From Rhizophagus irregularis (Eukaryota; Glomeromycota; Glomeromycetes; Glomerales; Glomeraceae): a stretch of 64,000 nt of DNA. The notes under the pieces are model-generated. The model did no database searches. It saw only the letters and a program-made list of their open reading frames with translations, and had not been told where the DNA came from. The DNA is taken from the NCBI RefSeq assembly GCF_026210795.1, contig NC_089439.1:3224001-3288000 (forward strand). Reading direction: 5' to 3'. Positions 1 through 64,000 of this stretch are shown here, in pieces; within the stretch, counting starts at the first letter, position 1; every line of letters starts with the position of its first letter. The translations under genes and the position numbers were made by a program.

Positions 1-343
1 CAAAATATCGAGGTGAAATATTGGGTTTTTTAAAAATAAATTTTCCATTTTCTTTCACGCTCCAATCTGTTGCGGTACGGAAATATTGTGACCTAGCACG
101 TAAAATAAGTGAATGCGCATGCATTTCTTTTAATTCTTTACCAACGTAGAAAATAACGTCATATCCTTCTTTAGTTTTAAATAAATTTTCAAAATCATCA
201 GCAACTTCCTGAGGATATTTGAAAAAGTTTACTTCATTCTTTTTGAAAGACGTATCATTGGGAAATTCCGAAACATCCAGGTCATTTGGAAAATCCGAAA
301 TATCCGGGTTTTTTGGAAAATCCCAAGCATCCGGGCTAGCCAT
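1..343 (-). CDS. BTB/POZ domain protein, N-terminal part (runs off the window)
   Basis: Reading the minus strand from the ATG at 343-341 gives 114 codons without a stop up to the window edge. Residues 1-35 hold a 9-residue repeat in three tandem copies (pattern D-x-x-D/E-F-P-x-x-x). The rest matches the start of a BTB/POZ fold: a stretch with GYDVIFYVG, then MHAHSLILRARSQYF, the usual 'hidden from degradation, stored in the cell, surface' BTB core. BTB domains mediate dimerisation and often act as cullin-3 adaptors; many Rhizophagus-type BTB proteins continue into BACK, Kelch or TLDc domains, which cannot be seen here. The start is chosen because it is the only ATG before the repeat and the upstream sequence is T-rich non-coding DNA. 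Domain identity is secure; function is not. Confidence 0.8.
   Translation of the reverse strand, partial: MASPDAWDFPKNPDISDFPNDLDVSEFPNDTSFKKNEVNFFKYPQEVADDFENLFKTKEGYDVIFYVGKELKEMHAHSLILRARSQYFRTATDWSVKENGKFIFKKPNISPRYF
251..331 (-). repeat. 27-bp tandem repeat, 3 copies, coding for a 9-residue repeat
   Basis: Codons 5-31 of the BTB gene read as three diverged copies of a 27-bp unit encoding D-x-x-(D/E)-F-P-x-x-x. The nucleotide units remain similar, which suggests recent slippage-type expansion in the N-terminal tail. Confidence 0.7.
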
Positions 344-648
344 TTTTCTTTTTTTTTACGATAGAAGAAAGAAAAAAATTTGTGCATGGTGATCACAGCC
401 ACTTATAAATATTCATTTATTCGACGTGCACTAATATGTATTTTCATTTACTCAAAACAAATCACATGATGTGATTAGATTGTCAGCCCGCATTACAATG
501 AATTCGTTAACCGTAGAATAATCACTTTAGAACCGCTTTTAAATTATGGCGCTTCGCTTCAATACTTCTTAAGATTTAACGATTAAAAAGTGTGATTAAC
601 AGTTAATCAATTTTGTGTACACGTTTGCCCAAATAAAAAAATTTTAAC
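344..648. other. Intergenic, shared upstream region of divergent BTB and kinase-like genes
   Basis: No open frame or recognisable element. AT-rich DNA between the start of the minus-strand BTB gene and the repeat block before kinase-like gene 1; the promoters of both genes must lie in 344-1017. Confidence 0.6.
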
Positions 649-937
649 CGACGTGTTACATATTCTTGTTCATCAGACTAAAGGGGGATTCGTTTATTTT
701 TGAAAAAACCGACGTGTTGTTCATCAGATTAAAGGGTAATCGTTTATTTTTGAAGAAACCGATGTGTTACATTATTCTTTCTTGTTCATCAGAATAAAGG
801 GGAATCGTTTATTTTTTTTGAGGAAACCAATGTGTTACATATTCTTGTTCATCAGACTAAAGGATTTTTTTGAAGAAACCCGATGTGTTACATATTTTTG
901 TACATCGGACTAAAGAATCGTTTATTTTCGAAGATCA
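649..937 (+). repeat. Degenerate tandem repeat (about 60-65 bp, roughly 4.5 copies) upstream of kinase-like gene 1
   Basis: The unit contains CGTGTTACATATTCTTGTTC, then CATCAGACTAAAGG and CGTTTATTTTTGAA; variants recur at about 651, 711, 769, 829 and 885. The block ends 80 bp before the ATG at 1018, so it lies in the presumed promoter or 5' UTR. No coding potential. Confidence 0.75.
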
Positions 938-1017
938 CATATCTTTGCTATATTTGCGTTATTTTTAATATTTAAATAAAGAATAAAAGTTTTATTCTCG
1001 CAAAAATATTAATCATC

Positions 1018-3449
1018 ATGTCTTATAGTACCGAAATTGAAGCTATAGATAATTCAAATGAGAGGATTAATTGGATTGAGGAAGCTATTTCAAAAAAACA
1101 TATTAAATTTTATGAATATAAACATTTTAAGAACATTAAAGAAATTGGTTCCGACGGAATTGGAAAATTCTATCGTGCAAATTGGAAAAATTTTCGTGAA
1201 CACTTAGTATTGAGATCATTTTATAATTTTAATAATAAAATTATTAAAGAGATTGTTTGTGAGGTAATTATAATATAATACACATTGTACTAAGCATAAA
1301 CCTACGTTCTTTTATATGTATATTTAATATAAATTTCTATTTTAGTTTAAACTTCATCGTGAAGTTGATTTTTATGATAATATTATTCGTCTTTATGGTG
1401 TTACAACTATCACTCAAGGTACAGTATAATAAATATTTTAATAATTTTACTTTTAGTACTTTTCGTAATTTTATTTCTTACAAACTTTATTTATTAAAAA
1501 AAAAATTTTTTTTTTCTTGTTTTTAATTAGAAAATCAGAATGATCAGTTAAAACCATATTTATTAGTAATGGAATATGCTAATGGTGGTACTCTACAAAA
1601 CTATTTAAAGAGAAATTCGATTAAACTCACTTGGAATGATAAATTTAACCTGGCACTTCAATTGGCTTATGCCGTATCATGTTTACATGATAAGGGAATT
1701 ATACACCATGATTTGGTAACGATTCATTTATTAATTATATTTATTGTATTATAAAAAATAATTTTATTTATATTTATTCATTTATTTAATGTTAGCACCC
1801 CAATAGTATTTTGGTTCGTCGAAATGTTATCAAATTTGCTGATTTTGGATTATCGAAAAGAATTGAAGAAATATCCAAACTTCAATCAATAGGGATAATT
1901 CCTTATATTGATCCAAAAAGATTTGATAGACGAAAAAGTATTGATAATAAAGTAAATCCGTCGTTAGATAAGAAGAGCAATGTTTATAGTGTAGGAATGA
2001 TTTTATGGGAGATCTCTAGTGGTAAACCTCCTTTTTATTCCGAAGACAATCCATATGATATCAATTTAGCTGTAGAAATTTCACAAGGTCTAAGGGAAAA
2101 GATTGTTCCGGAAACACCTTCCGATTACGTTAATCTATATACTGGTAAATTCAATTATAATTCATATAATAATTTTATTTTTTAATTATTTATTAAAAAA
2201 ACTCATTTTTAAAAATATTAATATTCCGTTTTTAGAGTGTTGGAATAGTGAACCAGATAATCGTCCAACTATGAATCAAGTGGTTGAAAGATTAAAATTA
2301 ATGATATTTGTTTCAAATCAACCATCTCAAATCATTCAAAAATTTGATAAAATAAATGTAAAAGAAACAACTAAATCATTAATTTTATTAGAAGAAAAAT
2401 TCAACAAAATAATCGATGAAATGGTTGATCTTATTCTTAAAAACCTAAATGAAGGAAAAAATACAGATATAGTAAAAAAACTTATTATTGATTATCTTAA
2501 TTATTATAATATAAATTTACAAATAATTTATGATTTACTTAAGGATATTCAAAATAATTCAAATTCTATTTTCTTATTTGGATATTTTAATTATTATGGA
2601 ATTACTATAGAAAATGAAAATTATGAAGAAGCATTTAAATCATTTATTATTGCATCAAAAGATAATCATACATTAGCACAATACTATGTTGGAAGATGTT
2701 ATGAATTTGGTATTGGAACTTTAAAAAATGAAACTTTGGCTTTTGAATATTATAAAAAAACAGTTGATCAAGATTTTACATTAGGAGAATTTAAGATTGG
2801 TTGTTTTTATGGTAAAGGAATAGGTATTGAAAAAGATGAAAAACAATCTGTTTATTGGTATAAAAAGGCTGAAAGTAATGGTCACTTAATGTCTATGTAT
2901 AATCTTGGTCTTTATTATCTGGATGAAAAGAGTGCTAAAAGAAACTATTATGAAGCCTTCAAATTATTTAAAAAATCTGCTGAAAAAGAGTATTCAGATG
3001 GAATAACAATGTTAGGATATTGTTATGATAATGGATTTGGGACAAAAATTAATAAACAAAAAGCATTTGAATTATATTTAAAAGCTGCAAATTTAGGAAA
3101 TAATATAGCACAACATAATCTTGCTCGCATGTATATAAATGGGGATGGTGTTGAAAAAGATGATGATAAAGCATTTGAATTATTTAAAAAATCGGCTGAA
3201 AGAGAAAATACGGATGGAATAGTAATGTTGGGATACTGTTATAATGATGGAATTGGAACAGAAATTGATAAACAAAAAGCGGTTGATTTGTATCAAAAAG
3301 CAGCATATTTAGGGAATGATGTGGCTCAATATAATGTTGCACTTTGGTACGAAGATATGCAAGATATAAATCAAGCCATCCATTGGTATAAATTATCTGC
3401 TGAACAAGGAAATCAAAAAGCACAAAGTAAATTAGAAGATTTAGAATGA
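1018..3449 (+). CDS. Kinase-like (probable pseudokinase) protein with 7 Sel1 repeats, gene 1
   Basis: Five exons join in frame: 1018-1263, 1346-1418, 1531-1715, 1796-2144, 2236-3449 (688 aa). All introns are GT-AG and 64-115 bp long. Residues about 35-270 form a TKL-type kinase fold: G-loop GSDGIG at 44-49, beta-3 motif VLRSF with Arg66 where the ATP-binding Lys is expected, HHDL at 165-168 in place of HRDL, DFG at 184-186, and the C-lobe tail ECWNSEPDNRPTM. After a helical linker, seven Sel1-like repeats of about 36 residues follow (pattern A-x-x-x-L-G-x-x-Y-x-x-G-x-G). Sel1 repeats are alpha-solenoid protein-binding scaffolds. The family is very large in Rhizophagus. With Lys to Arg and no HRD Arg, catalysis is doubtful; scaffolding or signalling by binding is the likelier role. 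Same intron phases as the genes at 52.3 and 59.4 kb. Confidence 0.85.
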
Positions 3450-4840
3450 AAAACTTGAGAAAAAAGCCATAAAGTATTCTAACTATTTACGAGAGAGATT
3501 TTATTTATATTTTTGCAATTCTAATAAAATTTATTGAAAATAAATTATATCTTACTGGTTTATCGTTGGCATATTTTCATAATATAATATAATAATATTA
3601 CACCAATATTGTAAACATAAAAGAAGCGCGACTTAGCACTAATTCTTTATTTGTCAGGTAATACCTTGTCGGACCATATCCTGAATGACTTTTGCTGAAA
3701 TTAGTCCCGAATCACTGTTTATTTCCGGAAGTCCAATTTCTTGAATCCTAAATCCCAATGTCCTGATTCCTGAATGGACAATTGCTTGAAATATACAATA
3801 TAACAATAACTAGTATAAATAATCATCCCATCCAGATATGATCAACACTGCAGATACAACTGACGCGATATATTTATTACTTTTTCGTGATTTAATCATC
3901 TTAATCTTTAAATCTATAATTAATAATATGCGAATTTTTTAAATTATTTATATTACTACATGAATAATAAGTAATTTTTAAAAAAACTCTGTCTATAAAT
4001 AGCTAATATGGACGACACTAACTTTCTAGATTGGCTGCTTTCTTATGTGTATGTGATTTTGGATATTATTTTGCTTGTTTGTGTAACAGTTCAGGCTAAA
4101 GTTTACAAGAATGTAGAGATTTTTTATGATTTTTTTCATTATTTTAGTTGGTATTAATTAAGTCTTTTAGTTCTTAAAAGACGTAATAAAGAATATCACT
4201 ATTTAATTCTGACATTATCAATTTCTTTGGAGTGAAAATATAATTTAATTTATTTACATATCTGTAGAAATTTAAAATTTCTAAGAAAAATTATTTGATA
4301 ATAAAATATTTAATACAAGATCGGAGCGCATAAATTTGAATAAATATAGTGACCATTTGAATTGGATAATCAAAGGAAATGAATTTAATGCTTCATCATT
4401 TGTAAGAAGCGGGTCAAGTATACTGTATACAGTATCTGGTATACCGAAGCCAGCCAAATTTTTTAATTATAACAAGTTATCTCAGTAAATTCTAGATCTA
4501 TTCGGAGTTACAAATTGTAATGCGCACGTGATTTTTGATCGTGAATATTTTCCCGAATGAATGAATCTCGTAGTTAGCAGTATTGGCGATAGCCGTAAAA
4601 ATTTACCATAAATGTAGGAGCAAAGAAATAACATGACGTAGGAACTCGCATTACATAATTTATTTCTTTGTAAAATACTGTATACTCTATTCTGAAAAAT
4701 AAAGTTTTCATATATTGCAGACTTTTAAAAAATATGTTACATGAAATCGTTACAGTTAAAAACTACGAAATTGTTTTATCACCATTATTACGCAAAGAAA
4801 TGCAAGAATGTTGATTGAAGCAGAAATTAACTTCCCACTA
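3450..4840. other. Intergenic; one fragment shared with the 51.4-52.1 kb element
   Basis: No gene seen between the stop of kinase-like gene 1 and the 3' end of the CRN gene (tail to tail). The stretch 3990-4110 resembles 51885-52010 (shared cores such as GCTAATATG and CTTTCTTATGTGT), so it is probably a worn partial copy of that MITE. A short inverted repeat with GTATACTGTATAC lies near 4418-4436. Confidence 0.5.
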
Positions 4841-7605
4841 TTAATTTTTTTTTACGACCTTAATCCTTTTCTTTGCTTGTTCATTCATACTGACTTTACT
4901 ATATAGATCATCTTCATCGTTGTATAGCCTTTTGTTACATATTTCATGCGCAGTTTCTTCTTCCATCATTTCAACGGTTCTTAGTTCATACTCCGAAGCA
5001 GTATTAGCGTCCAATTTATCATTGGCTATATGAAACAATAATAAAAGGTTACATAACAGTAAGATATCTTAAATCACAAGTCATTAACTCGTACCTTCAG
5101 AAAATTCAGCACGACTAGAATACGTATAGCCATAAAAATCCTTAAAATTCGCTTTGTATACTACAAGACAATTTGATTGTAATAAGTCCAAAGCATCTTC
5201 AGTCTTAGGTCCGTTTGTGCATATGAAAAGCATCCAGTCCTTAAGTTCAGGAATTTTTGCCTTTAATTCCTTATATGCCTTTTCAGTCTTCTCATACTCA
5301 TCTTGTATTATTTTCTTGCTCAAAGTCTGGGGTTGATTAGTTGTGGCGTCTGAAGACTTTACTTGGATCGCAAAAAGGCAATTATTAATGAAAAAAAAGA
5401 TATCAAATGGAGCTCCTTTACAATTCTTATATACGGTACAAGGTGACAGGTGTTCATTCTGTGATGTATGAGGATACCGATGTTTAAGTTCCTGATATTT
5501 TATAGAACTTTCGTCAAGGAGCTTAAACTTATATTCTTGATTTTCTAAAAACTCAAATTCATTAAAACCATACGCGCCCCTGAAGAGATCTTTTATTGTT
5601 ACGTCTTTATTTAAGATTGAAAGAAGTGTAAGCCGTAAAGTCCAAAACTTCACGTTGAAAAATTCAAAGCTTTCCCAAAAAACATGAGAATCTTGCTTAA
5701 TCATAACTTCCCAAAATTCACACGATTTGTTAAATGATGTTAATATGGCAATCCATATATAAGGCATGCGGACATAAAAGGAAGCGCTGTCGGCTACTTT
5801 TTCCAAATTTAGAATACCTTCTGATGAGAGGTCAATATAGGATACTCTCCCATCTTTATCAGCTACATTATGTTTAGACACAGGGATATTAAGGATGGCA
5901 TGCGCAATTGCTGGAGTTACAGTGTAAGCAAAATGCTTAAACTTGTATCGATCCATAAGTTCTTCCTTTACATTTGTAATACAATGTACATAATCCACAT
6001 TATTTGTTCCACGCCCAAATTTCTTCACCAAATCTTCAAAGAAAATTTCTAGAGCCCGAACTTGCCCACCAAAGTCGCTAATACAACGACGAAAAGTACC
6101 ACTGTTGATATAATCTCCTAAAGAATAACGTTCAGAGACAAACTCAATAATGTTCTGTACCTCCCGACTTTGAAGAAGGCGAAGTGGTAGTTGTAAATAA
6201 CGATAAGTTGATTCTTTGAGTATTTCTTCAAGAGGACCTTGGATTGTTCCGGCCAAGATTGGTACATGAAATATATTTTTGCCAAGGCAATTTAATCCTC
6301 CGACAGCATGAATAATTGAACGAAGTGGATTGTTTTTAAATAAATCCCTATCGTACAAGCTGTGAAGATTATTTAGTTCATCAATGCCGAGGATAATTAT
6401 GTTAATATCAGTGTCAACATCCTTGAGAACAATCTCAAGTGCACCACTAATTTTGATTTTACAATTTTCGCCACACATCATCACAAATTTTTCATAGTCA
6501 TAAGCTCCACCGGAGATAAAATGTTCGTAAAGAATTCTCAATGCGACTGATGTTTCGCCAAAAAATACATCATCCAGTTTTGCAGGAGTACCGTTGCCAA
6601 AGGTAACATTTACGGAATACATCCTGTCTTTGATCATATTCAAGAGTTCATCGTCATTCGTGTATTTTTCAGCTTGTTCACGTAATAAAGTTGGAATCTC
6701 CTGTAGGAATCGGCTCTTGCCAGTACCTGGTCCATTAGCCAATATGGGGATAGGGTGGATATTTCGGTCTGTTTCATTGCGTTTTGTAAATCTTTCGCAA
6801 ATTCCATTTCGACTTCCGTTGCCTTCCATTAATATTTTCATTGTCTCCTCCCGGCCTTGTAGAGGAAAGTCGGCACCTGATGTACTCACCAACTGATAGA
6901 ATATATAAATTAGTGCGCAACCAGAAACAGAAAAAAACAAAACAAGTTAAACAAAAACATACTTTAGGTACTACAGTTTTAGGGGGACGCTTCAAGGTCA
7001 TCATCCAGTTGTAAATCGAATTAACGTCATTCCAATTGACCCCATCTATATGTATCAATAATGGCGAGTTAGAATACAAAGACTAAAACAACACAGGATA
7101 TTTAACTAGAGATACCGTACTTTGTGTAACGCCTTGCTGGGAGGGATCTGCTTTAATGCGAAAAAAGAGATCAGACCAAATCGATATTTGTTACTGCAAA
7201 TTTCTTGTTCGAGAGGTAAAACATGGGGAGACACTTACTGGGGATGATGGCAATGACATGGATATTAGACATTGTAAATTTAACTCCATTTAATTCATCT
7301 TGAAAATAGTCCTTAAACATTAGTCTAGGTTTCATTTCATCTTCTTTAGGTTTTTCTTTAATGTCACTTTCATCTTTGACGTCAACTTTCCAAAGTTTCA
7401 CTGCGTGTCTATCAGAATCAGCAACTTTTCTCCTATCGCAGATATAATCCTTGAGGTGACCAACTTTGAAATCTTTAAAGTCGTAATGATTATTACCAAG
7501 CTTGGCAATTATGTTTTCATTATTTTCTTTATTAAAGTTAACCAAGAAAGAGTCAAGAGGGTTAACCGTGTCGCTTAGAACTGAACAATTGAATGACACT
7601 AACAT
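4841..7605 (-). CDS. Crinkler (CRN) family effector: header + P-loop NTPase + REase-like C-terminal domain
   Basis: Proposed exons on the minus strand: 7605-7239, 7147-7116, 7082-6963, 6892-5095, 5025-4841. All junctions are GT-AG and keep one frame of 833 codons. Exon 1 is a CRN N-terminal header (ubiquitin-like; starts MLVSFNC, ends in the conserved IIP region). Exon 4 carries Walker A NGPGTGKS at about residues 226-233 and Walker B IIILGIDE at about 338-345. Near the C-terminus, Asp (nt 5404-5402) followed by QVK (nt 5365-5357) fits a PD-(D/E)xK-type nuclease core with Gln for Glu. The last exon adds an acidic stretch and a basic tail KKRIKVVKK that could be a nuclear signal. Known CRNs act in host or competitor nuclei; that this one does is inference. 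Exon 2 is only 32 nt and is the least certain part. Alternative headers lie at 7725-8159 and 8279-8713. Confidence 0.75.
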
Positions 7606-7724
7606 TTTAAAGATGGCGAGTTAGAATACAAAGACTAAAACAAGACAGGATATTTAACTAGAGATACCGTACTTTGTGTAACGCCTTGCTGGGAGGGATC
7701 TGCTTTAACGCGAAAAAAAAGAGA

Positions 7725-8159
7725 TCAGACCAAATCGATATTTGTTACTGCAAATTTCTTGTTCGAGAGGTAAAACATGGGGAGACACTTACTGGGGATG
7801 ATGGCAATGACATGGATATTAGACATTGTAAATTTAACTCCATTTAATTCATCTTGAAAATAGTCCTTAAACATTAGTCGAGGTTTCATTTCATCTTCTT
7901 TAGGTTTTTCTTTAATGTCACTTTCATCTTTGACGTCAACTTTCCAAAGTTTCACTGCGTGTCTATCAGAATCAGCAACTTTTCTCCTATCGCAGATATA
8001 ATCCTTGAGGTGACCAACTTTGAAATCTTTAAAATCGTAATGATTATTACCAAGCTTGGCAATTATGTTTTCATTATTTTCTTTATTAAAGTTAACCAAG
8101 AAAGAGTCAAGAGGGTTAACCGTGTCGCTTAAAACTGAACAATTGAATGACACTAACAT
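7725..8159 (-). CDS. Extra CRN header exon, tandem copy 2
   Basis: A 144-codon frame identical at protein level to the header of the downstream CRN copy. The usable coding part ends at the GTAAG donor after 7793, as in the other copies; the remaining codons are intron read-through. Linear splicing into its own exon 2 and exon-3 stub would run into a stop just after the next copy's ATG, so this copy is either an orphan or an alternative first exon for the complete gene. Confidence 0.7.
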   Translation of the reverse strand: MLVSFNCSVLSDTVNPLDSFLVNFNKENNENIIAKLGNNHYDFKDFKVGHLKDYICDRRKVADSDRHAVKLWKVDVKDESDIKEKPKEDEMKPRLMFKDYFQDELNGVKFTMSNIHVIAIIPSKCLPMFYLSNKKFAVTNIDLV

Positions 8160-8278
8160 TTTAAAGATGGCGAGTTAGAATACAAAGACTAAAACAAGAC
8201 AGGATATTTAACTAGAGATACCGTACTTTGTGTAACGCCTTGCTGGGAGGGATCTGCTTTAACGCGAAAAAAAAGAGA

Positions 8279-8713
8279 TCAGACCAAATCGATATTTGTT
8301 ACTGCAAATTTCTTGTTCGAGAGGTAAAACATGGGGAGACACTTACTGGGGATGATGGCAATGACATGGATATTAGACATTGTAAATTTAACTCCATTTA
8401 ATTCATCTTGAAAATAGTCCTTAAACATTAGTCTAGGTTTCATTTCATCTTCTTTAGGTTTTTCTTTAATGTCACTTTCATCTTTGACGTCAACTTTCCA
8501 AAGTTTCACTGCGTGTCTATCAGAATCAGCAACTTTTCTCCTATCGCAGATATAATCCTTGAGGTGACCAACTTTGAAATCTTTAAAGTCGTAATGATTA
8601 TTACCAAGCTTGGCAATTATGTTTTCATCATTTTCTTTATTAAAGTTAACCAAGAAAGAGTCAATAAGGTTAAACGTGTCGCTTAGAACTGAACAATTGA
8701 ATGACACTAACAT
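8279..8713 (-). CDS. Extra CRN header exon, tandem copy 1 (most diverged)
   Basis: Third header copy, the furthest upstream. It differs from the other two at a few residues near the N-terminus (for example FNLID against VNPLD) and keeps the same donor after 8347. It probably holds the original promoter, since the duplicated unit begins only a few bases before each ATG. Confidence 0.7.
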   Translation of the reverse strand: MLVSFNCSVLSDTFNLIDSFLVNFNKENDENIIAKLGNNHYDFKDFKVGHLKDYICDRRKVADSDRHAVKLWKVDVKDESDIKEKPKEDEMKPRLMFKDYFQDELNGVKFTMSNIHVIAIIPSKCLPMFYLSNKKFAVTNIDLV

Positions 8714-8784
8714 TTTAAAGATATTTCTGTAAATTGATAAGTAATGTGAAGTTTGGAAGAGTTTTTGAGGGTATTGATATTTTC

Positions 8785-9187
8785 TGATTAATTATAAAAT
8801 GATCTTTATAAACTTTTAATTGTGGCACAAAATAAGAAATGATTCATACGATTTTATCGTTACTCAGTTTGTATTCACGAGGCATTTAATTTGTTTCTTT
8901 AAATTTCATTATTATTATTTTAAGGGATCTTAATACAATTGAGACATGTCTATTAATAACATGTATTATTATTTCAAAATATTCACAAGGAAATTGGAAA
9001 TTTCTTAAAATCTTTTGCTCCTTAATCATTATCAGATTTTTTTAGTAAAACAAAAGAAATTCAAAAAAAGTACACTTTACATCATGATTAATTATAAAAT
9101 GATCTTTATAAACTTTTAATTGTGGCACAAAATAGAATGATTCATACGATTTTATTGTTACTCAGATTGTATTCACGAGGTATTTAT
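8785..9187. repeat. Direct repeat of about 103 bp, two copies 300 bp apart
   Basis: The sequence beginning TGATTAATTATAAAATGATC at 8785-8889 recurs at 9085-9187 with a few changes, ending in TTCACGAGG. The DNA between them is AT-rich with no frame. It lies between the CRN promoter and the MITE at 9190. Confidence 0.8.
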
Positions 9188-9203
9188 TAGAGGTTGGAAC
9201 CGG

Positions 9204-9808
9204 TGTAATGCCGTAGTATACATAATAAATTTATTAATTGTGAGGCGCAGTATTATATTTAGTCTTAGTGTATAAAATTGTAATTTATTTTTAGTTGTAT
9301 TAATAATTGGACCGAAAAGTCGTTAAACTATTAGTCATGAGAATCAAGGATAATTGGTCCGTAATGACCTTAAACTATTAGTCACGAGATTTAAGGATAA
9401 ATGAAGATCTGAAAGATACTAAATTGAATCAAATCAAGTGATCTGAGGTGTCAAGTGATTAATTTGTTGATCACTACGTTAATATAATTCAGGAGTTCAT
9501 GATGATCAAAATGGATACAAAATTAAGATAATGGAAATACTTTAAAAACAATGGAAATACTTTAATAATTTAAATCCATGAATCGAAATTATGAATTTAG
9601 TTACACAAAAACAAACATAAAAAGGCGTGAAGATCACCTTTTGGGAAGGACAGAGAAAATTGGACGAATTTTGTTATGAATTATTTATTTTATTATTCAA
9701 TGTTATTAAACCAAGCATATTATTGTATTTATTTATATTATTAATAAAGAGATATTTTTGTTAATACCTAAGGTGGCAACGTGATTTATCACGGGCTTAG
9801 GTTTTACA
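9204..9808 (+). repeat. 5' LTR of gypsy-1
   Basis: 605 bp, TG...CA termini; matches 19524-20127 throughout apart from one substitution and one indel in the stretch around 9499-9510. Contains TATAAAA near 9272 as a possible core promoter. Confidence 0.95.
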
Positions 9809-9810
9809 AG

Positions 9811-9826
9811 TGGTGCATGCTCCGAG
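9811..9826 (+). promoter_or_regulatory. Primer-binding site of gypsy-1
   Basis: TGGTGCATGCTCCGAG starts two bases after the LTR. As the complement of a tRNA 3' end it predicts acceptor strand AGCATGC, discriminator A, then CCA, and a T-stem strand CTCGG. This fits a glycine-type tRNA starting GCATGCT, as seen in the tRNA-like sequence at 19419. Confidence 0.75.
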
Positions 9827-10398
9827 AAAGGAAAAGTGATCATCCTCACATGATCACTACAGGTTATAAGTACAGGATCTCTGAGAAAAGAAAATGATCA
9901 CCCCCACGTGATCATTAGAAGTTACAAATAAAGGATCAACGAAGTTAAGGAATTATAAAAGTAAAAGTTCTAAGTCTTGGTTAAAAAGAATTTAAGGTGT
10001 ATTAACGTTAAATTTTAATAAAATAAAGTTAAATATTTTAAAGGATACGTGAAAATAATGGTTACCAAGGTAAAAGGTATTAATTTGGGTAAGTATGATC
10101 ATAAACGTATAAAGAGATAATGTTAAAAATTAAATTTTTGATCTAACTTGACCACCGGCTGATAAGTCAATGAAAAATTATTATTATAATAATTTTCATA
10201 CATATGAACCAAATATGTATGGTAGTAATTGATTATCAAGGGAAATGCGAGGCTAATCAAGTTAGAAGGGGTTTTAATAGAATATTGTAAATGAGTTCCA
10301 TGAATTAAGGATTAAAAATAATTTTTATAAATAATTGAGGTTAAGTTAAGGATGAAAAGTGTACCCAAAAACCGACACTATAAATACGATGGTAGGGT

Positions 10399-10600
10399 AA
10401 TTCTGTGTGAACTCAATTGAGGTTTTCTGTGTGATCAATTGAGAATAATTCTGTGTGAACTCAATTGAGATTTTCTGTGTGATCAATTGAGAATAGTTCT
10501 GTGTGAGCTTTTTCTGTGTGAACTCAATTGAGGTATTCTGTGTGATCAATTGAGAATAGTTCTGTGTGAACTTTCAAAAACAATTCTGTGTGAGGGTACC
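10399..10600 (+). repeat. Tandem repeat of about 45-50 bp in the gypsy-1 leader
   Basis: Repeats of TTCTGTGTGAACTCAATTGA and TTCTGTGTGATCAATTGAGA, about nine CTGTGTG motifs in 200 bp, each usually followed by a TCAATTGA palindrome. It lies in the long 5' leader between the primer site and the first ORF, where packaging or regulatory RNA signals are expected. Confidence 0.85.
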
Positions 10601-10707
10601 CAAGAAAATCATGATTAACGTTAACAAAAATAAAAATAATATTTGCTGGACAAATATATTCAAGGAAAATTATAAAAAGGTGAGGAATTCGATCTCTCAC
10701 CCATAAA

Positions 10708-10866
10708 ATGGAATACAAAATCAATTTAACCAAAGAGGATTCAGAAAAATATTTGTGTAAAGGAAAAGGAATTAAATTAAAAATTTATAATGAAGATAAT
10801 AAGGCCATCAGTCTAAAGACCATCTATGATGTTAGACCACCCAAGAAAAAAAAAAGAGATGTTTGA
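10708..10866 (+). CDS. Small ORF (52 aa) of gypsy-1 leader, basic C-terminus
   Basis: ATG at 10708, stop TGA at 10864-10866. Lysine-rich, ending PPKKKKRDV. It precedes a run of ten A residues (10846-10855); a minus-one slip there would continue straight into the next ORF. No family recognised. Confidence 0.45.
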   Translation: MEYKINLTKEDSEKYLCKGKGIKLKIYNEDNKAISLKTIYDVRPPKKKKRDV

Positions 10867-11390
10867 CCTGTGATAATAGAGAACATGTGAAAAGGACCAA
10901 AAGTGAGAATAAAGTGGAAAGATTTATAAATGAATTGTTGACACCGGTAAATGTGGAAGACCTATTGATACCAGAAATACAAAATGTAGAAATTCATGAT
11001 GTTGAAAAATTAGTAGAAAGATACATCAGTCTTGGAAATACAAATGGTAAAAACATCTTAATATGGTACAATATTGGACAAATTTTTGAACGAGAAATTA
11101 AAGCAAGAATAAATCAAACAAAGCCAGACCAGACAGCTAGAGAAGAATTATATGATGAAATGATGGAATTTATAGTTAATGAAAGTACTGATGAAAAACA
11201 AAAGAAAAAGGAAGCATTAAGGAAAAGGATGCAAGGAGCTATAAAAATATATAAACTTTTTACTGAAATTGGTCAAGATAAGATATATAGAGTAAAGGAA
11301 ACATTTGTAACGACTATTATAAAATTGACAAATCCGGAAATACAACAAATAATCGGACAAATCAAATATGGATTCACACTCCAACCTTAG
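10863..11390 (+). CDS. Accessory ORF of gypsy-1 (about 175 aa), unrecognised
   Basis: Open from before 10863 to TAG at 11388-11390, with no early ATG; a minus-one shift from the 52-aa ORF would supply its start and give a CLTC motif at the junction. The product is charged and helical, with a stretch GKNILIWYNIGQIFEREI and a basic segment near residue 120. It sits before Gag, where gypsy elements usually have nothing. Between its stop and Gag (11391-11541) there is a short A-rich gap. Confidence 0.5.
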   Translation: MTCDNREHVKRTKSENKVERFINELLTPVNVEDLLIPEIQNVEIHDVEKLVERYISLGNTNGKNILIWYNIGQIFEREIKARINQTKPDQTAREELYDEMMEFIVNESTDEKQKKKEALRKRMQGAIKIYKLFTEIGQDKIYRVKETFVTTIIKLTNPEIQQIIGQIKYGFTLQP

Positions 11391-11541
11391 GTTGGGAATT
11401 TTAAGGAAAAATATAAATTTATTTGTACAAGCCTGTAAACTACCATACTCAGTAATGAACAAATGAGGTAAAGGCAAGCCCAGTATAGGTCAAATAAAAT
11501 ATAAAAGAAGGATAAAAAGTAAAAGACGCGAAAATTTTTAG

Positions 11542-14500
11542 AGAATTTTATTAAAAATAGAATGGTACCATGTTTGGAACGCTGAATATATAAACCATAA
11601 ACAAGAACATGACCTAGGAGTGATAGAACCAGAGGAATGTTTAGCATGTGAAATATGTAATCCAATAGAAAGAGAAGTATCAGCAGCATTCAAGAAATTT
11701 TGGGATGCTTTATTTAAATTTGAGGATACAATACTAATGTACAATAATGTAACACATAAAGAATTATTGAATTTATTAAGTATGGACAATAGAGAAAGGG
11801 AGGATACAATACATAAAGGAAAATGTAGGAATATAGTAGATAGAATAATTGAATCAATAAGGTACAGACAACAACCAAAAATGAAAGAAAAAGGTTTAAG
11901 GATAATAATTGTAGTAATTGTAAGGGATTGTATTGAAGGAAATTTAGAAAATGAAGTATTTGACCGGTTAATTGGATGTCCAGAAATAATGGAACATGGA
12001 TATATTTTGGAAGATTGGGATGTTGAAAACAAATTTCAAAAATTTTGGGAATGGTACGGTTCAATATTAGAATTTGGGGTGGAAGTAATCCATGCGACAC
12101 CAGAAACAATAGTAATATTCAGGAAATTATTATACATGGAAGAAACCATAACTGAAAATATAGGAAAAGTAATTGATTTAACGAATACAATTGTTTACAG
12201 AAACTCATTAGGAAAGGAAGAACCAAAACAACAAGATTGGGAAAGATTGATACAGAAAGTGTTACAAAGATTTATTGACACCAAACAATTTACAAGGGAA
12301 CCTGAGGACCCAGAAAGTGATAGTCCTGAAAGTTATGAATTAGAGGACAGTGATGGTAGTATACATTATGAAATAAAAATAGAGGATGATGTCGAATGGA
12401 CAGTGGAATCATTAAAAAGAAAAATTGAAGAAATGGGTGGAAGGTTCACCGACAAAGATATACAAAGAATGTGGGACCTAAGGATAAGGATAGAATTGAT
12501 ATTAACAGAGGACTTTTTAGGTACATTTTTCGAATTAATGGGACTAAGTGATGAAAAATTAAAAGATGAAATAAATGAATGGTTAACAAAAGAAACATTA
12601 ATATGTGGAAATTGTAGGAATAGAAAGTTACCTGATATGATAGCAGACATTGGACAATGTAAAAATTGTGAACAAGAAGTATTATTAGAATTAAAGGACG
12701 ACTTAGAAAAACTAGGGTACGAATTAAATGTGTCAGAAATAGGGAGAATAAGAGAATTCAGGATAAGCAATAGTATAATATTAACAACGGAATTTATGGA
12801 AAAATATCTCCAGGAAATTGATACGAATGACAAAGAATTAAGGATAAAATTATATGAATGGATAAATGAAAATACCACATTTTGTGATGAATGTGGAATA
12901 AGATGGATAAACAATAAATTTGACGAAGGAAAAACCAAGTGTAGGGATTGTGAAAATGACGAAAATGAAATTGATATCAGGGTTAAAAGATTAAAACAAA
13001 TATGTGATGATAATAAAATAGGAATAACTAATGGAGAGTTATTGAGGTTAATCAGTATGGGATATACTGATGGAGAAATATTGGATCAAGAATTTATTGA
13101 AATATTCCAAGGAAATAAAAATGAAATGGAGAAAAATTTAAGGCGAATATTAGATAAATTTCTAAAACAGCAAGCTGGAATTGAGGATAGTGAAAGTAGT
13201 GGAAATGAATCTGATAATGAAAAATCTGATGGATCTGAAAAAGAATCAGATGGATCTAGAAAAGACGGAGAAATTTTAAATCCAAATGATACCGATAACA
13301 ATGAAAATTTTGAAGAACCTTATGAAGAAAACATTATAAATAGACCTGGTTTTGACTCAAGTGAAAGTTCAGAATCAAACTCTGAGGATAAAAGTGAAAT
13401 ATCTGATTATAATATAGAAAATTTATTTGAAACACCTTTAACACCACCGATACCACCAATTCTACCAATAGTACCAATAATTATGGGAGCAACAAGAGCT
13501 GAAGTAAGGGAAGATTTTAGAGCGGCTTTACTAGCAGCAACGGGACATGATATAGGAGGTAATTGGGCTGGATTAGTCGCAGCCAACCCATTAGCAAATG
13601 CAATTGAGGATGCAGGAAATGTAGCTGGAGGAATAATTAGTATGCCACAATTTTATGGAAGGGAAGAAGAAGACATAAACGATTGGGTAAGACAATTTGA
13701 AACAGCATTTACTGCTATAGGAAAAGCAGCAGGAGTAAATGGAGCTAGACAAGCAGCAATGGCAGCTACCTGTTTGAAAGGTGCAGCAGCACAATGGTAT
13801 AATGAAAAGAAGGAAGCAAACAATGGTCATTTGGTAAATTGGCAAGATAACGATAATGATAATGATTTAAAACATAGGATTAAACAAAGATTTACCAGGG
13901 AAGATGTTAGAAAAAGGAAAATGTTAGAATTAAGGAAAATAACACAAGGAGTAAATGAAAATGTTGAGGCATATACGATAAGGTTTAGACAAATATTAAG
14001 GATAGCTACCAGAGGCCATGCATTAGATGATGAATTACAAGTAGATAATTATATCGAAGGATTAACACCAACATTGGGATATCAAGTCAGAAGACAAAAC
14101 CCAGCAAATTTAAATGATGCAGTGAATACAGCAAGAAGAGAGGAGGAAGCTACTAATGAATTAATAAGAAAGACACGTGGTATATCAGTTAGTACCCAAA
14201 GAAAAGGAATCGATATACAAGATGACAAGCCAAAGAATATATTTGAAAAACCATTGGAGAAAAATTATGAGGATGACCTTACCGAGATGTTTAAAAAATT
14301 AGAGGTAAAATTGACAAACCAACTTAGTGGACAAAGGAGACCACCAAATAACAATAGACAAGGACAATCAATGCGAGTATGTTATAAATGTCAACAACCA
14401 GGACACTATGCAAGGGATTGTAGAGTAAATAATGGTCAAGCAAACTATAGAAGACCAAACAACCAAAATTATAATAAAGGACCAAATAATTACAATGGAA

Positions 14501-15138
14501 GATCAAATAATTATAACAGACAACCAAATTACCAAAATAATAATCGAGGATTTAATACGATGGAATTTGATAACTATAATGATTACAATGACCAATACGA
14601 TTACGATGGCCAAGATTATCAAGATGATTATGACCAAGAATACAATTATGGTGACCCATATTACCAAAACAATGATGTAGTATTTAACCATGTTGATCAA
14701 GATTTTTATGATATTCCAAGACAAACAAGGAGTAATATAAAAAATAGGTCAAGTGATCGAGATATAGATATGGAAATTGACCGAGAACAAGCACGCAGAA
14801 GAAATGATAAATATGCCAGTCAACAGGATAAGGCAGCAGCATTACCAAAAAGGGGATTTACTAGTGAGAGTTTGAGAAAAGCTCAGGAAACAAAAAGAAA
14901 TAATAATACATGTGGAAATTGTGGACAAAAAGGTCACTATGCATCAGAATGTAAAAATGAACGTGTTGAAGGTATTCATAGGACAAGCGCATTTCAAAGA
15001 AATGTACCAAAATATAACGTATTACAGGATATGAAAAATACCAGAGCAAATGCAACCTTTTCACAAATTATAAACATGAGTCCAGAGCAAAGGAAAATAT
15101 ATTATGAAGGAATGAGAAGGTATCCACAAACAGATTGA
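11542..15138 (+). CDS. Large Gag polyprotein of gypsy-1
   Basis: The frame is open from 11542 (stop TAG just before); the first ATG is at 11737, and Gag may instead be entered by recoding or splicing. Counting residues from 11620: two CX2C-X14/15-CX2C zinc-ribbon-like modules (about 329-350 and 422-444); an acidic Ser/Glu/Asp-rich linker (about 520-620); a retrotransposon Gag capsid domain from about 675 (QFYGREEEDINDWVRQFE, then a WYNEKK-type motif); and two CCHC knuckles, CYKCQQPGHYARDC at 921 and CGNCGQKGHYASEC at 1098, separated by an Asn/Tyr/Asp-rich region. At about 1170-1200 residues it is several times the usual gypsy Gag length; the N-terminal 640 residues are the extra part. Ends in TGA followed by CTA, in frame with the protease. 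Confidence 0.85.
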   Translation, partial: RILLKIEWYHVWNAEYINHKQEHDLGVIEPEECLACEICNPIEREVSAAFKKFWDALFKFEDTILMYNNVTHKELLNLLSMDNREREDTIHKGKCRNIVDRIIESIRYRQQPKMKEKGLRIIIVVIVRDCIEGNLENEVFDRLIGCPEIMEHGYILEDWDVENKFQKFWEWYGSILEFGVEVIHATPETIVIFRKLLYMEETITENIGKVIDLTNTIVYRNSLGKEEPKQQDWERLIQKVLQRFIDTKQFTREPEDPESDSPESYELEDSDGSIHYEIKIEDDVEWTVESLKRKIEEMGGRFTDKDIQRMWDLRIRIELILTEDFLGTFFELMGLSDEKLKDEINEWLTKETLICGNCRNRKLPDMIADIGQCKNCEQEVLLELKDDLEKLGYELNVSEIGRIREFRISNSIILTTEFMEKYLQEIDTNDKELRIKLYEWINENTTFCDECGIRWINNKFDEGKTKCRDCENDENEIDIRVKRLKQICDDNKIGITNGELLRLISMGYTDGEILDQEFIEIFQGNKNEMEKNLRRILDKFLKQQAGIEDSESSGNESDNEKSDGSEKESDGSRKDGEILNPNDTDNNENFEEPYEENIINRPGFDSSESSESNSEDKSEISDYNIENLFETPLTPPIPPILPIVPIIMGATRAEVREDFRAALLAATGHDIGGNWAGLVAANPLANAIEDAGNVAGGIISMPQFYGREEEDINDWVRQFETAFTAIGKAAGVNGARQAAMAATCLKGAAAQWYNEKKEANNGHLVNWQDNDNDNDLKHRIKQRFTREDVRKRKMLELRKITQGVNENVEAYTIRFRQILRIATRGHALDDELQVDNYIEGLTPTLGYQVRRQNPANLNDAVNTARREEEATNELIRKTRGISVSTQRKGIDIQDDKPKNIFEKPLEKNYEDDLTEMFKKLEVKLTNQLSGQRRPPNNNRQGQSMRVCYKCQQPGHYARDCRVNNGQANYRRPNNQNYNKGPNNYNGRSNNYNRQPNYQNNNRGFNTMEFDNYNDYNDQYDYDGQDYQDDYDQEYNYGDPYYQNNDVVFNHVDQDFYDIPRQTRSNIKNRSSDRDIDMEIDREQARRRNDKYASQQDKAAALPKRGFTSESLRKAQETKRNNNTCGNCGQKGHYASECKNERVEGIHRTSAFQRNVPKYNVLQDMKNTRANATFSQIINMSPEQRKIYYEGMRRYPQTD

Positions 15139-15678
15139 CTACAAGAATCAATGAACAACATTGAAGCAGAACACTTAACTGCATTAAGGGGTAAATTAAT
15201 AATAAACCAAGAATTAAAGGACGTAATGTTTGATACAGGAGCAGCAGTAAATGTAATAACTAGTCAGATAATGGATGAAATGGACCTAAAAATTGAGGAA
15301 CCGAGTACAGTAAGATGTGTGATGATAAATGAGGATAAATTAGCATCTAGGGGTACCACGACAATATACATACAATTTGGGGATAAGGAAATACCCATTA
15401 AGGTTGAAGTAATTGATTCAGGAAAAAACGAAATTGTGTTAGGAAATGGAGTATTAGATATGTTCAAAGCAAATATAGATTACACAGATAAAACAATAAT
15501 AATTAGAATGAATGATGAAACTATGGATATACCAGTAAAATACACACAAAGGACCATTAAAGGGTTTGAAGAAACATTTGATGAAGAGGAAATATTGGAG
15601 GAATTATACCAGGATGAATTGTATAACATATATGAAGATGACCATGAAGGTCAGGAAGATGAAAATTTTAAAGTATAA
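15139..15678 (+). CDS. Retroviral-type aspartic protease of gypsy-1
   Basis: Same frame as Gag and separated from it only by the TGA at 15136-15138; an ATG at 15151 could also start it. The catalytic motif MFDTGAAVNVIT has its Asp at residue 28 from that ATG, and the second hydrophobic strand IVLGNGVLDM matches the retropepsin ILG-type motif. Cleaves Gag and Pol. Ends at TAA 15676-15678, overlapping the RT frame by 7 nt. Confidence 0.85.
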   Translation, partial: LQESMNNIEAEHLTALRGKLIINQELKDVMFDTGAAVNVITSQIMDEMDLKIEEPSTVRCVMINEDKLASRGTTTIYIQFGDKEIPIKVEVIDSGKNEIVLGNGVLDMFKANIDYTDKTIIIRMNDETMDIPVKYTQRTIKGFEETFDEEEILEELYQDELYNIYEDDHEGQEDENFKV

Positions 15679-17153
15679 GTCTTGGTCAGAATGATACTGA
15701 AGAGACGATAAAGAAGCACAAAAGTGACCATGAGAAATTTACTGAAAAATTTAAAGTAGGGGACATAACCAATGAACAAAAAGGTAAATTAAAGGTATTA
15801 GTAGAAAAATATAAGGATATATTTGAGTACGATGGTGAAAAATATAACAGGACAAACTTAGTAAAACATGAAATCAGATTAAAAGGGGGTACTGAACCAA
15901 TAGCCCAAAAGAGGTACAAAGAAAATGATGAAAAAGGTAAATTCATCAGAAAAGAGGTTGAAGAAATGTTAAAAATGGGAAAAATTAGAGAATCTAGAAG
16001 TCCATGGTCTTCACCAGTGACTCTAGCAGGGAAAAAGTCGGGAAATTATAGATTTTGCATCGACTATAGAAAATTAAATAAAGTTACAATAACAGATGCA
16101 TATCCATTACCAAGGATTGATGAACAACTAGAAAGGATAAGTTCAGGAAAATGGTTTACTAGTCTAGATTTAGCATCAGGGTTCAATCAGATAGAAATGG
16201 CTGAGGAAGATATTGAGAAAACAGCATTCATATGCTCAGCAGGATTATATGAATATAATGTCATGCCATTTGGGTTAACAAATGCGCCTGCAAGTTTTCA
16301 AAGGTTAATGGATAGAGTGTTAAAGGAGTACCTAAATGAATTTGTGATAGTATACATTGATGATATAATGATATATTCGGAAAATTTTGAAGACCACCTA
16401 AAACACATAAAGTTAGTGTTAGAAAAATTAAAGGAAGCCAGTTTAATACTAAAGTTAAAGAAATGTATATTTGGAAAGACAGAAATAGAATTTTTAGGAC
16501 ATGTAGTTGGTAAAAATGGATTAAAACCAAGTCCAGGAAAGGTTGAAAAGATACAAAAATTAACAGCACCTATAAATATAAAGGGTGTAAGGTCAATATT
16601 GGGGTTATGTACGTATTATAGAAAATTTATTAAAGATTTTTCAAAAATAGTAAAACCAATAACATCTTTATTGAGAAAAGATGAAAAGTTTGAATGGGGC
16701 ATCAAACAACATGAAGCATTAGAAATATTAAAAAGGAAATTAACCGAAGAACCGGTGTTAAGACAACCAGATTGGTTAAGGAAATTTATATTAATTACAG
16801 ATGCTTCAGGAATAGGATTAGGGGCAGTGCTAGCTCAAAAAGATGATAAAGGTCAAGAATATGTAATAGAATATGCCAGTAAAAGTTTAAACAGGACAGA
16901 ACAAAGATGGCCAATAACCGAACAAGAATGTTATGCAATTGTATGGGGAATACAACATTTCCATAAATACTTGATCAATAGAAAATTTGAGGTAGTAACA
17001 GACCATGCAGCTTTGAAGGGATTAATGACTGCAAAAGTACCAAAAGGAAAGAGATCAAGATGGGTCATGGAATTAGAACAGTATGATTTTGAAATAACTC
17101 ATAGACCAGGAAAAGAAAATAAAAATGCAGATGCCTTATCAAGAATAATATAA
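15672..17153 (+). CDS. Reverse transcriptase - RNase H of gypsy-1
   Basis: An open frame of 493 codons with no ATG before 15966, although clear RT sequence (lead-in to SRSPWSSPV) is already present, so translation probably enters by a minus-one event from the protease. RT motifs: CIDYRKLNK, LDLASGFNQI, the YIDD box (Asp pair at about residues 229-230), and FLGHVVGKNG. RNase H: ITDASGIGLGAVLAQ, EQECYAIVWGIQHF and VTDHAAL. Ends with TAA in the ADALSRII tail typical of gypsy RNase H. Confidence 0.93.
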   Translation, partial: SISLGQNDTEETIKKHKSDHEKFTEKFKVGDITNEQKGKLKVLVEKYKDIFEYDGEKYNRTNLVKHEIRLKGGTEPIAQKRYKENDEKGKFIRKEVEEMLKMGKIRESRSPWSSPVTLAGKKSGNYRFCIDYRKLNKVTITDAYPLPRIDEQLERISSGKWFTSLDLASGFNQIEMAEEDIEKTAFICSAGLYEYNVMPFGLTNAPASFQRLMDRVLKEYLNEFVIVYIDDIMIYSENFEDHLKHIKLVLEKLKEASLILKLKKCIFGKTEIEFLGHVVGKNGLKPSPGKVEKIQKLTAPINIKGVRSILGLCTYYRKFIKDFSKIVKPITSLLRKDEKFEWGIKQHEALEILKRKLTEEPVLRQPDWLRKFILITDASGIGLGAVLAQKDDKGQEYVIEYASKSLNRTEQRWPITEQECYAIVWGIQHFHKYLINRKFEVVTDHAALKGLMTAKVPKGKRSRWVMELEQYDFEITHRPGKENKNADALSRII

Positions 17154-17189
17154 ATAGATGGGTAAAAGAGTTACTTCTCAAAAATAAAA

Positions 17190-17429
17190 ATGGAACAAGT
17201 GGTAAGAAATACAAATCATAAAATAAAGGATATAATCGAAAACTTAGAAGGTATAACGAATAAATTAAACAGGATAAATTATAACTATAAATACAAAACC
17301 AAAAATTTTGAAGATAGTAAAGAAAGACCATTAATATTAGAAACTCAAGAGGAAATATTACAAATAGAGGTAATATTAAGTAGAGTAAATAAGTTAAAAT
17401 TATCAGAATTATGTAAAAATGGGACCTAA
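17190..17429 (+). CDS. Small ORF (79 aa) between RNase H and kinase-integrase
   Basis: ATG at 17190; its stop overlaps the ATG of the next ORF (17419) by 11 nt, as in termination-reinitiation pairs. Predicted helical and charged; no family recognised. Gypsy-2 has a comparable small frame at the same place (minus strand, about 29600-29750). Confidence 0.5.
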   Translation: MEQVVRNTNHKIKDIIENLEGITNKLNRINYNYKYKTKNFEDSKERPLILETQEEILQIEVILSRVNKLKLSELCKNGT

Positions 17430-19200
17430 AATAATAATCATATGTGGAGTTGATGGTACTGGAAAAACATTCATTGTAAATAAACTTATAAAAGAATTTG
17501 AAAAAGTAGGACAAAGTGTGAGGTTTAACACCTTTAAAAGGAGAAGAGAGGACAATGATAAGTATAAAATACCAAAGAAAGGTATAGAATGGGAATTCAG
17601 GAAGGAAGTTGTCGAACAAATCAACAGGAGAATGGAAGAACATGATAATGAGGATTGGTTAATATTAGATAAAAGTCCCTATAGTGAGTACTTTTATCAA
17701 CAAACACCATCATTCGACAGAGGATACATAACAAGATATGAGAACCACCTATTAGAAAAGGAAGTATTTAGGAACAAAAGGATAATTGATGAATCAATAG
17801 TGATATTTTTAGAAAATGAAAAATGTTGGGAAAATTACAAAGGTAGAGAATATTCGAAAAAGGATCAAGGACATAAAACATCATACCCATTATTAGATGA
17901 AGAAGGATATATGGAGATGGTGAAATCATTTAAAGAATGTCAAGATATTTACGAAGGAGAAAAATATGCTAATATTAAAATATCAAATAATGACACAGAT
18001 TGGGAAAGAGTATATAATAAAATAATAGAATTAGATGGAGATAAACCACCAATAGAGGTTAAAAATGTTGAGATTAAGGATAACATCAGAGTAACTGATG
18101 GTAAAAAGCATATTGAGAAAAATGGTAAAAACATAAGAATAATAGAAGACTTTGAAAAGATGGGAGCACTATATTTAGCTCACAGTCATGAATTATCGGC
18201 ACATATGGGAATCAAAAGTACTTATGATAATTTAAAAGATAAATATTATTGGGAAAATATGCTGAATGATGTTGAAAGATATGTAAGGACATGCGATGAA
18301 TGTCAAAGAAGAGGAAAACCACAAGGGAAAAATGAATTACACCCAATTAAAGTAGTAGAACCATGGTATCAAATCGGGATTGACTTTGTTGGACCATTGA
18401 ACACGACAACAAATGGTAATAAATACATCATAGTAGCAATGGATTATTTTACAAAATGGCCAGAAGCCAAAGCAGTAAAGGAAGCAACTGCCAAAGAAGT
18501 ATCAAAATTTATTTATGAAGACATCATTTGTAGACATGGATGTCCAATGAAAATATTGAGTGATAGAGGAAGTCATTTCAATAATGAAATGATTAAAGAA
18601 TTAATGGAAAAATTCAAAATTAAATGGAATTTTTCTACAAGTTATCATCCAGAGACAAATGGACTTGTTGAAAGATTCAACCGAACATTAGGTCAAGCAT
18701 TAGCAAAATTATCAACCAAAGATGATTGGGATCAAAGGATAGCACCCATATTATTTGCTTACCGAAATAAAAAGCATAGTTCAACAAGAATTCGACCATT
18801 TTATTTAACATACGGAAGAAATGTACGGACAATAATGGATGAAAATATCAAAGAAATTAACCTAAGTGATAGAATAGTTGGATTATTAGAAGAACTACCA
18901 AAAATCCGACATGAAGCCAAAGAACAAATACTGAAATCTCAAACAAAACAAAAAGAGTATCATGACAGAAAAATAATCAAAGAACACACCTTTGGAATTG
19001 GAGATAAAATACTACTCTATGATAAAGCCAAAGCACAACAACTATCGGGAAAATTGGAATCAAAATGGTTGGGACCATTTTACATTCATGAAATACTACC
19101 AAATGGAGCCTACAAAATTAAAGATATTAAGGGTGTAATCAAGAAAACACCTGTAAATGGAGAATTATTAAAGACTTACCATACACCGATGAGTAAATGA
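17419..19200 (+). CDS. Nucleotide-kinase-like domain fused to integrase (gypsy-1)
   Basis: 593 aa. Residues 1-215 resemble a thymidylate/deoxynucleotide kinase: P-loop GVDGTGKT at 10-17, LDKSPYS at 83-89 in the place of the family's DR(Y/F)xxS motif (Lys for Arg), then a YQQ and a basic lid-like segment GREYSKKDQGHK. Residues about 240-593 are a gypsy integrase: His residues at 255/257 and 262 with Cys292 and Cys295 form the HHCC zinc site; the catalytic triad is Asp322, Asp382, Glu418 (D,D-35-E); a GPY/F module (WLGPFYIHEIL) follows. The second gypsy element in this window has the integrase without the kinase domain. Suggested role: phosphorylating dNMPs to favour reverse transcription in non-dividing cells. 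The alternative is a captured P-loop protein used for nucleic-acid binding. The fusion is seen directly; its role is inferred. Confidence 0.85.
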   Translation: MGPKIIIICGVDGTGKTFIVNKLIKEFEKVGQSVRFNTFKRRREDNDKYKIPKKGIEWEFRKEVVEQINRRMEEHDNEDWLILDKSPYSEYFYQQTPSFDRGYITRYENHLLEKEVFRNKRIIDESIVIFLENEKCWENYKGREYSKKDQGHKTSYPLLDEEGYMEMVKSFKECQDIYEGEKYANIKISNNDTDWERVYNKIIELDGDKPPIEVKNVEIKDNIRVTDGKKHIEKNGKNIRIIEDFEKMGALYLAHSHELSAHMGIKSTYDNLKDKYYWENMLNDVERYVRTCDECQRRGKPQGKNELHPIKVVEPWYQIGIDFVGPLNTTTNGNKYIIVAMDYFTKWPEAKAVKEATAKEVSKFIYEDIICRHGCPMKILSDRGSHFNNEMIKELMEKFKIKWNFSTSYHPETNGLVERFNRTLGQALAKLSTKDDWDQRIAPILFAYRNKKHSSTRIRPFYLTYGRNVRTIMDENIKEINLSDRIVGLLEELPKIRHEAKEQILKSQTKQKEYHDRKIIKEHTFGIGDKILLYDKAKAQQLSGKLESKWLGPFYIHEILPNGAYKIKDIKGVIKKTPVNGELLKTYHTPMSK

Positions 19201-19418
19201 TAACCATCATCAATGGACTTAGAAAAATAAAGATAATTTATAATCATGTGAAATAAAATCACATGACATAAAAATAATTTTGGAAAAGTAGGAAAAATTA
19301 ATGAAAATTTCCAAAGAAAGACCTAAGTGAAATCCGGTACAAGAAAACTGTGAAATTCAAAAGAACACATGACAAACCACGGGAACAGCCACAGGACGCA
19401 GCTAAGTCAAGTAACAAC

Positions 19419-19490
19419 GCATGCTTGATTTAGTAGTATAATTCGCACCTACCACTTCGAGACACGAGTTCGATTCTTAGAATAAATTTA
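19419..19490 (+). other. tRNA(Gly)-like sequence inside gypsy-1, upstream of the 3' LTR
   Basis: From GCATGCTTGATTTAGTAGTA through a loop with CCTACCAC and a T-arm ACGAGTTCGATTCTTAG, the order and spacing match a glycine tRNA (GCC position changed to ACC). The anticodon stem and the 3' acceptor are degraded, so it is unlikely to be functional. Its 5' acceptor GCATGCT and T-arm agree with the tRNA predicted by the primer site at 9811. Confidence 0.65.
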
Positions 19491-19513
19491 ATGAGGGCAT
19501 TAAATTTTCATGC

Positions 19514-19522
19514 GGGGGATAG
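19514..19522 (+). promoter_or_regulatory. Polypurine tract of gypsy-1
   Basis: GGGGGATAG lies immediately before the 3' LTR start (TGTAATG at 19524), the expected position for plus-strand priming. Confidence 0.65.
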
Positions 19523-19523
19523 T

Positions 19524-20127
19524 TGTAATGCCGTAGTATACATAATAAATTTATTAATTGTGAGGCGCAGTATTATATTTAGTCTTAGTGTATAAAATTG
19601 TAATTTATTTTTAGTTGTATTAATAATTGGACCGAAAAGTCGTTAAACTATTAGTCATGAGAATCAAGGATAATTGGTCCGTAATGACCTTAAACTATTA
19701 GTCACGAGATTTAAGGATAAATGAAGATCTGAAAGATACTAAATTGAATCAAATCAAGTGATCTGAGGTGTCAAGTGATTAATTTGTTGATCACTACGTT
19801 AATATAATTCAGGAGTTCATAATGATCAAATGGATACAAAATTAAGATAATGGAAATACTTTAAAAACAATGGAAATACTTTAATAATTTAAATCCATGA
19901 ATCGAAATTATGAATTTAGTTACACAAAAACAAACATAAAAAGGCGTGAAGATCACCTTTTGGGAAGGACAGAGAAAATTGGACGAATTTTGTTATGAAT
20001 TATTTATTTTATTATTCAATGTTATTAAACCAAGCATATTATTGTATTTATTTATATTATTAATAAAGAGATATTTTTGTTAATACCTAAGGTGGCAACG
20101 TGATTTATCACGGGCTTAGGTTTTACA
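19524..20127 (+). repeat. 3' LTR of gypsy-1
   Basis: 604 bp, near identical to 9204-9808; followed by CCGG, the same four bases that precede the 5' LTR. Confidence 0.95.
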
Positions 20128-20260
20128 CCGGTTATAAATCCAATATATGAAACCGAAAATATAACCGGTTATTCGATTGAAAACCGAACTTATTTATAGT
20201 CACGTGCTATGGAGATAATATAGATAATATAACCGGTTTTTGGAAATAAACCCGGTTCCA

Positions 20261-20486
20261 TTTTATCCATTTATTTTTTCTATTTTTTCTTTTTCCCGGA
20301 TGCTCACTGTTTCCTATCGGTAGTGGTAGGGAGCTGGTCTGGTTTCTCTTTTAATTAGAAGTAAGGGTCCGTCCTGGTTATAGCCTTGCCGGATGACAGG
20401 TTCTATGTAGATTAGTAACTTTTGTATAATTGTTCATATCTTTTTGTATACCTTGCCAACTTCACATAAAATAAAATAAATAAAAT
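20261..20486 (+). mobile_element. 5'-truncated LINE tail (226 bp) inserted in MITE-D
   Basis: Flanked by the 17-bp direct repeat AAATAAACCCGGTTCCA at 20244-20260 and 20487-20503. The insert ends in ATAAA-type repeats after CTTTTTGTATACCTTGCC, typical of a non-LTR retrotransposon 3' end. Its last part resembles the end of the LINE at 32.2 kb (CTACCTTGCAAAAA). Confidence 0.75.
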
Positions 20487-20510
20487 AAATAAACCCGGTT
20501 CCAACCTCTA

Positions 20511-22586
20511 ATTTCTTCGGTTGTACAACAACAATTAGTAGCCAATAAATTAATTTTAAATTATGTCATAACGATAACTAAATTATAATTAAGGCGTTTT
20601 CTTTGATGTAAGATTTTACGTATACAACTTTTTTTTCTTATTCCGACCCGCTATTTTCTCCGAGCAAGTCCGGACGAGACACTTCACAATCAAGGTATGA
20701 ATGAGATATATTTTTTCGGCTGTGATTGCAAGGGAGTGATTCATTATAGCTTTAACATTTGTGTGAATATTTACAAATATTGAAACTGCCCAAGCTTATC
20801 AAAATCTATTCGAAGATTTATTTAAATATATAGAAAAAGATATTGGTGAAACGTTTAATTTTCACCATATTCATGGAAAAGGATTGAGATGTATTCTTGC
20901 CGGTTAGCTTGTAAAGCTAATTATTTTTTTGTTCAGAAATTTCGAGGACCAGGAACATACTTTCGGTGAGTTTTACTAATGCCAATATTGTTAATTTATT
21001 CTGACTCTTCTATGCTAAACTGACGACCATTTTATTTTATCCAGAATATCGACGTAGATCCCTATAAAAACAGTTTGTGGAGTCATTATTTGTCTGTAAA
21101 ATAAACAAATTTTTGCGATTGTATATTATTGGTTATAAAAATTGTATGATAATTTGATCATTTATATGTACAATAAGTGAACAATAACAAATATTGTGCA
21201 AACTTCGTACAAAATAAAAACCATTCTGTCTACAAATATACAATAACTGATATATTTTCACAATTTGTACAATAATTGATAATGCAACTATTTTTAGTAT
21301 ATGACTATTTATTCTTCCTCTTTATTAATTATAGACAAAAAAAGCTTCAGATGGGTAATTTATAAAATATTTCATGAACTGAATAGCCACGCACAATTAA
21401 GATAATGAATTACTTAACCTTAAAGTTGGTTCCTTTTAAGGTTCATCATAATGATGATTCATTCACTATCTGCTGGTGATCAGCTCATACAACTAATTTT
21501 CCATCTTTACTTTTTCCCGAACTTCTTAACACATTAATAATTCGCACACCAGTAATGATTGTTTTTTGTTGTAATTTTATTGCTTGAAGAATCAAAAAAA
21601 ACAATACGAGTAAAATAATAGAACTGGTTAAAATTTTAATATTTTTTGCAGAACAAAATGTTAGTGAATACTTTTAATGGATAATTCTTTTGGAACAACT
21701 AATTCTATCGATAAAAATATATTAAAGCAGATGAATGGAAATTTTTTATGATTTTTTTTACTTACCAAATTTTTGCTTAGGCATCTTTATTAGAAATTTG
21801 ATATTAACGTAAATACAAATGAAATAAAAAGCTTATACAAACAAACTAAAACCCTAGCCATGGAGAAAAAAAAGTGACTGACACGTGACTGCATTTTATT
21901 CATCACAACTGTCACACCCCACTGCGTTTGCATTACTTTTTTGTGTGCCAGGTCTGTGGCGCGGCTGCCACATGTGCCACACGAATTTAATTTTAGCCAA
22001 AATTAAAATTTCCAAATTGTAATGCTAACCAATCAGAATTCTGAACTAAATATAAATTTTTTAAACTGATTTTTAAGAAATTTTTAAGAATAAATATATA
22101 AATACACGAATAAAGTTTATTTGTAATACAACAAAGATTATATAATAAAATTTAAAGTTAATAAATGTGAATTTTAAATTTTTAAGAAAATTTTAAGAAT
22201 AAAATATGTGAATTTAAATTTTTAAGTGTAAATTTAAAGTTTATTTGGTAATATAATAAAGATTATTATAACAAATATGTGAATTTTTAATTTTGAAATA
22301 TTATAAATACCACTTCTTTAAATAAAACAGAATCAATTGGGCTGGTTTTTTAGAACATTCTTGCTCAAATTGTGTTCTTTTTTACTAGTTTTCCTTTTTT
22401 TCTGACTTGGAATAGTTTGAGAATCTGAATTTTCTTTTCCTCCATTTACAATAACAGGGAGTTTTCACCTTTTACCATTAAACTCTTTTAATTTGTGTCA
22501 CTTAACAGACTCTACTTAAATGCGAATCATTGCATCACTTTTAACATATTTTGCATCTATATTATGAATTAGTGAAGTTTATAAAA
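20511..22586. other. AT-rich intergenic stretch with one possible transposase relic
   Basis: Apart from 20779-20907 I see no gene. The end of this stretch may include the 5' part of the Plavaka-like element, but no terminal repeat could be matched. Confidence 0.5.
20779..20907 (+). pseudogene. Possible MULE-type transposase fragment
   Basis: 43 codons read ETAQAYQNLFEDLFKYIEKD, then HIHGKGLRCILA and a stop. This resembles a short conserved stretch (helix, then RHIHGxGLGCIIAD) of MULE-like transposases common in Rhizophagus. No upstream or downstream continuation is clear. Confidence 0.35.
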
Positions 22587-23603
22587 AAACTCATTATAGA
22601 GGAATGCAAGAATATGATAAATTGGTAACAAATCCCATAAATCCTTCATTATATAGGCAATATGCTTATGAATGGTTGCAATGTAATTCGAAGTCCTCCA
22701 GAGATACACATTTTAAAGAACATAGTGTAAAGTGGAGCGAGTTGCTTCACTTACCATATATGAATCCCATAAGATTTGCCGTAGTGGATCCAATGCATTG
22801 TCTTTTTCTAGGTATAGCAAAATGGATAATCAAATCCATTTTCATTAATCAAAATAAGTTAAGCATATAGCAACTTCGAATTGCACAAAAGAGAATGGAT
22901 TATATTGAATTACCTTCTGATATCGGTAGAATCCCCCAAAGATTGCAATTGAAAATGAAGGTTTTTCAAATTTAACTGCTGATCAATGGAAAACCTTTAT
23001 TATGATTTATTCCACGCCTATACTATGGGATATGCTAGATAATAATGATAGAAAAATCTTAGGACATTTTGTTCGAGCATGTAATTTTTTAGTAGCAAGA
23101 TTTATTACAGAAGATGATCTGAGAGAAGCGCAAGAGAGGTTGGCTCACCTTATAGAAAGAACATATGGGCCAGAATTTATAACAAGCAACATACACCTTG
23201 CACTTCATATTCCTGACTGTTGCCATGACTATGGTTTCATATATAGTTTTTGGCTTTTTCCATATGAGAGACTTAATGGATATATTGGTAAGATGTTTGT
23301 TGTTATATTAATATTTTTTAAAATAAAGAAAATCGAAAAACAATGCCATTCAAAACAATAAAGAATTTGTTTAGCTGGTCTAAACAAAAACTCCTATCAT
23401 TGAGAACAATAAACAAAGAAACAGAAACCACACGTAAAGTAGAAATAGAAGAGGGAGATTTCGAACAACGGCCCAACACTCTCCAAAAAAACATTTAAGA
23501 TAGAAACATGACGCGTACACAGCAGACAGAGAATAACTATACGCAACAAAATGCAAATGTATATAACAACAATACATACAATTTAATATTCATGGGATAC
23601 AAT

Positions 23604-23847
23604 TAAGATTGCTTGTCTAAACCTCCTCAAAATCCTACGATTAGTTTCGTCAAAATTTTACTATAGATTTATTATAGTTTCGGCAGAGTTTCAGCAGTTT
23701 CGGCATTTATAATAAGTTTCAGCAGTTTCGCATTTCTCCAAAGTTTCACCAGTTTTTTAATATAACTTTAATATAGTTTCAGCAGAATTTCGCTTTTCGG
23801 CAAAACGCCATCTTGCCTAAACCCCTAGGTTTCGGCAAGCAACCTTA
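23604..23847 (-). mobile_element. MITE-A, intact 244-bp copy (hAT-type)
   Basis: Terminal inverted repeats TAAGATTGCTTGTCTAAACC and (inverse) TAAGGTTGCTTGCCGAAACC, with the 8-bp duplication GATACAAT at 23596-23603 and 23848-23855. It interrupts the LINE endonuclease exactly at GYN/INGL. Rich in GCCGAAACT-type subrepeats. Confidence 0.85.
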
Positions 23848-23855
23848 GATACAAT

Positions 23856-26220
23856 ATTAACGGTTTAGACTCTGATCATTCCAAACTTAGTAATTTACTA
23901 ATAGAATACTGTTCAAACAAAGGAGCTGATATAATGGGTATATGCAAAATAAACAGAAATAGAAATCACGGAAAATTTTGGAACAAACAAACACTAGAAT
24001 ATACCTCTTTCTGGACTAACAAAGACAACAAGATAAAAGGGTCAGGAGTTTGCATAATGATTAATAAGAATAGAAAAAACACATTGGAAAAGTCAGTAGA
24101 ATAGGTGCATACTATATAGAAGCTTGGTTACTCTTCAAGAATTGCACGCTCATAGTAGGTGTAATATACATACCACCATCAGACGCGAAAATACAAAGTG
24201 AATTAACAAGCTATATTAAAAAAGAATTCACTAATCACAGTAAAAAAAACAGGTATTACATTTTGATAGGAGATCTTAACTCATATTTGGACAGAACACT
24301 AGATTATAGCGGCCCATCCAAACTCAGAAAAAAACCTTCAAACATAATTACATGGTTAGACAATGCCTTCTTTACGGACATATACAGAAATCTAAATCCC
24401 AAAAAGAGATGCTTCACATGGAGAAACAAAAATACATCAACTAGAATTGACTACATATGGGTGGATCCTAAACTTGAAGCTAACATAAAAAAGAGTCATA
24501 TATATATACCAGTCAATTGACATTACAGATAGTGATCACAACATCACACTTGCAGAAATCTCGTTCACTAATATAATAGTCACCAACAACAAAGGAGATA
24601 GAAAAGCGGAAAAAGACTCAACACGTATTATATATGACTATGAGAACACCACAAATGAACAGTGGAACGAATATGAAAATTACCTTAATAGCCTTCTGGA
24701 GAAACATAAAGCCTTTAGATACATAAAGAATCACGGACAAAATAAGGACACACTAAATAAATTATGGGACATCATATATAACTGCATACAACAGGCCGCG
24801 CTTAAACACATCCTACACAAGAAAATAGGCGGAGTCAAAACCAACTTTAATAGGAATTATAAAAAAATCGAAAATCCTTCTAAAGAACGTAAGGACCTAT
24901 TATATATTAGAAGTATAATGAGGAAATTATATAAAAACAAATTGAAGGAGCAGAGTTATGCAACGCATCAAAAGGAATTAAATTATTTAACCAACATTAC
25001 AGAACTAACATAGCAGAAATAACGGAAGACACGGACTGGCACACATGGAAATGTAAAATGAGAAACTGGCTGAAAATAGTCAGAAGAATAATTAAAATAA
25101 AGGACAAGGCAATCAAAGAAGCATCAATAAAGAAAAGAATAGAGAAAATAAATAGTATGATTACCAAGGATCAACGGAAAATGATTAATAGCATCCTAGA
25201 CGAAACATACTCGAAAATCAATTTGGACAGAATACGCATACTTACTGATACCCAAGAAGAAATATTGCTGAACTCTAAAGAGAAAGTCCATGCAGAAGCG
25301 ATTAACGCATATTCATCCCTATTCCACTCATAAAATCATAAATTCGAGAATCTCCCAGAACAGTGGAAAGAAATATATGAACTGCGGAAAGACATAAATC
25401 CAGAAATTTACGAACACCTAAATGATATACCGACTGAACAAGAGTGGTATGAGATGCTCGAAACTATGAACGATAAATCAGCACCAGGCATCTCTAATAT
25501 TAGCTATAAATTAATTAAGAAAGCTGGTGCAAAAGTCAATGACCTATTCAGACAATACATAGGACTATGTTATTTGTTACAAAACATACCTATAAAATGG
25601 AAAATTTCTCAATTATATCTGATCCTCAAGACTTATGATTGGGATTTCAACCTAGCAGAGACGAGACCAATTCTACTTATCGAGTGCTTATGTAAATGTG
25701 TGGTCAAAATTACCACAAAATGCCTAGGAAATATTCTCAATAAACACAAAATTTTAAAAGGACCAAATTACGCAGGATTACCAGGAGAATCTACATCAGC
25801 ATCACTTTCAATAATTAATGGTATTCTAGAAGACGCTCGTGAAAAGAATAAGACAGTATGAATAGTGGCCCAAGACATGGCAAAAGCCTTTGACAGCGTC
25901 GGAATGGTTTCCTTGCAAAAAGTTTTGGAGAGAATTAGATTGCCACCATCTACCATTAACTTCATCATAAATATCTACAAAAATTGTAAGATCAAGATCA
26001 TCACAGCGTACAGTGTAACTGATACTTTCACTGCATATGATGGTATAGACTAAGGGGAGGTTATATCTTCATTGATCTGGAGAATTTTTTACGATCTCCT
26101 CTTCCATAGAATACAGGAAGATGAAGCTTTAGGTTACTGCATGGAGCTAAATTGGTCGGATAACGTTTTTAATAATAATAAACGGAAAATAATAGTACGA
26201 ACCACCATGTCGGCATATGC
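23856..26220 (+). pseudogene. LINE ORF: APE endonuclease and reverse transcriptase, 5' portion
   Basis: Endonuclease: the start around GYNINGLDSD (interrupted by MITE-A), LIGDLNSYLDR (nt 24263 on), and TRIDYIWVDP. RT: SAPGISNISYKLIKKAG, ETRPILLIECLCK, GLPGESTSASL, the AKAFDSVGM box with catalytic Asp, then YDGID. Stops and frameshifts interrupt the frame (24518, 25331, 25859, 26051). The frame ends at the words MSAYA, that is inside the YADD catalytic box, where the gypsy-2 LTR begins at 26221. Confidence 0.8.
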
Positions 26221-27575
26221 TGTCACCCACGTCTGCCACCCGTGAGTAAACACAATTTCTTATTTTCACTTTATTACGCTTGGTTTAGATTTTTCTTATT
26301 CTCTTATTTTTTTCGTTATATCCTTTTTCATATATAACGCTTCATTTCTTTATTATAATTTTGATTTATGAACTGCAATAGTTCCTCCTTATATTAGATA
26401 AATTTCACATAATAACTTTAATTTCATTCTGGACTGATATTTTCATATTAGAATCATTAATTATTAATCATTGTTCATAGTGAAACCATTATGATAACTC
26501 TTTATTTATATTAATTTCATCTTGAGTCAAGATTTGCACCCAAATTAGTGCATGGTACAGATGAATAACATGCGCCTAATTTACCGCATGTTACATTGGG
26601 AAATATGCGTCTGAATTAGTGCATGTTATATGTGTCTGAATCATTGCATGTTAACATGCGTTAGAATTATCGTATGTTACGGATGAGTAACATGCGTCTG
26701 AATCACCGCATATTACGGATGGATAATATGCGCTAATTTTTCGCATGTTACAGATGAATAACATGCATCTGAATCACCGCATGTTACATTGGGAAACATG
26801 CGTCTGAATTAGTGCATATTACATAAAAGTAACGTGCGATAATATTAACGCATGTTACATCTGAGTAACATATACAGTAATTAACGCATGTAATGTGTTC
26901 TAAAATTAACATGCCAAAATTGCGCATATCAGGCCAGAATTAAAAATCGGGTCATGTGACATTAAATTATTGCCCATGGGCCGCCCATATAAGGTTATAA
27001 TATATACACTTATGACATAAATCGTAAGGTTATAACATTTGATGATCACCCGAATGGGTGTTAGTTTTTGAGTGATTTCCATTTTAAGATGCTGATCCCC
27101 CATCTTTGGTATTGATTTGCTGATTATATAAATACATTTCAAATCAAGCTTTTCTATTTTAATACGATCGGCAAGATACAAAATCGAGATTGCGGAATTC
27201 CTACTGAATTCCACTCCTATTTATATTTTTTTAAGAAAATCATTTCTTTAATCTATAACTCAACTTGAATAATTATGACTCATAGATTATCATCTTTCCA
27301 TCTGATTCTATCTATTTCCATCTAATCTTTGAGTCACGCTAAACTATTTATAACCAAACTAATAATAACTAAACTAAATATAACTAATCTAAATATAAAT
27401 AACTATAAATAACTAAACTATAAATAAATACTTATAAATAAATATTATATAATTATAACATCATGTTCTCTAATTATCCCAGTTAAATATTCTTCCATCG
27501 GCTAAATGTTTATCCATGTTCCGTTCGGTCCATTATTCATCTGATCACGTGATTATCTTGATTTCATGGGTTACA
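26221..27575 (-). repeat. 3' LTR of gypsy-2 (1355 bp, enlarged by an internal minisatellite)
   Basis: Outer ends TGTCA (26221) and TTACA (27575) match the solo LTR at 32530-33130 along both flanks. It is about twice as long because of extra DNA in the middle, mainly the repeat block at 26534-26930. Confidence 0.8.
26534..26930. repeat. Minisatellite in the gypsy-2 LTR, unit about 36-40 bp
   Basis: About ten copies of a unit built from GCATGTTACA, GATGAATAACATGCG and TCTGAATCACC; the GCATGTTAC/GTAACATGC parts are mutually inverted, so each unit can form a hairpin. Absent from the solo LTR at 32.5 kb. Confidence 0.8.
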
Positions 27576-28626
27576 GTTATCTCTCCCAAGAAAAATTTGA
27601 GTCTCATCAAATTCTAATTATAACTTCAAAATTCGACCTATCGATATATTCCTTTAATAATTCTCCATTTACTGGTGTTTTCTGTATTCTTTCTTCCATA
27701 GTCTTGATTCTATAAGATCCTTTAGAAACTTTTTTGTGTATATAATAAGGTCCTTTCCATTTTTCTTCTAATTTTCCAGACCACTGTTTTTCTTTTGCTG
27801 CATCGTAATATAATACTTTATCTCCTATCTGGAATTTCTTCTTTATTTTATTCTTCTTATTATGATATAACTTCTGTTTCTCTTGAGATTTTTCAATATT
27901 TTCTTTAGCTTGATTTCTAATGCTTGGTAATTCCTCAATTAGACTATTAATTCTTTGTGTTATTGTAACATTTTCATCTTCCAAGTTCAATAATGTCTTC
28001 ATTTCCTTTCCATATATTAAATATCCTGATTTTAACTTTGTCAATTCATTTTTTTTTGTTCTGTATGCAAATAAAACTCCTGATACCTTTAAATCCCAAT
28101 CTTTCACATTACTCAATTTTGCCAACAATTCACATAATGTTTTATTGAATCTTTCAATTAATCCATTCGTTTTTGGGTGATAAGACGTTGAAAAATTATA
28201 TTTTATCTGAAATTTCTCCATCAACAATTTTACTAATTTATTATTAAAATGGCTTCCCCTATCACTTAATATCTTCTTTGGACATCCATGTTTACATATT
28301 ATTTCTTCATAAATGAATCTTGCAATTTCTTTAGCATCTGCTGTTTCTAAAGCTCTAGCTTCTGCCATTTCGTAAAATAATCCATAGCCATAACTATGTA
28401 TCTATTATTTCTTTCTGTTATTGGTAATGGTCCCACAACATCTATTCCAATTTGATAAAATGGTTCTTAACATTTAATTCATGTTTTTCAATCAGTTTTC
28501 CTCTTCTTTGACAACTATCGCATGACTTGACGTATATTTCTATATCTCGTCTCATTCCTTTCCAATAATATTTCTCTTTAACCCTTTCATGTGTTGCATC
28601 TATTCCAAAATGTCCCGACAATTCAC

Positions 28627-29123
28627 ACACGTCAAATGACCAAAAATAGGCAAAAAAAATGGCTAGAATTGCATAAACTATTCAGGACCCCGGATATCTC
28701 CAAAACAGGTCATAAGTCACACTTTCGGCAGATTGGCCCATTTTTCAGCACAAAAATCGTTTTTTGTAAATATCTCGGCATCCAGTGGTCCAATTTTGAT
28801 GACCTTTTTTTTAAATTGTAGAGCTAAATGAGGGCTACAAAATAAAAAAAAGTTCATTAAAATTGAATTACTGGATGCTGAGATATTTACAAAAAACGAT
28901 TTTTTGAGTTTCAACGAAAAGGGTGTTTTTGGCTTTTTGCAAAAGTCCATTATGACCTTTATATTAGATATCCGGGTCCTAACTATTCGCAAATTTATAT
29001 AAACTATTTACAAATAGTAGTATAGGTTAATTCGCAAATAGCCAAAAACAGCCAAGAATAGCCAAGAATAGCCACTGCTTTTCGTGCCATTTTTTTTGCC
29101 GATTTTTGGCATTTTGACCTGTG
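28627..29123. mobile_element. MITE-B inserted in the gypsy-2 integrase
   Basis: Inverted repeats of about 33 bp: GTCAAATGACCAAAAATAGG from 28631, and its counterpart GTCAAAATGCCAAAAATCGG read on the minus strand from 29118, both continuing CAAAAAAAATGGC. A clean target duplication could not be decided. MITE-C lies inside it. Confidence 0.7.
28684..28980 (-). mobile_element. MITE-C copy 1 (297 bp, hAT-type, imperfect palindrome)
   Basis: Ends AGGACCCCGGATATCT and AGATATCCGGGTCCT; 8-bp duplication AACTATTC at 28676-28683 and 28981-28988. The whole element is nearly self-complementary (ATCGTTTTTTGTAAATATCT arms). Same length and sequence as 42376-42672, in opposite orientation. Confidence 0.9.
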
Positions 29124-30240
29124 TTATGGTCATGTGCAATATACATTAATCCTTCAAACTCATATTTTCTTATTACTCTTAAATCTTTATTATCTTTTAT
29201 TCTATATAACAAACCATCTTTTATTCTATAATGTTGTTCATTATCTATATTTTTAATTATCTCATTATATTTATCTTCTTCCATTAATTAATATATCTTC
29301 TATTTCTTCTTCAAAATGTAAAATAAACCTTATATTTTTATCTTTAAATAACACGAAGTGATAACTTGTATTCTTATAATATAAATATATATTCCTATTC
29401 CAAATTTCCAATATTTTCAGTAGTCATTTTACTTTTCCAATAGCTTTTCAACTTATTTATATACATTTCTCCAACTTGTGTTATAAGGATTAAAGTGTTG
29501 TATCTATTCTAAAACATCCTATTATATATGTTAATTTTCCATTTCCTATCATTAATTTAATCTTTATATTTTCGTATTCATTTAGCCTTCTTCTTCTAAT
29601 GTTTCATAAAAATATTCTATGTCTTCTCTCAATTTATTTGTTTGATTTTCTACCATTATTCTCTCATCTTTTAGGCTTGTCAATATTTTATTCATCTTAA
29701 ATTTAGCGACTAATTTTGGTCGATCATTTTCATTAACATTTCTAAAAATAGATCTCTAATTTTAGTAGATCGCTATATTTAGATTCCATTAACTTAATTT
29801 GTTATTTTTGCCCCTTAATTTATCACGTTTTACTATTTAAAATATTTTCCCCTTGTTTTAAAATAATTCTTCTTACTCCAGAAATTTTCCACATATCACC
29901 ATACGTTTTATATTATTATTCCTAATTAATTTTTATTATTATCCAATTATATTTTCTTAATATTGCGCAATTTTTCTTCATAATTTTTCTATTGTAATAC
30001 TCATGTCTGATCTCTTAATTTTATCATTTATCTTGATAAATTCTTTGTCCTCAAAATAATTCATTTTTATGCGTTTTACGTATTTTACGCATATTATCTT
30101 TCATTTAAATATCCATAAAATTCTACTTATTCACACTTCTTTTTCTTTCTACATTATTTTCATTTTTATCATTATTATTTTTATTTTTTTTTTAACTCCA
30201 TTTTTCCTATACTATTTTATCTCAACTCCTTATACTGTGA

Positions 30241-30704
30241 TTTTAATTTTCCTTAGGTAAGCAGCGCTAAAGACGGCTGGTTCTATGATGGACTTGGAGA
30301 GTCCAAACCTCTGCACATTATACGTGTATACTTTTATAGTTCCTAAAGTATAATATGATATGTTTGGCTCGGTGCCTGAGAATGTCCCGCTACAGTTTTA
30401 ATAATACTGCTTATAAGATTGTCAGAAGTCTGAGGGTTTCAAGGAATATCTCGGTTATGCCAAAATGGAATGCGAAACAGATGTCTCCTTCTGACTTGAA
30501 CGTACTCTCTATTTATTTTAGGTTTTTCGTCTCATATTTTTCTGTCCAACAAAATCACTCTTTCAATTAATCAGCTGACTTATCGATCATCTAATCTGTT
30601 GATCATCTCGTCCATTTGATTACGCCATTATTTTACTAATTGTAGATCAATTTAATTTTGTAAGTATTCCTCATAGTTGTTTTCTAATTCTTTTCTATTA
30701 CCTT
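30241..30704. other. Unassigned stretch between gypsy-2 remnant and LINE RNase H
   Basis: Slightly richer in GC than its surroundings. An open frame of 71 codons on the plus strand (30355-30570) resembles nothing I know. It may belong to the lost 5' part of gypsy-2 or to another insertion. Confidence 0.3.
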
Positions 30705-32018
30705 GCAAATATCCTTACTGATTCACAAGCTGCTATAGATAGTATCAATTACATAAGAACAAATTTAACAAATGGAAAAAACAAAACACGAATTTGGTGC
30801 AAATGTAACAACTACAGCATAATAAGTTGCATAATTAACCTTATTGATAGCAAACGCTTAAAATTAAAGTTAGTAAAAGTCAAAGGTCATTTAGGAGTCA
30901 AAGGCAATGAAGAAGCAGATAAAGTAGCGAAAAATGATACTAAGAAAGTAACTTGCATCAAAATTAAAGATTCACAACAAAAGGATCTAATATATGACAT
31001 TTATTGGGATGGTAAAAGAGTTGACAGACACATCAGAAAATTCATAGATAATTTGTGTGAATCCACATTGGATGCAGCTTGGTCCCTCAACCGTACACAC
31101 AAATCAGTATTTTCAGACACAACTGACACAATAGAAGAAGAAGTCACCTGGACATTATTTAAAAAAAACATAGGATCTAATTGCACAATATTAACGATAA
31201 ATGACAGATTTATCAAACACTTAAAACTTTTAAATTATTTGCTTACAACTTTAGAAATCATAAAAGAAAGAAGATATGACTTATATGGAGATGTAAAGTG
31301 CAGGTTGTGTCTTAAAGAAAATGAAGATGATGATCATATGATATACTGCAAATAGCTAAGTGACAAATGGATAACTATAGCTAACAATACTGTGTGTAAA
31401 TGTAATCAAACAATCAAGAACTTCTTATCACAAGAAAAACATATTCAATTAAGTCAGAAAGATATACAACAATTACTTACATGGAACAAAAACTTCTTTG
31501 CCCATACTATTGATATTAACCTTAATTTACCCATTTCACATATTTATTTAATGATAAGAAGTTTCTTCCCAAAAGAAAAATACAGGGAGCTCAAAATTAT
31601 TGTCAAGACAAAAAGAATAGCATTAACTATTGCAGCCCTTTTTCTAGAAGTTTTTGTCAATGAATTCTATAATATTATTTGGCAACCACGTTGCAAGTTA
31701 ATAGCAGAATGGGAATATACCAAGGGTATAAAAAAACAAAACTTGAGAAAAAAACCATTAGCACATCAATGTATTATATATAAACGGATTCTAACTTTAC
31801 AGACAGAGGATGGCATATATGATTTGAAAAAGAGGAAAATATTAAAACATAATGAACAATGGTTAATAGTATTAGAAAAAGCAAGACAATATATAAACCA
31901 ATTTATTAGAGAGGGAAATAGGGTATTTTGGAAAGTATATAATAACAAAAAAGTATATAAATATAACTTAACCCTTTTTTTTTTTCTTTGTTTAGAGGAT
32001 AGTGGAAGCATATACTGA
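30705..32018 (+). pseudogene. LINE RNase H and C-terminal domain
   Basis: Starts with the RNase H motif TDSQAAIDS, then KGHLGVKGNEEADKVAKND with the catalytic Asp, then a zinc-knuckle-like CRLCLKENEDDDHMIYC. One in-frame TAG at 31353-31355; the same frame continues to 32018 with a charged C-terminal domain. 32019-32227 is the 3' UTR and poly-A. Confidence 0.75.
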
Positions 32019-32529
32019 AATCTTATAATATGGTGATCCTATATAATTCAATAGCAACTATAGAAGGATATAGGTGAATTTATAAGGTGATGGTAGGGCA
32101 CAGGAGCAATCTTATGGATGGGGAACTAGTTTGGAGTTTTAATAAATTAGTTATATAACAGATGCTTTTGTACTCTTATATATAATTAATAAACTCACAA
32201 ATTGCACTACCTTGCAAAAAAAAAAAAATTTTTTAAAAATAAAGAATACAAATAAATCTATTATTATTATTCAGGATCATAACTTAATAGTAATCGACAA
32301 ATAGAGCCTGAATTTATGCGAATCGTTCTTAAGAATACTTTAATAGATTATCATTTAACTTATAAATGGTCATCTAGTCTTCTAAAAGAATCTCTTAGTC
32401 TTATTATGCCAAAGAAAGCTGTGGGTAGTTTGGCATTTACAGCAGAAAGGGATGAGTTACAACACTTTTTGTCCATGAGATATAATACATCTACGTTTTC
32501 CAAAATATATGGCACTGAAAAATTACTGG

Positions 32530-33130
32530 TGTCATGACGTCTGCCATCCGTCACGTACAAATTACTTCTTATTAATCTCTTATTAATCATTATTTCACAT
32601 TATTACTTCTTTCATTACATTGCTTGGTTTAGATTTTACTACTTTTTAACTTTTAAACTGCAATAACTTCCCCATATTTTATCAAGATAACTTTTAATAA
32701 TTAACATTTTATTTTATTTTGAGTCAAAAAGATGACTGTGAAATTCAGTAGGAATTCTGCAGATATTTATAATTTTTCATGTTTCACTAAATTATTTGTA
32801 CCATTTACAATTCTAATATTATCTTCAATCTATGACTCAACTTGAATAATTATGACTCATAAATTATCATCTTTCCATCTGATTCCATCTAATTTTTGAG
32901 TCTTGCTAAACTAATTATAACTAAGCTAATAATAACTAAACTATAAATAAAACTATTCTAAAAATAAATAATTATAAATAGATATAACTATAAATAACTA
33001 TAACTTTGAACTATTATTTTTTCTAAATCATTTCAGTTAAATATTTTCCTTCAGTTAAATATTTATCCGATCATGTGATCATTATAATTTTCTATTATTC
33101 TTTATAACTTGTCCATTATCGTTGGTTACA
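32530..33130 (-). repeat. Solo LTR of the gypsy-2 family inside the Plavaka transposase
   Basis: 601 bp from TGTCATGACG to GGTTACA, alignable with both ends of 26221-27575. It breaks the Plavaka coding sequence between FSKIYGTEKLL and GQMLNPLYF. No internal element DNA remains, so it arose by LTR-LTR recombination; the flanking bases no longer show a clean duplication. Confidence 0.8.
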
Positions 33131-33808
33131 CCAGGTCAAATGCTTAATCCTTTGTATTTCAAAGTTATTATGCCTTTAGAATTGCGTAGATTTCTATGTA
33201 AATGGTATTCTATATTATATGAAAAAGAACAAAATGAAATATTAGGATTTATGGACCTGGTAATTGATCAACACGCAAGATTACAAATTGGTGCTGAAAT
33301 ATTTGGATCTATAATTTCGGGTCATCAAAAAAAAATGTAACTATTCTTGCAAAATGGAAAGTGTCTAATGATGACTCAGTTGATATATACCCAGAAAATG
33401 TTCAATATTATTTTGAACATACATTTAGATTACCTGAAGGACCAAGAAAACATCTTTTAGCATATATTAAGTGGTATAAAAGTGCACCTTCCTCTGATAT
33501 TAGGTTTAAACTTTAAACAGAGATTCATGGAACCAGAGATATCAAATACCGAACTATGGCAAGCTGAATACTTTCAGGAAGGTTGTGACTCAATAATAGC
33601 TGTTTATAGAATACTATGTAGAGCTACAAAATTCAAAAATATGTGCGTAGAAAAAAGGAAATATTTGTCAATATTTCATTGTATTACATTTGATAATAAA
33701 GGTAATATGGTCATACAGAATATAACAATAAAATTTCCTTTTATAATAATTAAAATTGATCATCACACCAAATTAAATTTTGCTTGTAGACAAAGTCAAA
33801 ATTAACCT

Positions 33809-35132
33809 TATATAGAATAAAGATCTACCGATGATTAATTCGTGATTAATATTTAATTATGCAGACACAAATTTTTACAATTACTTTACAATTAAAATTA
33901 ATTGTATACAAATCATGTATAAAATACATTAACATTATTAAATAACAATCATTGGTATCATACTGCACCGATAATCGGTCGGTGTCAGTTATAATTGTAT
34001 TTGTAAAAAAATAAATTTAAAAAAAGACTGATTTAATAAATTTATAAATTTTTTTCTCGTGACGTTTACTTTGCAAAGAGAATATTTAATTTATTTACGC
34101 CAGATATATTATAGTTCTTAAAATTGTTTTCTGTATAATGAATTTAATGATATAATACTTGTATCATTTAATTGTGTAATACCTGTATCAATCAAACATA
34201 TCAATTTAATTGATTACTTTAAAACTGATTTTTTTAAGAGTATACAAAATTATTTTCTGATTTGTAATACAGAAATAATAGAAATAATCACAATTATAAT
34301 CAAATTATATCATAATTATGCGCAAAAAAGTGGTATATTTTTTTACATAAATAAGGCAATTATCGAATTTTTTTTTTTATCTTTTTAACCCAATTTTTCA
34401 TCATAACATCACGATGTTAGTCAAAGTAATTTATTAATATTTATTATTAGCACTTATTAAATATAAGGTATGTTGGTAAAATGCATTTAAGTATTTACTT
34501 AAAATACTAATAAAATGCTTAAAAAATTAAATGGTTAATAAATATTAAAATTTAGTACTTATTTAATTTATTAAGCATTTATTGCTTAATAAATATAAAA
34601 TTTTAATACTTATTAAATATTGCTATTCAATAAACATAAGGTTTCAGTTAGTCCAATATCATGATGAATAAATCAATTTTTCATCTATAATAAATGGCCA
34701 ACCTTAATATTTTAAACGTCAACATAAATAATGTACTTTCCAACTGGCCGTACGATGCCACCAGGGCATTAATTAGGTAAATTTGTATAAATCTTACAAT
34801 AAAAAAAAAATGGAAAGTTAAAATGGTAACTTTATTTATACTAATTAGATACTGGCGCTTGTACCATGATGTTTTCAAGGATCATTTGATCTGAGATCAT
34901 TTAATAATATGGGCAAGAATAGTGATGAGAATAAGCAACAATTACAACTTTATTGTGACACAAAATCAGTATCGCAATAAATGGAGGGCGTTGAAGAGAG
35001 GTAAATCTTTTACCATTTGTAATTAATTTGTGAATATTAGTAATTACTTTATTAATATATTTAATTAATAATAGGTTTTGAAAATCTGACTAGGATAAAC
35101 AATGGTTTGTATATTTGAGGTTAATGTTAAAT
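33809..35132. other. AT-rich intergenic stretch
   Basis: No gene or element recognised; 34450-34640 is dominated by TTAAGCATTT/TATTAAATAT-type runs. Confidence 0.5.
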
Positions 35133-37390
35133 TTCTCAAATAAGGTTGCTGGAGAAACTAGAGGGTTTTGGCAAGTTGGCGAAATGCCGAAATAGCGAAA
35201 CTTTGCCAAAACTATATGAAAGTCATATTAAAAAGTTAGCGAAACTCTGGAGAAAAGCGAAATCTGACAAAACTTATTATAAATGCCAAAACTGCCAAAA
35301 CCTTGCCAAAACTATAATAAAACTACAGTCACCCCTCTCTACAACGAACCTTGATATAGCGAATAATTTGATATAACAGATCATCCAGTGTAGTACCAAT
35401 TTTAAATATAAAAAAAATCTTAATATAACGAAGTTTACTATTTATTTACTGTATAACATAGTACGAAGTAAAGTATGTGAATTACTTATATAAACATACT
35501 ATTTGATATAACGGATTTTTTTACAACAAATTTTTTTTTCATTATAACAAAGAATTATTGCGATTTTTAATTGAACATTCTTTAGTAATACTGGTAAATT
35601 TTTTGTAATTTTTTATATAAGATAATTTACATCTTGTTATTTTGTTAAATATGGTAATAATTATTTATATAAAAACGGATTTTTATACTGTACTTATTGT
35701 TATTTTCATTTATTCCTCTCTTTTGATATCAATAATATGCCAAAAGAAACTCCTAGAAAGCGTAAATCACTCACATCAGCCCAAAAAAAAGAGATTTGCT
35801 TAAAGAAAATATCCACTCCTTTTTTAAAACAAAAGGACTTAGCAAAAGAATATGATGTTAGTGAAGGAATGGTGAGTGATATTCTGAAAGAGAAAGACTG
35901 ATGGCTTGCAATAGATAATGATTCATATCAAGCCAATTTAAAATGTGAAAAAAAATTCAGTTTCCTATTATTGAAGAAGCACTTACTATTTGGATAGATA
36001 AAGCACTTCAAGCTGGACTTGTTCTTACTGAAAGTATTCTGGCAACAAAAGCATTAGATTTTGCCTTATTGTGTAATGAAGAAAAATTCAAAGCATCAAA
36101 TGGGTGGCTTGATAATTTTAAAAAGAGACATAATCTTAAGCAGTACAATATTCATGGGGAAGGGGGTAATGCACCAATTCAAGATCTTGATTCAATGAGA
36201 GAAAAACTTCGTTAAACATTAAGAGATTATGACCCAAAAGACATTTTTAATTGTGATGAAACGGGTCTCTTCTGAAAAATGAAACCAAATCGTACAATAT
36301 CTAATGGTCCTGTGACCGGAACTAAGCAATCTAAAGACTGTGTAACTATTTTATTTACCTGCAATTCAACCGGAACTGAAAAATTGCGCCCCCTATTTAT
36401 ACATAAATATGAAAATCCCAGAGTGCTCAAAAATATTAATAAAAATTCCCTCCTGGTCAATTATTATTGGAATAAAAAAAGTTGGATGCAGGTATCTATC
36501 TGGAACGATTATCTTAAAAAATTAGATTCTTATATGAGAGTACAAAATAGGCACATACTTCTACTTGTTGACAATGCTCCAACACATGCTTTATCTGAAA
36601 ATACTACTCTCACAAATATTGTCATTGAATACCTTCCTCCAAATACTACATCTTACCTTCAACCCTATGATCAAGGAATCATCAATAGTTTTAAAGTAAG
36701 AAGTAAACTTTATTTGTTTACTGTAAGTATTTCAAATTTAATGTTATTTTTTTATTTTAGGCACAATATAGAAAGTTGTATTTGCGTAATCGGGTTAAAG
36801 CTTTTGATAATTTCAATGAACATGGCACTGAACTTGATGAAATTAACATTAAAAAATGTATCAAATATATTGCATGTGCGTGGGATAACATTACGAATGA
36901 TACAATTAAAAATTGTTGGCTAAAAGCAGGTATTATACCTGAATATGGTGAGCCAAGTGCAACTGTGAAGCTTATGAGAACAATGCTGATATACAACTTG
37001 AACTTGAACGCCTAAGGGAGTTGGAAGAAGTTCAAGTCTTAATAAATAAACTTGGTTTCAAAGATTCTTTCACAGCTGAGGAATTTGTTCTTTATGACGA
37101 TTCTGAGGTAACAACGGAAATGATTTCTGATTATGAAATTTTAAAAGCAGTTCAACCTAACAACCAAGAAAAAGAAGAAATTGAGAAGGAACCTTTACCA
37201 ACAATAACTCATAACAAAGTTATTGAATGTTATGATAAAGTGATCTTATATTTACAATGTCAGGAAAAAAATTATGGTTCAAATGATGAGGATATTAAGT
37301 TTATAAAAAAATTAAAAAAAGAAGCTTTGAGAGAACGCTTTTGTTCTACAAAGCAAATCAATCTTGATAATTTTGTTAATGTAATCGAAT

Positions 37391-37700
37391 TAGGGCTCCG
37401 ATCGGTTTCGGTAACTACCGAACTGTACTGATCGGTTTCAGTATCGAAACGGTTTCGGTATTCTAATTTACCGAACCGAACCTTTTAGTAAATTTACCGA
37501 TCAGTTTCGGTAATTTCGGTTTCGGTATCGGTTTTGTGATTTACCAAACTGATTTACCGAACTGAAACTTTTGGTAAGTTTCGGTAAATTTTACTGATCA
37601 GTTCAGTAGATTTTACTGTTCAGTTCGGTAGATTTTACTGTTCAGTTTGGTAAATTTTACCGATCAGTTTGGTAGATTTTACCGATCAGTTTCAGTAAAT
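37391..37700. repeat. Subterminal GGTTTCGGTA-type repeats of the hAT left end
   Basis: At least ten degenerate copies of ACCGAACTG / CAGTTTCGGTAA in both orientations over 300 bp, matched by a shorter cluster at 44030-44130 at the right end. Such clusters are the usual binding sites of hAT transposases. Confidence 0.7.
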
Positions 37701-37714
37701 GTTTTGGTTAAAAA

Positions 37715-38200
37715 ACGACGCACTTGACGTTTTTTAACTAATTTATTAAAAAAACGTCAAAGTGCGACGTTTTTAATAAAAAATTTTTTTTTTATTTTTT
37801 AGTTTAAAAACGTCGCACTTGACGTTTTTTAACTAAGTTAATTTATTTTTATTAAAAAAACGTCAAAGTGCGACGTTTTTAATAAAAAATTATTTTTTTT
37901 TATTTTTTAGTTTAAAAACGTCAAAGTGTGACGTTTTATAACTAATTTAATTTATTTTTTATTAAAAAACGTCAAAGCGCGACATTTTTAATAAAAAAAT
38001 ACAATTTTTTTTTGATTTTTTAGTTTAAAAACGTCACACTTGGTGTTTTTTAACTTATTAAAAAAACGTCAAAGTGCGACGTTTTTAATAAAAAATACAT
38101 TTTTTTTTAATTTTTTAGTTTAAAAACGTTGCACTTGGCGTTTTTTAACTAATTAATTTTTTTTCTTATTAAAAAACGTCAAAGTACGACGTTTTTTCTT
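37715..38200. repeat. Array of hairpins in the hAT 5' leader
   Basis: Alternating AAAAACGTC(G/A)CACTTGACG and CGTCAAAGTGCGACGTTTTT, complements of each other, in about five tandem pairs separated by T-rich spacers. Each pair can fold into a stem of about 20 bp. It ends 230 bp before the transposase ATG. Confidence 0.85.
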
Positions 38201-38427
38201 TTCTTTTAACAATATTATCAAAAACTCTTCTCGCCACAAATCACATGATTGCAAAATCGCGCAATCTGCAATATTACGGAATTGAGTATTTCTGATTTAA
38301 TTACCGAATTTTTGCAGATTGATCTTATCAATTTTAATCTTTTTTTACATTTTTTTCATTTTTTTTCATTTCTAATATTAATTATATACTAATTTCTCTA
38401 TAATAATAATAATAACTAATTACAATA

Positions 38428-41283
38428 ATGACTTCTGAGTTCGAAGAAAATGACATTGAGGAAACAGCTGAGGAAGAGGCTAAGGAAGAGGCTGAGTATG
38501 AGACTGAGGAAGAAGCTGCTGAGGAAGAGGCTGAGGAAGAGGCTGAGTATGAGACTGAGGAAGAGGCTGAGTATAAGAATAAGGAAGAGGCTGAGTCTGA
38601 GACTGAAGAAAATCAAGTTGATGATACTGAAACTGAGGAGCAGCAGATAGAAAAAAATATTGAGCGTGAAGTAAAACAAGAAGAAACTAATACGAAGAAA
38701 CGTAGTTGGGTGTGGGAGCACTTCACATATGATGAAACTGTAAAGAAGGCAAAATGCAAGCATTGTAAGATTTTAATTACTTGCAATAAAGGAAGTACGT
38801 TGGGAATGGCTAGTCATATTAAAAGTAAACATAAATTAATGAAAGAAAAAGGAAAAAAACAACTTACAATACGTGAATCTATTAATAATTCTGAAGTAAT
38901 TGTAAGTATAATGTTCATTTCTTTTTATTCATATAGGTTATAATTTTGTGCATTAAATATGAATATTTTAATTTTTAATTTATAAACTCATATATTTTAT
39001 TAATATTCATATTTAGGTATATAGTAAAGAAACTTTTAAAAAATTTATTATTCGATGGATTGTAAAAAATGACCTTCCTTTTACTTATGTTGAATCTGAA
39101 GATTTTCGTAATATGATTTCTCTTTTACATAAAGATGCCTTCATTCCATCTGCTGATACGATCAAAAATTATATTATGACATCTTTTAATGATAGTCAAA
39201 AAAAAGTTGCTTCTATTTTACAGGTTATATATATTAATGTTTTTTAATAATAGTTTTATTTGAATTTTACTAATTATTATTTTAATTTTTGTAGAATACG
39301 TCTAGTAAAATTTCTTTTACGATCGATGCATGGACTTCATCGAATAATTTTTCTTTTTTAGGAATAACAGCTCATTGGGTTACAGAAAATTGGAAATTAA
39401 AAAGTTTCCTTTTAGATTTTATTAAACTTGAAGGGCCGCACTCAGGTGCCAATATCAAAGATGCTTTTTTAAAAAGCTTAAAAAATTTTAATATTGAATC
39501 AAAGGTTAGTTTTTTTTATAAATAGTAAGATAATTTTAATAAAAATTAAAAAAAAAAATTTATATAGATTCTTGGGGTAACGACTGATAATGCCAGCAAC
39601 AATATTACATTTCTCAAAGCTGTTGAATCTGATCTTTCTCAAAGATACATCTATTATGATAGTGATGATAAGCACGTGCGTTGCTTGGCCCATATAATCA
39701 ATCTAGTAGCGCAACAAGTCCTTACTACCCTTAAAGCCACAGATAATGATGAATCATCAAATGAAGAAGTTGGTAGTTTGATAGTTAAGGTAAATAATTT
39801 TATTATATTATTATTATTAAAATTTAATTAATAAATCTATTAAAAAATTGTATTGCCTTTTAGCTTCGTACTCTTATTAAAAAAATAAAAGCATCATCCC
39901 AACAAGTAGATAAATTCAAAGCTCAATGTAAAGTTGCAAATGTTCCAAATCTAAATGTCATACTAGATGTTCGCACTAGATGTAACTCTACATATGATAT
40001 ACTTGTAAGGGCAAGAAAACTTAAGGAAGTAAGTTTGTTATTTTATTAATTTTTATTTTAATTAATTTATTAAAAACAATTATAATTTTATTTTTAGCCT
40101 TTTAATATATTAAGTAACAGTGATTCAAATCTTCGTCCTTTTACAATTAATGAAGATGAATGGATTAATTTATTAGAAATAGAAGAGTTATTGAAGGTTA
40201 AATTTTAATATTATATATATAATTATGTATTTTTATAGTTTTATTAAAAATTTTTATTTTTTAGTATTTTGCTAAAGCAACAAAGCAAATTTGTGGGGAA
40301 GCATACCCAACACTATCATACGTGATTCCTATATACAATATTTTGTTAAATAAATTAGAGGATTTCCGGGATACTCCAAATAGATTTGAAAATGGAAAAG
40401 TAAGTTTATTTATATTTAATATTTATATTAAATGTAATTAAATTCCTTTTTTTTAATAGGAAGCGGCAATTAATGCCATTAATAAGCTTAAAATTTACTA
40501 CAATAAAACTGATTCAACTTTATATGCAGTTTCTTTAAGTAAGTTATTATTAAGTTAATTTAATTTAATTAATTTTAATAATGTTTGTAATATAGTATAT
40601 AGTTTTAGATCCACGTCTTAAAGTAGAATATATGAAAGATAATGAATGGGAAACCCAATGGGTTGATAGAACAAAAAAAACTGTATGAGTTTCATTTGTT
40701 TTATTTAAATTATATTATAATTTTCTTTATTTTATACATACTATATAATAATTTAATAGGTATCTGAACTCTATATGACGTTATATGCACCTCAAGAAAC
40801 TCAAAATACTAATATAGAATATAATTCATCAGATGAAGATCTTGTTTCACATATTTCCAAATGGCGCCGTATTGAATCTGTAAGTGAATTTGATCGTTAT
40901 CTTAATGCTAATCGAGCACAAGCTCTGTGTGATACTTTAAATTGGTGGAAAGTAAGTTTATTATTTTAAAGGATATTTATTTAATTAAATATTTGTAACA
41001 ATTTTTTAATTAATAGCGACATGAGGAAGAATATTCTAACTTATCGAATATGGCCAAGGACTACCTTGGGGTTCTAGGTTTATTACTAATCTGTTTTATT
41101 TATTATTCAATAATATTTTTTAATGTAAAAATATTTTATTTGGTAGCAACGAGTGCTCCTGCTGAACGTATTTTTTCCAGCGCAGCTGACGTAATAACAT
41201 ATGATAAAGCAAGTCTTGCACCCGAAACTGTGCGTACAGTTATGTGTCTGAAGCATTGGTTTCGTTCAGGTGTTTTAGATTAA
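38428..41283 (+). CDS. hAT transposase, 12 exons, open throughout
   Basis: Exons: 38428-38901, 39017-39223, 39295-39504, 39568-39789, 39864-40028, 40098-40196, 40265-40399, 40460-40538, 40603-40682, 40760-40951, 41017-41077, 41147-41283. Every junction is GT-AG and the join gives 686 codons with no stop. Residues 1-85 are a Glu/Ala/Thr-rich acidic repeat; 93-140 a BED zinc finger (C110, C113, H130, H135); then the RNase H-like core with TIDAWTS (first Asp), GVTTDNASNN (second Asp) and CLAHIINLVAQ; a TRCNSTYD box where Cys replaces the usual Trp; and the C-terminal dimerisation region SAPAERIFSSAADVI. The gene fills an element with intact ends, so it may still be active. Small introns of 60-120 bp are typical of this genome. 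Confidence 0.88.
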
Positions 41284-42284
41284 ATTTAGGTTTATTAGTT
41301 TTTCATATTTAAATTTTGTTATTTGAAGTTAGTTATTTGGATGGAGAAGAATTGGATACTCAGGAAAACTTTGGATGAATAATTTACATCAAAAGAAGAT
41401 GATTGATATAATTTCTTACGATAACCTCACTTCTTTACAACACAATGTTGAAAATGTATGGAAAATGTGTGTTGATAGCTTTTAATTTTGACAAATAAAA
41501 TTGTTAACCCTGATTCAATTCAATCAAAGTCTTACGAAAATGCTTTTTCATAACCAATTTAATAAAAAAAAATGGATTGTTGATGTTTTTTTAAACAAAC
41601 GTTGCAAAACTGTGTTTGTTTCGCAACGTTATTTTTTGAAATAAAAAATGTTTTTTATTAGTTACACCGGTCAAATGATGAAGTATCGGGTAATAACATA
41701 TCAGGCATGATATGCAATATTAAACGATATATTTAATGGTTTAGTTTATTTGCTTATTTGCGTACAATATTTATCGATTTTTATTTTAGGTATTGTACGG
41801 TATTGTATTTATATTGGTTAACGTCATGAAATATTACATGATCGAAGTTTCTCTTAAAAAAAAAAGAAAATAAAGTTTTTTTTTCATTTTGAAAAAAAGT
41901 ATTTTTTCGTTTTTTCGGTTACTGCAGAGGACGTTGTCCCACCACATCACTGACTGGTCCCATATTTCTTATCCTATGAAGAATATCGTTAACTGGTCCA
42001 ATATTTCTTATCCTACGAAGAATATCGTTAATGCAATTTTATTCTGGGTTCAATATTCGAAAATAAAGTTGTTGTGAGACGGATAAAACTGCAAGAAAAT
42101 GTATAAGGATATACACCTAACTGCGGAATTTACTTTATTTTGTGTATCATGTGTGACATCTCCCTTTCTCCTTTTCTGAAAAGGAGATTAACTTTAGTCG
42201 TACTATATAGATTTTAGTGGAACTTTCGAATGGGAAAATTTCACAACATCAGTATGTTCCTTATTCTGATGATGTTTATCAATA

Positions 42285-43905
42285 AGGGAGTTTTAGAAAT
42301 AAACTTCAAGAAACGAACTGACATTTCTTTTTTTAAATTTATAAGTTTTAGCTTTTCCGGAGAGGACTTTTGGACAGGACCCCGGATATCTAATATAAAG
42401 GTCATAATGGACTTTTGGCCAAAAACACCCCTTTTTGCTGAAACTCAAAAAATCGTTTTTTGTAAATATCTCAGCATCCAGTAATTCAATTTTAATGAAC
42501 TTTTTTTTATTTTGTAGCCCTCATTTAGCTCTACAATTTAAAAAAAAGGTCATCAAAATTGGACTACTGGATGCCGAGATATTTACAAAAAACGATTTTT
42601 TAAGCCCCTGAAAAATGGGCCAATCTGCCGAAAGTGTGACTTATGACCTGTTTTGGAGATATCCGGGGTCCTTTTTGGACGGTAATTTTGTTTTTTGGGA
42701 GTTGAGTTTTGAAATTGATTTCAAGAAACGTACTAACGTTTCTTTTTTTTTAAATTTTGTAGGTTTTAGCTTTTCTGGAGAGGACTTTTGGACGGTAAGT
42801 TTGTTTTTTGGAAGTTGAGTTTTGAAATTGACTTCAAGAAACGTACTAATGTTTCTTTTTTTTAAATTTTGTAGGTTTTAGCTTTTCTGAAAAGGACTTT
42901 TGGACGGTAAGTTTGTTTTTTGGGAGTTGAGTTTTGAAATTGATTTCAAGAAACGTACTAACGTTTCTTTTTTTTAAATTTTGTAGGTTTTAGCTTTTCC
43001 GAAGAGGACTTTTGGACGGTAAGTTTGTTTTTTGGGAGTTGAGTTTTAAAATTGACTTCAAGAAACGTACTAACGTTTCTTTTTTTTTAAATTTTGTAGG
43101 TTTTAGCTTTTCCGGAGAGGACTTTTGGATGGTAATTTTGTTTTTTGGGAGTTGAGTTTTGAAATTGACTTCAAGAAACGTACTAATGTTTCTTTTTTTT
43201 AAATTTTGTAGGTTTTAGCTTTTCCGGAAAGAACTTTTGGACGGTAAGTTTGTTTTTTGGGAGTTGAGTTTTGAAATTGACTTCAAGAAACGTATTAACA
43301 TTTCTTTTTTTTTAAATTTTGTAGGTTTTAGCTTTTCCGGAGAGGACTTTTGGACGGTAAGTTTGTTTTTTGGGAGTTGAGTTTTGAAATTGATTTCAAG
43401 AAATGTACTAACGTTTCTTTTTTTTAAATTTTGTAGGTTTTAGCTTTTCTGGAAAGGACTTTTGGATGGTAAGTTTGTTTTTTGGGAGTTGAGTTTTGAA
43501 ATTGACTTCAAGAAACGTACTAACGTTTCTTTTTTTTTAAATTTTGTAGGTTTTAGCTTTTCTGGAGAGGACTTTTGGATGGTAAGTTTGTTTTTTGGGA
43601 GTTAAGTTTTGAAATTGACTTCAAGAAACGTACTAACGTTTCTTTTTTTTTAAATTTTGTAGGTTTTAGCTTTTCTGGAGAGGACTTTTGGATGGTAAGT
43701 TTGTTTTTTGGGAGTTGAGTTTTAAATTTGACTTCAAGAAACGTACTAACGTTTCTTTTTTTAAATTTTGTAGGTTTTAGCTTTTCTTTTCAGACGGTAA
43801 GTTTGTTTTATAGGAATAGAGTTTTGAAATTAACTTCAAGAAACATACTAACGTTTTTTTTTTTTAAATTTTGTAGGTTTTAGCTTTTCTGAAGGGGACT
43901 TTCGG
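42285..43905 (+). repeat. Array 1: about 12 tandem intron-like units (about 112 bp) in the hAT 3' part
   Basis: Each unit: GGTAAGTTTG (donor), then GAGTTGAGTTTTGAAATTGA, AAGAAACGTACTAACGTTTC (hairpin with TACTAAC), a T-run and AAATTTTGTAG (acceptor), then 32 bp GTTTTAGCTTTTCTGGAGAG... ending GGACG. The intron-like part is about 80 bp (for example 42795-42874). The first unit is degenerate and is followed by MITE-C at 42376-42672. The 32-bp parts do not stay open in one frame over consecutive units. Confidence 0.85.
42376..42672 (+). mobile_element. MITE-C copy 2 (297 bp) inside array 1
   Basis: Same 297-bp hAT-type palindromic element as 28684-28980, reversed. Target duplication TTTTGGAC at 42368-42375 and 42673-42680, which lies in the exon-like part of an array unit. 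It is therefore the youngest layer of this nest. Confidence 0.92.
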
Positions 43906-44404
43906 AATTTATACAAACTAGAAATAAAAAATTATACATGTACTGCTGTAAATAATAAATATTTCGTTCAATGACAATAAACAAATGGTTATATTAATTA
44001 CTTAATTTTAACAAAACGTTTTTTTAAAAAAAACTCGGTAAATCGGTTCAGTTTTCAGTAATTACCGATACTGATCAATTCAGTTCGGTATCAGTTTTTG
44101 CAAAAACTGAACCGAACCGAACTGATCAGAGCCCTAAATCGAATAATTCTATTAATAAAAATTTATAATTATATTGATTTTATGCTGACGTAATGAATTT
44201 GCACTGTGACGTATTAAATTGCATTGACATAATTAATTTTTATTATCAACAAGCTAAAATAAAATTTTAAAAAGTATTTTCTGATCAAGCAAAATGACGG
44301 CTACAGCAAAATCATTTGAAATAAATATTTATTCCCGCTTTAATAAATCATTTGCTGATGAAAATATCATTGACTGATTCTTTATTCATAATACTGCATC
44401 AACC

Positions 44405-45440
44405 ATAGCTTTTCTAAGGCTATTCCCTATAAAAATAAAGAAAAAAGAAATATTAGAACGTTTTTTTAAGTCAATCTACAAAAACTCCCTCCATTCAACT
44501 TACCCGAGGTCTCCAATACTGTTCCCAAGTTATTTTCTACAAAAATAAAGAAAAAAGAAATGTTAGAATGTTTCTTTTTAATTAATTTTACAAAAACTCC
44601 CTCCATTCAACTTACCCAAGGTCTCCAATACCGTTCCCAAGTTATTTCCTACAAAAATAAAGAAAAAAGAAACGTTAGAATGTTTCTTTTTAATTAATTT
44701 TACAAAAACTCCCTCCATTCAACTTACCCGAGGTCTCCAATACCGTTCCCAAGTTATTTCCTACAAAAATAAAGAAAAAAGAAACGTTAGAATGTTTCTT
44801 CTTAATTAATTTTACAAAAACTCTCTCCTTTCAACTTACCCAAGGTCTCTAAGACATTCCCAAGTCGTTCTCTACGAAAATAAAGAAAAAAAAGAAACGT
44901 TAAAACGTTTCTTTAAGTCAAATCACAAAAATTCCCTCCATTCAACTTACTCAAGGTCCTCCAAAACCGTTTCCAAGTCTTTCCCTACAAAAATAAAGAA
45001 AAAAAGAAACGTTAGAATGTTTCTTTTTAATTAATTTTACAAATTCTCTCCTTTCAACTTACCCGAGATCTCCAAGACGTTCCTACAAAAATAAAGAAAA
45101 AAAGAAATGTTAGAACGTTTCTTAAATTAATTCCTCAAGCTCTGCTCCCTCTATTCGACTTACCCGAGATTTTCAAGACCGTTACCTGTTGTTTCCTGCA
45201 ATAATGAATAAAGAAAGAAACGTTAGAACATTTCTTTTAAGTTAATTCCCCAAATTTCCTCCATTCAACATTTATTTCAACTTACCTGAGGTCCTTTAAG
45301 ACTGTTCCCAAGTCATTTCCTACAAATATAAAGAAAAAAGAAACATTAGAACGTTTCTTTACCCAAACTCCTCTTTAGAACTTTACCATTTTTCATTTTT
45401 CCCTAAAATCTAGAAGTCCGTTTCCTATAAAAATAAACAA
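44405..45440 (-). repeat. Array 2: about 9 tandem intron-like units (about 112 bp) in the Tigger 3' part
   Basis: Read on the minus strand each unit is GTAAGTTGAATGGAGGGAG, then AAAGAAACATTCTAACGTTTC, a T-rich tract and ATTTTTGTAG, around a 20-34 bp part like GAAATAACTTGGGAACGG...CCTCGG. The intron-like part is about 79 bp (for example 44615-44537). It shares anatomy and the hairpin/branch-site core with array 1, but not the other sequence. Confidence 0.82.
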
Positions 45441-45866
45441 ATCCCTTTTTTTTTAAGAAAAACTGAAAAATTGATTATAATTATTAATAAAACTATTTTT
45501 TTTTCAGTTTTTTAAACTGAATTTATATTCAGTTTATTACTAGTAACTTTTTTTTTTAAAAAAAAAATTATCCACAACGATCAGTCGATCAGTGGTAAAA
45601 TCGGTATAAATCATATGACTGAAACGAATTATTCAGTATAATATAGTTACACCGAAGAATTCGCTATATTACACTGAAGAATTCGTTATAGTGTTAACAA
45701 AGTTGCTTATAACGAAGGCCTGATCAGCCAGAACGCAGGGTTCGTTATATCGAGAGGAGACTGTATAGTAAATCTTGGAGAAACTAATCGTAGAATTTTG
45801 GAGAAGTTTAGGCAGGCAACCTTATTCTCAAACAATTCACATAAAACCAATTTTATTTATTTTAGG

Positions 45867-46215
45867 GAATCCTGATGGTCACCCGATCCACTCTCCCAAC
45901 AATTACGATATTCGCTTTTTTAATGAATTAAGCGACGAATTCTGGCTGCAAACTAGTAATTAATTCAATCTTAATTATGATACTTTGTATATATTACTGA
46001 TTCGTTAAATTTATATTTACATTTTTTTTTATTTTAGACAGGTTATACAGGGCATACCTGCAGCTGAGAGTGGATCAACAGACGTATAGGTATAGAGAAT
46101 GACGCTAGCATCATTCCCGAAGCTGTAGCAGCAGCAGCAGCAGCAACAGCAACAGCAGCAGCAGTAGCAGCAGCAGCGATCGGAGGAGAAGAAGAAGAAA
46201 TAGGAATTAAGGTAA
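45867..46215 (+). pseudogene. Two unrecognised probable exons (one in-frame TGA)
   Basis: Exon-like piece 1 follows TTATTTTAG at 45866 and reads GNPDGHPIHSPNNYDIRFF, NELSDEFWLQT, ending before TAG at about 45955. Piece 2 follows TTTATTTTAG at about 46038 and reads TGYTGHTC, a TGA, EWINRRIGIENDASIIPEA, a polyalanine run from a GCA repeat (46124-46180), then GGEEEEIGIK before a GTAAAT donor at about 46215. Codon-like regularity and splice signals suggest a host gene, but I do not recognise it and the TGA suggests decay. Confidence 0.35.
46124..46180 (+). repeat. GCA/ACA trinucleotide repeat
   Basis: About 18 triplets, mostly GCA with some ACA and GTA; in the frame above it encodes polyalanine with Thr and Val. 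Confidence 0.85.
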
Positions 46216-46299
46216 ATACTAATTAATCATGAATTTATAATTAGATGGATATATATCACTAATGTGTAAAACTATAATCTTATTCCATGAATTTTGCGA

Positions 46300-46465
46300 A
46301 AAATAGACCCTCCTTCCTTTCGGTTTCCCTTCCTTTCCCCTTCCCCTTCGCCTTCGCTTTTATTTTCTCCTTTACCTTTCTTCTCCCTTTCCCTTCCCTT
46401 TCATTCTCCCTTTCCTTCCCCCCGTTTTCCCTTTACCCTTCCTCTTCCCCCTTTATGCTGGAATC
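46300..46465 (+). repeat. Pyrimidine-rich low-complexity tract
   Basis: CCTTCC/CTTTCCC-rich strand with hardly any purine; the open frames here are by-products of composition. Confidence 0.8.
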
Positions 46466-46515
46466 GTCATTTTTAATCTTTTATTTTAGTTTATTATTTT
46501 TAGAATAAATCTAAT

Positions 46516-46829
46516 TGTAACAGCCTGTTACACATCTTATTTGTAACAACCCCTAATTTTATCCAATTAAAATTTAAGATCAGGCGTAATGTAAACAAAA
46601 ACAAAAGATCAGTCGTGTAACTAAGACAAAAGAATTTTTTAAAAAATTTCAAGAAACTGCTTATAACTTAAAATTTTGTCCATGAAACTGTCTTAAATAC
46701 ATTAAGTAAAAGTTTTCCAAATTAAATTTTGCATATAAAAATTTTATTTGTGAAACATATATTAAATTTATTATTAAAAAAAAAATAAAAAAAGGATGTT
46801 ACAAATAAGATATGTAACAGGCTGTTACA
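46516..46829. mobile_element. Palindromic MITE (314 bp)
   Basis: Ends TGTAACAGCCTGTTACACA and, inverted, TGTAACAGCCTGTTACATA, each followed by TCTTATTTGTAACA; each arm is itself a palindrome (TGTAACAG/CTGTTACA). A short AAT on both sides may be the target duplication. Family not assigned. Confidence 0.7.
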
Positions 46830-47914
46830 AATACATTTTTTCTTATTTTTATTATATTTTAAATGATAATCCTTAATCTTCATTATTATGCCATCTAGAA
46901 TCTATATAATTAAAACGTTTAGTCTGTATAAATAAATTATAATTGCGAGCTATCGCCCGTATCTATTATAAGCTTATTAATCAATTATTAATACCCGATG
47001 CAAAGTAGCAGCTAAATTTATTCATATTGGATATTGGATGTATATCATGTATGATTATTCAATCAGATTATTTTAAAATATAAATTTACCAACGTAATTT
47101 TATTTATGTCACGTCGATGTTATTTAAAATAATAAAAAACTTAATTCTGTAATATTTAAAAACATTAAAAATGATATAAAATTATATATATAAATAAAAA
47201 AAATTCTCAATAATCATTGATAAGTTCGTCCAATAAATAATTACATCAATAATATTATAAATCAACTTAATTTTCCAATAATCATCATTGTTATTGATAT
47301 ATATTAACCAATTAGGATCATTATGATTATATGCATGTGATATCTAAAAATAGATAAAATTGTGTGATTGTTTTTTTGTTTATTTTCAATTCTTTTTCTT
47401 ATTAAAACTTACAAAGTAATAAAAAAAATGTACCCACCAACTCATTCAAAAGAAAAGAATAAAAGAAAGGAAATAATATGCCCATTTACCCACATACAAA
47501 AAAGAGAAAAGCCGATTTAAAATAAATAGTGGAGCTGTTAAGCAAGGTATGAAAATAGAATATACTGTATTTTTCATATTTTTCTTTACAATATGTTGTG
47601 GTTTGAGTCTTTCTTTATAGTATAAGTGTAAATATATTTTTCAATGGCCATGTATCTATTGCTTGTTAAATATATTTGCAATTTCTTGTCTTTCTTTTGT
47701 TAGACTGTGGTATTACAATATGAAGTGTGAATATATTTTTCAACGGCCATATATCTATTGCTTGTTAAATATATTTGCAATTTCTTTTGTAATATTTGCT
47801 TTAGCCTGGAGGAAAATATTATGAAATAGGGCTGGATATTTTATGACATTTTCTGCCTTTCAATTACTTTGTCCGGAGGTAGCCTGACAATTTGTTGTTG
47901 TCCATCAGTTGTAG
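46830..47914. other. AT-rich intergenic stretch with one direct repeat
   Basis: No gene. A 60-70 bp direct repeat (TGTATCTATTGCTTGTTAAA core) lies at 47625-47695 and 47725-47785. Confidence 0.6.
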
Positions 47915-48503
47915 CTAAGAATGGTTAGGTTGGTCCTGATCCGGTTCTGGTCCTGGAACCTATAAGTCCTATTGAACAGACCTGCAGACCAGATCCTGAC
48001 TAAGTTATTTATAGATTTTATGAATTTTAGTAATAATTAAATATAAAAAAAAGTGAGTTGCAGTATCAGGATTCACTTTTTTATATTGATTTTATATAAA
48101 AAAAGTGAGTTGCAGTATCATGATTCACTTTTTTATATTGATTTTATATAAAAAAAAGTGAGTTGCGGTATCACGATTCACTTTTTTATATTGATTTTAT
48201 ATAAAAAAAGTGAGTTGTGGTATCGCAATTCACTTTTTTATATTGATTTTAATATAAAAATGTGAATCGCAATATCGCAACTCATTTTTTATATGATTTT
48301 AATAATATAAAAATTTTATTGCAATATTGCAGTGCACTTTTTTATAATTTATAATTACTTAAAATCAAATTATACATATATAATTTAAACATATAGATCT
48401 CTTATAACCTTATTGGCTAGGACTTTTTAGGATTTGGTCCGCTTCTGATCCAAAATTTAGACCTAAAGATCTGCAGACCAGATCCTAGGACTTTACCATC
48501 TCT
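47915..48503. mobile_element. hAT-type non-autonomous element (589 bp) with an internal minisatellite
   Basis: Perfect 8-bp duplication AGTTGTAG at 47907-47914 and 48504-48511; ends CTAAGAATGGTTAGG and (minus strand) AGAGATGGTAAAGTC. Subterminal CAGACCAGATCCT occurs on both sides. The centre (48040-48310) is a 57-bp repeat, about five copies, with AAAAAGTGAGTTGC and GATTCACTTTTTTA as hairpin arms. Confidence 0.8.
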
Positions 48504-49020
48504 AGTTGTAGCAATCAGCATTTTTTTACAATATTATGATTTTAAGAAACAAAACTTTTTCAAAAATTTAATAAAGAAAAAACTAACTTAAAAATATTAT
48601 TTTATTATTCTTTACAAAATGTTAGCGCTGGAGTTATTTTTTTTCTCACTTATCAAATCTCAACATGTCCATAGACTAATCATGTAGTACACTGTGGTCT
48701 AGAACACCCAAGGTTTTTGACTACCTAGGGATGAAATTGTAGAGTACTTCTGCCCGATAGGCTAGCCTCCTCTGACTTAGGGTCTCATTAATCGGGAGAA
48801 GAGGTGGTTCCTAAGTACTTTTCACATCAAGGGCGGACATTTTTTGATACTGTGCATTAAGGTGGTAATCCTATATCTGCAAATTCAAGAAAAAAAAATC
48901 CAAATCAAAAGAATTTGAAACCAACACATGTCAAGGTAATTTAAGCATTCTTTTTAAAAAAATTTAATCAAAGATTAATTTGGTTTATGATATACAGTAA
49001 ACCCAAGGAAAAAGATGATA

Positions 49021-49447
49021 CAGTCAACTTTGGATATAACGAACCCTCTGTTCCAGGAGGTTTAGTTCAGTATATAGTGAATTCGTTATATAATATACCG
49101 AACTAGTTTTCTTTATAGGTAATTTAGGCCAAATTTGTAATGCTGGCCAAAATTATAATTTCTTTTAACATAAATTTTTGAAAAAATTACTAGTAATTCT
49201 GGTCAGCACTATAAAATTGGCCTGGACTACATATAGTCACATGATCGTTCGTTATAGAAAGTATAAAGTTATTATATAGCTGATATATATAGGCTGGTTA
49301 AGTTTGGTTTGGATGCGTTATATAGTGTTTTATTATAAAAGTTCGTTATATCCAGTGAAATTATTTATAAAAAATTGGGTCTGGAAATTATGATTCGGTA
49401 TAGCGAGATTTCGGTACAAATAGGTTCGTTATAACCAGAGTCAACTG
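49021..49447. mobile_element. Tigger/pogo-type MITE (427 bp)
   Basis: Ends CAGTCAACTTTGGATATAAC and (minus strand) CAGTTGACTCTGGTTATAAC, both continuing GAACC, flanked by TA. Internal ATATAACGAA motifs resemble those of the Tigger at 35.3-45.8 kb, which or whose relatives could mobilise it. Confidence 0.8.
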
Positions 49448-50330
49448 TATAATGTATTTTCAGAAGAATATAATAGTAACGCATATCAAGGTAACTTAAA
49501 TATTTATTTTTTATTTTATTAAAAAAAATATAATAACAAGATCTATTTTCTTTTTAAATAGCAAACTTCGAAAAAAGAGGTGGAATAAAACTGGAATAAA
49601 TATAAAGGTATATTTTTTACTAATTTTTATTTATATTATTAATATTTTTTTTAACACTCTTTCTTTTTTCTAATCTAACGTTTGTTTCTACTAATACTAC
49701 TAAACATACTAACATTTTCTATCCATTTTATTTTTCTCTAACATTTTCTAATACCATTCCTTTTCTTTAACAATTTCGTTTAACATTATTCATACTAATA
49801 TCTTTATTACTAAAATACTTTACTATTTCTATTTCTTTCTTTTAAACAGATAAAAATATGCAGCAAATAAGTGAACACATTATTTGATACACATAATTCT
49901 AATTTTTTATATAGCTAGAATAATTTTTATATGATTTTTTGTAATTTTATTTATTTATAATTAATTAACAATTAAATAAATAAATTAATATTATAATTGA
50001 ATTTAAATTATAAATTTATTAGCATTCATATTATTGCATTAAATAAATATTATTTTTGATATACGTTCAATAATAAAATCAGTAAATTATAGCTATTAGC
50101 CTATTAAGCCTATTAGGTATACTTCGGACATGTATATCGGCACTATCTGATAAATGTATGATATCTATCTGATATTTTACTATAATATATCGGGTATCTG
50201 ATAAATCTATGATATGTGACTGATATTTGACTACCTGATATGTATAAGATATGTACATGATGTTTACAATATATGTTACCGATTTTCTACATTTCTACTA
50301 CACTTATCGGGCACCTGATATATGTAATAT
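49448..50330. other. AT-rich intergenic stretch, low-complexity repeats
   Basis: No gene; 50120-50300 repeats TATCTGATAAATSTATGATAT-like words with little regular period. Confidence 0.5.
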
Positions 50331-50344
50331 TGTTAAATATCATA

Positions 50345-50920
50345 CACATATATCACATATATTGCACACATATTGGGTACCTGATATGTACCCAATAACA
50401 TTGATTTTGACCAGTGATAATAAACAGTCCAAGGAAAAGTGCACCAACTGCGCAACTTGTATATAATAGTGTAATTGAAGTATTTAGAGATTTGAATGAA
50501 GCAGACATATCCATATAACAAATTTTACTGGCAAATTTGTTCATGTATATAACATATAAGACTAGTTACAATGCAGAGAATGAAAGACTTTCCAGCTTGT
50601 GCATCATACATTCATACTCCTGAAATACTGCTCTACCATTACCTGAGATGTTATAACTTTCAATTACTTGTGCTAAACATTCAAACATTTTTTTCCATTG
50701 GAGCTGCCCAGTATATTTTTATAATACTCTTGGAATAGCCTAATAACATAACCATAGTCCAGATTGTTGCCTCAATTTGCAAGCAATTCTGATAATTCTT
50801 GATCATTTTCTGCAAAGAGGTGGAGTTCATCTTCATATGAATACTTCGCTGTAACTGGAGAATGTCTATTCTTAAACAATTCCAAATATTTTTCACACAC
50901 TTCACTTTTGACACATTGAA
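50345..50920 (-). pseudogene. Possible coding relic, unrecognised
   Basis: Minus-strand frames in different phases give protein-like pieces in order: QIEATIWTMVMLLGYSKSI, YKNILGSS, FQEYECMMHKLESLSFSAL, MDMSASFKSLNTSITLLY and a hydrophobic VGALFLGLFIITGQ. Frame changes between them and no clear start. I cannot name the family. Confidence 0.25.
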
Positions 50921-51388
50921 AACTTAATGATTCTGCTGAATTTATCACGTGATTGTGCGTGAACTTTACAGTGAGTTTACGCTATATAAAAAATTTTTTG
51001 ATACCTCCTGGAATCATCTGGGCACAATGTGCCATTATTCTACTACTCTGATTTTAGCTGTAAAGTTGTAACACATGAATTTGGGAAGATAAGGCCACAC
51101 AAATCCAATATATTGTTAACATAACAAGAGGGGGGAAGGAATTTAACAAAAAAATTTGTTAATTTTGGCCCGAATTAAATGCTATAATTTATTAAGTGAA
51201 CACTTTGGCCTAAATTAGGAAATCTCTTCAAATTATAACCTAAATTATATGTTGAAAAAACCCTCCAATAATTGGCGAGGACTGCCGGGGAGGGTTATGT
51301 TAGATTTGAACAGCCTAATGGGTACGATACGAATGCCAAGATTCCCAAATTTAACCAAAATCACGTGAATTTTTTTTTTGTATAAATG
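50921..51388. other. Intergenic, nothing recognised
   Basis: No gene or repeat seen apart from short A/T and G runs. Confidence 0.5.
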
Positions 51389-52087
51389 CTAGGGGATAGG
51401 TAAATATACGGGGGGGCCAACTCAAGGTTACACAGGCCATGGTCATAAGACCAGAACTGAAGCCTGTAGTAATTTTATAAGTAACTATATTAAAATTCAA
51501 AAATACCCCATGTTTAAAGCGAGAAATGGGCCGATAATCAATATGATCTATGAAAAAAAAATTAGCCCCCGAAAATGACAAAATCCGAAACTACACAAAT
51601 ATATAATTTTTGTCAAGGTTTCGCTTCTATATATTTCAAAAAACTTGATCGGCTATTTTAAATACCTCAAAAATATATAAAAGTTTATTAAATACTTGAA
51701 AATAATGCACAACGAAAGAAGAAAACACTATTTTTAAATGTTTTAAGCAAAAAAAAAAATTATTTTTTTATTGAAATCTCAAAAAAAAAGTTTGTAATTT
51801 CTAACTTCCTATTGTCATGTAATAAAACATATAAAAATACGAAAGAAATTAACCAGTGGTCCAATTTGGATGAAAAAACTTCGTCTATATAAAGCTAATA
51901 TGAACAAACTTAACTTCTGAGATCGGCTACTTTCTTATGTGTGCGTGTCGAAAAAAATAAAAAAAAGCGAAATTTTAATATGAAATTTCGTTTGTGTAAC
52001 CAATTTATGAAGGCTTCAGTTCAATCGGTAATTGATCAGCCTGTGTAACCTTGAGTTGACCCCCCCGTATATTTACCTATCCCCTAG
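51389..52087. mobile_element. Non-autonomous element with about 50-bp near-perfect terminal inverted repeats
   Basis: 699 bp. Ends CTAGGGGATAGGTAAATATA and its inverse, continuing CGGGGGGGYCAACTCAAGG and TTACACAGGC; further weaker pairing around GAACTGAAGCC. Flanking ATAAATG (51382-51388, 52088-52094) is a 7-bp direct duplication. No coding sense. Family unassigned. It ends only 220 bp before the ATG of kinase-like gene 2. Confidence 0.85.
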
Positions 52088-52310
52088 ATAAATGTCGACT
52101 TGCTGTTGATCAAACTTTTTTTTGTACATTTAAAAGTCATTACACAAGGTCCTTTAAATATAAAAAAAATGATTATTTCATCAGTATTGGTATGCAGTAA
52201 ATAAAGGTCATATGATTAAATATTAAAATAAACCTTAATTTTTTGAATTTTCAACCGCATAAAATTTAACCTCGACTCAATAATATTTATTTTATTTAAT
52301 AAAATTCATA

Positions 52311-55300
52311 ATGTCTGATAATACCGAAATTGAACCAATTAATAATAATACAAATGAGTGGATTAATTGGATTAAAGAAGCTATATCTAAAAAATACATT
52401 AAATATTATGAATACGAGAATTTCCATAATATTAAAGAAATTAGTTCTGGCGAAATTGGAAAATTTTATCGTGCAAATTGGAAAGATTCTTATAAACATT
52501 TAATATTGAGATCATTTACTAATTACGACGATACGACCGTTAAAGAAATCGTTCGTGAGGTAATTATAATATAGTATCCTGTTTTTTAATAATAATATTC
52601 GAGTTTTCTAACTAAACTCTTTTTTTATTGACCTAGCTTGAACTTCATCACGAGGTTGATTTTCATGAAAATTTTATTCAATTTTATGGCGTTACAACTT
52701 CTAATGAAGGTATGATAATGTTTTTTTTAGTAATGTTTGGCCGTCACAATTTGGAATTTTTATTTAATTTCAATTTCTTAAAAAACGGGGAGAGTTTATT
52801 ATGTTTGTTAAAAAAATGGTAATTACTATAACTAATATAGGAGGTGACATCGAATAAAATTCTAAATTGTAATGGCCTTTACTGCAAAAGTTGTTTAATT
52901 TACCTTACACATAATTTATTAACTAAATTTTTTTCTCAAATAGAAAATCAAATTGACCGATATATGTTAGTAATGGATGATGCCGATGGTGGTACCCTCC
53001 AGGATTATTTAAAGAAAAATTTTCATAACCTCACTTGGAATGATAAATTCAACCTAGCGTTTCAATTGGCCAATGCCGTATCATATTTGCATGAAGAAGG
53101 AATTAAAATTGTTCATGGTGATTTGGTAATCCATTTATTTTTATTACTAAATAATAATAATATTTTTTTTAATACGAATAATGATTATCTAATAATTTTA
53201 TTATATAGCGTTCCAGTAATGTATTCGTACATCAAAATATCATCAAGTTGGCTGACCTTGGAATGTCAAAAAGAATTGAATCAAAATCATCTGAAATACC
53301 TCGTGAAATAATAGCTTATGTTGATCCGAAAAAGTATATCAAACGAAAAAAAAAGAAAAAAAAATATCAATTAAAAGAAAAAAGTGATGTTTACAGCGTC
53401 GGCGTGATTTTATGGGAAATATCTAGTGGTCGACCTCCTTTTCAAACTTATGTTTCTAATTCTTCTAATTTAGACGAAGAAATTTCAAAAAATAATCTTA
53501 GAGAAGAAATTATACAAGATACCCCTCTTGGTTATTCTAATCTTTATACTGGTAAATATTGATATAAAATTTTAATGTTGAAATTTATAGTATTATTAAT
53601 TTATATTTATAGTATTATTTTATTAATTTATATATTCTTAATAATTTAGAATGTTGGAAACCCGAACCAGATGAACGTCCAATTATGAGTAAAGTTGTCA
53701 AGAGTTTAAGTTCAATGATTTTAGAAAATAATTCATCGACAAATAATTATCAAACAATTGATTCAAAAATGAATAATAATATTAAAATCCCTTCAAATGT
53801 TAATGATTTATTATATGGAGGATTATCTCAAGTTATTCAAAATATTGAGATAAGTGCAAATGAAATAATTGAATCTTTAGCTATATTGAAAGAGAAGTTT
53901 AGTATAATTGTTGACGAAATTGTTAATCTTATTTCAAAAAATCTAAATGAAGGAAAAGAAGGAAAAGAGGTGAAAGAAATTGTCATTGATTATCTTGATA
54001 ACAATAATATAAATTTAAAAGTAACTTATGATTTGCTTTTAAATAATCAAAATAGTTCAAATTCTATTTTTTTACTTGGATATTTTGATTATTATGGTAT
54101 TATTATAGAAGATATAAATTATGAAAAGGCTTATAGTTCATTTGTTAAATCATTAGAAAAAAATAATTTATTATCACAATATTATTTATTCGAAATTATC
54201 ATTAACACAATAATTGATCTTATTTTAGAAAATCTAAATGAAGGAAAGGAAGAATTTGTAGTGAAACAAATTGTTATAAAATATCTTGATAATAATAATA
54301 TAAATTCACAAATAATTTATGATTTGCTTTTAAATAATCAAAATAATTCAAATTCTATATTTTTACTTGGATATTTTAATTATTATGGAATTTTTACAAC
54401 AAAAGAAAATTATGAAAAGGCATTTAGTTTATTTATTGATGCATCAAAACAGAATCATATTTTAGCACAATACTATGTTGGAATATGTTATGAATTTGGT
54501 AATGGAACAACAATAAAAAATGAAAAGCTAGCTTTTGAATATTATGAAAAAATAGCTAACAAACTTTACGCATTAGGAGAATTTAAAGTTGGTTATTTTT
54601 ATGATAAAGGAATAGGAATTGAAAAAGATGAAGAACGAGCTATTCATTGGTATGAAAAAGCTGCAGATATTGGACATTTTATTGCTGCATATAATCTAGG
54701 TCTTTATTACAAGAATAAAAAAGGTACTGAAAAAGATGATAATAAAACTTTTGAATTGTTTAAACACTCAGCTGATGGAGGAAATATAGATGGAATAGTA
54801 ATGTTAGGATATTGTTATAGTAATGGAATTGGAACTAATAGTGATAAGAAAAAAGCATTTGAATTATATCAAAAAGCTGCATTTTTAGGAAATAGTACAG
54901 CTCAACATAATCTTGGTCATATGTATAAAGATGGAAAAGGTGTTGAAAATGATTATAATAAAGCTTTTGAATTATTCAAAAAGTCATCTGATGAAGAGGA
55001 GAATGTGGATGGAATAACGATGTTAGGATATTGTTATGATAATGGAATTGGTACCAAAATTGATAAGGAAAAAGCAATTGAATTATATCAAAAAGCCGCA
55101 AATTTAGGAAATAGTATAGCCCAACATAATCTTGCTTGTATTTATAAAGATGGAGAAAGTGTTGAAAAAGATTATAATAAAGCATTTGAATTGTTTAAAC
55201 AATCAGCTGAAAAAGGATATCCAGATGGAATTACAATGTTAGGATATTGTTATAATAATGGAATTGGAACAGAAATTGACGAGCAAAAAGCCTTTGATTT

Positions 55301-55796
55301 ATATCATAAAGCAGCAAATTTAGAAAATAATGCTATAGCACAACATAATCTTGCCCTTATGTACAAAGATGGTAATGGCGTTGAAAAAGATGATAATAAA
55401 GCATTTGAATTATTTAAAAAATCAGCCGAAAGAGAATATTTAGACGGAATTACAATGTTGGGATATTGTTATGATAAAGGAATTGGAACAAACATTGATA
55501 AGGAAAAAGCATTTGAATTATATCAAAAAGCTACAAATTTAGGAAATAAAACAGCACAACATAATCTTGCTCTTATGTATAAGGATGGAGAGGGGGTTGA
55601 AAAAAATTACAATAAAGCATTTGAATTATTCAAAGAAGCAGCAGAAAAGGGATATTCAGAAGGAATTACAATGTTGGGATATTGTTATAATAATGGAATT
55701 GGAACCAAAATTGATAAGCAAAAAGCTATTGAGCATTATCAAAAAGCCGCAGATTTAGGAAATGATATAGCTAAATATAACCTTAAATGTTTGTAA
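52311..55796 (+). CDS. Kinase-like (probable pseudokinase) protein with 12 Sel1 repeats, gene 2
   Basis: Exons 52311-52559, 52637-52709, 52944-53125, 53209-53551, 53650-55796, all GT-AG (997 aa). Kinase-like part: G-loop altered to SSGEIG (first Gly is Ser45), beta-3 LILRSF with Arg67 for Lys, HGDL at 165-168, DLG at 184-186, and ECWKPEPDERP closing the C-lobe. A helical linker module (VDEIVNLISKNLNEG ... LLGYFDYYG) occurs twice. Then come 12 Sel1 repeats plus a partial one; from the fourth on they alternate between DGITMLGYCYxNGIG and AQHNLAxMYKDG types, a 72-residue pair repeated about five times. With glycine loop, Lys and HRD Arg all changed, it is the most degenerate kinase of the three. 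Convergent with gene 3 across 1.3 kb. Confidence 0.85.
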
Positions 55797-57106
55797 TATT
55801 TGAGTATTTAAGAGCACGTATTAGTCAAAATATATGTATCAGTATTCATCATTTTATAGTACAATAAAAGTAAAATGAATAAAAAATTTCACGTTTTTAA
55901 ATATTATTTTTTTTTCTGAAACATAAAAGGTAACAAGAACACTAAATTTCATGACGTAATTGACGTAATTGTATAAACAATACATTTTTAAGTCCGTACA
56001 TTCCAGAAGTTACTAGACTGCTGTCATTTTAAGTCACATTTCAAAAAATTTAATCTCACATGATTTATTATCAAGTTTTGCTGCATGTGTTGTTGTCATT
56101 GTTATAAGGCTTAGAAGTTAACATTCTTGGACTCTCTACATACATTCAGTACATATGGTTACTTAGAAGCGTGAGAGTTATACACTTATACTAGTACATA
56201 TGTTTGTATATATTTATTCATCAATTGATTCTTTCAAATCGAAATAATCGAAATTAAACAAATTAGAGTTAAACGTAAGGTATCATGCAATTATTTCAAA
56301 ACTAAAACCCTAATTCTAATATTTTTTAGTATCTTCGAGTTGAATCTTTCATCGTTACAGGATGGATGTTTATTTGGTATTTTTTTATAATTAATAGACG
56401 TAAGTTATCAATAAATACTGTGACATTGAAATCTGAAATGAACTTAATGGCTCTGAAAACTGATAAATTTTTTTAAAAAAATTAGCACGATTACCTACTT
56501 ACAGGGAATTCGTTGGTGCATTGTATATATTCGTAGCTTTGACTGCATTTTATGGTCACAACATTATTTCTCTTTAGCTTAGAAGCTTATTCAACGCTTA
56601 ATATTATTGAGATTATTGTATTTGGATTAATTTAAGAAAGATTGTGAAAGTGTAAATCCTATGCACAAAGAACTTTATTCTTATTCTTTTGTTAGATGAG
56701 TTGCTATTGGTGTAATGATTGATGTAAGTATTTATGATTTTGGAAAATATACATACATACACACATAAATATTTATTGTTGAATTCCTTATCGTAGGCCT
56801 ACTTTTATATTGTGCATCTAAACGATGTCTAAAATTCGTGACTGCGCCATTTTTGCGCTTATAATATTTATCCTATATATTGTAAATAGTTGCAATATTT
56901 TGGTAGTATATTTTCAATAAAATTAAAATTCTATATCAATATATTAATTGTCAATTAATAAATAAAGTTTATTATATCCTCATCATTTATGTTAATTACA
57001 AAGTCCTACAACCTACTACGTACTATTAAACGATAAGGTAATTGAAAATACTATTATTTAATGTTTTAATGAAATTAATATACGTAAAATTATATACATT
57101 AGTATC
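55797..57106. other. Intergenic between the convergent kinase-like genes 2 and 3
   Basis: AT-rich; holds the 3' UTRs of both genes. No frame or inverted repeat stood out. Confidence 0.6.
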
Positions 57107-59380
57107 TTAATCTGAATATTCAATTTCTAGCCATGTAGATACTTTTTCTTTACTTCTTACATTCTTAGTAGATACTTTATTATTACTTCTTACATTCTTA
57201 GTATTTAATAGACTTTCTAACTTATTTTGTGCTTTTTGATTTCCTTGATTTGCAGACTTTTCAAACCAATAAATCGCCTGATCAATATCTTTAACATCTT
57301 CATATATGATCGCAAGATTATATTGTGCTATAATATTTCCTAAATTAGCAGCTTTTTGATATAATTTAAACGCCTTTTGTTTATTAATATCAGTTCCAAT
57401 TCCATTACTATAACAATAACCTAACATTGTCATTCCATCTGTATCTTTCCCTTCAGCTGATTTTTTAAATAATCTAATAGCTTTATTATAATTTCTTTCA
57501 ACACCTTTTTCATTTTTATAACAAAGACCAAGATTATGCATAGCTACGAAATGTCCATTACTCGCAGCCTTTTTATACCAATAAACAGCTTGCTTTTCAT
57601 CTCTTTCAGTTCCTATTCCTTTATCATAAAAATAACCAACTTTAAACTCTGCTACAATACAATCCTGATTTGCTATTTTTTTATAATACTCGAAAGCCAT
57701 ACTTTCATTTTTCATAGTTCCATTTCCAAATTCATAACATATTCCAACATAATGTTGTGATAATAAATGGTTTTTTTCTGATGAAATAATGAATAAGTTG
57801 AATGCTTTTTCATAATTTACGCTTGTAATAATAATTCCATAATAATAAAAATAACCAAGTAAAAAAATAGATTTTATATTATTCTGGTTCAATAACAGCC
57901 ATTCATAAACTTCATTAGTATCATGATTATCTAGATAGTCTAAAACACGTTTTATTATTAACTTTCCCGCTTTTCCTTTATTTAGATTTTCAGATATAAG
58001 ATTAATGATTTCATCAACAATTATGTCGAATTTTTTATCAAATAAATTTATAGTGCTTGACTGTTGTTCGCTTGGTGGTTGAAGGAAACTGTCATTACTC
58101 TGTTGGCCATTTGTTTCTACTCGCGTTCCATAGCATGGGTGGCTTGCCGGTTGATTAGTTGATATCATTAATTTTAGTCTTTCAACTACTTTTTTCATTG
58201 TTGGACGAAAAACTGGTTCACTATTCCAACACTCTAAATGATATTTTAATAAATTAGTGTGGTTAATTAACATTATAATAATTTAATAATAATATTATTT
58301 ACCGGTATATAAATTAGAATAATCTGAGGGGGTATTTGGAACAACCTTTTCTCTTAAACCTTGTGAAATTTCTACGGCTAAATCAATGTCATACAGTTCA
58401 TCGTCAGTATAAAAAGGTGGTTGTCCGCTAGAAATTTCCCACAGGAGCATACCGATACTGTAAACGTCACTTTTTTTGTTTAATGGGTATCGTGTTTTAT
58501 TATTATTCTTTTGTCTACTAAATCTTTTTGGATCAACGTAAGGAATTATTCCAAATAATTTTGATTGAAGCTTAAACCCTTCCTCGATTCTTTTTGTCAA
58601 TCCAAGATCAGCCAATTTGACGATATTTTGATGAACCATTATATTTTTGGAGTGCTAAATTAAATTAAATTAAATTAAATTAATTAAATTTTAAAATTGG
58701 TTGTGTAACTATTTTCATAGTGTATATAATATATAACGTACTAAATCCAGGTGTATAATTTCCTCATCGTGTAAACATGATACAGCATAGGACAGTTGAA
58801 GTGCCAAGTTTAATTTATCACTCCAAGTAAGATCGAGAAAATTTTCTTTTAAATAGTTCTGGAGAGTACCACCGTCAGCGTATTCCAGTACAAACAAGTA
58901 TTGATCATTTCGATCTAATTAATAGAATAAATCATAAGTTTTTTTTTTAATAATTTAAAAAATAATTTTACCTATAATATAAATTAAATTATTCTTACCT
59001 TCATCGTAAGTTGTAACACCATAAACGTGAAGAATATTTTCATGAAATCCAACTACCCGATGAAGTTTAAGCTAAATAGAGTTTTAACTTTTAAGTGAGT
59101 AACGCATAACTGATAATATACAAATAATTTAATATATATAATTAATTACCTCGTGAACTAATTCTTTAGTGATTGTATCATTAAAATTAAAAAATGATCT
59201 TAATACAAAATATTTATTAGAATTTTTCCAATTTGCACGATAAAATTTTCCAATACTATCGGAACCAATCTCTTTAATATTATAAAAATGATCGTATTCA
59301 TAATATTTAATATATTTTTTAGAAATGGATTTTTCAATCCAATCAATCCACTCGTTTGAATCTTCGATATTATCAGACAT
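57107..59380 (-). CDS. Kinase-like (probable pseudokinase) protein with 5 Sel1 repeats, gene 3
   Basis: Minus-strand exons 59380-59150, 59071-58999, 58914-58742, 58654-58303, 58233-57107 (651 aa), GT-AG, with the same phases as genes 1 and 2. The ATG at 59380 is preferred over one 39 codons upstream because MSDN... is shared with gene 2. G-loop GSDSIG at 39-44, beta-3 VLRSF with Arg61, HLDL at 156-159, DLG at 175-177, and ECWNSEPVFRPTM. A Gln/Ser-rich linker is followed by five Sel1 repeats and a C-terminal tail in which an 11-residue unit (KNVRSNNKVST / KNVRSKEKVST) is duplicated. Role as for the other two: likely a binding scaffold. Confidence 0.85.
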
Positions 59381-60227
59381 TGTGAATGTTATAAAAAATA
59401 ACAGAGAAATTAAGGTATTTATAAATTTACGTTTCTTGACGAAAGTAAAATACGCCCTCAACGAAATATACAAAAAAAGCAAAAAAGTAGCTATCACGTG
59501 ATTATAATCTTAATCATCAAATTTCGTGTGAAATTATACTGTATATTTATAGTCATTTTTACGATATTCAATGAATTTCAAATATAATGTTAATGAAAAA
59601 TTTTCCCAGAACATTACATCGATTTTGATGGCGATTTATAATGAATTTCCCTTTTATTATATTGAAGTCACGTAATACATACCTAATCTGGTATTATTAA
59701 AACCAAATGAGAATTAATTTTCACAATTCAATCAAATTTCATTATTCCTTTTATCTCTTAATACCTGTTTGCTGTGTATCATTTGTGAGAAATTGTTAAT
59801 AATAAAATATTGTGTAATTTACAAATTGTTGATCGAGCCAATCATGATCGATCAGAAATCTGTTATTTATATTTGGGCCAAAATTATCCATAATGTGGGC
59901 TGAAATTATTGTGTACATGATAGATTTGTATTTGTGCGTCAGTGTTTCTTAAACACATTAAAATATAGTTTTTTATTTTGACCATTTATATTAACTAAAA
60001 TTGACCTAACAAAATAAAAAAAGAAAAAATTTAAAAGAAATTTAATGTCACTATCAAACCTTTCCCTATTTCTCTAATTTACTAAATTCTGTTAAAGTGC
60101 TTAACCTTACTTCAGAAGTCAAGTTCTATTACGTATAATTTAAGCTTATTTTCAATTTCATTTCAAATAATTTTAACTTTTCGTTTTTTTATTGTTCCAT
60201 TACCAAATTCTTATTTCATAACATAGT
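59381..60227. other. Upstream region of kinase-like gene 3
   Basis: AT-rich, no gene; presumed promoter of gene 3. Confidence 0.5.
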
Positions 60228-60391
60228 AATTGTATTAAAATTAAAAAATGATAGAAAATTTTCAATTTTCACGATAAAATTCTCCAATTCTATGTATCAG
60301 AATCAATTTCTTTGACGCTTTGAAAATTTTGTATTCGTAATAAATAATTTTTAGAAATAACTTCTTCGATCCGATCAATCCACATATTCAT
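60228..60391 (-). pseudogene. Decayed exon 1 of a fourth kinase-like/Sel1 gene
   Basis: On the minus strand from about 60391: MNMWIDRIEEVISKN, then frame-shifted remnants matching YEY..NFQSVKEIDSD, and RIGEFYRENWK-like sequence. At nucleotide level it aligns with exon 1 of gene 3 (59150-59380), for example TTAAAATTAAAAAATGAT and CGATAAAATTYTCCAAT, with a deletion near the beta-3 region. No other exons were found upstream or downstream. Confidence 0.7.
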
Positions 60392-62803
60392 AATTTTCAA
60401 TATAAAGAAATTTGAGAAAAATTTTTATATATTTAAAAGAATTAACGAAACGCCGCATTATAATTTAACGCATATTTATGGGCATTTTACGTATATAGAA
60501 ATGTTTGATTGTCTTACATCATACTCACTTTCATATGATTATTATAGTAATCTACATAAACATTTATTCATAAATGTTTATTAAGTGCAGCCATAGCTAT
60601 ACCGATATTGGAAAAGTATGATTTTTAGTAATTAATTCGGTGATATAGCGCTTTTTTTTTTAAAGGATAAGGGAAGAAAATTTGAGTCTCTATTTGTTAA
60701 AGTCATAAAAATCGATCTACTTGAAAATATCTTTTTTTTGTATTAAAAATATAATTTGTTTGATTAAATTGCTTGTGATCCCAAAACAATGATCAATTTT
60801 ATTTACTCAATTATATAATATAAAATTTTAGTCTTGAATTACTCCTCATTATGTAGCATAAGCTATTTATAGTACTTATCTAAAAATGAGATTAAAAAAT
60901 TCTCCTTTAGTCATGGAGAGTGTTACGTAATATTTAACTATAATAATAGCATTCTATTGGCATATTAGTAAAAACAAATAGTAACATATCAATATTCTTC
61001 TGCATGATATTCAGTTTATTTAATACCCGTCGAATTTTAAGTGAATTCTTGATGGAGATTAATTCATTTTTCGGAATTTGTGATTCATTTTGCCGAATAT
61101 ATTAAATTAGGTTCAATTCAACAAAAGAACATATAAAAAATTAATAAATAGAAATATAACCTTTAAAGAAAATAATCAACATTCTATCTAAGATTTATGT
61201 TTTCATAAACATTTATTGACAGATCGAAGCATTCTCAACTTTTCGTAAAATTTTAGATGCCCCTTTTTTGCAATTAAATCAGCTGTTGCCTTAATCCGTC
61301 GTTTAAATCATATATCGGAACTCAACGAGGTAGCAATTTTTTTCCGTTAAAAGGAAGGAATTACATAAGAGTATCCAACTCTCTCTTCTTCATTGTATAA
61401 TTTTTCTTATACGAAATATGGAGCTGATTCTGAAATACCAATAAAGGAAAGCTAGGCTAGAATCGAACTAGACAAAGCACAGCTATGCTACCAGGTTAAG
61501 ATTAAAAAAAACTTATCTGTTCTCTTAATCTTTTAAATGCATAGGAGAAAGAAAAGAAACAGATCAAAAGAAGAAACCCACCTTACAATTTATTTTCTTG
61601 ACAGAATGTTTGTATGTTGATAAACATTCTGTATTTACCTATTACGAAAAGAAAAATGTGCTAAATTTTTTATTTAATAGTAAGGAAGGTACTGTCTTAA
61701 AGTTAGGACGTTTCTCTTTAAGTCAAAAAGGAACTTCCCGACCCAATTGAATTATCATCCGTTCCTTAACTTGCTTAGAAGTTACCCAATAAAAAACACG
61801 CCTAATTGAAAGAGGATTCCAAGATCATGTGGCCTAGTAAGTTATTAAAGTTGACGGTACTAACAGTAATAAAAGTACATAACGCATAACGTTAAATGCA
61901 TGATAATGAAACTGCAGAGCATTTCTTGATTTTCTTTCTTTTAATAATCTTTGGCAGACTCCTACAGTTAATGTAATCATAATTTGTTTTATGATGAAAA
62001 CAAGTAAATATTCTCACTTGTGTAAACTTCGCTCTCTACTCCTCCAGGTGTTAAACTAAAAAAATGATGATAGCAGTAATAAAACTGCACTGCAGAAAAA
62101 AAAAGCCCGAATGGGTCTTATATATATATATATACGAGGCATTTTTTACGCGATTATTTGCTATCGATATTACAGTAATTTTACTACTATGACGTGATGT
62201 TACAGCTGTTATGCGATCAATATGCTAATTCATTGTTATCCTACAGCCAAATAGGATCGTATTTTTTTAATAGCATAATTATTATTGATATTTCTCATAT
62301 ATTAAATAACATGAAAAAGTTAAAGGACGCGTTTGGTTGAAATTACATATTATTGGATACAACTAATTGTTATTATACCAGCTGCATAATAATTAAATAA
62401 TTTTAATATAAAATAAACAATTATTAAATAAATTACTTTATTCCTTATTTTAAGTATATTTAAGTATAAATACTTTTCGTAGGGATAATTGACCTGAACA
62501 TCTCCCAGATTGAAAATCCAGCAATGCAAGATTTGCCTTGCTTTCCCATATATCATTTATACTGCAATATTTTTATTATTGGATGATTACAATCTTATAA
62601 TGCTTATAAAATTTTTTTTTTAGGCAATATATAGAAATAAAATCCATTCATACTTTTCTCTTTTATCGCAATTTATACACACACATTATTTATATATAAC
62701 ATACGTAATTAAAAAATATAGACTTTTTTATTTATTTTATTATTTCTCCATTTTTTTTTTTTTGAAAAAAAAAAAGGCTACTTATTTTGATAATCTTCAA
62801 AGG
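60392..62803. other. AT-rich intergenic stretch
   Basis: No gene recognised. A weak tRNA-like stretch near 61445-61503 (minus) is discussed among the rejected items. Confidence 0.5.
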
Positions 62804-63720
62804 TGTATTGAAACCATACCGTTTCTCGGGGAACCGTTCATTTCACCGACAGACGTTTCACCGACACATTTTTTTCACCCCTGTGATTGTCACATGACAG
62901 TACTTGGCGTGATGTTTAACGTATAATTATCACGTGATATGTATGTGACATTTAGGTGTCGGTGAAACGGGTGAATCTGTCATTTCTCAAAGCAACCGAT
63001 GGACTTGTAAAATTGATCTATTTCTTCCTTTAGAATGTATAGAAATTTTATTCTACCCTTTTTTCTTTTTAGATTTGCTTGGTTCAAAGGTATTTAATGT
63101 TGTTCAAAATGATATGAATGGAAACATTGAGGTACGTTTTAATCATTTTAATAGTTTTAATCGGGTTTAATCGGTTTGATGGTTTTTAATGTTTTAATCT
63201 TTTTCATTAATTTTCTTTATATAGAAAATTAGGAAATGTTATGATGCTGACCCAACAAAGAGTCATACTCTCGAAAAGCTGGTGATTGACGAACAAGGTG
63301 AAAAGAAACGTCCTGCTACTGATCCTACTCATAAATGTCATATTACTTAATAAATTTCATATAAATATAGAGGATTGGAATTTACTTCAGTAGCATTAGG
63401 ACGTTCTATTAATGATGGAAATGATGAACTTTCAGTTTCTTTTATAGTGTTACTTTGAAACCATTTCATGGAATGGTCGTCCGACCTATATTTGCAGTAT
63501 GTTTTATCATTTTTATTTTTTTTTGCATACATACATATTTTTGTATATATTAAAAAAAAAAATTCTTTTTTTTTGGATCAATCAAGTTGGCAATGAAAGC
63601 TTGTCCTTATCGTAAAGATTTTTTTGAAAAATTGTGAAAAAGTTAAACAATATGATGAACGGTTAAAATGTTGTTCAAAGATTAAATAACTTTTATACTG
63701 AAGGTGGTTATGATAAAGGT
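62804..63720 (+). pseudogene. Glycolipid transfer protein (GLTP) pseudogene
   Basis: Pieces in order: TGYIETIPFLGEP-like start near 62804; FLKATDGLVKLI near 62982-63020; exon 63073-63131 DLLGSKVFNVVQNDMNGNIE, whose Asp and Asn (NDMNGNI) are the conserved glycolipid headgroup ligands of GLTP; exon from 63225 KIRKCYDADPTKSHTLEKLV to RPATD, then a break; RGLEFTSVALGRSIN and LKPFHGMVVRPIFA with the conserved His; LAMKACPYRKDFFEKL near 63586; and a final FYTEGGYDK. GLTPs move glycosphingolipids between membranes in the cytosol. Frameshifts and stops (63348, 63635) and a palindromic insertion inactivate this copy. Confidence 0.75.
62841..62981. mobile_element. Small palindromic MITE in the GLTP pseudogene
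   Basis: Arms TTCACCGACAGACGTTTCAC at 62841 and the inverse ending GGTGAATCTGTC at 62981, sharing GTTTCACCGACAC and its complement. The centre is AT-rich. It separates the first two GLTP pieces. Confidence 0.6.
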
Positions 63721-64000
63721 AAATTTTAATAATAGATAATAATTTATACATTTGTTGATTTTTTTTTTCATATATTAAAGTTTTCATAAAATAAATAAAG
63801 ACGGAAAATATAATTTTGGAACAAAGCAAATTAATTGGCTCTTATTAATAATGCGATAATAGAATTGAATAATATATATATTTATAATAATTATCATCTT
63901 ACAAATATATTGTTAAAAGGATTTCCCACCAAATAATTAAAAAAAAAATTATCTAAAAAAAAGGTAGTAGAAGATAAATTAAAAACAAAACATATTTTTT
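63721..64000. other. AT-rich end of window
   Basis: No gene or element recognised. Confidence 0.5.

Follow-up and report, generated by a model that had tools for sequence, protein, structure and literature searches.

A kinase-like domain was identified in the pol region of a Ty3/gypsy element of Rhizophagus irregularis, inside the 64,000-nucleotide stretch of DNA analysed here (the window). The kinase is conserved, under purifying selection, and common to several element families and species. On the basis of fold, slot and selection, a Rhizophagus Ty3/gypsy lineage probably carries in pol a kinase of thymidylate kinase (TMPK)/deoxynucleoside kinase (dNK) fold that is made with Pol, packaged and active on a nucleotide, boosting the dNTP supply. 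The kinase would be translated within Gag-Pol or as a Pol product and would enter the particle together with reverse transcriptase (RT) and integrase (IN). It may act as a nucleotide kinase, with dTMP or some other dNMP as the likeliest substrate, and would thereby raise the dNTP (dTTP) for reverse transcription in hyphae with low host nucleotide supply. As a model of the benefit, a supply of dTTP is plausible.

Element layout and age

The element is bounded by a 5′ LTR with TG...CA ends (9204..9808, +) and a 3′ LTR (19524..20127, +) with a purine-rich stretch just upstream. These direct repeats, 605 and 604 bp long, are 1 substitution and 1 indel apart, and CCGG flanks both sides. With LTRs so nearly identical the element is young, as the initial annotation had stated. 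TG...CA LTRs with a target duplication, the order protease (PR)-RT-RNase H-IN, and the HHCC, D,D35E and GPY/F motifs are those of Ty3/gypsy (Metaviridae) elements, with the kinase interposed ahead of IN. Upstream of the element, a tandem repeat with three copies of a unit of approximately 554 bp was seen (7061-8568). Sel1-repeat genes lie at 2103-3449, 53685-55796 and 57107-58273, and this gene family is reported to be expanded in R. irregularis (PMC8647823).

All ORFs of the element were on the + strand. The Gag ORF (11620..15138, 1172 aa) has a Retrotrans_gag match at residues 714-816 and zinc knuckles; a long N-terminal extension of approximately 700 aa precedes the capsid match (11620-13700). 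The aspartyl PR ORF (15151..15678, 175 aa) matched gag-asp_proteas at 31.9 bits (Pfam cut-off, 28.2) and RVP_2 at 29.7 bits (cut-off, 20.3), and the RT-RNase H ORF (15966..17153; stop-to-stop frame, 493 aa) matched RVT_1 at 143 bits and RT_RNaseH at 125 bits. The last ORF (17419-19200, 593 aa) is stop-free and carries, as first described, a kinase and a complete gypsy integrase in a single uninterrupted frame. Its P-loop nucleotide-kinase domain of predicted TMPK/dNK fold (17419..18045, residues 1-209), assigned by predicted fold, motifs, selection and profiles, has the P-loop GVDGTGKT at residues 10-17 and LDKSPYSEYFYQ at residues 83-94. The IN part (18064..19197) scored 63.8 bits with Integrase_H2C2 and 42.4 bits with rve, both above the Pfam cut-off; it has the HHCC domain, 35 residues from the second catalytic D to E, and GPF at 552.

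Between RNase H and the kinase, a small ORF of 79 aa (17190..17429, +) occupies the position of an in-frame linker in several other families and ends, stop codon included, 11 bases into the kinase ORF. This region was shorter in 6 of the 32 family-A loci having an RT match. In three family-A loci (L021, L031 and L053), 230 bp less lay ahead of the kinase, between AAAAATGG repeats. A spliced intron was rejected as the source of this difference and the gap was read as a deletion, because the repeats flank it and its ends showed no splice signals by eye. Open-frame lengths were shared among copies (493 aa in 30 RT rows and exactly 600 aa in 20 kinase rows), so the split Pol ORFs of the window family look like a working layout and not decay.

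A second gypsy element in the window had been said to lack the kinase. A search of the rest of the window by means of the proteins of this element found only integrase pieces (27646-29251) and no RT; the lack of a kinase there is thus uninformative.

Copies, slot and selection

The genome (146.7 Mb in 32 contigs) held at least 151 matches to the kinase sequence, the counts being lower bounds since 150 of 176 candidates were scored and 150 places listed. Among these 150, 121 were stop-free over at least 590 nt, 15 contained a stop and others were truncated. Identity to the window copy was 89-100% in 36 rows (two partial) and 44-66% in the other 114, which lie in other Ty3 families. Relatives with a named source came from R. 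irregularis, R. clarus, R. diaphanus and Glomus cerebriforme; most other relatives were metagenome proteins. The suggested lineage-specific capture was therefore abandoned: the domain is not confined to the window element, and its presence in other Ty3 families and other species argues against capture by one young lineage.

The kinase kept a constant place. Of 346 candidate RT places, 105 were scored (all at 65% identity or more), and for 102 of them a same-strand kinase match followed no more than 3 kb downstream; in the remaining 3 it was on the same contig and strand, approximately 4 to 16 kb away. At the commonest spacing (44 of the 102), the kinase lay only 18 nt from the RNase H match. 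The order RT-RNase H, kinase, integrase was found in all 16 of the other-family loci L035-L050. RT, RNase H and kinase share one frame in many other-family copies, open-frame lengths of 704-708 and 777-779 aa recurring for RT and kinase alike within one element, and database proteins have RT-RNase H-kinase or protease-RT-RNase H-kinase as one frame. In the window family, the kinase follows a stop and continues into integrase instead. The constant feature is thus the slot between RNase H and integrase; the kinase-integrase fusion holds for the ORF of the window family, as a local layout, and not in general.

This bears on the reading of the kinase as an ATPase acting in integration (target choice, like TnsC or IstB) or as a DNA 5′-end kinase. 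Fusion to integrase in the window family, a weak match of the window copy to the IS21 helper ATPase (E 0.009) and the polynucleotide kinase annotation of some weakly similar phage genes would agree with such a role. It is nevertheless very unlikely, because many other-family copies share a frame with RT-RNase H instead and the fold matches are TMPK/dNK.

Selection was estimated as omega by a GY codon model (iqtree) on quick trees, leaving out stop-containing rows and short matches. In the window family (33 sequences, 32 of them distinct), kinase omega was 0.191; the other families (15 sequences, 14 of them distinct) gave 0.072. For RT, the values were 0.043 and 0.038, and for IN, 0.097 and 0.035, the other-family RT and IN sets including a few kinase-less loci. 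With omega fixed at 1 and kappa held at its free value, the kinase log-likelihood fell by 49 in the window family and by 204 in the other families. Selection thus holds the kinase, less tightly than RT and IN, and is purifying across copies, not relaxed. Kappa was approximately 30 in the family-A kinase versus 9-10 in family-A RT and IN.

With at least 151 genome matches, mostly stop-free, and purifying selection, the kinase-integrase ORF is not a chance frame. That the kinase is a functionless passenger or annotation artefact is hardly credible: stops in 15 of the 150 listed places and truncation of others are what it would predict, but it is largely contradicted by the omega tests and also by the common slot, the occurrence in several species and the cassette replacement described below.

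Identity of the kinase domain

The predicted structure of the kinase domain had the thymidylate kinase fold, and the fold matches listed were TMPK/dNK; the model of the whole 593-aa protein (pLDDT 54.6) was left out of this evidence. In Z score, dCK rows tied with TMPK, and a deoxyadenosine kinase headed the Foldseek list. Fold scores do not separate the two enzymes, so a dNMP kinase and a deoxynucleoside kinase are indistinct by fold, and the model points to a domain of TMPK/deoxynucleoside kinase fold.

Sequence profiles matched weakly. The kinase part of the window copy had no match above any curated cut-off of Pfam or TIGR00041: Thymidylate_kin (PF02223) reached 21.4 bits (cut-off, 27), AAA_28 26.9 bits (cut-off, 27) and TIGR00041 DTMP_kinase 21.8 bits (cut-off, 83.25). 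Among seven relatives scanned separately, P0036 passed with PF02223 (28.9), the rest giving 20.6-26.6 or no match, and L047 had no Pfam match at 1e-3. Four of the seven reached the low cut-off of cobW. In P0036 and P0066, FtsY ranked above dTMP kinase, TIGR00041 scoring 26.5 and 25.8 bits, below 83.25. These scans slightly weakened the sequence case for a thymidylate kinase. By sequence, the best matches among solved structures were to the P-loop of FtsY and spanned the first 35-60 residues; most matches to solved structures covered the P-loop only. With sub-cut-off scores and cobW and FtsY matches, the sequence evidence is largely that of a generic P-loop. AAA+ identity was rejected, the AAA_28/AAA_18 labels being generic P-loop matches and the listed fold matches TMPK/dNK.

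Across the family, TIGR00041 matched 19 of 19 members at E ≤ 0.01 and Thymidylate_kin 18 of 19, both weakly, and a precomputed PF02223 domain was present in 22 of 100 relatives. The label "thymidylate kinase" has already been given automatically to metagenome proteins of this family in databases. PHROG 761 also matched the true dNK of the R. irregularis genome and gave matches in all 14 control genomes; its label therefore does not fix the substrate. The proposed kinship with nucleotide kinases stood by predicted fold, conservation and selection, and the profile search agreed weakly.

Thymidylate kinases carry the P-loop GxDGxGK[ST] and a DR(Y/F) motif. The P-loop is present in the element kinase, and the place aligned to DR(Y/F) reads DKS, with lysine instead of arginine. 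In alignments whose rows for the most part shared 42-66% identity with the window copy, Asp12, Lys16, Arg61, Asp84, Lys85 and Arg143 were invariant or at least 90% conserved. The P-loop and DKSPY were both kept in 47 of 48 stop-free frames, the exception being L029, in which a P-loop glycine was changed.

A deoxynucleoside kinase of the salvage route, in place of a dNMP kinase, would still feed dNTPs from another starting substrate and is rather unlikely. The tie of dCK with TMPK and the deoxyadenosine kinase heading the Foldseek list agree with it, as does DKS-x-Y-S/C-E, which resembles the dNK motif E/D-R-S-x-Y-S-D. The P-loop GVDGxGK[ST], on the other hand, is TMPK-like. Whereas Thymidylate_kin matched 18 of 19 members, the dNK profile PF01712 reached E ≤ 0.01 in only 3 of the 19 (best E, 7e-4), and it was absent from the 14 families listed for the window copy at that threshold.

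Alternatively, the domain could serve Pol structurally, in dimerisation, in spacing or in binding RNA or IN, and retain its fold for that reason while its catalysis has weakened or disappeared. The substituted DR motif, the kinase omega above those of RT and IN in the window family, and a dUTPase-related lentiviral protein without activity that is reported to be critical for replication (PMC4261571) point in this direction. The conservation of the six residues named above and the two motifs intact in 47 of 48 frames make it unlikely, and an active nucleotide kinase remains the preferred reading.

Exchange, origin and known systems

The L042/L046 type grouped with L036 and its kin in the RT and IN trees and with L047/L050 in the kinase tree. 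A kinase tree constrained to unite L035, L036, L042 and L046 was worse by 105 log units (AU p 2e-85), and an IN tree constrained to unite L042/L046 with L047/L050 was worse by 64 (AU p 7e-4); these p-values are descriptive only because the groups were picked after the sequences had been inspected. L042 was approximately 98% identical to L036 up to the kinase start and approximately 70% from there, and 88% identical to L047 over exactly 3001-3609. The next 400 bases matched both poorly, and over 4011-5569 identity to L036 was again 90%. In L042 the kinase was swapped for another at the domain borders, RT and IN keeping the other ancestry; the kinase is thus exchanged as a cassette between element families.

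For comparison, six Ty3 loci that have no kinase match nearby were used (L055-L060). The RNase H-integrase gap was 225-260 nt in five of them versus 913 nt in the window, and L059 has at this junction an unrelated Cys-containing insert of approximately 310 aa. In the RT tree (20 rows), the kinase bearers were all on one side of a branch, with the kinase-less L056, which carries 2 stops, adjoining (70/90; 88/79 when L055 and L056 were omitted from the tree); this fits a single gain. In the IN tree, L056 stood beside the kinase bearers L047/L050 (81/81), so either loss or exchange also occurred or the trees are unsure. One gain, or a gain plus loss or exchange, are both compatible with the trees.

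Neither candidate host gene was accepted as donor. The P-loop of the host thymidylate kinase exon in L004 (GCDKAGKST, Lys-bearing) is unlike GVDGxGK[ST], and the host dNK gene in L061 (1988-2995, -; one open frame of 336 aa; PF01712 match of 1.2e-31 over residues 131-328) belongs to a different family; capture of a fungal CDC8-like gene is therefore doubted. Scanning with the kinase alignment gave 43 pattern matches in prokaryote genomes and 77 in viral contigs, none confirmed as a relative, and of 47 phage records with a match at E ≤ 10, the best 20 all had E 0.3 or worse. The metagenome protein P0139 (383 aa) has a kinase approximately 40% identical to that of the element, with the same core motifs. 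It differs in a NUDIX hydrolase domain ahead of the kinase, and no RT or integrase domain was matched on it. By sequence it is a possible relative of the kinase donor; a viral scan with P0139 found no relative.

The element kinase differs from thymidylate kinases (PF02223/TIGR00041) in the scores of the window copy below curated cut-offs, in Lys for Arg and in being part of a retroelement Pol. From deoxynucleoside kinases (dCK/dGK/dNK, PF01712) it differs in that few members match the profile, and it is unlike the genome's own dNK gene. In the titles and abstract openings found, a coverage outside which most subscription papers lie, no thymidylate kinase or deoxynucleoside kinase domain was described in LTR retrotransposons, and the corresponding excerpts on R. 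irregularis transposable elements mention protein kinases but not an element nucleotide kinase. There is about an even chance that these are the first LTR retroelements found with a deoxynucleotide kinase that they encode and package themselves. It would be a dNMP kinase at the RNase H-IN junction that supplies RT inside the particle with dTTP/dNTP, an exchangeable cassette positionally convergent with lentiviral dUTPase.

In resting cells, a shortage of nucleotides can hold back reverse transcription, and to our knowledge retroelements answer low nucleotides, if at all, with dUTPase, a hydrolase of a fold unlike that of the kinase. A kinase acting on dTMP would serve a later step than dUTPase on the route to dTTP. 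Such elements may help make the raw material (DNA building blocks) for their own copying, and the kinase reading yields a testable prediction on element spread in multinucleate mycorrhizal hyphae. Both the kinase and the insert of L059 are relevant to the question why new domains are tolerated at the RNase H-IN junction.

Fungal Ty3/gypsy elements with an acquired nucleotide-metabolism domain, dUTPase, are reported from Postia placenta and also from Phanerochaete and Tuber (PMC2864245). In Postia it lies at the Pol N- or C-terminus or between PR and RT and, in the excerpts of that report, never at the RNase H-IN junction, in which it differs from the kinase. No dUTPase domain was among the Pfam matches shown for the Gag, PR, RT-RNase H and kinase-IN ORFs of the window. 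Nearest to the kinase in position and probable function is the dUTPase of non-primate lentiviruses: its coding region sits between those of RNase H and integrase, the protein is released from Gag-Pol by cleavage, and it is reported to be critical mainly in cells that do not divide (PMC4531489; position also in PMC1224870). The same arrangement, with the kinase between RT-RNase H and IN, was found in the window and in the 16 loci L035-L050. By analogy, a nucleotide-metabolism domain in this pol slot may help in nucleotide-poor cells, but theirs is a dUTPase and that of the element a P-loop kinase fold; if the reading is true, the kinase would have arisen as a separate solution, and a more active one than dUTPase.
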